From the NCBI GenBank assembly GCA_016946835.1, contig JACVTC010000256.1:16001-80000 (forward strand): DNA of 64,000 bases, written 5' to 3'. Made by a program: the position numbers and the translations under genes. Origin of the DNA: Neocallimastix lanati (nom. inval.). Its lineage: Eukaryota; Neocallimastigomycota; Neocallimastigomycetes; Neocallimastigales; Neocallimastigaceae. The notes under the pieces are model-generated. The model was not told the DNA's origin. It made no database searches and worked only from the letters and a program-made list of their open reading frames with translations. This document shows positions 1-64,000 of the stretch, in pieces (within the stretch, counting starts at the first letter, position 1; every line of letters starts with the position of its first letter).

Positions 1-35
1 GCTTTTTAAATTTAAATAAATTAAATCGGAGAGAT

Positions 36-320
36 GTGCTTTTCACAAAATGTGGCTTAAAATATTTTTATTATTTATTATTTATTTATTATATTATTAT
101 AATTATTTATTATATTTATTATTTGTTATTATATTTTATATTTATTATTTGCTATTGTTTATTATTTGTTATTATTTTTTATATTTATTATTTCCTATTA
201 TTTATTATTTGCTATTATTTATTATTTATTATTTATTATTTACTAGGGTTATTTATTGGTTAAAAAAATATATATTGTGGCAATTAATTAAAAATATTTA
301 AGCCACATTGTGAAAAACAC
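36..320. mobile_element. Small MITE-like element with terminal inverted repeats
   Basis: The left arm (36-67, core CACAAAATGTGGCTTAAAA) and the right arm (292-320, core TTTAAGCCACATTGTG) are imperfect inverted repeats of about 30 bp around an interior of TTATTTA-type microsatellite. No protein is encoded; reading frames across it are low-complexity Leu/Tyr/Ile strings. The same GCCACATT-containing arms recur at 1637-1907 and in copy B, which suggests a small non-autonomous element family. Target-site duplications were not resolved. Confidence 0.45.
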
Positions 321-1042
321 AATTGCGAAATGCACATTTGCACATTCATAAAATTGCATTTGAAAATGTGGCTTTTTAAAGTTTTAAATAATTAATTAAT
401 AAATAAAAGTTAGGGTCAGAGATTTTTTAATTTTTATATTATTAAGTTATTAATAATATAAATATTATAATATATTATTCTACTATTTTAAATAATTTAA
501 AAAAATATTAATAAAAAATTATATAAGTGTATGTATATAATGTATATAAATAAATTTAATTGTAAATATTAATGTATATATATTAATTATGTAAATAAAT
601 ATTTTAATAAAAATATTAATGAATATATATTTATATACTATAAATAAATATTATAATGTATATTAATGAATATTTATTAATAATACAAATTAATATTATA
701 ATATATATAAATTAATATTTAATAACAATATAAATAAATATGTATATATATATAAATGAATATTTAATAACAATATAAATAAATATTTTAATATATATAT
801 TAATGTATATATATTAATTTTTTAAATAAATATTTTTATATATCTATTAATGAACATGTTTTAATAACATAAATAAATAATTCAATATATATATTAATGA
901 ATATTTATTAATAAAATAAATAAATAGGGTTATGAGTTCCATTTCGGATAACGTGGCTTGTTAAAATTTAAATAAATAAAATAAAATTTAAAAATCTCTA
1001 ACCCTAATATTTATTTATTATTATTTAATTTTTATTTCTTTT

Positions 1043-1089
<47 letters not shown>

Positions 1090-1636
1090 TTTTATTTTTA
1101 TTATTATTATTTATTTATTTTAAAAAATAGTTATATAAAAAAAAATATAAATCAATAAAAAATATTTTAAATAAAAAATATACATTTATATTTAAAATTT
1201 AAAAAGGTTTATACATATATTTAAAATATAAAAAATTAATTATATTTAAATTTTAAAAATCCTTATAAATATCTTTAAAGTTATATTTAAAACTTTAAAA
1301 GGTTATATATCTTTTAATTATAAAAAAAATATTCCTTAAATATTCTTCAGAAATATAAATAAATGTTTTAAAATAAATTTTCTTTAAATGTTTATTAATT
1401 ATTTAAGGTTAATAAAACAATTGTGACAGAATTCAGATAATCCTTTTCGTTTGATAATTAACCTGTAATTTATTATAAATTGGTATTTTCATTACTTAAT
1501 TTAATTAAATATTTAAACTATCATTTAATATTATCATTTCTTATTTCTTCCAGTATCATCAAACATTGTTTATATCATAAGAAAGTTTATTTACTTATTT
1601 TTTTTTTTTTTTGTTATTTATGATTTAATTGAGGAT
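321..1636. other. AT-rich non-coding stretch
   Basis: It holds irregular TATTAATGAATAT-type repeats (about 420-910), a variant of the GCCACATT motif at 945-958, and a T-run of about 40 bp near 1047-1087 that is shorter in copy B. No coding region, RNA gene or recognisable regulatory site was seen. Confidence 0.7.
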
Positions 1637-1907
1637 AGTGCATTTCGCAATGTGGCGTATTTTTGTATTTTACTATTTTTTTAATAATATAATAAATAAT
1701 AAGTATTCTTTTTTCTTTTTTATATATAATTTATTAATATTCCATTGTAAAAATAAGTTTTTATAAAAAATAATTTTTAATATTTCTTTTGAAATAGTAA
1801 TTATTTTTATATTTATTTATGATTATATAGAATATCTTAAAAATGTATGGCTTTATTTTTTTAAATATTTAAGCCACATTACAAATCAAATTATTGTGAA
1901 ATGTACT
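1637..1907. mobile_element. Second MITE-like inverted-repeat element
   Basis: The left arm (1637-1660, containing TGCATTTCGCAATGTGGC) and the right arm (about 1861-1907, containing AAGCCACATTAC and TTGTGAAATGTAC) are imperfect inverted complements around an AT-only interior of about 200 bp. The core arm motif is shared with the element at 36-320. No ORF is present. Confidence 0.4.
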
Positions 1908-2234
1908 ATATTCGAATTACTTGCATAAATCCCATTTTTTTTGTGATACTTTATTAAATATATGTTTAAGTTTATACTGAAAAGAATTGAACTTTTTGCC
2001 GTTTCATCTTAAATTTTATTTTCTTCAATTGATATAGATGTATTAAATTCTTTTAGGGATGATTATTTAAGCATTCATATTTAGGGGTTTTTATTTTTTT
2101 TAACATTTAAAATAATGAAAGATTTACATTTATATAGTTTTATCATATATTATATTTAGGAATTATCTTTTTTTTTTTTTTTTTTTAAATAAATATATTT
2201 TATCTTTTTTTTTTTTTTTTTTTTTAATAAATAT
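1908..2234. other. AT-rich spacer with poly-T tracts
   Basis: Nothing coding was seen. Two T-runs (about 2168-2186 and 2204-2225) are much longer in copy B (36303-36381), which marks them as hypervariable homopolymers. Confidence 0.6.
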
Positions 2235-3310
2235 ATTTTAACTATTTAAATAAATATTTTGATATATATTTAAATGAATATATATTAATTAATTAAATAA
2301 ATATTTTGTTATATATATAAATGTATATATAATAATTATTTAAATAAATATTTTGATATATATATAAATGTATATATATTAATTAATTAAATAAATATTT
2401 TGATATATATTTAAATGAATATATAATAATTAATTATATAAATATTTTGATATATATATTAATGAATATATAATAATTAATTAAATAAATATTTTGATAT
2501 ATATATTAATGAATTTATAATAACTAATTAAATAAATATTTTGATATATATTTAAATGTATATAATAATTATTTAAATAAATATTTTGATATATATTTAA
2601 ATGTATATAATAATTATTTAAATAAATATTTTGATATATATATTAGTGAATATATAATAATCAATTAAATAAATATTTTGATATATATATTAGTGAATAT
2701 ATAATAAATAATTGAATAAATATTTTGATATATATATTAATGAAAATATAATAATTAATTAAATAAATATTTTGATATATATATAAATGTATATATATTA
2801 ATTAATTAAATAAATATTTTGATATATATTTAAATGAATATATAATAATTAATTAAATAAATATTTTGATATATATTTAAATGAATATATAATAATTATT
2901 TAAATAAATATTTTGATATATATATAAATGTATATATATTAATTAATAAAATAAATAATTTGATATATATATTAGTGAATATATATTAATTATTTGAATA
3001 AATAATTTGATATATATATTAGTGAATATATAATAATCAATTAAATAAATATTTTGATATATATATTAGTGAATATATAATAAATAATTGAATAAATAAT
3101 TTGATATATATATTAGTGAATATATAATAAATAATTAAATAAATATTTTGATATATATATTAATGAAAATATAATAATTAATTAAATAAATATTTTGATA
3201 TATATTTAAATGAATATATATTAATTAATTAAATAAATATTTTGATATATATATTAATGAATATATATTAATTAATTAAATAAATATTTTGATATATATA
3301 TTAATGAATA
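2235..3310. repeat. 47-48-bp AT-only tandem array (left arm)
   Basis: About 22 units run head to tail with the core AAATAAATATTTTGATATAT followed by ATTAATGAATATATAATAA variants. The period measured between cores is 47 bp (2295, 2342, 2389). Copy B has only about 17 units (36400-37182). The reverse complement of the same unit forms the array at 8205-8706, so the AAATA tract between them is flanked by inverted arrays. Confidence 0.85.
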
Positions 3311-6300
3311 TTTAAATAAAGAATAAAATAAAGATAAAATAAAATAAAGAATAAAATAAAGATAAAATATAATAAAGAGAAAAAAAATAAAATAAAAAAA
3401 ATAAAATAAAATAAAGAATAAAATAAAGAATAAAATAAAAAATAAAATAAAATAAAGAATAAAATAAAAATAAAGAATAAAATAAAAATAAAGAATAAAA
3501 TAAATCAAAATAACATAAAATAAAATAAAGAATAAAATAAAGAATAAAATAAAAAATAAAATAAAATAAAGAATAAAATAAAAATAAAGAATAAAATAAA
3601 ATAAATCAAAATAACATAAAATAAAATAAAGAATAAAATAAAATAAAAAATAAAATAAAATAAAGAATAAAATAAATCAAAATAACATAAAATAAAATAA
3701 AGAATAAAATAAAGAATAAAATAAAGATAAATAAAATTAAATAAAGAATAAAATAAAAAAAAAAATAAAATAAAATAAAATAAAAAAGAAATAAAATAAA
3801 ATAAAATAAAGAATAAAAAGAAATAAAATAAAAATAAAATAAAATAAAATAAAATAAAATAAAAATAAAATAAAATAAAATAAAAAATAAAATAAAAAAG
3901 AAATAAAAAAAAAATAAAGAATAAAATAAAATAAAAAATTAAGATAAAATAAAACATAAAGAATAAAATAAAATAAAATAAAGAATAAAAAAGAAATAAA
4001 ATAAAATAAAGAATAAAAAAGAAATAAAATAAAATAAAGAATAAAATAAATCAAAATAAAGAATAAAAAAAATAAAAAATTAAAATAAATCAAAATAAAG
4101 AATTGAATGAAATAAAAAATTAAAATAAAATAAAATAAAGAATAAAATAAAATAAAATAAAATAAAGAATAAAATAAAATAAAATAAAATAAAATAAAAT
4201 AAAATAAAATAAAATAAAATAAAATAAAATAAAATAAAATAAAATAAAATAAAATAAAATAAAATAAAATAAAAAATAAATCAAAATAAAATAAAATAAA
4301 GAATAAAATAAATCAAAATAAAATATAATAAAGAATAAAATAAATCAAAATAAAATAAAGAATAAAATAAATCAAAATAAAGAATAAAATAAAATAAAAA
4401 ATTAAAATAAATCAAAATAAAGAATTGAATGAAATAAAAAATTAAAATAAAATAAAATAAAGAATAAAATAAAATAAAATAAAATAAAGAATAAAATAAA
4501 ATAAAATAAAGAATAAAAGAGAAATAAAATAAAATAAAGAATAAAATAAATCAAAATAAAATAAAATAAAGAATAAAATAAATCAAAATAAAATAAAATA
4601 AAGAATAAAAAAGAAATAAAATAAAATAAATCAAAATAAAGAATTGAATGAAATAAAAAATTAAAATAAAATAAAATAAAGAATAAAATAAAATAAAATA
4701 AAATAAAGAATAAAATAAAATAAAATAAAATAAAATAAAATAAAATAAAATAAAAAATAAATCAAAATAAAGAATAAAATAAATCAAAATAAATCAAAAT
4801 AAAGAATAAAATAAAATAAAAAATTAAAATAAATCAAAATAAAGAATTGAATGAAATAAAAAATTAAAATAAAATAAAATAAAGAATAAAATAAAATAAA
4901 ATAAAATAAAGAATAAAATAAAATAAAATAAAATAAAATAAAATAAAATAAAATAAAAAATAAATCAAAATAAAGAATAAAATAAATCAAAATAAAATAT
5001 AATTAAGAATAAAATAAATCAAAATAAAATAAAATAAAAAATAAAATAAAATAAAATAAAGAATAAAATAAAAAAGATATAAAAAAAAATAAAGAATAAA
5101 ATAAAAAAAAATAAAGAATAAAATAAAATAAAATAAAGAATAAAAGAGAAATAAAATAAAATAAAATAAAATAAAATAAAATAAAGAATAGAATAAAATA
5201 AAATAAATAATAAAATATAAAGAAATAAAATAAAACATAAAAAATAAATAAATAATAAAAAAAAAAAAAATAAAACATAAAGAATAAAATAAAGATAAAT
5301 AAAATAAAATAAAGAATAGAATAAAATAAAATAAAGAATAAAATATAAAGAAAATAAATAAAAAAAATAAAATAAAACATAAAGAATAAAAAAAAAATAA
5401 AATAAAACATAAAGAATAAAAAAAAAATAAAATAAAACATAAAGAATAAAAAAAAATAAAATAAAACATAAAGAATAAAAAAAATAAAATAAAACATAAA
5501 GAATAAAAAAAAAATAAAATAAAACATAAAGAATAAAATAAAATAAAGAATAAAATAAAATATAATAAGGAATAAAATAAATCAAAATAAAATATAATAA
5601 AGAATAAAATAAATCAAAATAAAATATAATAAAGAATAAAATAAATCAAAAAAAATAAAATAAAAAAAAAATAAAATAAAACATAAAGAATAAAATAAAG
5701 ATAAATAAAATAAAATAAAGAATAGAATAAAATAAAATAAAGAATAAAATATAAAGAAAATAAATAAAAAAAATAAAATAAAACATAAAGAATAAAAAAA
5801 AATAAAATAAAACATAAAGAATAAAATAAAATAAAATAAAATAAAATAAAATAAAATAAAGAATAAAATAAATCAAAATAAAATATAATAAAGAATAAAA
5901 TAAATCAAAAAAAATAAAATAAAAAAAAAATAAAATAAAACATAAAGAATAAAAAAAAGATAAATAAAATAAAATAAAATAAAATAAAATAAAATAAAGA
6001 ATAAAATAAAATAAAGAATAAAATATAAAGAAAATAAATAAAAAAAATAAAATAAAGAATAAAATATAAAGAAAATAAATAAAAAAAATAAAATAAAGAT
6101 AAATAAAATAAAATAAATAAAATAAAATAAAGAATAAAATAAAATAAAATAAAGAATAAAATAAAGATAAATAAAATAAAATAAAGAATAGAATAAAATA
6201 AAATAAAGAATAAATAAAATATAAAGAAATAAAATATATCATAAAAAATAAATAAAAAATAAAATAAAAAAAAATAAAATAAAACATAAAGAATAAAATA

Positions 6301-7750
6301 AAGATAAATAAAATAAAATAAAGAATAAAATAAAAATTAAAATAAAATAAAAAAGAAATAAAATAAAACATAAAAAATAAAATATAAAGAAATAAAATAT
6401 ATCATAAAAAATAAATAAAAAATAAAATAAAGAATAGAATAAAATAAAACATAAAGAATAAAATAAAACATAAAGAATAAAATAAAGATAAATAAAATAA
6501 AATAAAGATAAATAAAATAAAATAAATAAAATAAAATAAAGAATAAAATAAAATAAAATAAAGAATAAAATAAAGATAAATAAAATAAAATAAAGAATAG
6601 AATAAAATAAAATAAAGAATAAATAAAATATAAAGAAATAAAATATATCATTAAAAAATAAATAAAAAATAAAATAAAAAAAAATAAAATAAAACATAAA
6701 GAATAAAATAAAGATAAATAAAATAAAATAAAGAATAGAATAAAATAAAATAAAGAATAAAACAAAGATAAATAAAATAAAATAAAGAATAGAATAAAAT
6801 AAAATAAAGAATAAAACAAAGATAAATAAAATAAAATAAAGAATAGAATAAAATAAAATAAAGAATAAAATAAAGATAAATAAAATAAAATAAAGAATAG
6901 AATAAAATAAAAATAAAGAATAAAACAAAGATAAATAAAATAAAATAAAGAATAAAATAAAGATAAATAAAATAAAATAAAGAATAAAATAAAATAAAAT
7001 AAAGAATAGAATAAAATAAAATAAAGAATAAAATAAAATAAAATAAAGAATAGAATAAAATAAAATAAAGAATAAAATAAAGATAAATAAAATAAAATAA
7101 AGAATAGAATAAAATAAAATAAAGAATAAAATAAAATAAAATAAAGAATAAAATAAAATAAAATAAAGAATAAAATAAAATAAAATAAAGAATAAAATAA
7201 AATAAAATAAAGAATAAAATAAAATAAAATAAAGAATAAAATAAAAAAGAAATAAAATAAAATAAAAAATAAAATAAAATAAAATAAAAAATAAAATAAA
7301 ATAAAATAAAATAAAAAATAAAATAAAATAAAATAAAATAAAATAAAGAATAAAATAAAAAAGAAATAAGAATAGAATAAAATAAAATAAAGAATAAAAT
7401 AAAGATAAATAAAATAAAATAAAGAATAGAATAAAATAAAATAAAGAATAAAATAAAATAAAATAAAGAATTAAATAAAATAAAATAAAGAATAGAATAA
7501 AAAAGAAATAAAATAAAATAAAGAATAAAATAAAATAAAATAAAATAAAAAATAAAATAAAATAAAATAAAATAAAAAATAAAATAAAATAAAATAAAAT
7601 AAAGAATAAAATAAAGAATAAAATAAAATAAAAAATAAAATAAAATAAAATAAAATAAAATAAAGAATAAAATAAAAAAGAAATAAAATAAATAAAATAA
7701 AATAAAGAATAAAAAAGAAATAAAATAAAAAATAAAACGAAAAATAAAAA
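3311..7750. repeat. 4.4-kb strand-asymmetric AAATA/AATAAAG tract
   Basis: The plus strand is almost only A, T and G with very rare C, made of (AAAAT)n blocks punctuated by AAAG, AATC and AACAT variants. Higher-order blocks recur, for example modules with AAAACATAAAG. The minus strand shows several long open frames of Phe/Ile/Leu/Tyr strings, but they are produced by the pentamer repeat in overlapping frames and are not genes. Copy B (37183-41779) is similar with local expansions. Confidence 0.9.
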
Positions 7751-8204
7751 CATTTAATGACTATTTTTTTTTTAAGGAATATATTATTTATAGCAATACT
7801 TTTTTTATTTAAAAGAATAATTTTTTTTAAATAATATTTTATTCTTTTAAATAATATTTTATTTGAAGTTTATTTTAAAGTATCATTTTTTTTTTATTAT
7901 TAAGAATATTTTTTTTTTTTTAGGTATAGGTACTTTTTTTAAATACAAATATTTTTAAGACTTTTTTAATTTTTAAATATAAGAATATATATATATTTTA
8001 TTATTTAAATATTTTTATTGAATATTTTATTTTATATTTATTTATTTATTTTTTTTTAAAATAAAAATAAATAAGAAAAAAAAAAAAAAAAAAAAAAAAA
8101 AACTTTAATACTAATTTAACATTATTTATTAAAACTGCTTATTTATTAATTCAATTATTAAAAATTTAGTTAGCCACATTTTTCGAAATACTATAATTCC
8201 ATAT
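7751..8204. other. AT-rich spacer
   Basis: It contains a poly-A run (about 8078-8101) and a GCCACATTTTTCGAAAT motif near 8172 that resembles the arms of the small inverted-repeat elements. No gene was seen. Confidence 0.6.
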
Positions 8205-8706
8205 TCATTAGTATATTAAAATATTTATTTATATTATTAATATATATTCATTAAAATATATATTAAAATATTTATTTATATTATTAATATATATTCATTA
8301 AAATATATAATAAATAATTTATTTATATTATTAATATATATTCATTAAAATATATAATAAATAATTTATTTATATTATTAATATATATTCATTAAAATAT
8401 ATAATAAATAATTTATTTATGTTATTAATATATATTTATTAAAATATATAATAAATAATTTATTTATATTATTTATATATATTCATTAAAATAGATATTA
8501 AAATATTTATTTATATTATTAATATATATTCATTAAAATATATATCGAAATATTTATTTAAGTAATTAATAAATATTCATTAATATATATATCAAAATAT
8601 TTATTTAAGTAATTAGTAAATATTCATTAATATATATATCAAAATATTTATTTAAGTAATTAATATATATTCATTAATATATATATTAAAATATTTATTT
8701 AAGTAA
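8205..8706. repeat. 47-48-bp tandem array in inverted orientation (right arm)
   Basis: About 10-11 units of TATATTCATTAATATATATA followed by TCAAAATATTTATTTAAG are the reverse complement of the unit at 2235-3310. Two subtypes are present, with the ATAATAAATAATTT variant clustered at the left end. Copy B corresponds to 42240-42782. Confidence 0.8.
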
Positions 8707-8905
8707 TTATTTTATTTTTTTTATTCTTTATTTTATTTTATTTTATTTTATTTTTTTTATTTTATTTTTTTTTTATATTCTTTATTTTATTTTATTTTTT
8801 ATTATATTATTTTTTATTTCTTTTTTATGTTTTATTTTATTTATTTTTTATTTTATTTATTTTTTATTTTATTTTATTTATTTTTTATTTTATATTTTTA
8901 TATTA
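8707..8905. repeat. Inverted short copy of the AAATA tract
   Basis: TTTTATTCTTTATTTTATT-type sequence is the reverse complement of the motifs at 3311-7750, directly beyond the inverted 47-48-bp array. It completes a nested inverted layout. Copy B is at 42783-43005. Confidence 0.7.
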
Positions 8906-9189
8906 CAATTTTTTTTATATTTTGATTTATTTAATTAGAAATTGCTTTAAAGAAAATATTTTATTGTATTAAAAAAAAAAAAAAATAAATAATTTATTAG
9001 TTAAAAATTAAAATAATAAATAATTAATCTTATAAATATTATTAACTATTAATTGAATATATATAAATTATTTGATGGATGATATAATCCATTAAATTAA
9101 AAATTTAATATTATAAATAAATTTTTATTAAACATAAAAATATATCAAAACAATTTTTTCTTAAAATATTATTTAATTTTAATAAGATT
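8906..9189. other. AT-rich spacer
   Basis: No gene, RNA or ordered repeat was recognised. Confidence 0.5.
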
Positions 9190-9845
9190 AACATAAATTA
9201 AAGATAAATTATCCTATGATAATTTCATTTTTTTATGTAAAAATCATTTATAGTTCATGTGGAAAACATAAATAAATGACAAAATAGCATATGATTTTTA
9301 CATAATTTTATGAAAATAAAGCATTATTTTTCATGTGGAAAACATAAATAAATGACAAATTAGCATATGATTTTTACATAATTTTATATAAAAAAACATT
9401 AATTTTTCATGTGAAAAACATAAATTAATGACAAAATATCATATGATTTTTACATAATTTTATGTAAAAAAACATTAATTTTTCATGTGAAAAACATAAA
9501 TAAATGACAAAATATCATATGATTTTTACATAATTTTATGTAAAAAAACATTAATTTTTCATGTGAAAAACATAAATTAAAGACAAATTATCATATGATT
9601 TTTACATAATTTTATGTAAAAAACATTAATTTTCATGTGAAAAACATAAATTAATGCCAAAATATCATATGATTTTTATATAATTTTATGTAAAAAACAT
9701 TTATTTTTCATGTGAAAAACATAAATTAAAGACAAAATATCATATGATTTTTACATAATTTTATGTAAAAAACATTTATTTTTCATGTGAAAAACATAAA
9801 TTAATGATAAAAAAAATTAATGATGAAATATCAAATGATGATTTA
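9190..9845. repeat. 76-bp tandem array with internal palindromes
   Basis: Seven good units are marked by CATATGATTTTTACATAATT, plus degenerate edge units, with a period of about 76 bp. Each unit carries short dyads (ATCATATGAT, CATAATTTTATG) and a CATGTGAAAAACAT segment. Copy B has six good units (43335-43860). No ORF. Confidence 0.85.
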
Positions 9846-10085
9846 TATAATTTAATATAAGAAAACAAATAAAATTATATTTTATTTTTTTTATATTTAA
9901 TTGCAATTATTTTAAATTATATAATTATTAATAGATTAGTATGTTGTTTGAATAATATTAATCAATATTAAAAATTTAAAAAATTTTTATATTTATATTT
10001 ATTTTTTATTTTATATTTTATATTTGATTTTAATTTATTTTAAATTATTACTTAGATTTTAATTTGCATTAGAATAAAGTTAATT
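9846..10085. other. AT-rich spacer
   Basis: No coding or structural feature was recognised. Confidence 0.5.
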
Positions 10086-10420
10086 AATTAAATTTATAAT
10101 GATTAAATAATTAATAACATATAATTATGATATTATAAAATTTATATTTTTAATTTTATAATGATTAAATAATAAATAAAATAATAATATTTTTTATATT
10201 TTTACTTTTATAATGATTAAATAATTAATAACATATAATTATAATATTAATAAAATTTTATTATTTAATAATGATTAAATAATTAATAAAATTTACTATG
10301 ATATTATAGAAATTTTTATTTTTAATTAAATAATTATTAAATAATAAATAATATATCATTATTATTTATATTTTTAATTTGATAAGGGTTAAATAATAAA
10401 TAAAATATATATATAATATT
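10086..10420. repeat. Degenerate roughly 62-bp tandem array
   Basis: Five to six units carry TAATGATTAAATAATTAATA followed by ACATATAATTATGATATTA and a TTTTTAATTTTAT tail. Units differ by small indels. Copy B (44105-44500) has a related but not identical unit count. Confidence 0.65.
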
Positions 10421-11697
10421 ATTAAAATTCACATTTTTAATTAAAATATAATTTTTAAATAAAATTTAAATTTATATCTTTATAATTAATTATATATTAT
10501 ATTGTGAAGTATATATAATTATATTGATAATAAATATTATTTGCAATATATTAAATTTTAAATAAAATATTACTATTTTTAAATAATAATTTACTTAATC
10601 TCAATGATAGTATACAAATACAGCTATTATTTTATTAATAAAAATTTAAATTATATTATAAATGATATGAACAATTAAATTTTAAAATTATTAAAAATAT
10701 TTATTTTATTTGTTTAATTATTAGTAAAAAAGAATAATAAGAATATTACATTATACATATGGAAACATTTATAATATTAAAATTTAATATAGAAGATAAA
10801 AAAAAAATTTTTTTTATATATTTATATAAAATAAATAAAAATATTTAATTTTTTTTTTTTTTTTTTAATTTAAAATTTTGTTATTTTTTGTTTTAATGTA
10901 TAAATTAAAAAAAAAAAATGAAAGTTTATTTTAAAATATAATGTATATATATAAAAAATTTTTTTTTATATTCAAGTATATATAAAAATTGAAATTTTTT
11001 ATTTTTAATTAGTTCAGAATTATTTTATTTTTACTATTAATGTATAAAAAAATAAACATAAAAATAATTATTAATATTTTAAATTAATAATAATAAATTT
11101 AAAAATTTATAAAAAAATAATTTTATGTAAATAATGTATATTATTAAATTATGTTTTAAGTGGTAAAATGATATAAATTTATATTAATATATGTATATAA
11201 TTATTTTTTTAGAATATAAAATTTAAATGATTTTTCAATTTAAAATTAAATACTTTATATAAAAATTTCAATTAATATATAATATTAATTTAAATAAATT
11301 TAATATTTAATAGTATAATATTACTTCTATTTAAATTTAATATTAAATATTATTATATTATTATTAAAATATTTTATTTATTATAGTATATTTTTAGTAA
11401 TTAGTATTAACGTTTGAATATAATAATCTTGATAGATTACTATAAATATTAAAATATTTCGTTTTTAAAAAATATAATTATTCGTATAAAATAATATATA
11501 TATTATTTTTATTATTTATTTTATTTATTTTCTAAATAAAAAGAAAATAAATTGCAATAAAAGATATTTAAAAGAATTAATAATTGAATTATTTTTTATA
11601 AAGGAAAGTATTTATTAAAAAAATTAATAAAAAAAAAATATTAATATAATTAAATTAATTTAAAAATTCAATTATCGAATATTTTTAGTTTTATAAT
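10421..11697. other. AT-rich non-coding end of block A
   Basis: It is almost pure A/T with no ordered repeat or ORF. It matches 44500-45789 closely and ends abruptly after TTTTATAAT where the telomere-like junction starts. Confidence 0.6.
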
Positions 11698-11715
11698 AGG
11701 GGGTTAGGGGTTAGG
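11698..11715 (+). repeat. Telomere-like junction repeat (TTAGGG/TTAGGGG)
   Basis: AGGGGGTTAGGGGTTAGG lies exactly where blocks A and B stop matching. It is followed by TTTTAAACG, the 3' end of the minus-strand gag-only element. The G-rich strand reads rightward, as on a right chromosome end. It may be a captured telomere seed or the element's own variable 3' tail. Confidence 0.75.
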
Positions 11716-12100
11716 TTTTAAACGTTATAATTTTATTTAATAAAATTAATCATAATAGTTAATACATTATTAATGTATATATAATTACATGGAATCATGA
11801 CTACATGACTTTGAGTAATTTAATACAAATTTTTAATAAGAAGAGAAGATAAAAATTCAGTAAAATAGTAAAGTAAATATTTAAAGAGTTTAAGATTTTA
11901 AAAAGAAAAATTATTCCTTTTTTAAAGTAAATGATTAATTAAAGTAATTCTAATTAAGAATTTTTAATAGTTATCTAAAAGAATATAAAGTTTTTATAAT
12001 CTAGTAGAATATTTTAAAATAAAATTTATAAAGAAATTAAATTTTAGCTTGTTCGTAAAGTAAGTATATTTATTTAAAACTGAAATCGTATGAAATATAT

Positions 12101-14290
12101 TTATTCATTGATATATTTCATAGATTCAATGATATCCTCCGAACTATAATCCATAGGCTTTAATGGATTAATAGTTGTATTCAGGATGTTAGGGGAATTG
12201 GATATTATAGTATCACTATACATATCCATCCCTGCTTCCTGATAGTGCTCAATTGGCACTGTAGGAGTTAACGTTGAGGAGATAATTGAATCGTTATCAT
12301 CCTCTGTGCATTGGTCGTCATCCTCAAAGAGTTCAGACGTACCTTTGAATTCTGGGGATTCAAGAGGGCCACTTGGACTAGCAGCCTTAAAAACAGCAAA
12401 GCCCTTTGATGGGCTAATTACCCTTTCCTTTAGCGCTAGGGCAAAGGCAGAAATAGCTTCTTTACTAGAGCGACGGGCAGCATTGGCTACTTTTGGGTTC
12501 GAGCCAGGCGAGTTAGCTGGGGCACCTTTGGGGGTAGCTGGAGCATTATCGGGGGCACAGCCCGAGGAAGGAGCAGCGAAGTTGTTACCTGAGGTAGAGG
12601 CTTCTGCATCAGGAAGTACAGTAGGTGTGGGCGTAGGAATATTAAATTTGGTAAATTTAATATTTTGGATAACATTAGAAAAGAAGTCCTTAACATAATC
12701 AGGACTTCTTTCTCTATTAATAGTTTCAGATATTCTTCGGTAGCAAGCTTTTTCTATCCTAAGAATATCTTCACCATTTGCTGTTGAGGCATTTTCAACA
12801 GCTACGGGGTTAAAGTTTTCGAGAACTTTAAATGAGTTTTCAAAAACTTTAAGAATATCAGTAATCATTGGTTTGAATTTTTTGAGAACTGTAAGTTCAC
12901 AAATGTCCTTACCAATGAACGAGACATTTCTGATGTAGAAATGTCTAATACCAAGATTACTAAGGCATTTTTTAACAATCCAGATGGGTTGTCTTTGTAT
13001 GCCTTGAATATATAAAAGGTCAAGGTCTTCCTTTCGGATGATCTTGGGTTGTCTCAGAATGAGATTCAGGACACTTTCCTGAATTATGGGGAGACCATCT
13101 TCCTGGCTCTTGATTCGTTGAAGTTGGAGAGGAAGATGGTCGGCATTCTTTTCAAGGGAATCTGTAATTTCTTTACATTTTCCCTTTTTTTCTTCTATCA
13201 TTTTTTTAATCCTCTCCTTTTTCTCTAATATTTCAAGAGAAAGGCGAGAGGGAGCGACTTCAGAATTATTAGGTAGCACTGGGTTAAGTGCTACTGGTTG
13301 ATTTTGGATCTTAGAAATTTTGGATAAAAGTTTACTTTTATCCTTTTTCCAAGATTCTTGGAACAAATTAAACGCATTAGTAAGATTGGATATTTCAATC
13401 TTACTATTATTATACAGATTTTTTAAATGAGCGTTCTCAGTTCTAAGACGATTAAATTCATCTAAATTGAACTGATTAAGCTCTTCGGTTGGCGAGTCCT
13501 GGTGCCTTGGGAGATATCTCTCAATGGTAGGACTGCGTTCTTCTTCCAGAGGATTATTTTTTCTTTTACCGAGAGTTTCGGTAACTGGCTTCTTGAATAA
13601 TCCTTCTTGAGATATTCTTTCTTCCGATTTCCTTAAAGTAGGAAAAACCGGCGTCAAGACGGGTTCTTCAGTAATACTATGATTACTGAGATTTTTTTCT
13701 TCAGGTTCTTCCATCTCAGCATCTTGGGTCGATACTGCGATGGATGGGGTAGTAGCGGTAGCAGCAGTAATAGGACTAGTAGCAGGAATAAGTCCAGCAA
13801 ATAGAAGGGTTTGATTATCTATAATCTCTTCTTTGTCTTCTAATTCTGGTCGGTAGTAGTCGAATTCGCAACAGAAATGATTTCTTAACTTAAGCACGTC
13901 TAAGGGTCTCGTATGCCCTGTTAACGGCTTTTTTATATCTGTTTTTAATTCATCTTTTGGATTAGGACTCTTAAAGGGAAGAGTGATGAATTTCTTCCCA
14001 TTCTTGAAAGTGATTTCCGTTTTGTTTTCATTAAGAGAGACGATCCCATGATCATAAAGATCAATGAGGTACGCCTTAAGATTGGTAAAGGCGCAACCAT
14101 TATTACACTTCTTCTTCTTTTTGTTGATGCAGATGAGGCGGGTTTCACTCGTCTTAGTGAATGTTCCCCCACATCTTCTGCATCGGATCGGAGTAGGACG
14201 TCCGTCCGTGCTTTGGGTTTTACCACTAAGAATAAAGGAATAGTGGTAAACTCCGAAACTTCTAAAAACTTCTTCTCCTTTAGATGGCAT
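12101..14290 (-). CDS. LINE ORF1 (Gag-like RNA-binding protein), intact
   Basis: This is a 729-residue intact frame starting at ATG 14288-14290 with an A-rich leader. From the N-terminus: a Cys cluster (C37, C40, C54, C62, C66) consistent with a zinc-binding fold; a short LKAYLIDLYDHG motif at 71-82; a Ser/Thr/Glu-rich linker; a predicted coiled coil around 268-330; and a conserved domain at about 410-552 with SFIGKDICEL (457-466) and ERSPDYVK (527-534). An Ala/Pro/Ser-rich tail follows. The conserved motifs are also in the ORF1 at 58795-61182, which precedes a true reverse transcriptase, so a nucleic-acid-binding ORF1p role in a ribonucleoprotein is the best inference. Its GC content is strikingly above its surroundings. 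No ORF2 follows it before the element's 3' end. Confidence 0.8.
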   Translation of the reverse strand: MPSKGEEVFRSFGVYHYSFILSGKTQSTDGRPTPIRCRRCGGTFTKTSETRLICINKKKKKCNNGCAFTNLKAYLIDLYDHGIVSLNENKTEITFKNGKKFITLPFKSPNPKDELKTDIKKPLTGHTRPLDVLKLRNHFCCEFDYYRPELEDKEEIIDNQTLLFAGLIPATSPITAATATTPSIAVSTQDAEMEEPEEKNLSNHSITEEPVLTPVFPTLRKSEERISQEGLFKKPVTETLGKRKNNPLEEERSPTIERYLPRHQDSPTEELNQFNLDEFNRLRTENAHLKNLYNNSKIEISNLTNAFNLFQESWKKDKSKLLSKISKIQNQPVALNPVLPNNSEVAPSRLSLEILEKKERIKKMIEEKKGKCKEITDSLEKNADHLPLQLQRIKSQEDGLPIIQESVLNLILRQPKIIRKEDLDLLYIQGIQRQPIWIVKKCLSNLGIRHFYIRNVSFIGKDICELTVLKKFKPMITDILKVFENSFKVLENFNPVAVENASTANGEDILRIEKACYRRISETINRERSPDYVKDFFSNVIQNIKFTKFNIPTPTPTVLPDAEASTSGNNFAAPSSGCAPDNAPATPKGAPANSPGSNPKVANAARRSSKEAISAFALALKERVISPSKGFAVFKAASPSGPLESPEFKGTSELFEDDDQCTEDDNDSIISSTLTPTVPIEHYQEAGMDMYSDTIISNSPNILNTTINPLKPMDYSSEDIIESMKYINE

Positions 14291-14361
14291 TTTTTTTTAG
14301 AAAATAATTATAAGAGATTAAAATTTATAAGAATATTTAATTATTAAGAATATTTTTATTT

Positions 14362-15311
14362 AATAAAAATTTTACTTAAAAATTTGTCTTCTATTTATAT
14401 TTTAAAATTAAATCTCCTATTTTAAAATTAAATCCCCTTTATAATTTGCATTTAACTTTTTTTTCTATTAATTATAATTACAAAAATTTTAATGGTACAA
14501 ACCTTTATATATTTTTAATTTAGAAATAAAAGATCTTATAAATATTAATTATTAATATTATCATACATCCTCCTTACTTTTAATTAATAATTAGGAGTTA
14601 CATATTATTAATATTTTAATAAATTTTTTTTTTTTTTATTATTATTATTTATTTATTTAAATTATTATGATAATTTAATTTCTTATTTTTTATTTTTTAA
14701 TATAATAAAATTGATTTTTAATTAATTCATATTAAAATAAAAATAAGTAGTATTATTTTTTTTTTTTAATAAATAATTTCAAATCATAATGAATAATCGT
14801 TCCAAATAATTTTATTTTTTATTTTTTCTTTTTTTTTTGAAACTTAAGATTGTTAAATTTTAGTCGTTTATTTAAAAAATAACAAATAAAATTTACGACA
14901 AAAAAAAAAAAAAAAAAATTAAATATTAATTATTATATAATATAAATATTCATATATTTATAATTTTGATTTGATTTATAATATTAATTAAAATTTTTTA
15001 CACTTGTAATATTTAATGATTTTAATTTATAATTTCAAAATATATATTTCTTAAAATTTAATATCAATTTTTTATTTATAAAATTATTAATTTATAAAAT
15101 TAAATAAATATTAATTGTATTACTGGTACAAACTATAAAATTTATTTAATTTAATCTTAAATATTATTAAATAAAATATTAATATTTATTTAATATTTAT
15201 AAAGATATTATTGATATTATTTAAAATTTTTACAGTAGAGATTCTTTAATGTGGCAATATTAATATCTTTTTTAAGTATTATATTTTTTTTTTACTTTAA
15301 ATTATATTTAA

Positions 15312-15354
<43 letters not shown>

Positions 15355-15688
15355 ATAATATTTAATATTGTAAAAATCTAAAATTAGTAAATTTTATAGT
15401 AATTACATACATTTTATAATTTTTTTTTTTTTATTTTTATATTTAATTTTTTTATTCAATAATTTAATCATTTATAATGATAGAATTATAAATAATAATT
15501 TTTAAACTAAATTTAAATAATGAAAATTATTTTCATAAATTATTATTTTTATTAAAGTATGTAATTTTATAATAATAACTAATTATTTAATACAATAAAA
15601 AATTTTATATCAAAAAAGAAAAAATCAAATAGTTTAAATGGATTATACAAATTAATTAATTTTTAAATATATTAAATATAATAATATA

Positions 15689-15726
<38 letters not shown>

Positions 15727-15727
15727 T
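14362..15727 (-). other. AT-rich region, probable 3' region of the RT element
   Basis: It lies downstream (minus strand) of the stop codon of the ORF at 15728. It contains homopolymers, including a long A-run near 15318-15350, and a (TA)n tract near 15692-15718. No TTAGGG-like motif is present at the 14361 boundary, unlike the other element junctions. No gene was seen. Confidence 0.5.
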
Positions 15728-18700
15728 TTACTTATTGTTATTTATAATTTCCCAATAAATATAAAATTTTTCAATAAATAATTTAAATGTGTTGTAATTT
15801 TTATGATTTAATAAAGAATCTAAAATATTATAAGTTTTTGGTAAATCCTTAAATTTTTCCTTGTCCTCTTTTAATAATAATAAATCATTTTCTGTAATGA
15901 TTGATTTAAAAGGCTCATATTCAATAAATTTACATTCATTAATATGTCCTCTATTAAAACTTTCACCGCAAATTGGACAAGTTTTTTTATGCCCGAAACT
16001 ATTTAATCTCCAATTTATAGAATTGTATCTTGTAGTACTATCTCTAATAAAGATACATCTATCTGGAGAAATAATTATAGAATTTTCTGGATTTATTATT
16101 TTATTAGTTCGAGCATAAGGAAGGATTATAGCATCAGACTTTAAATTTAAGAAGTAATTTTTAATCATAAGATTAATTCTATAATCCATGTCATCCAATT
16201 CTTTAGGCCTTATTATTTCTTTTGTAATTGGATCTACCTTAGGACGAGGAGGAGGTAGATTAAAGTATTTTAAATTAAAAATATCTTTTCTTGATATTAT
16301 TCTTCCAGCAAACGAAGTCATACTTAATAATGCATTTTTTTTTAAATCAAATGTTTTTTTTAAAGGGTTATTATCACTCATACCGTCTAAATGGATTTTG
16401 AATCTCAATGCTAAAATATATAATCTTAGCATTGTTGGAGGTAAACCAAGTAAAGAACAGGCAACATTAAATTTGGATGATCCAACAATCCATTCAACGG
16501 CTTCGGTCATAACTTTATGATAACCAGAAACTTCTTCATAATTTAAAGTTGAATTTGGTTTTTTAAATTGTTCTAAATCCATCCAATAGAATGACAGACA
16601 AGCAGAGTATTCCATTATCGGACGAATAAATGTTTTAAAAATAATTAATTTAGAGACAGTAGGTAAACTATTTTTATAATAATAAAGTGATTTAATAAAC
16701 TTTAAAGATTTTTTTGAACTGTCTTCTAAATGTTCTTTCCAATCAATCCCTTTAACGGTATGAGGAAAACCAAGATATTTATATGTTACTACCCCCGATA
16801 ATTCTTTTTTAATACCTTTAATTGTAATATAAAAATGTACTTTTTCATTTTTTTCGATATTATTATTATTATTTATTAAGTTATTATTACTTTTATAATT
16901 ATTATTACTTTTATTAAATTTATTCATTTGATTGAAATTTTCTTGATTGAAATTAATATTATTGTTTTTATTAAGGTCTCTATTATCTTTATGATTATCA
17001 TCATTATTATTGAAATTGTCAAAATCATGATTATAATCATAAATATACGAGGAATCTGAAGTACCTTCATTTTCTTTATTATTTTCTACTTGAGGATCAA
17101 TCAAGTAAGATGATTTATCGATATTAAATTCCATACCATTATTATCAGCCCATTCAGAACAAATATTTAACATTTCTTGAATTGCAGATGCAGAGGAGTG
17201 ATTAATTTTTATGTCATCTGCATAAAATAAGCAATGAGGGAGTGGGTATTTTTTCTTTTCTTCTTCATTTTCAAATGTTTGAGTTAATTTACTTGCTAAA
17301 TCATCAATGAAAATATTAAATAGAAGTGGTGAGAGAATCGAACCCTGAAGTAATCCTCTTTCTAATTTAATTTCATTTGTAAATTCTTGATTTACTAAGA
17401 CTCTAGTGGTACATTCTGAAAATAAAGAAGCTATAAGACTAATAATACCCATTGGTACCTGACGATCTTCTAACTTTTCAAGTACTAATTTTACAGGTAC
17501 CGAATCATATGCCTTTTTTAAATCTAAAAAAACATGATATTGCTTTGGGCTTGTTTTTGCAGTTTCATTGGAAATAAGAGCATGTGTCAGGGTAGAAAAT
17601 CCGCGACGAAACCCAGCTTGATTATCACATAATTTAAAAAAATTTTTTAAATAGCCATTTATGAAATCGAGAAGAATCCCTTCAAATAATTTCCTAAATA
17701 TATTCGTAATGGCTATAGGGCGAAAATCTTTTATCAAGGATGAATCATTTTTTTTTGGGATTGGAAAAATAATTGAAGAATTCCATCGAAGTGGACTTAC
17801 TCCAAATTTCACGCACATTTTGAATAAGGATTCTAAAATTTTTGGCAATTTACTATTAAGAAGTGCCTTTAATATTTGAGCATGAATTCCATCCGAACCG
17901 CATGCTTTATTTGAGGATAAATTATTGATTTTATTGATAATTATTTCATAATTTATATACTTATAAAAATCATGATAACAAATACCTAAATAATTACTTC
18001 TTATAATTTTTGGATTGAATCTTGGGTTTTCGTCATCAATACATTTATAAGCATTGGAATAATAATCGAATGCATCCTCTATTGCGCTTAAGCTTGCTTT
18101 AGAAGACTCAATATATTGAGGAACATTAGATGAACTTTTCATATGTTCCTTGAACAATCGAATGGTTGTATTTGAATCAAGATCTTCACTAATTCTATCT
18201 TGAATTTCAAATACTTTTCTTCTATCCAATGAATTTAACCCTTCTTGCGAATTTTCAATGGTCGATACTCCTAATGTATTTTTATATGAACTCGTTTCAT
18301 ATACTTTTTTATTCGTTTTAAACGTCCCAAGTACTTCTTCACAACAATCTTGAAGTATATGAATTAGAAGTTCATCACTCATATCAACCATTTCTTGTTT
18401 TATTTGAACTTCTGATTCTTTAAAATTTTCTTCTATAATATCATAAATACCTTTAATATTATCAGCAATTGTATCAATCCATTGAACAAGGGAAGAACGA
18501 ATCAAAGGATCATTTAAATTTTTTAAATTATATTTTTTTTTAATGAATGAAGCGTTTGATATAGAGTTTTCCTCTATTCTAATAGCTTCGTTTAAGTTAA
18601 TTTTCATTTCAAATGATTGATGATCACTTGAAAATGGCGCTAACCCGACGTATAATTTTAAATTGATAGATTTTTTTGCAAAAACGTGATCCCACTTTGG

Positions 18701-19330
18701 AATCTTACTATATTTATCTTTTAATACTGGACAAACTCTTTCCAGTAAATTTTTTTGTAAATAAATATAGAGGGTTAACTTTTTCTTTTTTTCGTCTTTG
18801 CAATCAAATATATCAACATTAAAATCTCCAAATATAATATCTGGAGAATATGGGTTAGTAAGACATTTTTCAAATATATGTCTTTTTAAAGATGGCGGAT
18901 AATATACTGCCATTAAAACTTTGTTACAAACTTTAATAGTAATTGAATAGTCTGTAACATGCATTACTTTGATTAAAGACTTAATCAAAGAATTTGCAAA
19001 ACAAAATATCCCATTACCAGGACGAATATTATTACGTCTTATTGGTAACGGGGTTGTAGCTACAAAACAAGGGTTTTTAATAATTTCATAAAAATCAAGA
19101 TACCATGATTCTGCAATGAAAATAATATCATAGATATTAATAAGAGAATCAAATGTAATATCTTGTTTTCCTTTATTAAACCCTTGTGCATTAACATAAA
19201 AAATATTTAAACTTTTTAAATTTTTAATAGTTAATTTTAATTTTTTACAAACATTAACATTTTTTAAATTCATATTATAACTGAAATTATCAGTTATAAC
19301 TGATGGTCTAAATTTATAAATAATTGACAT
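15728..19330 (-). CDS. LINE ORF2: endonuclease and reverse transcriptase, stand-alone
   Basis: This is an intact 1200-residue frame. The ATG at 19328-19330 is preceded in frame by TAA and an A-rich leader, so this start is secure. An APE-type endonuclease domain occupies about 40-245 (E74 in IAESWY, GDFN 168-171, SSDH 234-237). The reverse transcriptase domain at about 460-740 has IKDFRPIAI, catalytic D603 in FLDLKKAYD, RGLLQGSILSPLLF and YADD at 703-706. An Asn-rich insert occupies about 752-830, and a C-terminal CX2CX7HX3C zinc knuckle lies at 1118-1133. These are the hallmarks of target-primed non-LTR retrotransposition. No ORF1 precedes it, so it is either an RT-only element or a 5'-truncated or rearranged copy. 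All visible catalytic residues are present, and it is closely related to the ORF2 at 54402. Confidence 0.93.
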   Translation of the reverse strand: MSIIYKFRPSVITDNFSYNMNLKNVNVCKKLKLTIKNLKSLNIFYVNAQGFNKGKQDITFDSLINIYDIIFIAESWYLDFYEIIKNPCFVATTPLPIRRNNIRPGNGIFCFANSLIKSLIKVMHVTDYSITIKVCNKVLMAVYYPPSLKRHIFEKCLTNPYSPDIIFGDFNVDIFDCKDEKKKKLTLYIYLQKNLLERVCPVLKDKYSKIPKWDHVFAKKSINLKLYVGLAPFSSDHQSFEMKINLNEAIRIEENSISNASFIKKKYNLKNLNDPLIRSSLVQWIDTIADNIKGIYDIIEENFKESEVQIKQEMVDMSDELLIHILQDCCEEVLGTFKTNKKVYETSSYKNTLGVSTIENSQEGLNSLDRRKVFEIQDRISEDLDSNTTIRLFKEHMKSSSNVPQYIESSKASLSAIEDAFDYYSNAYKCIDDENPRFNPKIIRSNYLGICYHDFYKYINYEIIINKINNLSSNKACGSDGIHAQILKALLNSKLPKILESLFKMCVKFGVSPLRWNSSIIFPIPKKNDSSLIKDFRPIAITNIFRKLFEGILLDFINGYLKNFFKLCDNQAGFRRGFSTLTHALISNETAKTSPKQYHVFLDLKKAYDSVPVKLVLEKLEDRQVPMGIISLIASLFSECTTRVLVNQEFTNEIKLERGLLQGSILSPLLFNIFIDDLASKLTQTFENEEEKKKYPLPHCLFYADDIKINHSSASAIQEMLNICSEWADNNGMEFNIDKSSYLIDPQVENNKENEGTSDSSYIYDYNHDFDNFNNNDDNHKDNRDLNKNNNINFNQENFNQMNKFNKSNNNYKSNNNLINNNNNIEKNEKVHFYITIKGIKKELSGVVTYKYLGFPHTVKGIDWKEHLEDSSKKSLKFIKSLYYYKNSLPTVSKLIIFKTFIRPIMEYSACLSFYWMDLEQFKKPNSTLNYEEVSGYHKVMTEAVEWIVGSSKFNVACSLLGLPPTMLRLYILALRFKIHLDGMSDNNPLKKTFDLKKNALLSMTSFAGRIISRKDIFNLKYFNLPPPRPKVDPITKEIIRPKELDDMDYRINLMIKNYFLNLKSDAIILPYARTNKIINPENSIIISPDRCIFIRDSTTRYNSINWRLNSFGHKKTCPICGESFNRGHINECKFIEYEPFKSIITENDLLLLKEDKEKFKDLPKTYNILDSLLNHKNYNTFKLFIEKFYIYWEIINNNK

Positions 19331-20184
19331 TTTTTAAAAAAAAAAAGTTTAAAATATAATTTTTTTTTTTTTTTTTTTTTTAAATTTTATAAATTTAAAA
19401 CTAAAGAATAAAAATAATAAAATTTATATTAGATTTTTAAATTTTACAATAAATTTAAAATAAAAAATAATTTTTCTTTTTTATTTTTCTTTTTGATTTT
19501 GTTACTTAAGTAATAAAAATATAATTAAAAAAAAGTTTTTTTTTTTTTTTTTAATAATTAATAATAATTTAAATATTTAAGTAGAACTACTATATATAAA
19601 TATTTTAAAATAGTTATTTCAAAAAAAAAAAAAAAAATTAATAATTAAATTTCATAATTAAATATTAATAAATTAAAGTTATAATACAATGAAAATAGCA
19701 TTAAAAAAATACTATTTGTTATTTATAAATTAAACATTAATCCAATCAATATTATATTAATATAAATATTAAAATTATCATATTAAAATGAAAATTTTGT
19801 ATAAATTTTATTATTAGTTATATATATTGATATTTTGGTATTATTTAGATATTATATTTATTATCTATTATATAATTTATTTTATTATTTATAATTTTAA
19901 TAAATGTTTATTATTATTTATGATTCTTTAATTTATAATTTTTAATTATTTTTTTATTTTTTTTTTTTTTTTAATAACTATTTTTTAAAAATAAAAAATG
20001 GGTTATCCATATTTTAAAGTAAAACTATTTTAAAATAAATTTAAGACGTTCAAAATTATAAGGTCTTTAATGAAAAAAAAGATAGATATATTCATTTCAT
20101 GACCTTTTTTTAAATAAATAACTTTTTAATTATTTTTTATTTTATTTAATTTTTTTTTTTTTTTAATAAAAATGAAAGAAAGAA
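19331..20184. other. AT-rich sequence upstream of the RT ORF
   Basis: A poly-A/poly-T-rich stretch that may include the 5' leader of the RT element. No ORF1 remnant, promoter motif or RNA gene was recognised. Confidence 0.5.
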
Positions 20185-20785
20185 AAAACCATAATAAAAA
20201 ATATTATTGTTTCTATCTTTCTAAAATTTAGCCTTTTACTAAGTAAAAAAAGCGTAACAAAAAAATTCTTATATTCTTATATTCTTATATTCTTATATTC
20301 TTGTATTTTTTTTTTTATTTTTTATTTTTTTCTTTCTTTCTTATTTTTTTTAAATTAAAAAATATATATATAATATTGTTTTTAATTTTCTAAATTTTAG
20401 CCTTTTACAATTAAAAAAAAAAAAAAATTTCTTCTCCTCCTTCTCATCACTTTTTTTTTTAGTTTTATTTTATTTTATTCTTTAAAAAAATAATATAAAA
20501 AAATAATTTTAAATAAAAAAGAAAGAAAAATAATTATTTCTTTTTATCTTTCTAAAATAGAAAAAAAAAAATTCCCCTTTCTTCTCAACATCTTTTAATT
20601 TTATTTCATTTTATTTTATTTTTTTTTTTATTATTTAAAATAAAAATAATAAAAAAAAATTAATAAAAAAAAAAAAGAAAGAAAGAAAAATATTTATTTC
20701 TTTTATCTTTCTAAAGAAGAAAAAAAAAAAAAAAAAGAAAAAAAAAAGAAAAAATTTTCCCCTCTTCCTCTCATCATTTTTTAAT

Positions 20786-20823
<38 letters not shown>

Positions 20824-23060
20824 TTTCTTTTTAAAATAAAATAATTTAAAATAAAAATAGAAAAAAATAAAAAAAATAAAAAGAAAAAAGAAAAATATTA
20901 TTTCGTTTATCTTTCTAAAATAGAAAAAAAAAAAAAAAAAAGAAAAAAATTCCCTCTTACTTTCATCATTTTTTAATTTTTTTTTTATTTTTATTTTATT
21001 TTTAAAATAAAATAATTTAAAATAAAAAAAAAAAAAATTAAAAAAAAAGAAAGAAAGAAAAATATTTATTTTTTTTATTTTTCTAAAGTAGAAAAAAAAA
21101 AAAAAAAAAATTCCCCTCTTCCTCTCATCATTTTTTAATTCTTTTTTTATTTTTATTTTATTTTTTTTTTTAAAAATAAAATAATTTAAAATAAAAATAA
21201 AAAAAAAAATAAAAAAAAAAAGACAAAAGAAAAATATTATTTCGTTTATCTTTCTAAAATAGAAAAAAAAAATCCCCTCTTACTTTTATCTTTTTTTAAT
21301 TTTTTTTTTTTTTTATTTTTATTTTTATTTTATTTTTAAAATAAAATATTTTAAAATAAAAATAAAAAAAAATTAAAAAAAAAAAAGAAAGAAAGAAAGA
21401 AAAATATTTATTTCTTTTATTTTTCTAAAATAGAAAAAAAAAAAGAAAATATTTTCCCCTCTTCCTCTCAACATTTTTTAATTTTTTTTTTTATTTTTAT
21501 TTTTATTTTATTTTTAAAATAAAATAATTTAAAATAAAAATAATAAAAAAATTAATAAAAAAAAAAAAAAAGAAAAAAAGAAAAATATTTATTTCTTTTA
21601 TTTTTCTAAAGTAGAAAAAAAAAAAGAAAAAATTTCCCCTCTTCCTCTCATCATTTTTTAATTTTTTTTTTATTTTTATTTTTATTTTATTTTTAAAATA
21701 AAATAATTTAAAATAAAAATAAAAAAAATTAAAAAAAAAAAGAAAGAAAGAAAGAAAAATATTTATTTCTTTTATTTTTCTAAAATAGAAAAAAAAAAAG
21801 AAAAAATTTTCCCCTCTTCCTCTCATCATTTTTTAATTTTTTTTTTATTTTTATTTTTATTTTATTTTTAAAATAAAATAATTTAAAATAAAAATAAAAA
21901 AAAATTAAAAAAAAAAAAAGAAAGAAAGAAAGAAAAATATTTATTTCTTTTATTTTTCTAAAGTAGAAAAAAAAAAAAAAAATTTCCCCTCTTCCTCTCA
22001 TCATTTTTTAATTTTTTTTTTTTATTTTTATTTTTATTTTATTTTTAAAATAAAATAATTTAAAATAAAAATAAAAAAAAATTAAAAAAAAAAAGAAAGA
22101 AAGAAAGAAAGAAAAATATTTATTTCTTTTATTTTTCTAAAATAGAAAAAAAAAAAAGAAAAAATTTTCCCCTCTTCCTCTCAACATTTTTTAATTTTTT
22201 TTTTTTTTTATTTTTATTTTTATTTTAAAAATAAAATAATTTAAAATAAAAATAAAAAAAAAAAAAATAAAAAAAAAAAAAGACAAAAGAAAAATATTTA
22301 TTTCTTTTATTTTTCTAAAATAGAAAAAAAAAAAAAAAAAAAAAAGAAAAATTTTCCCCTCTTCCTCTCATCATTTTTTAATTTTTTTTTTATTTTTATT
22401 TTTATTTTATTTTTAAAATAAAATATTTTAAAATAAAAATAATAAAAAAAATTAATAAAAAAAAAAAAAAAGACAAAAGAAAAATATTTATTTCTTTTAT
22501 TTTTCTAAAATAGAAAAAAAAAAAAAAAAAAAAAGAAAAATTTTCTCCTCTTCCTCTCATCATTTTTTAATTCTTTTTTTATTTTTATTTTTATTTTATT
22601 TTTAAAATAAAATAATTTAAAATAAAAATAATAAAAAAATTAATAAAAAAAAAAAAAGAAAAAAAAATATTTATTTCTTTTATTTTTCTAAAGTAGAAAA
22701 AAAAAAAAATTTCCCCTCTTCCTCTCAACATTTTTTAATTCTTTTTTTATTTTTATTTTTATTTTATTTTTAAAATAAAATAATTTAAAATAAAAATAAA
22801 AAAAAATTAAAAAAAAAAAGAAAGAAAGAAAAATATTTATTTCTTTTATTTTTCTAAAATAGAAAAAAAAAAAGAAAAAATTTTCCCCTCTTCCTCTCAA
22901 CATTTTTTAATTTTTTTTTTTTTTTATTTTTATTTTTATTTTATTTTTAAAATAAAATAATTTAAAATAAAAATAATAAAAAAAATTAATAAAAAAAAAA
23001 AAAAGAAAGAAAGAAAGAAAAATATTTATTTCTTTTATCTTTCTAAAGTTAAACTTTTTA
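20185..23060. repeat. Polypurine/polypyrimidine satellite, about 170-190-bp period
   Basis: About 15 units are marked by CCCCTCTTCCTCTCATCATT or close variants, for example at 21457, 21637, 21811, 21986, 22169, 22357, 22544, 22716 and 22887. Each unit also holds a GAAAGAAAGAAAG tract, long A and T runs and TTTCTAAAATAGAAA. Both ends carry related edge sequence (CTTTCTAAA near 20218 and 23040, then a TTTTAC/AAAGTAAAAA dyad). Minus-strand frames with MMRGRGE-type repeats are by-products of the satellite. A run of TTCTTATA-type 10-mers lies at about 20268-20303. Confidence 0.88.
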
Positions 23061-23904
23061 CAAAGTAAAAAGCTTGCAATAAGAAAAAAAAATTAAAAAA
23101 AAAAAAAATAAATATTATCTATGCACCAAAAATAATTATTATTCCAAAAAAAACCCACAATCAAAAATTTTATTTCGCTATTTAAAATTTTAATAATTAT
23201 ATAATTTTATTTTATTTATTTTTTTTTTTTTTTTTCCCATCACATAGATAAAAAACCAAAAAAAATGACCACCCCCTTAGCAAAAGCGGGTTTTATTTGT
23301 CAAAGTAGAAAAATTTTTCTATTTAAAAATCGATTGGTCCAAAAAATTTAAATTTTTAATTTAATTATAGATTTATATTAAATTAATTATAAAATAAAAT
23401 TTCGGATATGCCATTTTTTTAAAAACTTAATTTTTTAAATTTTTTAATCAAAATTTAATTTTAAAGCTGAAAAGAAAAAACTTTTTTTTTTTTTTTAATT
23501 ATTATATTAATATATAGATAAAAAATAATAATAGATAAATATAAAATATTAATGAACAATATTTAATTATAGTTTATTTTAGAGTACATTAGATGATTAA
23601 TTTTTTTAAGGAATAAAAAAAAATAAAAATAAATACAAATATTATTTATGCTAAAAAATAAAATCAAATAGTATTTTATTAAACACAATATAATTAATCT
23701 ACATTTAGGATTATAAAAATATTTAAATCTTTAACTATAAAAATTATTAAATAATTAAAAAATAAAATAATATCTAATGTACATAACCACGAATAAATTA
23801 TATAAAAATAATTAATAAGAAATTAACAACAATTAAAATAATTTATAAATATATATATTTTTTTATTTTATTATTTTTTTATTTAATTTTTTTTTTTTTT
23901 GTAG
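23061..23904. other. AT-rich spacer with a slightly GC-richer patch
   Basis: The patch at about 23110-23420 (containing CACCCCCTTAGCAAAAGCGG) is less repetitive than its surroundings but has no ORF, tRNA fold or family resemblance that I recognise. Confidence 0.4.
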
Positions 23905-24260
23905 CATTTATTTATTATTTATTATTTATTATTTAATTATTTATTTATTATTTATTATTTATTATTTATTATTTATTATTTAATTATTTAATTATTTATT
24001 ATTTATTATTTATTATTTATTATTTATTATTTATTATTTAATTATTTAATTATTTAATTATTATTTATTTATTATTTATTATTTATTATTTAATTATTTA
24101 TTATTTATTATTTATTATTTTTTATTTTTTATTACTTATTTATTACTTATTATTTAATTATTTATTATTTATTATTTTTATTTATTATTTTTATTTATTA
24201 TTTATTATTTTTATTTATTATTTATTTTTTTATTTATTATTTATTATTTATTTATATATA
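23905..24260. repeat. TTATTTA-type microsatellite
   Basis: About 350 bp of TATTTATTATTTATTATT heptamer-like repeats with occasional AATTATTTAATTA interruptions. Confidence 0.85.
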
Positions 24261-24479
24261 ATTTTTATTTACTTATTTCTTTTTTTATTTTATTAAAAAA
24301 AAAGGAAAAGAATAAATTATTATAAATAAAAAAAATAAAATATATATTTAAAATTAATATTAAATATTATTATTTTATTTTATAAAAAAAATAAAAATAT
24401 ATCTTTAAAATTAAATAAAATATTAAATATATATTTGATTTAATTTATGATACATTTTGAAATACAACTTTCTCTTTAG
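24261..24479. other. AT-rich spacer
   Basis: No feature was recognised. Confidence 0.4.
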
Positions 24480-25225
24480 AAATTTTTAGGTCAAAAAATT
24501 TTTTTGGGTTATTGAAAAATTTAGGGTCAAAGAATTTTTTAGGTCAAAAAATTTTTAGGTCAAAAAATTTTTTTGGGTTATTGAAAAATTTAGGGTCAAA
24601 GAATTTTTTTGGGTTATTGAAAAATTTAGGGTCAAAGAATTTTTTAGGTCAAAGAATTTTTTAGGTCAAAAAATTTTTTGGGTTATTGAAAAATTTAGGG
24701 TCAAAGAATTTTTTTGGGTTATTGAAAAATTTAGGGTCAAAGAATTTTTTTGGGTTATTGAAAAATTTAGGGTCAAAGAATTTTTTAGGTCAAAAATTTT
24801 TTAGGTCAAAAAATTTTTAGGGGTTATTGAAAAAATTTAGGGTCAAAGAATTTTTTAGGTCAAAAATTTTTTAGGTCAAAAAATTTTTTTGGGTTATTGA
24901 AAAAATTTAGGGTCAAAGAATTTTTTTGGGTTATTGAAAAATTTAGGGTCAAAGAATTTTTTTGGGTTATTGAAAAATTTAGGGTCAAAGAAAATTTAGG
25001 GTCAAAGAATTTTTTAGGTCAAAAAATTTTTTTGGGTTATTGAAAAATTTAGGGTCAAAGAATTTTTTAGGTCAAAAAATTTTTTTGGGTTATTGAAAAA
25101 TTTAGGGTCAAAGAAAATTTAGAGTCAAAAAATTTTTAGGTCAAAAAATTTTTTTGGGTTATTGAAAAATTTAGGGTCAAAGAATTTTTTAGGTCAAAGA
25201 AATTTTTTGGGTTATTGAAATTAGT
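24480..25225. repeat. Composite array of two interleaved motifs
   Basis: Motif 1 (TTTAGGGTCAAAGAATTTTT) and motif 2 (TAGGTCAAAAAATTTTT) alternate irregularly with a GGGTTATTGAAAAA linker, giving 35- and 17-bp spacings. It is unusually G-bearing for this window on one strand. The TTAGGG inside motif 1 is always followed by TCAAA, so this is not telomere repeat. Confidence 0.85.
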
Positions 25226-26004
25226 GGATATATAAAATATAAGTAAAATTAATAATAATAATCAATAAATATTTATATTATATTTTGATAAAAAAAGTAA
25301 TAAATGTAAATAAATAAAATAAAATGTTATTTATTATTTTATTATTTTTATTTCAAGAGGTACATAACTTTTAATATTATTACTATTTTTTATTATTCAT
25401 AATTATTATTAATAAGATGAATATTTATTTAAATATTAATTATTAAATATTCATTCTTTAATAAAATAAACATTTAAGAAATATTATTTAAAAGATATAT
25501 TATTTATTGTACTACCATTTTTATTTCAAGAATTATTAAGCTTTAAATATTATATATATTTATTTAGTATATTAATATTTATTACTAACAATATTTTTAT
25601 AAAGGATTTTGAAGATTAATATTTAATTAATCATTTAGTATTCAAAACATAATAAAATAAACCTATAATGATAAAAAAGAAAATATAAAAGTACTTTTTT
25701 ATAAAAAAAATAATGTCAAAACTTTATAATAACATAAAATATGTATTTTAATAATTTTTATAAAAAATAAATAAAATTAAATAATTTTTCTTAATTATTA
25801 ATAATAATTTTTTAAATATAATATTTTTTATATATATTTAAATATTAAATATTTTTTAAATCAAAAATAAAAAGAATAAATAATTAAAGGTCACTCACTT
25901 TACAAATAATTTCTTTTTTATAGTAATTAAATGATATATTTTTATAGTTCTAATATAATTATTTTAAAAGAAACTAAATTATATATTTCATTTTTTTTAT
26001 TTAT

Positions 26005-26043
<39 letters not shown>

Positions 26044-26264
26044 GATTTGAGACTTAGATATTTTATTTAAAAATTAATAAAGATTCAAATTTTATTTAAA
26101 TAATATAATAAAAAGGCATATAATAATATATTATTTGAAAATACAATATTACTTGTTTATGAAAAATTAAAATTTATTTTTTTTTTTTTGTTTGTTTTTT
26201 TGTTTTTTTGTTTTGGTTTTTTTTTTTTTTTTTTTATTTGTTTGTATGTGTGTGTGTTTCAAAA
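25226..26264. other. AT-rich spacer with homopolymers
   Basis: A long A-run is present near 26010-26040, and a T/G stretch at about 26170-26258 ends in a short TGTGTGTG. No gene was seen. Confidence 0.5.
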
Positions 26265-29200
26265 AATAGTGTTGAGATTTAATGGTTTACAATTATTGAA
26301 ATAACTAATGAACAAATTAAAATTATATTATAAGATGCTTATCAATTAAATGTATATTTTATTAAATGTTGAACCCTTCACAACTAAATTTTCAAGATAT
26401 TCAAATATTTGTTTAAACTTAGGGTTATTTTTATTAAATTATTAATAATACATATAGATAGTTTTGAGATTTGAAGTTTTATAACTTTTTAAATTTTTAA
26501 CGAATAAATGAAAATAATATATCACTAGATGCACAATAAATAGGGTTTTATTATATTAAACGTTGAATTCATCGCAACTAAATTTTAAAATTATTCAAGT
26601 ATTTTTTTAATTTTTTTAAAAATTTTATAATTAATTTTAATTATTAACCCTGAAATAATATTGTATATACGATGAAATAACTCATGAAATAGTAAACCTA
26701 GAATAAAATAAATTATATCATTAGAAAAGCATTTGTTTTCGCTTACTTAAAATGAAAATAAATTATTTGTAACTTCATTTTTAAAAAAAAAAATTTTTTT
26801 TTTATTTTTTAGTAAAATTTTTGTAATAAATTTTTATAATAATCATGAATCAAGTTGGAAATATGGGTTGAAATAACTCATGAAATAATAATCTTAAAAT
26901 AAAAATAAATATATCATTAGAAAAGCTTTTGTTTGCACTTACTTAAAATGAATATAAATTATTTGTAACTTCATTTTTAAAAAAAATTTTTTTTTTTTTT
27001 TCTCAGTAAAATTTTTATTATAAATTTTTATAATAATCATGAATCAAGTTGGAAATATGGGTTGAAATAATTCATGAAATAATAATCTTAAAATAAAAAT
27101 AAATATATCATTAGAAAAGCTTTTGTTTGCACTTACTTAAAATGAAAATAAATTATTTGTAACTTCATTTTTAAAAAAAAAATTTTTTTTTTTTTTTTTC
27201 AGTAAAATTTTTATAATAAATTTTTATAATAATCATAAATCAAGTTGGATATATAGGTTGAAATAAATCATGAAATAGTAAACCTAGAATAAAATATATT
27301 ATATCATTAGAAAAGCATTTGTTTTCGCTTACTTAAAATGAAAATAAATTATTTGTAACTTCATTTTTAAAAAAAAAAAAATTTTTTTTATTTTTTACTA
27401 AAATTTTTATAATAAATTTTTATAATAATCATGAATCAAGTTGGAAATATGGGTTGAAATAACTCATGAAGTAGTAAACCTAGAATAAAATAAATTATAT
27501 CATTAGAAAAGTATTTGTTTTCTCTTACTTAAAATGAATATAAATTATTTGTAACTTCATTTTTAAAAAAAAAATTTTTTTTTTATTTTTTACTAAAATT
27601 TTTATAATAAATTTTTATAATAATCATGAAACAAGTTGGAAATATGGGTTGAAATAATTCATGAAATAATAATCTTAAAATAAAAATAAATATATCATTA
27701 GAAAAGCTTTTGTTTGCACTTACTTAAAATGAAAATAAATTATTTGTAACTTCATTTTTAAAAAAAAAATTTTTTTTTTTTTTTTTTTCTCAGTAAAATT
27801 TTTATAATAAATTTTTATAATAATCATGAAACAAGTTAGAAATATGGGTTGAAATAACTCATGAAATAGTAAACTTAGAATAAAATATATTACATCATTA
27901 GAAATACATTTATTTGCGCTTACTTAAAATGAAAATAAATTATTTGTAACTTCATTTTTAAAAAAAAAAATTTTTTTTTATTTTTCAGTAAAATTTTTAT
28001 AATAAATTTTTATAATAATCATGAAACAAGTTAGAAATATGGGTTGAAATAACTCATGAAATGGTAAACATAGAATAAAATATATTATATAATTAGAAAA
28101 GCATTCGTTTTCGCTTACTTAAAATGAATATAAATTATTTGTAACTTCATTTTTAAAAAAAAAAAAATTTTTTTTTTATTTTTTACTAAAATTTTTATAA
28201 TAAATTTTTATAATAATCATGAATCAAGTTAGAAATATGGGTTGAAATAACTCATGAAGTAGTAAACCTAGAATAAAATATATTATATCATTAGAAAAGC
28301 ATTTGTTTTCGCTTACTTAAAATGAATATAAATTATTTGTAACTTCATTTTTAAAAAAAATTTTTTTTTTTTTTTTCTCAGTAAAATTTTTATTATAAAT
28401 TTTTATAATAATCATGAATCAAGTTGGAAATATGGGTTGAAATAATTCATGAAATAATAATCTTAAAATAAAAATAAATATATCATTAGAAAAGCTTTTG
28501 TTTGCACTTACTTAAAATGAAAATAAATTATTTGTAACTTCATTTTTAAAAAAAAAATTTTTTTATTTTTTTGTAAAATTTTTATAATAAATTTTTATAA
28601 TAATCATGAAACAAGTTGGAAATATGGGTTGAAATAACTCATGAAGTAGTAAACCTAGAATAAAATAAATTATATCATTAGAAAAGCATTTGTTTTCTCT
28701 TACTTAAAATGAAAATAAATTATTTGTAACTTCATTTTTTAAAAAAAAATTTTTTTTTTTATTTTTCAGTATAATTTTTATAATAAATTTTTATAATAAG
28801 CATGGATCAAGTTGGATATATAGGTTGAAATAACTCATGAAGTAGTAAACCTAGAATAAAATAAATTATATCATTAGAAAAGCATTTGTTTTCTCTTACT
28901 TAAAATGAATATAAATTATTTGTAACTTCATTTTTAAAAAAAAATTTTTTTTTTATTTTTTACTAAAATTTTTATAATAAATTTTTATAATAATCATGAA
29001 TCAAGTTAGAAATATGGGTTGAAATAATTCATGAAATAGTAAAAGTAGAATAAAATATAATATATCATTAGAAATGCATTTGTTTTCTCTTACTAAAAAT
29101 GAAAATAAATTATTTGTAACTTCATTTTTAAAAAAAAAATTTTTTTTTTATTTTTCAGTAAAATTTTTATAATAAATTTTTATAATAATCATGAATCAAG

Positions 29201-31560
29201 TTGGAAATATGGGTTGAAATAACTCATGAAGTAGTAAACCTAGAATAAAATAAATTATATCATTAGAAAAGCATTTGTTTTCTCTTACTTAAAATGTAAA
29301 TAAATTATATGTAACTTCATTTTTAAAAAAAAAAAATTTTTTTTTTTTTCAGTAAAATTTTTATAATAAATTTTTATAATAAGGATGGATCAAGTTGGAA
29401 ATATGGGTTGAAATAACTCATGAAATAGTACTCTTAGAATAAAATAAATTATATAATTAAAAAAGTATTTGTTTTCTCTTACTTAAAATGAAAACAAATT
29501 ATTTGGAACTTCATTTTTAAAAATAAATTAATTTTTTTTTTTTTTTCAGTAAAATTTTTATAATAAATTTTTATAATAATCATGAATCAAGTATGAAATA
29601 TGGGTTGAAATAACTCATGAAATAGTAAACTTAGAATAAAATATAATATATCATTAGAAATGTTTTTGTTTGCGCTTACTTAAAATGAATATAAATTATT
29701 TGTAACTTCATTTTTTAAAAAAAAAAAAATTTTTTTTTTTTTCAGTAAAATTTTTATAATAAGTTTTTATAATAAGCATGGATCAAGTTGGAAATATGGG
29801 TTGATATAACTCATGAAGTAGTAAACCTAGAATAAAACAAATTATATCATTAGAAAAGCATTTGTTTTCGCTTACTTAAAATGAATATAAATTATTTGTA
29901 ACTTCATTTTTAGAAAAAAAATTTTTTTTTTTTTTTTTCAGTAAAATTTTTATAATAAATTTTTATAATAAGGATGGATCAAGTTGGAAATATTAGTTAA
30001 AATAACTCATGAAGTAGTATACCTATAATAAAATAAATTATATCATTAGAAAAGCATTTGTTTTCGCTTACTTAAAATGAATATAAATTATTTGTAACTT
30101 CATTTTTAAAAAAAAAATTTTTTTTTTATTTTTTACTAAAATTTTTATAATAAATTTTTATAATAATCATGAAACAAGTTGGAAATATGGGTTGAAATAA
30201 TTCATGAAATAATAATCTTAAAATAAAAATAAATATATCATTAGAAAAGCTTTTGTTTGCACTTACTTAAAATGAAAATAAATTATTTGTAACTTCATTT
30301 TTAAAAAAAAAAAATTTTTTTTTTTATTTTTTACTAAAATTTTTATAATATATTTTTATAATAAGCATGGATCAAGTTGGATATATAGGTTGAAATAAAT
30401 CATGAAATAGTAAACCTAGAATAAAATATATTATATCATTAGAAAAGCATTTGTTTTCTCTTACTTAAAATGAATATTAATTATTTGTAACTTCATTTTT
30501 AAAAAAAAAAAAATTTTTTTTTTATTTTTTACTAAAATTTTTATAATAATCATGAATCAAGTTAGAAATATGGGTTGAAATAATTCATGAAATAGTAAAA
30601 GTAGAATAAAATATAATATATCATTAGAAATGCATTTGTTTTCTCTTACTTAAAATGAAAATAAATTGTTTGTAAAATCATTTTTAAAAAAAAAAATTTT
30701 TTTTTTATTTTTCAGTAAAATTTTTATAATAAATTTTTATAATAAGCATGGATCAAGTTGGAAATATGGGTTGAAATAACTCATGAAGTAGTAAACCTAG
30801 AATAAAATATATTATATCATTAGAAAAGCATTTGTTTTCGCTTACTTAAAATGAATATAAATTATTTGTAACTTCATTTTTAAAAAAAAAATTTTTTTTT
30901 TTTTTTTCAATAAAATTTTTATAATAAATTTTTATAATAATCATGAATCAAGTTGGAAATATAGGTTGAAATAACTCATGAAGTAGTAAACCTAGAATAA
31001 AATAAATTATATCATTAGAAAAGCATTTGTTTTCTCTTACTTAAAATGAATATTAATTAATTGTAACTTCATTTTTAAAAAAAAAATTTTTTTTTTATTT
31101 TTTACTAAAATTTTTATAATAAATTTTTATAATAATCATGAATCAAGTTAGAAATATGGGTTGAAATAATTCATGAAATAGTAAAAGTAGAATAAAATAT
31201 AATATATCATTAGAAATGCATTTGTTTTCTCTTACTTAAAATGAAAATAAATTGTTTGTAAAATCATTTTTAAAAAAAAAATTTTTTTTTTTATTTTTCA
31301 GTAAAATTTTTATAATAATTTTTTTTAATAAGCATGGATCAAGTTGGATATATAGGTTGAAATAATTCATGAAGTTCTAAGCTTAGAATAAAATAAATTA
31401 TATCATAAGAAAAGCATTTGTTTTCGCTAATTTTAAATGAATATAAATTATTTGTAACTTCATTTTTAAAAATAGATATTTTTTTTTTAATAAAATTTTT
31501 ATAATAAGCATGAATCAAGTTGGATATATAGGTTAAAATAATTCATGAAAAAATAAGTAT
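26265..31560. repeat. 195-bp satellite array
   Basis: About 25 units are marked by AAGTTGGAAATATGGGTTGA at 26851, 27045, 27241, 27437, 27633 and so on to 31517, with spacing of 193-200 bp. Every unit has ATTATTTGTAACTTCATTTT followed by an A-run meeting a T-run (a near-perfect A/T palindrome). At least two older, degenerate units precede the array (GTTGAGATTT at 26272 and TTTTGAGATTT at about 26462). Divergence increases at both edges, as expected for a satellite homogenised from its centre. No coding potential. Confidence 0.92.
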
Positions 31561-31839
31561 ATAATAAAAATGAAAATATCATTAAATATTTAATATTAGA
31601 AATATTTAATTTATAAAAATTTAAACTCTTAATTATTAATATTTAAAGCTGATAATTAAAAAAAAATACCTATTCATATGTAATAAAATATTATTTATAA
31701 TTAGATATATAAAAAAAATATAAATTTAAATATTAAATAAATTTAATTTAAAATATTAATGAATAAATATTAATTATATAAATAATTAAATATTTTAATA
31801 AAAAAAAATATTTTTATTTTATAGAATAAAATAAAGCAT
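31561..31839. other. AT-rich spacer between satellites
   Basis: Nothing recognised. Confidence 0.4.
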
Positions 31840-33905
31840 ATTTAAGCCATATATGTCAAAAAAAATAGCGAAAAAACTTTTTTCTTTCAAATGCAAAAAT
31901 ATTTGAATATTTTATTCATAATAAGCAAAAGTATTTTCAGATTAATTTTTTTTTATAATTATTATTTAAAATAAAAAGTTTATATAAGTGGATGTATATT
32001 ATGTTTATAAATAAATCAACTATACATATTAATGAATAAATAATTATAAAATAAATAAATAAATAATTTCATAAACAAATTCTTTTATTTTTGGTAAATA
32101 AAAAAAATTTGCTCAAACCGTATATGTCAAAAAAAAATAGCGAAAAAACTTTTTTCTTTAAAATGCAAAAATATTTGAATATTTTATTCCCAATAAGCAA
32201 AAGTATTTTCAGATTAATTTTTTTTTATATAATTATTATTTAAAATAAAAAGTTTATATAAGTGGATGTATATTATGTTTATAAATAAATCAACTATACA
32301 TATTAATGAATAAATAATTATAAAATAAATAAATAAATAATTTAATAAACAAATTCTTTTATTTTTGGTAAATAAAAAAAATTTGCTCAAACCGTATATG
32401 TCAAAAAAAAAATAGCGAAAAAACTTTTTTCTTTAAAATGCAAAAATATTTGAATATTTTATTCATAATAAGCAAAAGTATTTTCAGATTAATTTTTTTT
32501 ATATAATTATTATTTAAAATAAAAAGTTTATATAAGTGGATATATATTATGTTTATAAATAAATCAACTATACATATTAATGAATAAATAATTATAAAAT
32601 AAATAAATAAATAATTTAATAAACAAATTCTTTTATTTTTGGTAAATAAAAAAAATTTGCTCAAACCGTATATGTCAAAAAAAAAATAGCGAAAAAACTT
32701 TTTTCTTTAAAATGCAAAAATATTTGAATATTTTATTCATAATAAGCAAAAGTATTTTCAGATTAATTTTTTATATATAATTATTATTTAAAATAAAAAG
32801 TTTATATAAGTGGATGTATATTATGTTTATAAATAAATCAACTATACATATTAATGAATAAATAATTATAAAATAAATAAATAAATAATTTAATAAACAA
32901 ATTCTTTTATTTTTGGTAAATAAAAAAAATTTGCTCAAACCGTATATGTCAAAAAAAAATAGCTAAAAAACTTTTTTCTCTAAAATGCAAAAATATTTGA
33001 ATATTTTATTCATAATAAGCAAAAGTATTTTCAGATTAATTTTTTTTTATATAATTATTATTTAAAATAAAAAGTTTATATAAGTGGATGTATATTATGT
33101 TTATAAATAAATCAACTATACATATTAATGAATAAATAATTATAAAATAAATAAATAAATAATTTCATAAACAAATTCTTTTATTTTTGGTAAATAAAAA
33201 AAATTTGCTCAAACCGTATATGTCAAAAAAAAATAGCTAAAAAACTTTTTTCTCTAAAATGCAAAAATATTTTAATATTTTATTCCTAATAAGCAAAAGT
33301 ATTTTTGGATTAATTTTTTTTATATAATTATTATTTAAAATAAAAAGTTTATATAAGTGGATGTATATTATGTTTATAAATAAATCAACTATACATATTA
33401 ATGAATAAATAATTATAAAATAAATAAATAAATAATTTCATAAACAAATTCTTTTATTTTTGGTAAATAAAAAAAATTTGCTCAAACCGTATATGTCAAA
33501 AAAAAATAGCTAAAAAACTTTTTTCTCTAAAATGCAAAAATATTTGAATATTTTATTCATAATAAGCAAAAGTATTTTCTGATTAATTTTTTTATATAAT
33601 TATTATTTAAAATAAAAAGTTTATATAAGTGGATGTATATTATGTTTATAAATAAATCAACTATACATATTAATGAATAAATAATTATAAAATAAATAAA
33701 TAAATAATTTCATAAACAAATTCTTTTATTTTTGGTAAATAAAAAAAATTTGCTCAAACCGTATATGTCAAAAAAAAATAGCTAAAAAACTTTTTTCTCT
33801 AAAATGCAAAAATATTTTAATATTTTATTCCTAATAAGCAAAAGTATTTTTGGATTAATTTTTTTTATATAATTATTATTTAAAATAAAAAGTTTATATA
33901 AGTGA
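31840..33905. repeat. 273-bp satellite array
   Basis: Eight head-to-tail units are marked by TATATGTCAAAAAAAA at 31850, 32121, 32394, 32668, 32943, 33218, 33491 and 33764. The units are very similar to each other (CAAACCGTATATGTC; GCAAAAGTATTTTCAGATTA; AAGTGGATGTATATTATG). Single-unit variants such as AGCGAAAAAAC versus AGCTAAAAAAC split the array into left and right halves. The short minus-strand frame at 32401-32664 is a repeat by-product. Confidence 0.92.
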
Positions 33906-34144
33906 ATGTAAAAATATAAATAAATAAATTTATTTATTAACATTAATGAATGTAAATTAATAATATAAATAAATATTTTAATATAAATATTAATGAATAT
34001 ATTAATATATTAAATAAATATTTTGACATATCTATTAATGAACATGTATTAATAATATAAATAAATAATTCAATATAGTTATTAATGAATATTTATTAAT
34101 AAAATAAATAAAATAGGATTATGAGTTGCATTTCGGATAACGTG
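33906..34144. other. AT-rich junction preceding block B
   Basis: It ends with GCATTTCGGATAACGTGGC, a motif also found inside both block copies (near 943 and 35087), so repeat-mediated joining is possible. Confidence 0.5.
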
Positions 34145-35189
34145 GCTTTTTAAATTTAAATAAATTAAATCGGAGAGATGTGCTTTTCACAAAATGTGGC
34201 TTAAAATATTTTTATTATTTATTATTTATTTATTATATTATTATAATTATTTATTATATTTATTATTTGTTATTATATTTTATATTTATTATTTGCTGTT
34301 GTTTATTATTTATTATTATTTTTTATATTTATTATTTCCTATTATTTATTATTTGCTATTATTTATTATTTATTATTTATTATTTACTAGGGTTATTTAT
34401 TGGTTAAAAAAATATATATTGTGGCAATTAATTAAAAATATTTAAGCCACATTGTGAAAAACACAATTGCGAAATGCACATTTGCACATTCATAAAATTG
34501 CATTTTGAAAATGTGGCTTTTTAAAGTTTTAAATAATTAATTAATAAATAAAAGTTAGGGTCAGAGATTTTTTAATTTTTATATTATTAAGTTATTAATA
34601 ATATAAATATTATAATATATATTAATGAATATATTCTACTATTTTAAATAAATATTAATAAAATATTATATAAGTGTATGTATATAATGTATATAAATAA
34701 ATTTAATTGTAAATATTAATGTATATATATTAATTATGTAAATAAATATTTTAATAAAAATATTAATCAATATATATTTATATACTATAAATAAATATTA
34801 TAATGTATATTAATGAATATTTATTAATAATACAAATTAATATTATAATATATATAAATTAATATTTAATAACAATATAAATAAATATTTATATATATAT
34901 AAATGAATATTTAATAACAATATAAATAAATATTTTAATATATATATTAATGTATATATATTAATTTTTTAAATAAATATTTTTATATATCTATTAATGA
35001 ACATGTTTTAATAACATAAATAAATAATTCAATATATATATTAATGAATATTTATTAATAAAATAAATAAATAGGGTTATGAGTTCCATTTCGGATAACG
35101 TGGCTTGTTAAAATTTAAATAAATAAAATAAAATTTAAAAATCTCTAACCCTAATATTTATTTATTATTATTTAATTTTTATTTCTTTT

Positions 35190-35222
<33 letters not shown>

Positions 35223-36299
35223 TTTTATTTCTATTATTATTATTTATTTATTTTAAAAAATAGTTATATAAAAAAAAATATAAATCAATAAAAAATATTT
35301 TAAATAAAAAATATATATTTATATATAAAATTTAAAAAGGTTTATATATATATTTAAAATATAAAAAATTAATTATATTTAAATTTTAAAAATCCTTATA
35401 AATATCTTTAAAGTTATATTTAAAACTTAAAAAGGTTATATATCTTTTAATTATAAAAAAAAATATTCCTTAAATATTCTTCAGAAATATAAATAAAAGT
35501 TTTAAAATAAATTTTCTTTAAATGTTTATTAATTATTTAAGGTTAATAAAACAATTGTGACAGAATTCAGATAATTCTTTTCGTTTGATAATTAACCTGT
35601 AATTTATTATAAATTGGTATTTTCATTACTTAATTTAATTAAATATTTAAACTATCATTTAATATTATCATTTCTTAGTTCTTCCAGTATCATCAAACAT
35701 TGTTTACATCATAAGAAAGTTTATTTACTTATTTTTTTTTTTTTTTGTTATTTATGATTTAATTGAGGATAGTGCATTTCGCAATGTGGCGTATTTTTGT
35801 ATTTTACTATTTTTTTAATAATATAATAAATAATAAGTATTCTTTTTTCTTTTTTATATATAATTTATTAATATTCCATTGTAAAAATAAGTTTTTATAA
35901 AAAATAATTTTTAATATTTCTTTTGAAATAGTAATTATTTTTATATTTATTTATGATTATATAGAATATCTTAAAAATGTATGGCTTTATTTTTTTAAAT
36001 ATTTAAGCCACATTACAAATCAAATTATTGTGAAATGTACTATATTCGAATTACTTGCATAAATCCCATTTTTTTTGTGATACTTTATTAAATATATGTT
36101 TAAGTTTATACTGAAAAGAATTGAACTTTTTGCCGTTTCATCTTAAATTTTATTTTCTTCAATTGATATAGATGTATTAAATTCTTTTAGGGATGATTAT
36201 TTAAGCATTCATATTTAGGGGTTTTTATTTTTTTTAACATTTAAAATAATGAAAGATTTGCATTTATATAGTTTTATCATATATTATATTTAGGAATTA

Positions 36300-36334
<35 letters not shown>

Positions 36335-36346
36335 AAATATATTTTA

Positions 36347-36385
<39 letters not shown>

Positions 36386-39300
36386 AATATATTTTAACTA
36401 TTTAAATAAATATTTTGATATATATTTAAATGAATATATATTAATTAATTAAATAAATATTTTGTTATATATATAAATGTATATATAATAATTATTTAAA
36501 TAAATATTTTGATATATATATTAATGAATTTATAATAACTAATTAAATAAATATTTTGATATATATTTAAATGTATATAATAATTATTTAAATAAATATT
36601 TTGATATATATATTAGTGAATATATAATAATTATATAAATAAATATTTTGATATATATATTAGTGAATATATAATAATTAATTAAATAAATATTTTGATA
36701 TATATATTAGTGAATATATAATAAATAATTAAATAAATATTTTGATATATATTTAAATGTATATAATAATTATTTAAATAAATATTTTGATATTTATTTA
36801 AATGTATATAATAATTATTTAAATAAATATTTTGATATATATATTAGTGAATATATAATAAATAATTAAATAAATATTTTGATATATATATTAGTGAATA
36901 TATAATAAATAATTGAATAAATAATTTGATATATATATTAGTGAATATATAATAAATAATTAAATAAATATTTTGATATATATATTAATGAAAATATAAT
37001 AATTAATTAAATAAATATTTTGATATATATATAAATGTATATATATTAATTAATTAAATAAATATTTTGATATATATTTAAATGAATATATATTAATTAA
37101 ATAAATAAATATTTTGATATATATATTAATGAATATATATTAATTAATTAAATAAATATTTTGATATATATATTAATGAATATTTAAATAAAGAATAAAA
37201 TAAAGATAAAATAAAATAAAGAATAAAATAAAGATAAAATATAATAAAGAGAAAAAAAATAAAATAAAAAAAATAAAATAAAATAAAGAATAAAATAAAG
37301 AATAAAATAAAAAATAAAATAAAATAAAGAATAAAATAAAAATAAAGAATAAAATAAAAATAAAGAATAAAATAAATCAAAATAACATAAAATAAAATAA
37401 AGAATAAAATAAAGAATAAAATAAAATAAAAAATAAAATAAAATAAAGAATAAAATAAATCAAACCAACATAAAATAAAATAAAGAATAAAATAAAGAAT
37501 AAAATAAAGAATAAAATAAAAATAAAATAAAATAAAATAAAATAAAAAAGAAATAAAATAAAATAAAATAAAGAATAAAAAGAAATAAAATAAAAATAAA
37601 ATAAAATAAAATAAAATAAAAATAAAATAAAATAAAATAAAAAATAAAATAAAAAAGAAATAAAAAAAAAATAAAGAATAAAATAAAATAAAAAATTAAA
37701 ATAAAATAAAACATAAAGAATAAAATAAAATAAAATAAAGAATAAAAAAGAAATAAAATAAAATAAAGAATAAAAAAGAAATAAAATAAAATAAAGAATA
37801 AAATAAATCAAAATAAAGAATAAAATAAAATAAAAAATTAAAATAAATCAAAATAAAGAATTGAATGAAATAAAAAATTAAAATAAAATAAAATAAAGAA
37901 TTGAATAAAATAAAATAAATAATGAAATATAAAATAAAATAAAACATAAAAAATAAATAAAAAATAAAATAAAAAAAATAAAATAAAACATAAAGAATAA
38001 AATAAAATAAAACATAAAGAATAAAATAAAATAAAACATAAAGAATAAAATAAAATAAAGAATAAAATAAAATAAAACATAAAGAATAAAATAAAATAAA
38101 GAATAAAATAAAATAAAACATAAAGAATAAAATAAAATAAAACATAAAGAATAAAATAAAATAAAGAATAAAATAAAGAATAAAATAAAATAAAATAAAA
38201 TAAAGAATAAAATAAAATAAAATAAAATAAAGAATAAAATAAAATAAAATAAAATAAAGAATAAAATAAAATAAAATAAAATATAGAATAAAATAAAATA
38301 AAATAAAATAAAATAAAATAAAATAAAATAAAATAAAAAATAAATCAAAATAAAATAAAATAAAGAATAAAATAAATCAAAATAAAATATAATAAAGAAT
38401 AAAATAAATCAAAATAAAATAAAATAAAAAATAAAATAAAATAAAATAAAGAATAAAATAAAATAAAATAAAATAAAGAATAAAATAAAATAAAATAAAA
38501 TAAAGAATAAAATAAAATAAAATAAAATAAAGAATAAAATAAAATAAAATAAAATAAAATAAAATAAAATAAAATAAAATAAAATAAAATAAAATAAAAT
38601 AAAATAAAATAAAATAAAAAATAAATCAAAATAAAATAAAATAAAGAATAAAATAAATCAAAATAAAATATAATAAAGAATAAAATAAATCAAAATAAAA
38701 TAAAATAAAAAATAAAATAAAATAAAATAAAGAATAAAATAAAAAAGATATAAAAAAAAATAAAGAATAAAATAAAAAAGATATAAAAAAAAATAAAGAA
38801 TAAAATAAAAAAAAATAAAGAATAAAATAAAAAAAAATAAAGAATAAAATAAAATAAAATAAAGAATAAAAGAGAAATAAAATAAAATAAAATAAAATAA
38901 AATAAAGAATAGAATAAAATAAAATAAATAATAAAATATAAAGAAATAAAATAAAACATAAAAAATAAATAAAAAATAAAAAAAAAAAAAAATAAAACAT
39001 AAAGAATAAAATAAAGATAAATAAAATAAAATAAAGAATAGAATAAAATAAAATAAAGAATAAAATATAAAGAAAATAAATAAAAAAAATAAAATAAAAC
39101 ATAAAGAATAAAAAAAAAAATAAAATAAAACATAAAGAATAAAAAAAAATAAAATAAAACATAAAGAATAAAAAAAATAAAATAAAACATAAAGAATAAA
39201 AAAAATAAAATAAAACATAAAGAATAAAAAAAAATAAAATAAAACATAAAGAATAAAATAAAATAAAGAATAAAATAAAATATAATAAGGAATAAAATAA

Positions 39301-42300
39301 ATCAAAATAAAATATAATAAAGAATAAAATAAATCAAAAAAAATAAAATAAAAAAAAAATAAAATAAAACATAAAGAATAAAATAAAGATAAATAAAATA
39401 AAATAAAGAATAGAATAAAATAAAATAAAGAATAAAATATAAAGAAAATAAATAAAAAAAATAAAATAAAACATAAAGAATAAAAAAAAATAAAATAAAA
39501 CATAAAGAATAAAATAAAATAAAATAAAATAAAATAAAATAAAATAAAATAAAATAAAATAAAATAAAATAAAATAAAATAAAATAAAATAAAATAAAAT
39601 AAAATAAAATAAAAAATAAATCAAAATAAAATAAAATAAAGAATAAAATAAATCAAAATAAAATATAATAAAGAATAAAATAAATCAAAAAAAATATAAT
39701 AAAGAATAAAATAAATCAAAAAAAATAAAATAAAAAAAAAATAAAATAAAACATAAAGAATAAAAAAAAGATAAATAAAATAAAGAATAAAATATAAAGA
39801 AAATAAATAAAAAAAATAAAATAAAGATAAATAAAATAAAATAAATAAAATAAAATAAAGAATAAAATAAAATAAAATAAAGAATAAAATAAAGATAAAT
39901 AAAATAAAATAAAGAATAGAATAAAATAAAATAAAGAATAAATAAAATATAAAGAAATAAAATATATCATAAAAAATAAATAAAAAATAAAATAAAAAAA
40001 AATAAAATAAAACATAAAGAATAAAATAAAGATAAATAAAATAAAATAAAGAATAAAATAAAAATTAAAATAAAATAAAAAAGAAATAAAATAAAACATA
40101 AAAAATAAAATATAAAGAAATAAAATATATCATAAAAAATAAATAAAAAATAAAATAAAGAATAGAATAAAATAAACATAAAGAATAAAATAAAACATAA
40201 AGAATAAAATAAAGATAAATAAAATAAAATAAAGATAAATAAAATAAAATAAATAAAATAAAATAAAGAATAAAATAAAATAAAATAAAGAATAAAATAA
40301 AGATAAATAAAATAAAATAAAGAATAGAATAAAATAAAATAAAGAATAAATAAAATATAAAGAAATAAAATATATCATTAAAAAATAAATAAAAAATAAA
40401 ATAAAAAAAAATAAAATAAAACATAAAGAATAAAATAAAGATAAATAAAATAAAATAAAGAATAGAATAAAATAAAATAAAGAATAAAACAAAGATAAAT
40501 AAAATAAAATAAAGAATAGAATAAAATAAAATAAAGAATAAAACAAAGATAAATAAAATAAAATAAAGAATAGAATAAAATAAAATAAAGAATAAAACAA
40601 AGATAAATAAAATAAAATAAAGAATAGAATAAAATAAAATAAAGAATAAATAAAATAAATAAAGATAAATAAAATAAAATAAGAATAGAATAAAATAAAA
40701 TAAAGAATAAAATAAAATAAAATAAAGAATAAAATAAAATAAAATAAAGAATAAAATAAAATAAAATAAAGAATAAAATAAAATAAAATAAAGAATAAAA
40801 TAAAATAAAATAAAGAATAAAATAAAAAGAAATAAAATAAAATAAAAATAAAATAAAATAAAATAAAAATAAAATAAAATAAAATAAATAAAATAAAATA
40901 AAATAAAATAAAATAAAATAAAGAATAAAATAAAAAGAAATAAGAATAGAATAAAATAAAATAAAGAATAAAATAAAGATAAATAAAATAAAATAAAGAA
41001 TAGAATAAAATAAAATAAAGAATAAAATAAAATAAAATAAAGAATAAAATTAAATAAAATAAAATAAAATAAAATAAAATAAAATAAAGAATAAAATAAA
41101 ATAAAATAAAATAAAAAATAAAATAAAATAAAATAAAATAAAAAATAAAATAAAATAAAATAAAATAAAAATAAAATAAAATAAAATAAAATAAAGAATA
41201 AAATAAAGAATAAAATAAAATAAAAAATAAAATAAAGAATAAAATAAAATAAAAAATAAAATAAAATAAAATAAAATAAAATAAAAAATAAAATAAAATA
41301 AAATAAAATAAAATAAAGAATAAAATAAAAAAGAAATAAGAATAGAATAAAATAAAATAAAGAATAAAATAAAGATAAATAAAATAAAATAAAGAATAGA
41401 ATAAAATAAAATAAAGAATAAAATAAAATAAAATAAAGAATAAAATAAAATAAAATAAAGAATAAAATAAAAAAGAAATAAAATAAAATAAAGAATAAAA
41501 TAAAATAAAATAAAATAAAAAATAAAATAAAATAAAATAAAATAAAAAATAAAATAAAATAAAATAAAATAAAGAATAAAATAAAGAATAAAATAAAATA
41601 AAAAATAAAATAAAATAAAATAAAATAAAAAATAAAATAAAATAAAATAAAATAAAATAAAAAATAAAATAAAATAAAATAAAATAAAATAAAGAATAAA
41701 ATAAAAAAGAAATAAAATAAATAAAATAAAATAAAGAATAAAAAAAAATAAAATAAAAAATAAAACGAAAAATAAAAACATTTAATGACTATTTTTTTTT
41801 TAAGGAATATATTATTTTTAGCAATACTTTTTTTATTTAAAAGAATAATTTTTTTTAAATAATATTTTATTCTTTTAAATAATATTTTATTTGAAGTTTA
41901 TTTTAAAGTATCATTTTTTTTTTATTATTAAGAATATTTTTTTTTTTTAGGTATAGGTACTTTTTTTAAATACAAATATTTTTAAGACTTTTTTAATTTT
42001 TAAATATAAGAATATATATATATTTTATTATTTAAATATTTTTATTGAATATTTTATTTTATATTTATTTATTTATTTTTTTTTAAAATAAAAATAAATA
42101 AGAAAAAAAAAAAAAAAAAAAAAAAAAAACTTTAATACTAATTTAACATTATTTATTAAAACTGCTTATTTATTAATTCAATTATTAAAAATTTAGTTAG
42201 CCACATTTTTCGAAATACTATAATTCCATATTCATTAGTATATTAAAATATTTATTTATATTATTAATATATATTCATTAAAATATATAATAAATAATTT

Positions 42301-45300
42301 ATTTATATTATTAATATATATTCATTAAAATATATAATAAATAATTTATTTATATTATTAATATATATTCATTAAAATATATAATAAATAATTTATTTAT
42401 ATTATTAATATATATTCATTAAAATATATAATAAATAATTTATTTATATTATTAATATATATTCATTAAAATATATAATAAATAATTTATTTATGTTATT
42501 AATATATATTTATTAAAATATATAATAAATAATTTATTTATATTATTTATATATATTCATTAAAATAGATATTAAAATATTTATTTATATTATTAATATA
42601 TATTCATTAAAATATATATCGAAATATTTATTTAAGTAATTAATAAATATTCATTAATATATATATCAAAATATTTATTTAAGTAATTAGTAAATATTCA
42701 TTAATATATATATCAAAATATTTATTTAAGTAATTAATATATATTCATTAATATATATATTAAAATATTTATTTAAGTAATTATTTTATTTTTTTTATTC
42801 TTTATTTTATTTTATCTTTATTTTATTCTTTATTTTATTTTATTTTTTTTATTTTTTATTTTATTTTTTTTTTATATTCTTTATTTTATTTTATTTTTTA
42901 TTATATTATTTTTTATTTCTTTTTTATGTTTTATTTTATTTATTTTTTATTTTATTTATTTTTTATTTTATTTTATTTATTTTTTATTTTATATTTTTAT
43001 ATTACAATTTTTTTTATATTTTGATTTATTTAATTAGAAATTGCTTTAAAGAAAATATTTTATTGTATTAAAAAAAAAAAAAAAATAAATAATTTATTAG
43101 TTAAAAATTAAAATAATAAATAATTAATCTTATAAATATTAATAACTATTAATTGAATATATATAAATTATTTGATGGATGATATAATCCATTAAATTAA
43201 AAATTTAATATTATAAATAAATTTTTATTAAACATAAAAATATATCAAAACAATTTTTTCTTAAAATATTATTTAATTTTAATATGATTAACATAAATTA
43301 AAGATAAATTATCCTATGATAATTTCATTTTTTTATGTAAAAATCATTTATAGTTCATGTGGAAAACATAAATAAATGACAAAATAGCATATGATTTTAC
43401 ATAATTTTATGAAAATAAAGCATTATTTTTCATGTGGAAAACATAAATAAATGACAAATTATCATATGATTTTTACATAATTTTATGTAAAAAACATTAA
43501 TTTTTCATGTGAAAACATAAATTAATGACAAAATATCATATGATTTTTACATAATTTTATGTAAAAAAACATTAATTTTTCATGTGAAAAACATAAATTA
43601 ATGACAAAATATCATATGATTTTTACATAATTTTATGTAAAAAAACATTAATTTTTCATGTGAAAAACATAAATTAATGACAAAATATCATATGATTTTT
43701 ACATATTTTTATGTAAAAAAACATTAATTTTTCATGTGAAAAACATAAATTAAAGACAAACTATCATATGATTTTTACATAATTTTATGTAAAAAAACAT
43801 TTATTTTTCATGTGAAAAACATAAATTAATGATAAAAAAAATTAATGATGAAATATCAAATGATGATTTATATAATTTAATATAAGAAAACAAATAAAAT
43901 TATATTTTATTTTTTTATATTTAATTGCAATTATTTTAAATTATATAATTATTAATAGATTAGTATGTTGTTTGAATAATACTAATCAATATTAAAAATT
44001 TAAAAATTTTTTATATTTATATTTATTTTTTATTTTATATTTTATATTAGATTTTAATTTATTTTAAATTATTACTTAGATTTTAATTTACATTAGAATA
44101 AAGTTAATTAATTAAATTTATAATGATTAAATAATTAATAACATATAATTATGATATTATAAAATTTATATTTTTAATTTTATAATGATTAAATAATTTA
44201 TAACATATAATTATGATATTATAAAATTTATATTTTTAATTTTATAATGATTAAATAATTAATAACATATAATTATGATATTATAAAATTTATATTTTTA
44301 CTTTTATAATGATTAAATAATTAATAACATATAATTATAATATTAATAAAATTTTATTATTTAATAATGATTAAATAATTAATAAAATTTACTATGATAT
44401 TAGAGAAATTTTTATTTTTAATTAAATAATTATTAAATAATAAATAATATATCATTATTATTTATATTTTTAATTTGATAATGATTAAATAATAAATAAA
44501 ATATATATATAATATTATTAAAATTCACATTTTTAATTAAAATATAATTTTTAAATAAAATTTAAATTTATATTTTAATAATTAATTATATATTATATTG
44601 TGAAGTATATATAATTATATTGATAATAAATATTATTTGCAATATATTAAATTTTAAATAAAATATTACAATTTTTAAATAATAATTTACTTAATCTCAA
44701 TGATAGTATATAAATACAGCTATTATTTTATTAATAAAAATTTAAATTATATTATAAATGATATGAACAATTAAATTTTAAAATTATTAAAAATATTTAT
44801 TTTATTTGTTTAATTATTAGTAAAAAAGAATAATAAGAATATTACATTATACATATGGAAAAATTTATAATATTAAAATTTAATATAGAAGATAAAAAAA
44901 AAAATTTTTTTTATATATTTATATAAAATAAATAAAAATATTTAATTTTTTTTTTTTAATTTAAAATTTTGTTATTTTTTGTTTTAATGTATAAATTAAA
45001 AAAAAAAATGAAAGTTTATTTTAAAATATAATGTATATATATAAAAAATTTTTTTTTATATTCAGGTATATATAAAAATTGAAATTTTTTATTTTTAATT
45101 AGTTCAGAATTATTTTATTTTTACTATTAATGTATAAAAAAATAAACATAAAAATAATTATTTATATTTTAAATTAATAATAATAAATTTAAAAATTTAT
45201 AAAAAAATAATTTTATGTAAATAATGTATATTATTAAATTATGTTTTAAGTGGTAAAATGATATAAATTTATATTAATATATAAATATAATTATTTTTTT

Positions 45301-45789
45301 AGAATATAAAATTTAAATGATTTTTCAATTTAAAATTAAATACTTTATATAAAAATTTCAATTAATATATAATATTAATTTAAATAAATTTAAAATTTAA
45401 TAGTATAAGATTACTTCTATTTAAATTTAATATTAAATATTATTATATTATTATTAAAATATTTTATTTATTATAGTATATTTTTAGTAATTAGTATTAA
45501 CGTTTGAATATAATAATCTTGATAGATTACTATAAATATTAAAATATTTCGTTTTTAAAAAATATAATTATTCGTATAAAATAATATATATATTATTTTT
45601 ATTATTTATTTTATTTATTTTCTAAATAAAAAGAAAATAAATTGCAATAAAAAATATTTAAAAGAATTAATAATTGAAATATTTTTTTATAAAGGAAAGT
45701 ATTTATTAAAAAAATTAATAAAAAAAAAAATATTAATATAATTAAATTAATTTAAAAATTCAATTATCGAATATTTTTAGTTTTATAAT
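34145..45789. repeat. Large duplicated non-coding block, copy B
   Basis: Direct repeat of 1-11697. Sub-features in order: small inverted-repeat element (34180-34464), second inverted-repeat element (35771-36042), 47-48-bp array with fewer units (36400-37182), AAATA tract (37183-41779), inverted 47-48-bp array (42240-42782), inverted T-rich tract (42783-43005), 76-bp array with six units (43335-43860) and a roughly 62-bp array (44105-44500). Open frames across 37144-41781 are pentamer-repeat artefacts. Unlike copy A, the sequence does not stop after TTTTATAAT but continues into 45790-46570. Confidence 0.9.
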
Positions 45790-46570
45790 TAATAAAGAAA
45801 TATATTTAATATATTTTAAATTGATTTATTAAAATTAGTATTTTCATTTTAATTTATATTTTATCAATAATAATTTCAATTATTTTAAATTTCAAATTAT
45901 AAATTTAGAAAATTGTATATATATATTAAATTATTATTATAATGGAAAGGTATAAAATTATTTATATTATTACAGTTTATTAGATTTTAAAAATATATAA
46001 TTTTTGATTAATATAATAAGTTTTTATTTATATAAAATACTTTCAAGTATAAAATTAAGAAAATTTATTTTCAATTATGAACAAAATATTAATATTTAAT
46101 TTAATAAATAAAAATAAGATTTATTTAAAATTTATTGTTAAATTTAAGGCTAATAATTTTTATTTTATAATTAAAATGATTAATATTTTGTTATTAAAAT
46201 AAAAACAAATAACTTTTAAGATTATTTAATATTTAAAATTGAAATAAAATTATTTAAATATAAATTAATTTAAAAAATAAAGAAAATTTAGTTTAAATGA
46301 AATTTATAAATTTGTTAAAAATTTTCCAATATAAGAGTAAAACGGATTCATTGAAAAAATAAAATTAGTCTAACTAATTTAAAAAATTAAATTATTTTAT
46401 AAGAAAGAAATAAAAATAAAAAATAAAGATAAATTTAAATTATTATTTATTTAAAAAGTATGAATAAAAAAGAAAATAATATAAATTATAAAGGAATTTT
46501 ATTTGTTTAATTAAAGAGATAAAAAGAACAAAAAAAAAGAAATAAAAAATCTTTTTAAAATCACGTGATA
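45790..46570. other. AT-rich sequence present only after block B
   Basis: About 780 bp with no ORF or ordered repeat, lying between the point where copy A ends and the telomere-like junction. It ends with CACGTGATA. It looks like block sequence lost from copy A, though an insertion in B is the alternative. Confidence 0.5.
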
Positions 46571-46592
46571 AGGGGTTAGGGGTTAGGGTTAG
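46571..46592 (+). repeat. Telomere-like junction repeat, longest example
   Basis: About three units mixing TTAGGGG and TTAGGG (AGGGGTTAGGGGTTAGGG then TTAGG), with the G-rich strand reading rightward, abut a retroelement 3' end. The mixed register and variable unit number across junctions argue for added repeats rather than a fixed element sequence. Confidence 0.8.
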
Positions 46593-46623
46593 GTTTTAAA
46601 CGTTATAATTTTATTTAATAAAA
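46593..46623 (-). mobile_element. Ultra-short 5'-truncated retroelement end
   Basis: About 31 bp (TTTTAAACGTTATAATTTTA and on) duplicate the 3' terminus of the gag-only element and are themselves capped by a further TAGGGTTAGG. This is what an almost immediately aborted 3'-end-first insertion would leave. A local tandem duplication of the terminus is the alternative. Confidence 0.6.
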
Positions 46624-49281
46624 TAGGGTTAGGTTTTAAACGTTATAATTTTATTTAATAAAATTAATCAAAATAGTTAATACATTATTAATGTATATAT
46701 AATTACATGGAATCATGACTACATGACTTTGAGTAATTTAATACAAATTTTTAATAAGAAGAAAAAATTCAGTAAAATAGTAAAGTAAATATTTAAAGAG
46801 TTTAAGATTTTAAGGAAGAAAAATTATTCTTTTTTAATAAAGTAAATGATTAATTAAAGTAATTCTAATTAAGAATTTTTTTTTAATAGTTATCTAAAAG
46901 AATATAAAGTTTTTATAATCTAGTAGAATATTTTAAAATAAAATTTATAAAGAAATTAAATTTTTAGTTTGTTCGTAAAGTAAGTATATTTAATTAAGAC
47001 TGAAATCGTATGAAATATATTTATTCATTGATATATTTCATAGATTCAATAATATCCTCCGAACTATAATCCATAGGTTTTAATGGATTAATAGTTGTAT
47101 TCAGGATGTTAGGGGAATTGGATATTATAGTATCACTATACATATCCATCCCTGCTTCCTGATAGTGCTCAATTGGCACTGTAGGAGTTAACGTTGAGGA
47201 GATAATTGAATCATTATCATCCTCTGTGCATTGGTCGTCATCCTCAAAGAGTTCAGACGTACCTTTGAATTCTGGGGATTCAAGAGGGCCACTTGGACTA
47301 GCAGCCTTAAAAACAGCAAAGCCCTTTGATGGGCTAATTACCCTTTCCTTTAGCGCTAGGGCAAAGGCAGAAATAGCTTCTTTACTAGAGCGACGGGCAG
47401 CATTGGCTACTTTTGGGTTCGAGCCAGACGAGTTAGCTGGGGTACCTTTGGGGGTAGCTGGAGCATTATCGGGGGCACAGCCCGAGGGAGGAGCAGCGAA
47501 GTTGTTACCTGAGGTAGAGACTTCTGCATCAGGAAGTACAGTAGGTGTGGGCGTAGGAATATTAAATTTGGTAAATTTAATATTTTGGATAACATTAGAA
47601 AAGAAGTCCTTAACATAATCAGGACTTCTTTCTCTATTAATAGTTTCAGATATTCTTCGGTAGCAAGCTTTTTCTATCCTAAGAATATCTTCACCATTTG
47701 CTGTTGAGGCATTTTCAACAGCTACGGGGTTAAAGTTTTCGAGAACTTTAAATGAGTTTTCAAAAACTTTAAGAATATCAGTAATCATTGGTTTGAATTT
47801 TTTGAGAACTGTAAGTTCACAAATGTCCTTACCAATGAACGAGACATTTCTGATGTAGAAATGTCTAATACCAAGATTACTAAGGCATTTTTTAACAATC
47901 CAGATGGGTTGTCTTTGTATGCCTTGAATATATAAAAGGTCAAGGTCTTCCTTTCGGATGATCTTGGGTTGTTTCAGAATGAGATTCAGGACACTTTCCT
48001 GAATTATGGGGAGACCATCTTCCTGGCTCTTGATTCGTCGAAGTTGGAGAGGAAGATGGTCGGCATTCTTTTCAAGGAATCTGTAATTTCTTTACATTTT
48101 CCCTTTTTTTCTTCTATCATTTTTTTAATCCTCTCCTTTTTCTCTAATATTTCAAGAGAAAGGCGAGAGGGTGCGACTTCAGAATTATTAGGTAGCACTG
48201 GGTTAAGTGCTACTGGTTGATTTTGGATCTTAGAAATTTTGGATAAAAGTTTACTTTTATCCTTTTTCCAAGATTCTTGGAACAAATTAAACGCATTAGT
48301 AAGATTGGATATTTCAATCTTACTATTATTATACAGATTTTTTAAATGAGCGTTCTCAGTTCTAAGACGATTAAATTCATCTAAATTGAACTGATTAAGC
48401 TCTTCGGTTGGCGAGTCCTGGTGCCTTGGGAGATATCTCTCAATGGTAGGACTGCGTTCTTCTTCCAGAGGATTATTTTTTCTTTTACCGAGAGTTTCGG
48501 TAACTGGCTTCTTGAATAATCCTTCTTGAGATATTCTTTCTTCCGATTTCCTTAAAGTAGGAAAAACCGGCGTCAAGACGGGTTCTTCAGTAATACTATG
48601 ATTACTGATATTTTTTTCTTCAGGTTCTTCCATCTCAGCATCTTGGGTCGATACTGCAATGGATGGGGTAGTAGCGGTAGCAGCAGTAATAGGACTAGTA
48701 GCAGGAATAAGTCCAGCAAATAGAAGGGTTTGATTATCTATAATCTCTTCTTTGTCTTCTAATTCTGGTCGGTAGTAGTCGAATTCGCAACAGAAATGAT
48801 TTCTTAACTTAAGCACGTCTAAGGGTCTCGTATGCCCTGTTAACGGCTTTTTTATATCTGTTTTTAATTCATCTTTTGGATTAGGACTCTTAAAGGGAAG
48901 AGTGATGAATTTCTTCCCATTCTTGAAAGTGATTTCCGTTTTGTTTTCATTAAGAGAGACGATCCCATGATCATAAAGATCAATGAGGTACGCCTTAAGA
49001 CTGGTAAAGGGGCAACCATTATTACACTTCTTCTTCTTTTTGTTGATGCAGATGAGGCGGGTTTCACTCGTCTTAGTGAATGTTCCCCCACATCTTCTGC
49101 ATCGGATCGGAGTAGGACGTCCGTCCGTGCTTTGGGTTTTACCACTAAGAATAAAGGAATAGTGGTAAACTCCGAAACTTCTAAAAACTTCTTCTCCTTT
49201 AGATGGCATTTTTTTTTTAGAAAATAATTATAAGAGATTAAAATTTATAAGAATATTTAATTATTAAGAATATTTTTATTT
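46624..49281 (-). mobile_element. Gag-only LINE-type retroelement, copy B
   Basis: The same unit as 11698-14361, starting at its own AGGGTTAGG tail (46624-46632). Its 5' edge at 49281 is met directly by the next TTAGGGTTAGG junction. The ORF is frameshifted (see 47021-49209). High similarity to copy A implies recent duplication or recent activity of one source. Confidence 0.7.
47021..49209 (-). pseudogene. LINE ORF1, frameshifted copy
   Basis: Colinear with the intact ORF1 at 12101-14290. One G is missing in a GGG run near 48075-48077, so the frame from ATG 49207-49209 ends early at 48004 after 401 codons, about 22 of them out of frame. The remaining C-terminal part, including SFIGKDICEL and the Ala/Pro tail, is open in the original frame down to 47021. 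Other differences are few (for example CAFTN versus CPFTS near residue 66, and APSSG versus APPSG in the tail). A sequencing or assembly error in the G-run cannot be excluded. Confidence 0.8.
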
Positions 49282-49291
49282 TAGGGTTAGG
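49281..49291 (+). repeat. Telomere-like junction repeat
   Basis: TTAGGGTTAGG lies between the 5' edge of the gag-only element and the 3' end of the following truncated element. It has the same orientation as the other junctions. Confidence 0.75.
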
Positions 49292-50210
49292 TTTTAAATT
49301 CTTTTATTTATTTAAGATTTACAAAGTATTACATGTATTTGATAAATATAATAATTACAAGAATAAAATATAATAATATAAAAATTATTTAAAGTATTTA
49401 CTAAATATAACTATTATAAGAATTAATAAGTAATTTAAAATATTAAATATTATTACTAAGTTAAAATTAATAAAGATTTAACTAACTAATAAAATTATTT
49501 AATATTAAAATATTTAAAGTTTGATAAAAAATATAAATTTAAAGTTATTAAAATTTTGATCAAAAATAAATTTAAAGTTATTAATGTTTTGATCAAAAGT
49601 AAATTAAAGTATTTAAAGTTTTGATTAAAAAGTAAAACGGATATACTAAATATGTCCATTATCTAAAAAAGGAAAATATTCTAATTAACTATATCTAAGA
49701 GAAAATTTATGAAAATTTAACAAACTTAAAATTCATATACTGAAATCCCATGAGGAATTTCAATATCTTGACTATCTCTAAAAGGAAATATTAAAAAAAT
49801 AACTATTATTAAGTATTAATAACTATAAGAAATATAACTTATTTAAGAAATTAGAATATATAATTATTAAAAGTAAATAATTATATAAGATAATAATCTA
49901 AGTATTATATAAGATATTAATCTAAGTATATAACTATAAAAAGTAATAATAAAAATATATAATTATATAATTATTAAAATAAATAATTATATAAATGAAT
50001 AAAATATATAATTATAAATGAAATATAATTATATAATAAAATAAAAAATATAATTATTAAAACAAATAATTATATTAGGTAATAATAAAAATATATAATT
50101 ATAAATAAATAATTATATAAGTGAATAAAATATAATAAAATATATAATTATTATAAGTAAATAATTATATAAGTGAATAAAATATAATAAATTATATAAT
50201 TATTATAAGT
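49292..50210 (-). mobile_element. 5'-truncated copy of a LINE 3' end (919 bp)
   Basis: It aligns base for base with 50228 to about 51130 (offset 936) with a handful of substitutions and small indels, then stops at the next telomere-like junction. It contains only the 3' non-coding part of the large element to its right. It reads as an insertion that was truncated at its 5' end and then capped by another element. Confidence 0.8.
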
Positions 50211-50227
50211 AGGGGTTAGGGGTTAGG
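50211..50227 (+). repeat. Telomere-like junction repeat
   Basis: AGGGGTTAGGGGTTAGG precedes the 3' end of the full-length element (TTTTAAATTC). It matches the junction at 11698 in repeat type and number. Confidence 0.78.
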
Positions 50228-52366
50228 TTTTAAATTCTTTTATTTATTTAAGATTTACAAAGTATTACATGTATTTGATAAATATAATAATTACAAGAAT
50301 AAAATATAATAATATAAAAATTATTTAAAGTATTTACTAAATATAACTATTATAAGAATTAATAAGTAATTTGAAATATTAAATATTATTACTAAGTTAA
50401 AATTAATAAAGATTTAACTAACTAATAAAATTATTTAATATTAAAATATTTAAAGTTTGATAAAAAATATAAATTTAAAGTTATTAAAATTTTGATCAAA
50501 AATAAATTTAAAGTTATTAAAGTTTTGATCAAAAGTAAATTAAAGTATTTAAAATTTTGATTAAAAAGTAAAACGGATATACTAAATATGTCCATTATCT
50601 AAAAAAGGAAAATATTCTAATTAACTATATCTAAGAGAAAATTTATGAAAATTTAACTAACTTAAAATTCGTATACTGAAATCCCATGAGGAATTTCAAT
50701 ATCTTGACTATCTCTAAAAGGAAATATTAAAATAACTATTATTAAGTATTAATATCTATAAGTAAATATATCTAAAATAGATAATTATTATAAGTAAATA
50801 ATTATATATGATAATAATCTAAGTATTATATAAGATATTAATCTAAGTATATAACTATAAAAAGTAATAATAAAAATATATAATTATATAATTATTAAAA
50901 TAAATAATTATATAAATGAATAAAATATATAATTATAAATGAAATATAATTATATAATAAAATAAAAAATAAAAAATATAATTATTAAAATAAATAATTA
51001 TATTAGATAATAATAAAAATATATAATTATAAGAAAATAATTATATAAGTGAATAAAATATAATAAAATATATAATTATTATAAGCAAATAATTATATAA
51101 GTGAATAAAATATATAATTATTATAAGCAAATAATTATATTAGTGAAAAAAAAAATATATAATTATAAAAGATATATAAGTATATAATATAATAATAAAA
51201 ATATATAATTATTAAAAGAAATAATTATATAAATAAATAATAAAATATATAATTATAAAAAGTATATAATTATATAAGTAAGTAAAAAGTATATAACTAT
51301 TAAAAGAAATAATTATATAAGATAATGAAAAAATATATAATTATTTAAAAATAAATAATTATATAAGTAAATAAAAGTATATAATTATAAAAGATATATA
51401 ATTATATAAGTAAATAAAAGTATATAATTATAAAAGATATATAATTATATAAGTAAATAAAAAGTATATAATTATTTTAAGCAAATAATTATATAAGATA
51501 ATGATAAAGAAAGTATATAATTATTTAAAATAAATAATTATATAAGTAAATAATAAAAATATATAATTATAAAAGGTATATAATTATATAAGATAATAAA
51601 AAGTATATAATTATTAAAAGAAATAATTATATAAGAAAAAAGAGAAGTATATATAATTATTTAAAGAAAATAATTATATAAGAAATTAAAAAATATATAA
51701 TTATAAAAGATATATAATTATATAATAAAATAAAATAAAAGTATATAATTATTAAAAGAAATAATTATATAAGATAATAAAAAATGTATAATTACTTAAA
51801 GTAAATAATTATACAAGAAAAGAAAAGAAGTATATATAATTATTAAAAGAAATAATTATATAAGATAATAATAAAAAGTATATAATTATAAAAATATAAA
51901 ATTATATAAAATGATAAAAGTTTATATAAAATTATATAAAATGATAAAAATTTATATAAAATTATATAAAATGATAAAAGTTTATAATTATTATCTAAAG
52001 ATAATAACTATAATAAAATAAGAGTTAATAATTAAAAAATAAAGGGTAAATAAAGTAAAGTAATTATTAACCAAAGTAAATAAAATAAATAAAAAAAGGT
52101 AAGGTTGAAAGAATAATAAAGGTTATAAAAATATAATTATTATAATGAAAAAAAATAAAAGGTATTATATAAATATTTAAATTATTATGAAGACATAATA
52201 AAATAAGATATATATATATAGAGATAATTTATAAAAGATAATTTATAAAAGATAAAAATAAAAATAAAATAAAAAAAGAATAAAAGAAAATAAAAAATAA
52301 AATAATAATTATTCTTATGTTATTTATATATAATTAAATAAAAAGATTAAAAAAAAATAAATCTTT

Positions 52367-52442
52367 TAATAATTTATATATAAAGGGAACACAAGAAAAA
52401 TTTATAATAATTTATATATAAAGGGAACACAAGAAAAATTTT
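52367..52442. repeat. 38-bp tandem duplication
   Basis: Two adjacent copies of AATTTATATATAAAGGGAAC plus ACAAGAAAAATTT, identical apart from the last bases. Confidence 0.85.
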
Positions 52443-53098
52443 TAATATAAATTTTTTAAATATAAATATAAAAGAAGAATTATAATAAAAATTATAGAAT
52501 TATATTAAAAGTAAAATAAAAGGATAACTATTGTAAAAGTTAAAAGGGTAAATAAAGAAAGGAAAAATTATAAAACTATATAATTAATAAAAATCTAATA
52601 TGTAAATAAATAAAAAAAATATATTTTATACTAAATAAAAACTATATATAAAATAATTTAATTCTTTAATAATAAATAATAAAATAATAATAAAAATTAT
52701 TATAAAAATTATTTATTAAAAAATTATTAAATTATTTTATATAAGAGAAAAAAAAATAAAATATTAAAAATTAAATGAATTAAAAAGTGCACTTTTAAAA
52801 TAATTATTTAACATTATTTGTTTTTATTCTTTTAAAATAGTTTTAATAATTATTTTAAAAGTGTAAATAAAAAAAAGTCAATAAAAAATTTTTTAATAAC
52901 AATAAATAAAAATATAAAAAAAAATATAATTATTTAGAGTTATCAAAAATAATGTAGTACAAAAAATAAAAATAAATTTTTTTGTACCGCAAAATATATA
53001 TAATAATTAATAAATAGATAAATATGAATTACCGTTATGATATAAAAAGATTTATAATAAATATAATTATTTAATAAAAAAAAAATAATTAAATAATA

Positions 53099-53171
53099 AA
53101 CCATAATGTATTTTGGATTATACATTAGGAGAAAAAACCATAATGTATTTTGGATTATACATTAGGAGAAA
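53099..53171. repeat. Duplicated 37-bp hairpin motif
   Basis: Two adjacent copies of a unit containing TAATGTAT, an 8-nt loop and ATACATTA (53104-53127 in the first copy), so each forms a perfect 8-bp stem. It lies in the presumed 3' region of the full LINE and could be an RNA structure or a small replication-slippage product. Confidence 0.7.
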
Positions 53172-54401
53172 TAAAATTATTTTTTTTTTTTAATAATAAT
53201 TATTATTATTATTATTTTTTTTTTTTTTTTTTTTGTAATTTTTTTTGTAGTAGATTTTTTTTGTATTATTTTTTTGTATTTAAATATATTGTTATTATAT
53301 TATAATATATGTGATGAAAAAAAATTTTTTATATTTTTTAATACATTTTTATTTTTATTGGATAAAAAATTGAAATTTTATAATTGTATTAAATTTTTTT
53401 ATTTTTTATATGGCTTTAAACATTAATTATATTTGATTATATTGAATTTTTTTTATTTTTTGTATGGCTTCAAATTAAAAATATTGATTGTATTGAAATT
53501 TTTTTTTTGGTCCTATTTATTGGTTCATTTTTTTTTTTTTTTACAATTTTGATTGATTTAAATTTTTTTTTTTTTTGCAATTTTGATTGATTTTATTTTT
53601 TTTTTTTTTTTTTTTTTTGCATTTTTGATTGGATTTAAAATTTTTTTTTTTTTTTATATTGTTTGAATGAATAATGAATGTATTTATATTGAAAAAATAA
53701 TTATTTTTTGATACATTGTAATGAAATTTTTTATAATTATTGGATAATAAGTTGAAAATATTGTATATGTATTGTTTTTTTTTTTTTTTTTTTTTTTTTT
53801 GTATTTGAATTGTAAAATATTTTAATTATAATATAATTTAATAATAAAATTAAATAAATAAAAAATATAGTTAGTAATTATTGATAATAGTAATAAAAAA
53901 TAATAATAAAAAATTTAAAAGGCCTTTTAAAAAAAAAAAAAAAAAGTAAAGACTTTAAATAAAAAAAAAAAAATAATTAATAAATTTATTATATATTTTT
54001 TAAATAAAATATTTAAATAAATAAATATATATTTAAATATATAAAAAATTTATTTTTAATTTTTCATAAAATAATTAAAAATATAATAATTTATTTTATA
54101 AAAAAAATTAAAGAAATAAAAATAAAAAATAAAAAATAAAGGTCACTTTAAAATAAAAGAATTATTTTAAAAGGCCTCTTAAATTTAAAATTTTAATAAA
54201 TAAATAATAAAAAAATTTTTAATTTACTATTAATTATAATTAAAATTATAAAAAATTTAATTTAAAAAAAAAAAAAATTAAAAAAAAAAAATAATTAAAC
54301 TTTGGTGTAACAAAAAAAAATTTTTTTGAAATAATTTAAAAATTTAATTAAATTTATATTTACCTTTTAATTATATAATTCTAAAAGTTGTTTTGTTTTG
54401 T

Positions 54402-54443
54402 TTATGTATTGAAGTTATAATTTTTATTAATGGTATTATTGGC

Positions 54444-54475
<32 letters not shown>

Positions 54476-55709
54476 CAGCAGTAGTAGATGATGATAGTTC
54501 ATTCCAAAATTTATAAAGGAAGTCGGTGATAATTCTAAATTTATCATAATTTTTATTATTTAATATACTGTCTAGTATATTATAGTTTGGTGGTGGATGA
54601 TCACCATACTTTCGAAGTTCACTTTTATATGCATAGATGTCATCGTTGCATATAAAATGCCAAAAGGGAACATGCATAAATAATTTGCATTTCTGAATAT
54701 GAGCTCTATTCATTTCCCTATGACATATTGGACAGATCTTTTTATAGAGAAAAGTATTTAATCTCCATCTTATTGCTCTATATCTTGTTATAGGATCATT
54801 GATATAGATGCATTGATCAGAAGAATTAGTTTCTTTAATATAATTTTTATCGGTCTTCTTTTTCACTCTTGCAAATGGAAGAATACAACTTGTTAACGCT
54901 GAACTTCCAAAGTTACTTTTATAAATAAGATCTTTTATTCTTGAATCCAAACCAATAAGATCTATATCTGGATCATTCGGGTCTTCGTCGTCTGGTATCA
55001 CTGGATCTTTTAATCCAAAGTATTTTAAATGGAACAAATGATCCCAGTCCATAACTTTATAAAAAAAGGAATTTCTTGGGATCCTACTTTTATAGTTATT
55101 GATATAAAAGGCCACATTTAAAGGATTATCTTCATCTATTTCTTTAATGTGCCTTTTAAATTTTAATGATAATGTATAGAGTCTTTCTAAAGTTGGAGGT
55201 AATCCTAAAATAGAAAAGCCTATACGAAAACGTTTAGTATTTAAGATCCATTTAACTCCTAGTCTCATTACTTTATTATAAAGATGGTTCTCTTCAAAGG
55301 GTTCTTTGGAATTTAATTCTCTATTTTCAAATTCTTCAATACTTTTCATCCAGTAAAAGGAAAGACAAGCAGAATGTTCCATCATTGGTCTAATAAATGA
55401 TCTAAATATGAATAACTTAATTGAAGGCGACCATTTATTGATATAATAATTCAGAGACTTTAACAATTTTAATGATCGTTCTGCTGAATTATTTAAATGT
55501 TCTTTCCAATTAATTCCAGAACATCTATGAATAAAACCCAAATACTTGTATTCTTCTTTTTTTGGAAGTCTATTTTCTTCTGAACCTAAATAAAAAGGAA
55601 GATCATCCACGTTATTATTATTATTATAATTATTTATGTTGTTATTATCATCATCATTATCATCATCATTATCATCATCATTATCATCATCATTATCATT
55701 ATCATTATC

Positions 55710-55744
<35 letters not shown>

Positions 55745-57719
55745 CATTATCATCATCATTATCATTATCATTATCATTATTGTTATTAAAATAAGGATCA
55801 CTAAGGAAAGCTGACTTTTCAATGTTAAACTCCATTCCATTTTCTTCAGCCCATTTAAAACAGATATCTATCATTTTTTGCATATTATCTTTATTTTCAT
55901 TATTTAATTTAATATCATCAGCATAGAAAAGACAATGAGGTAATGGATCATTTGGATACCTTTCTGTCAATTCTGATGCTAAATCATCAATGAAAATATT
56001 AAAAAGTAAAGGTGATAAAATAGCACCTTGTAGTAAGCCTCTTTGTATTTCTATTTCATCCGTTATTTCCTGATTTACAATAATTCTTGTAGTACATCCA
56101 GAAAATAACGAAGCAATCAATGAAATGATACCTTTGGGAAGATTTCTTTTTTCCAATTTCTTCATCAACATTTTAATTGGAACGGTATCATAGGCTTTCT
56201 TTAAATCCAAAAAAACATGATGTTGTTTTGGATTATAACTTTGAGCTGTTTCATTTGAGGCTATAGCATGTGTTAGTGTGGAATACCCTGAACGAAATCC
56301 TGCTTGATTTCCACACAATTTAAGTTCTTTTTTCAATTTCGTATTCATATAATCTAATAATAGACCTTCAAATACTTTACGAAATGTATTTGTTATTGAT
56401 ATTGGTCTAAAATCTTTGATATACGAGGATTTCTTCTTTTTTGGAATAGGAAAGGTAACGGATTCATTCCATCCTTTAGGTGTCATTCCAAACTTTATAC
56501 ACATTTGATAAAGATAGAGCAAAAGTTTTGGAAAGTCTGTTCCTAAAAGAGTTTTTAACATTACCGAATGAATCCCGTCTATTCCACACGCTTTGTTGGA
56601 TGATAATTTTGTAATTTTAAAGGTAATTTTATCCTCGTTTAAATACTTATAAAATTCCTCGTCGTAGCTTCCCAAATAATTTCTTCTTAGATCCTTTGGA
56701 TTAAACTCTTCAGCTTTATACTTATATATTTTTTTATAATAGTTGAAAACATCTTCAAGAGGCGTCAAATTTGGCGATTCTGATTCAATAAATTGAGGGT
56801 TCTCATTTGAGTTTTTTAAATGTTCTTTAAAAAGTCTCAGTACCGTATTTACTTCAATTGGATTTTTTTCTGAAATTGAATTAGAATATTGTTCTAATTC
56901 ATCGTTGGTACTGTCGACTTTTGACTTTTCATTATTCGATATAGATTTTCCAATTTCAAAAAAATACTTATCTATATCGGGAGATTGGTACACATTTTTA
57001 TTTGTTGATAAAGAACCCAATAAATCAGAACTCGTATCTTGTATAAATCCCCTAATTAATTCATCGAAGGAATTTATAACATTTTGTTTTACCTCCACTG
57101 AAGATTGTTGAAATTTACTGATCAAAGTTTTTGAATTTTGCAAGGTTATTTTTGAAAATATATCAATTCTATTTGAAAAAGAATTTCTAATTAAAGGAAG
57201 TTTTAAATTTTTAATAACATATCTTTTCTTAATTGTAGTAGTAGTATCATTATTAATATCATTAAAATTATTATTATGATTATGATTATCATTATCATTA
57301 TTAAAAGAATTATTAAAACTATTAAATAAACTAAAACTAAAGTTATTATTAATATTATTTTCATCATTAAAAGAATTATTAAAATTATTAAATAAACTAA
57401 AACTGGAGTTATTATTAATATTATTTTCATCACTAAAAGAATTATTAAAAGTATTAAATAAACTAAAACTATTATTACTAATATTATTATTATTATTATT
57501 AAAATTATTATTACTATAACTATTGTTAAATAAACTATAAGAATTATTAAATAAACTAAAAGAATTATTAAATAAACTATAATCGTTATTATCATCACTA
57601 TTACTATTATTATTAATATCATTAGGGTTAAAATTATCAACATTAATATTATTATAATTATTTATAATATTAATATCATTACTAACATTAATATTATTAT
57701 AACTATTATTAACATTAAC

Positions 57720-57776
<57 letters not shown>

Positions 57777-57886
57777 ATTATAATTATAATTATTATTAAT
57801 ATTAATAGTATTACTAACATTAATATTATTATAACTATAACTATGATTAATATTAATATTATTGCTAATATTAATATTATTATTAA

Positions 57887-57943
<57 letters not shown>

Positions 57944-58727
57944 TACTACTACTACCTAAAGGGATCATTACTTCTAAGGAAGGATGATCCGTTGGAAAAG
58001 ATGAGTTATTAAGATATAAAAATGTATTTAAACTATTTTTAGAAAAGCAATGATCCCATTTATTTATTATATTTTTTGGATTATAGGGAACATTGTAATG
58101 TAAATAATACTTTTTTAAAAATTCTTTCAATATAAAGAATTTTTCTTTTTCCTTTTTATTATTTAATGAAGATATTGAAATAGAAATATTAAAATCTCCT
58201 AATATCATATCAGGAGAATAAAAAGTAGAAATACTTTTTTTAAATTGGATTGATGATAAAGATGGAGGAAAGTAAACCGCCATTATATTTTTATTAAATA
58301 TTTTTAATAGGATATAATATTCGGTTACTTGTAATATGGAAACTTTTTCTTTTAATAATGGATTTATAAAACACATAATTCCATTATTATAGCGAGTACC
58401 TCTTTTTTCTTTAATTGGAGTACTTGCTAATAGGTGTGGATTTTTAAATAATTCTATATAATTTATGAACCATGTTTCACTAATAAATATGATATCATAA
58501 ATATATAGAAGGCAATTAAAAATATACTTTTGTTTATATTTTGAAAATCCTCTAGCATTTACATATAAAATATTTAAGCGAGGACTAGCATTTTTGCATT
58601 GATTTACAAAAGTATTGAAATGGATATTAGTAGTAAGGGGGGAGGAATGATGATTAACTTCAACCGTATTATTTTCAACATCGTAAAGGTTAGGTATAAT
58701 AGACGGTATATAGTTAATATCATTCAA
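54402..58727 (-). CDS. LINE ORF2: endonuclease and reverse transcriptase
   Basis: 1441 codons counted from a TTG at 58725-58727. The frame is open further upstream to 58841 without any ATG, and the first in-frame ATG lies inside the endonuclease domain, so translation must start by another route. The APE-type endonuclease is at about 50-255 (E84 in ISETWF, GDFN 177-180, TDH 246-248). An Asn-rich insert occupies 259-503. The reverse transcriptase is at about 700-975 (IKDFRPISI, D842 in FLDLKKAYD, RGLLQGAILSPLLF, YADD 936-939). An Asp/Asn insert occupies 981-1041, the zinc knuckle CX2CX7HX3C lies at 1332-1347, and a poly-Thr tail is encoded by an (AGT)n microsatellite on the plus strand. All visible catalytic residues are intact. 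It copies element RNA at a nicked target or free DNA end. Confidence 0.94.
57219..57953 (-). repeat. Asn-rich coding insertion between endonuclease and RT
   Basis: ORF2 residues 259-503 are mostly Asn with Ser/Phe/Ile repeats (NNSFSLFN modules) encoded by (AAT)n-type repeats. The paralogue at 15728-19330 has no equivalent at this position, so the insert is a lineage-specific expansion tolerated between domains. Confidence 0.85.
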
Positions 58728-58794
58728 ATTTTTATAAATAACCCTATAATCAACATTAATAGAATTAATGTGATTTTGGTTATTACTATTGTAA

Positions 58795-58841
58795 TTATTC
58801 AGATTTATATTGTCTTGATTGAATTGGTTCCGAATAATTAC
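58795..58841 (-). promoter_or_regulatory. ORF1/ORF2 overlap, candidate +1 recoding or reinitiation site
   Basis: The ORF1 stop TAA is at 58795-58797. The ORF2 frame is shifted +1 relative to ORF1 and is open from just after a TAA at 58842-58844, so the frames overlap by 47 nt. There is no ATG in the overlap or between the ORF1 stop and the endonuclease domain. ORF2 expression therefore needs a +1 frameshift, stop-coupled reinitiation at a non-ATG codon, or an equivalent mechanism. Confidence 0.6.
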
Positions 58842-58886
58842 TTAAATCAGAATTTACCCCCCCTTGAATAATATTATTCATGATTA

Positions 58887-58922
<36 letters not shown>

Positions 58923-58973
58923 CCATATTATTTATATTATTATTATTATTATTATTAATGTCCATATTATTTA

Positions 58974-59018
<45 letters not shown>

Positions 59019-59030
59019 CCATATTATTTA

Positions 59031-59070
<40 letters not shown>

Positions 59071-61182
59071 ATCCATATTATTTATAATATTATTATTAAT
59101 TAGATTAATGTTTTCTTTATCATCAGTTTCCATATTAACTTTATTTAAAGTAATATCTTCATTTGTATCAGTTTCCATAGGGTTTCTTTTATTACTATCC
59201 TCCATTATTTCATTATTTATTTGCTCTTCATGTATGATTTCATTACCAGTAGCTTCCATATCATCTTCATTTTCAGATGAAGCGGTATCGGAATCATATG
59301 TACTGTATCTATTTTCATCTGTTAGTACTTCATCTTCATCTTCCCCTGTATAGCTTTCATAAAGACTAAAACTATTGTGATCATAGGCACGGTAAGGACC
59401 ATTAACTTCATTATTATTGTTGTTGCTGCTGCTACTGCTGCTACTACTTGCTTCTGCTAAGTTGTTCCTATTTCTGTTGTAATTAGTATTATTCATATTA
59501 TTAGGGGTAAAAGGAACATGTATTAATTGAAATTTAGTATTCAGAAGCACTTCCTTATAATATTCTTTAACATATTCAGGACTTTCTCTCCTATTAATAA
59601 TATCAGTTATTCTTTTATAATAGGCAAGTTCAGTCCTCTTAATGTCTTCACTTTTTGCCTCTCCTTCTTTAGTGCATACACTTGGATCGAAATCATTTAA
59701 AATCTCAATTTCGCAGGATTGAAGAACTTTAATTAATTGATCCTTAAAATTTTTGTGAACTAATAATTCACAAATATTTTTGCCAACAAAAGAAATATTT
59801 TTGAGTTGGCTTGAAGGAATTCCAAGATTTTTTAAAAAAAACCGTACAAATCTTGTTTTCTGAGCCTCAATTCTGGCATAAACTTTAACCAGATTTTTTG
59901 GATTTATTTTTCTTCTTGGGCTCGTCTTCAATCCTAAAATGCACTTCATGATGAAGGATTTATCTTTATTCAAGTTTTTTAAGTTCTCAGGTAATTCTTC
60001 CTGAGATAAAATTTCATTAACGGAATGGTAGACAGGATTATCTTGCTTTTTTGCTACCATTTCATTAATATTTTGAATTCGATCAATTAACTCTTGATCA
60101 TTAATTGATTTTCCGTTCTCCATCATCAGAATTTCATCAGAAGCAACAGCAGCGGCATCGGCATCGGCATCGGCATCGGCAGTGGCAATGGCAGCAGAAG
60201 ACAATGGGTTAGGGTAAGCAGGATTCAAAAAAGTATTCCTTTCACCGGACGAAGAGGCATTATTACTTTTGAATTTTAGGATTCTATTTTCATCCATTAA
60301 TTTGTTGATTAATAAGTCCTTGCTCATAATTTGTTGCTTTAAATAATTGTTTTCGATAGTCATTCGATAGAAATCATTGTGGTAGCTATAGGAATTCGAA
60401 AAATTATTGAAATTAGCCTCCGCTTCTTCTCTCTGGTTTGAAATTCTTGGTCTTTTGGAAGTGGGGGTGGTAACGGAATTTAATGGAGTATCAGAATCCA
60501 TTTCTAAAGTATCATTATTTTCAAGAAAATCTTGAGAAATTATACTTTCAAATAAATTTTCAGTTTCTGAACTAGGAGTAGAGCTTTCATAAACAACTGG
60601 GTTTTTCATTCTTATTTCATTTGACTTATAATAGTCATAAGGGGAATAAAAAAGTTCTCTAATACTAGAAATAGTATATTTTGAACCAGCTGGGGTAATA
60701 TTTACTGGTTTTAATAGAAAACCATTTATTAAATCATCGTCTTTGGGACTTTTAAATTCAATCTCCAGATCTTCCAATTCTGGATTGTCTTTTCTTTTAA
60801 AAATAATTGTCCCACTTTTTATTTGTTTACCCAGCATGGTAAAGTCTCCTGTTCTCTTAAAGTCTATACAACCGTGGTCGTATAGGTCTTCAAGAAAAGC
60901 TTTCAAAAGGGAGCAAGAAATGGAATTGTTACAACTCTCGCAACGGACATAGTAGTATTTAGTTTTTTTTTTATTAGTACATGTTCTTGTTAGAGATTTT
61001 TTGCATTTAGCACAGAAAATAGGGCAAAGCTTTCTTTGATTTTCATTTGCTTGTTTGCCATTCATAACGAAAAACAGATGAATTTCGGAAGCGAAAGACA
61101 AAGGATGATCTTCCGGAAGTTTTCTTAAAATTTTTCCTTCCTCAAAATGTATTGTTCTATTTGAAGAAGAAGCCATTCTCAT
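58795..61182 (-). CDS. LINE ORF1 (Gag-like), upstream partner of the full-length ORF2
   Basis: 795 residues from ATG 61180-61182 (a second ATG is at codon 3). It shares the architecture of the ORF1 at 12101: a zinc-ribbon-like CX2C (57-60) and CX2C (81-84), LKAFLEDLYDHG at 93-104, EFKSP, a coiled coil at about 270-305, and a conserved domain at about 405-558 with SFVGKNICEL (464-473) and RRESPEYVK (531-539). The C-terminus (about 690-770) is four or five imperfect repeats of NNMDINNNNN encoded by an (AAT)n minisatellite. An Ala/Asp run lies at about 335-345. Its position immediately upstream of ORF2 identifies it as the element's nucleic-acid-binding ORF1 protein; direct evidence of binding is lacking. 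Confidence 0.88.
58885..59095. repeat. Coding minisatellite (ATT)n with TGTCCATATTATTTAT units
   Basis: Four periodic blocks of ATT triplets separated by AATGTCCATATTATTTAT keep the ORF1 frame open while lengthening the Asn-rich tail. Block lengths differ, which indicates active slippage. Confidence 0.85.
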
Positions 61183-62495
61183 TACTCTTAATAAAACTTT
61201 TTTTTTTTTTTTTTTTTAAATTCAATTATTACTTGCTTTAAAAGATTGATAATAAAAATTATTAAATATCTTTTGTTTATAGATTATCAAAGGTATAAAC
61301 TCTATCCCTTAGTAATATTACAAATATTATGAATATTATGAATACTAACCCTTACTAATAATGTAATATTATATTTATTATTAATTATTAATTTAATTAA
61401 TCAATAGATATGATTTAACTAATATTATTAATAATATTAATATCCACTTTAAAAAAATATATTTAATAAAGTTTATTAAAATTTGTAAACATTTCATATT
61501 AAAAAAAAATATCATAAAAAAATATAAAAATAAATAAACATGTGAAATGAAAATAAAAAGAAATAATATATTGAAATATACTATTTTTAAATTGAACCAA
61601 TATATTAAGTTTAATTGACGTATTAAAATATATTTTATTTGAATACTAAAAAAAATTAAATTTAAATAATAATAAAAATAATAAAAAAAAAAATACCAAA
61701 AAAGGATAAAAAATAAAATACCACATTAAATGGAAGAGACATTTAAGGAAAATTTCAATAAAAAAAAAAAAAATTTAAAATTAAATAATATAAAATAAAT
61801 TAAAATCTGGAAAAAAAAATGACAAAAAAGAAAGTATATTTATTATATTTTTTTTTTCTATATAAAAGTAATAAATTTTTTAAATAATAAATAAATAAAA
61901 TTATATAGAAAAAACAATTATTTTTTTTTTTAAAAAAAAAAATAGAACATATAAAAATATAAAAAGTAAATATTTTGAAAACATATTATTAAAACAACAC
62001 TTTTAAAAGTAAAAAAAAAAAAAAAAAAATATAAACAGGTCTTTTGAAGGAAGATAAAAAATTATTGAATCATTTTTTTTTTGTCAAATAAATAAAAATA
62101 AATTAATCAATATATTTTCATATTTATTTTAATTATATTATAATATATAATATTATTTAATAGTATTCTATATTGCATTAAATTAATTTTTATATAATTT
62201 ATTAATTAATATAAAAATTTAAATATATATATTCATAATATGTGTATGATACAGCGATATCTAAATATTTATTTTTTTAAGTTTATTTGTAGTCAACAAT
62301 AGGTTACATCATATTAAGTAGTTTAAAAAAAATTCAATCAAAAGTCAACTTATTATATATTATGATAGTATTTATATAATTTAAAAAAGTACATTACATT
62401 TATATATATTTTATATATAAAATTATTTTTAGTAATTTATTTATTACAATTTAATAATAATTTATTATTTATTTTTATAAACTTTTTATTAAATA
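61183..62495. other. AT-rich region upstream of the full LINE
   Basis: It presumably includes the 5' untranslated region and promoter, but no boundary, promoter motif or telomere-like junction was found. A T-run of about 18 bp lies just upstream of ORF1. A single CTAACCCTTACTAA near 61346 is not convincing telomere sequence. Confidence 0.45.
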
Positions 62496-64000
62496 TTTAA
62501 TTATATATATTAATAATAAACTTATAATATATTGATTTTAATATTATTAATAGACTGATAATTTATTAATTATTGATATAATTATTTTACACCTAATTTT
62601 CAAACTTAACAATTAATAATAAAAAAGAAAAACAAACTATTAAATAAATAATAAATAATAAATAATAAATAATAAATAATAAAATTTGAATATTGAATAA
62701 ATAATAAATAATATATAATAAATAAAATTAAATAATAAACTATTATTTAAATAATAAATAATATATAATAAATAAAATTAAATAATAAACTATTAAATAA
62801 ATAATATATAATAAATAAAATTAAATAATAAACTATTATTTAAATAATAAATAATATATAATAAATAAAATTAAATAATAAACTATTAAATAAATAATAT
62901 ATAATAAATAAAATTAAATAATAAACTATTAAATAAATAATATATAATAAATTACAATGAAATTTGAATAATCAAACTAATAAATAATAATTTATACTTA
63001 CATATTAATAATATACTTATAATATATTGATTTTTATATTATTAATTAACTGATAATTTATTAATTATTGATAGAATTATTTTACACCTAACTAATTTTC
63101 AAACTTAACAATTTATAATAAAATTGAAATACACCTAACTAATTCTAAAACTTAACAATTTATAATAAAATTGAAAAACAAACTATTAAATAAATAATAA
63201 ATAATAAATAATAAATAATAAATAATAAATAATAAATAATAAATAATAAATAATTAAATAATAAATAATAAATAATAAATAATAAATAATAAATAATAAA
63301 TAATTAATAATAAATAATATATAATATATAATAAATAATAAATAATAAAATTTGAATAATCAAACTAATATATTTTTATTTATACTTTTATATTAATAAT
63401 AAACTTATGATATATTGATTTTTATATTATTAATTGACTGATAATTTATTAATTATTGATAAAATTATTTTACACCTAACTAATTTTCAAACTTAACAAT
63501 TTATAATAAAATTGAAATACACCTAACTAATTCTAAAACTTAACAATTTATAATAAAATTGAAAAACAAACTATTAAATAAATAATAAATAATAAATAAT
63601 AATAATAAATAATAAATAATAAATAATAAATAAATAAGAGATAATAAATAATAAATAATAAATAATAAATAATAAATAATAAATAATAAATAATAAATAA
63701 TAAATAATAAATAATAAATAATAATAATAAATAATAAATAATAAATAATAAATAATAAATAATAATAATAAATAATATAATAAATAATAAATAATAAATA
63801 ATAAATAATAAATAATAAATATAATAATAAATAATATATAATATATAATAAATAATAAATAATAAATAATATATAATATATAATAAATAATAAATAATAA
63901 ATAATAAAATTTGAATAATCAAACTAATATATTTTTATTTATACTTTTATATTAATAATAAACTTATGATATATTGATTTTTATATTATTAATTGACTGA
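62496..64000. repeat. Macrosatellite with variable ATAAATA tracts
   Basis: A module containing CTTATAATATATTGATTTT, ACTGATAATTTATTAATTAT, one or two copies of CACCTAACTAATTTTCAAAC or CACCTAACTAATTCTAAAAC and GAAAAACAAACTATTAAAT recurs near 62518, 63012, 63403 and 63959. Spacing is uneven (about 390-560 bp) because the AATAAATAATA tract between modules varies. The last unit runs off the window. The minus-strand frame at 63548-63922 is microsatellite-derived. Confidence 0.85.

Follow-up and report, generated by a model that had tools for sequence, protein, structure and literature searches.

Flies, moths and a small number of other fungi are known to build chromosome ends with telomeric retrotransposons. 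In Drosophila, HeT-A, TART and TAHRE (Jockey clade) form head-to-tail arrays with inward 3' ends, in which gag-only units stand alongside enzyme-coding ones. Telomeric repeats and telomerase are absent there, according to the passage cited (PMC7265360). The Bombyx elements SART1 and TRAS1 (R1 clade) are LINEs that encode an APE-type endonuclease and occupy the telomere repeat in one phase. In the portion cited here, SART1 is described as joined via poly(A) to AGG and as requiring three repeats (PMC7265360). The fungal MoTeR, FoTeR and Cnl1 (CRE group) are LINEs at TTAGGG-type telomeres, with 5'-truncated copies, short tracts between units and, in the excerpts cited, a C-terminal restriction-like endonuclease (PMC12857005, PMC7367193, PMC12810828).

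The array described here, from the anaerobic gut fungus Neocallimastix lanati (nom. inval.; assembly GCA_016946835.1), resembles those of Drosophila in its head-to-tail layout, inward 3' ends and gag-only units, whereas its units nearly all stand on TTAGGG(G), which 30 of the 35 contig ends read carry. Its likeness to SART1 and TRAS1 lies in endonuclease and target; unlike SART1 it shows the join GGTTAGG/TTTTAAA (the slash marks the junction) without poly(A), with usually one or two repeats. It shares the target, the 5' truncations and the short tracts of the CRE group but differs in having an N-terminal endonuclease, assigned by its APE-like model fold, and a separate gag, as well as one family with ORF2 upstream of gag. 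No earlier report of telomeric retrotransposons in Neocallimastigomycota was found in the open-licence literature. We consider it likely that these are telomere-specific non-LTR LINEs with an APE-type endonuclease, reverse-transcribed onto the telomere G strand in a TTAGGG(G) host.

Layout and coding capacity of the array

The window, the whole stretch of 64,000 nucleotides analysed, lies on contig C175, whose 80 kb form a single array throughout from base 557 onward. All units are on the minus strand with their 3' ends leftward, on the repeat (Table 1), as the original prediction had stated. The junctions between TTAGGG-like repeat and element that it listed are all present: the tracts ending at 46593 and 46633 pass into TTTTAAACG, and those ending at 49291 and 50227 into TTTTAAATTC. 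The 31-bp element end (here measured at about 30–31 bp) and the 919-bp 5'-truncated end were likewise recovered. The predicted gag-only element is also present, with its gag broken into two open frames (48004–49227 and 47021–48091), and a near-identical copy on C402 is 98.6% identical to family B across 2.65 kb. The last element does contain ORF1 and ORF2, but calling it full went too far, as its 5' end is outside the window; the contig stops at base 80,000, which is window position 64000. The supposedly chromosomal left flank proved to be an array unit, its 5' part mostly collinear with C175:557–27697, and the same kind of junction is found again on its far side at 11698–11715. Unit 1, in which no gag or reverse transcriptase (RT) frame was found, has its 3' end left of the window at C175:557, with the junction GGTTAGGGTTAGG/TTTTAAACG.

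Table 1. Features of the array, in window coordinates
Feature	Position	Strand	Detail
Unit 1 (B'), 5' part	1..11697	-	collinear with window 19471-45789 at 78-91%
Telomere tract AGGGGGTTAGGGGTTAGG	11698..11715	+	sequence
Unit 2 (B-long), 34.9 kb	11716..46570	-	TTTTAAA 3' end to 5' terminus TTTAAAATCACGTGAT
gag of B-long, 731 codons	12101..14296	-	open frame; downstream of RT frame
ORF2 of B-long, 1201 codons	15728..19333	-	APE-type endonuclease (model) and RT
Telomere tract	46571..46593	+	sequence
Unit 3, 3'-end stub	46594..46623	-	identical to B 3' end
Telomere tract TAGGGTTAGG	46624..46633	+	sequence
Unit 4, gag-only	46634..49280	-	open frames
Telomere tract TTAGGGTTAGG	49281..49291	+	sequence
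Unit 5, A family, 5' side cut	49292..50210	-	5' end = A position 914
Telomere tract AGGGGTTAGGGGTTAGG	50211..50227	+	sequence
Unit 6 (A-long), to contig end	50228..64000	-	
ORF2 of A-long, 1479 codons	54402..58841	-	open frame; RVT_1 E 2.7e-34
ORF1 of A-long, 806 codons	58795..61215	-	open frame; upstream of ORF2; homologous to gag

The window contains eleven GGTTAGG motifs, where shuffled sequence would give 0.94, two of them (58688 and 60207) within the ORFs of A-long and none in the interior of unit 2.

Both ORF2s contain a LINE-type RT domain (RVT_1; E = 8e-31 in B-long) and are 53% identical across 490 residues; LINE-1 ORF2p is among their best sequence matches in the PDB, and the relatives found for the RT carry no clade names. 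The N-terminal model matches the endonucleases of LINE-1 (1e-8) and R1Bm (6.5e-7), and the predicted fold is that of an APE-type, LINE-1/R1-like enzyme. The gag of B-long is homologous to ORF1 of A-long (E = 4e-33). In B-long the endonuclease/RT frame lies upstream of gag, opposite to the usual order. Between families B and C, gag has a dN of 0.135 and a dS of 0.45; its low-confidence fold model gave no PDB match below 1e-3.

Junctions and chromosome ends across the genome

The original prediction turned on the species' telomere repeat, the flank of element 3' ends and their distance from contig ends. The repeat is TTAGGG/TTAGGGG, and (TTAGGG)5 is found at contig tips, pointing outward, with the exception of one internal match on C269. 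The host probably also has telomerase; weak matches to the TERT RNA-binding domain occur at C106 (28.5 and 27.4 bits; cut-off 25).

Copies of three element 3' ends, collected via the intact 3' end, number 183 genome-wide. The junction GGTTAGG/TTTTAAA has a single phase and is exact in 164 of them, whereas 18 are without the 7-bp tract; no poly(A) tail was found at the 3' junction of the copies seen. The pattern GGTTAGGTTTTAAA has 183 matches and its reversed counterpart 2. Because copies were collected by their intact 3' end, variation there is under-seen, and a count starting from the tracts served as a check: across 17 stretches, 39 of 39 internal tracts run on into TTTTAAA, and the 2 remaining internal GGTTAGG matches sit in ORFs. 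Chance G-rich flanks are ruled out by this count, the 183 against 2 matches and the motif excess in the window.

The 183 copies reduce to 123 unique junctions, each defined by its family, the 15 bases that precede the tract, and the tract itself. Fourteen of these stand outside the 109-row counts, namely 12 with a core below 7 bp and two keys whose tracts exceed the stretch read; the latter merge four copies that come from three or more distinct ends (C57/C537, C191, C269), and hence 123, like a related count of 111, falls a little short. In irregular long tracts (C545:4771, C296:30960) the unit rule gives too low a count, and in the tip comparison it sets the C505 tract start too early. Among unique junctions, the tract is mostly one or two repeats long, and a recognised element, from a partial element library, directly precedes it in 64 of 123. 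The 5' cut points vary while the 3' end is constant.

Contigs of 300 kb or more hold 51 copies. Of these, 33 are found no further than 20 kb from an end, where 1.7 would be expected, and every one of the 33 has its 3' end inward; nine lie more than 100 kb away, four of them pointing inward. An element stands within 10 kb of the tip at 16 of 26 telomere-capped ends. Ordinary LINEs that have no telomere target and merely amass near ends, or an artefact of assembly, would suit the interior copies that are without a tract, but are highly implausible given the one-phase junction in 164 copies against 2 reversed matches, the uniform orientation near ends, and the occurrence of the same end on different contigs both filled and element-free.

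These matched ends are five junctions at which the filled version agrees base for base with the telomere start on the element-free one: C497/C666 (15 bp shared), C347/C57 (17 bp, including a TTTAGG variant), C126 versus C269 and C57 (9 bp), C177/C562 (9 bp) and C191/C756 (120 bp, irregular). The tip of C377 likewise has the same flank as the tract at 46571–46593, followed by telomere up to the contig end. An origin of the repeats in the element RNA rather than in a pre-existing telomere is disfavoured by such tips, most strongly by C756/C191 with its irregular tract and C57/C347 with its variant. The genome-wide search confirms the original observation as real, makes a strong case of it and supports its interpretation as a telomere-targeting LINE array; the conditions that the prediction had named as refuting it were checked and did not hold.

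In the mechanism we propose, the telomere would supply a G-strand 3' end (...GGTTAGG) as primer, either at an endonuclease nick or at the chromosome's own terminus. The element RNA, which would have ...TTTAAAA as its 3' end and no poly(A), would be reverse-transcribed from it, which would fix the 3' end to the repeat and turn the 5' end toward the tip. Telomere repeats, presumably added by telomerase, would then cap the new end, and repeated cycles would yield head-to-tail arrays in which short tracts separate the units. The enzymes would come from autonomous copies, while gag-only and non-coding units with the same 3' ends would be carried along. Weighing against this reading are the 18 copies that are without the 7-bp tract, the nine that lie more than 100 kb from an end, and the presence of a recognised element ahead of the tract in only 64 of 123 unique junctions.

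The long units and their origin

The chief alternative to G-strand priming, above all for the 25–35-kb units, is that the junctions spread through recombination from one telomere tract to another. An eroded end with few TTAGGG repeats would invade an array tract and copy everything beyond it by break-induced replication, so that the fixed junction is inherited, not newly made, and the elements are mostly passengers. Tracts one or two repeats in length are consistent with eroded ends, long near-identical stretches recur on several contigs, and MoTeR arrays, in the passages cited, offer a precedent for this kind of copying and for interstitial tracts that are short and stable (PMC7367193). As a general account it nevertheless appears improbable, since many distinct 5' cuts accompany one 3' end, gag dN/dS is low, and some units are joined via TAGG alone, without a tract (C98:144950; C98:224841, as TTTTAGG; C505:17852).

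The long unit consists mostly of AT-rich tandem repeats and is duplicated at 98–100% on several contigs. Its 5' terminus TTTAAAATCACGTGAT adjoins telomere repeats in six of seven genome occurrences, the seventh not having been read. The A-long region 57900–62300 recurs at 96–100% in C507, C191, C497, C177, C297 and C1. A 5' part common to A and B units was considered: window 61216–64000 matches nothing within the first 66 kb of C175, yet a unit on C177 begins as A and ends like B.

There is about an even chance that only the short units retrotranspose, the 25–35-kb units being subtelomere blocks that include a LINE 3' end but multiply through recombination. The tandem repeats and the near-identical duplicates fit this, as do the lengths, which are far above those of any LINE known to us. 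Against it, long and short units alike begin at the GGTTAGG/TTTTAAA junction, the long ones terminate either at a common 5' terminus or at varying cuts, and the single long unit that was fully read contains no tract. The further reading that these are giant telomeric LINEs, one of about 25 kb in which no ORF was found and one of 35 kb that is coding, is possible but doubtful. They would extend from the TTTTAAA 3' end to a shared ATCACGTGAT terminus, include one family with gag downstream of RT and, together with gag-only helpers, share the upkeep of ends with telomerase, joining ends that carry one to three repeats. If true retrotransposons, the 25–35-kb units would be far larger than the LINEs known to us and reversed in ORF order.

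With this array, an early-diverging fungal phylum joins the short list of organisms in which telomere repeats and retrotransposons together make up the chromosome ends. An APE-type endonuclease, as the fold model indicates, would be new among fungal telomere elements, those described in the excerpts cited belonging to the CRE group (PMC12857005, PMC7367193, PMC12810828). As ends are now known both with and without an element, end-addition versus internal insertion becomes testable.

Architecture and coding capacity of the array

The window corresponds to C175:16001-80000 (C-numbers denote contigs of the 199-Mb, 762-contig assembly). Contig C175 ends at 80,000 and from base 557 on is a head-to-tail array. 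Every element/tract junction listed in the original prediction, in which a telomere tract ending in GGTTAGG joins the TTTTAAA of an element 3' end, was found in the window, as was an additional one of like kind. The left flank, previously taken as chromosomal, is instead a member of the array, because it is collinear with the B' unit across most of the 5' parts (e.g. 14.5 kb at 90.4%), contains no internal GGTTAGG in a motif search of the window, and has a terminus that meets telomere repeats. In order, the array comprises B' (27.1 kb) and B-long (34.9 kb), followed by a stub, a gag-only unit, an A stub and A-long, where A, B and C are LINE families distinguished by their 3' ends. The B and B' 3' ends are identical over their first 37 bases, nearly so over ~71, and divergent beyond. 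The 5' part of B units holds a large tandem array whose period is close to 195 bp, and one of ~195-bp period is also present on C175 before the window.

The sequence supports B-long being one unit, because copies starting from the same 3' end cross gag into the spacer/ORF2 and stop at a telomere tract (see table). RVT_1 is present in ORF2 of both B-long and A-long. A predicted model of the endonuclease (mean pLDDT 68.9) matches the endonucleases of LINE-1 (1e-8), human APE1 (2.3e-7) and R1Bm (6.5e-7), and the GDFN motif and a DH pair are invariant among five aligned sequences. An ORF2 relative was found in Orpinomyces; relatives outside gut fungi share ~24-31% identity over part of the protein. 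ORF1 of A-long is homologous to the B-long gag, the order being ORF1-ORF2 in A-long and ORF2 upstream of gag in B-long, and gag of families B and C differs by a dS of 0.45 and a dN of 0.135. The two frames of A-long share ~45 nt and no in-frame ATG stands early in ORF2, features that hint at frameshifting or reinitiation. Inverted repeats seen by eye near the 3' ends (B, TACATTATTAATGTA; C, TACATTAATTAATGTA; A, TACATGTA) may form an RNA hairpin.

Coordinates of array features and of compared sites
Feature	Location	Detail
B' unit	C175:557-27697	
Additional junction	window 11698-11715	
B-long (unit 2)	window 11716-46570	minus strand
A-long (unit 6)	window 50228-64000	minus strand
~195-bp tandem array	window 26600-31600	
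A-long ORF1/ORF2 overlap	window 58795-58841	
Inverted repeats	window 11716-11800, 50228-50300	
A copies with common flank	C58:405365, C120:154323, C126:184284, C264:36589	
DNA beside two A copies	C190:635800-636050 (L170), C22:38400-38650 (L171)	
5' terminus TTTAAAATCACGTGAT	C175/C402/C589	22-bp core, then element
5' terminus TTTAAAATCACGTGAT	C177	39 bp of tract, then element
5' terminus TTTAAAATCACGTGAT	C269	long tract (read in part), then element
5' terminus TTTAAAATCACGTGAT	C377	telomere continuing to contig tip
B-type copy stop	C177	window 16359
B-type copy stop	C197, C481	window 15587
B-type copy stop	C297, C157	window ~15372
Filled C497	tip C666	15 bp common
Filled C347	tip C57	17 bp common, including TTTAGG variant; C269 tip, 13 common
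Filled C126	tips C269 and C57	9 bp common
Filled C177:76967	tip C562	9 bp common
Filled C191	tip C756	120 bp common, after 3,891 identical bases
Frame into telomere	C580:6001-14937 (L024)	4436-8554
Frame into element junction	C505:10001-19397 (L020)	5548-7860
Frame into element junction	C666:980001-989049 (L011)	743-1663

Junctions and their positions across the genome

A genome search allowing up to 3 mismatches recovered 183 element 3' ends (A, 68; B, 88; C, 27), and the flanks of all were read. As predicted, most abut telomeric repeats, with GGTTAGG preceding TTTTAAA in 164 copies, TTAGG in 170 and TAGG in 173. A telomere-like tract of at least 7 bp is present at 165; the other 18 include four copies from one duplicated site and three from another, as well as several whose telomere-like flanks have decayed. 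Four A copies share the non-telomeric flank GTACATTAAGGAAG immediately before TTTTAAA and therefore represent a single insertion site duplicated onto four contigs. The DNA beside two A copies resembles, by eye, LTR retrotransposon integrase/reverse transcriptase.

The pattern GGTTAGGTTTTAAA has 183 genome matches, a total equal to that of the copies by coincidence, versus 2 for the reversed pattern. Families A, B and C account for 85 of the first 100 places listed for this 14-mer; six of the other 15 (L150, L153, L154, L159, L160 and L161) have A- or C-like starts by eye, and the remainder may be chance matches. Counting from the tract instead, TTTTAAA comes next at all 39 internal tracts in 17 stretches, and two other internal tract matches, of 7-8 bp, lie inside A-long ORFs.

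The predicted clustering at ends was borne out on contigs 300 kb or longer: 33 of their 51 copies lie <20 kb from an end (1.7 expected under a uniform spread), each with its 3' end inward. At distances up to 100 kb the count is 42 (8.7 expected), again all inward, and four of the nine deeper copies point inward. Copies are spread over 59 contigs, 35 of which hold more than one, with both strands represented on C1 and C296. An outward-ending copy lies within 10 kb of 16 of the 26 (TTAGGG)5 contig ends and farther in for one, and families A, B and C are absent from the contigs of the other nine; tips in this single assembly are putative chromosome ends and include duplicated or allelic ones. The element-free tips C486/C606, and likewise C459/C689, share a flank and telomere start and are probably allelic or duplicated ends.

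The 5' terminus of B-long, TTTAAAATCACGTGAT, is a 16-mer occurring seven times in the genome. Telomere repeats come next in the six occurrences covered, which represent four contexts (five by pattern match and the sixth, on C177, by sequence reading); the seventh lies on C135. Window 46177-46593 aligns to C377:28200-28697, a telomere-capped contig end, at 98.3% over 418 columns with 0 mismatches and 7 gaps. The unit at C177:24833-60070 has an A 3' end and A ORF sequence, yet its 5' terminus is as in B-long (85% over 138 columns); an internal junction may be hidden.

A recognised element stands directly before the tract at 64 of 123 unique junctions. The 5' ends of gag-only copies lie at 2644-2649 from the 3' end (five junctions) and those of A copies at 2943 (four junctions), which suggests discrete RNA 5' ends, though copying could also generate such clusters. 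Spacings between successive listed junctions include 35.2 kb on C177 (A), 34.9 and 27.2 kb on C175, 33.4 kb (C126), 26.9 kb (C305), 26.1 kb (C200), 26.0 kb (C239) and 25.0 kb (C269), with 25.0 kb also separating C377:3553 from the C377 telomere; C175 alone was read throughout, and elsewhere another family's junction could be hidden.

Filled and element-free telomeres

Five filled junctions, in which an element is present, reproduce the telomere start of a tip with the same flank (see table), and the window junction shares 10 of 22 bp with the C377 tip before a one-G difference. Two routes could account for these matches: attachment of elements to telomeres already there or, where the match is short, re-growth of the tip from a broken tract. 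At C191/C756 the identity extends right up to the junction, and this favours insertion. Beyond the C191 array the telomere departs from the C756 pattern, a result that fits end-addition but could also stem from erosion. Long open frames run into telomere at one site and into element junctions at two, as if chromosomes had broken within genes and been healed there. Telomere healing from 1-4-nt seeds is described in an excerpt of PMC7367193. Two weak adjoining TERT domain matches hint that telomerase may be present.

The core, the tract just before the element, measures at least 7 bp at 109 of the 123 unique junctions, being 8-9 bp in 41 and 14-15 bp in 36. Telomere is found on 30 of 35 tips read, at lengths of 80-524 bp, several of them lower bounds. 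Cores of up to 26 bp account for 105 of 111 counted, versus 9% predicted for uniform insertion into tip-length tracts. The target may be short telomeres, or longer tracts may not last, as the same excerpt of PMC7367193 reports for MoTeR arrays. The base before the first tract G is A in 92 of 109 and TA precedes it in 71, against window backgrounds of 47% and 16%. Three Gs are commoner in the last repeat at junctions (GGG:GGGG, 66:33) than in terminal repeats (639:687; p 0.0004), a comparison that homopolymer errors may blur.

An excerpt of PMC12857005 places FoTeR, MoTeR1 and Cnl1 in a group with CRE and SLACS, and describes a restriction-like endonuclease in FoTeR and MoTeR1; portions of two other papers place Cnl1 at Cryptococcus chromosome ends (PMC12810828) and give three repeats plus a poly(A) tail as SART1 requirements (PMC7265360). 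The gut-fungus elements may be likened in their working to FoTeR/MoTeR1/Cnl1 and SART1, and only for the general kind, telomere-targeted non-LTR retrotransposons, is membership backed by every feature tested.
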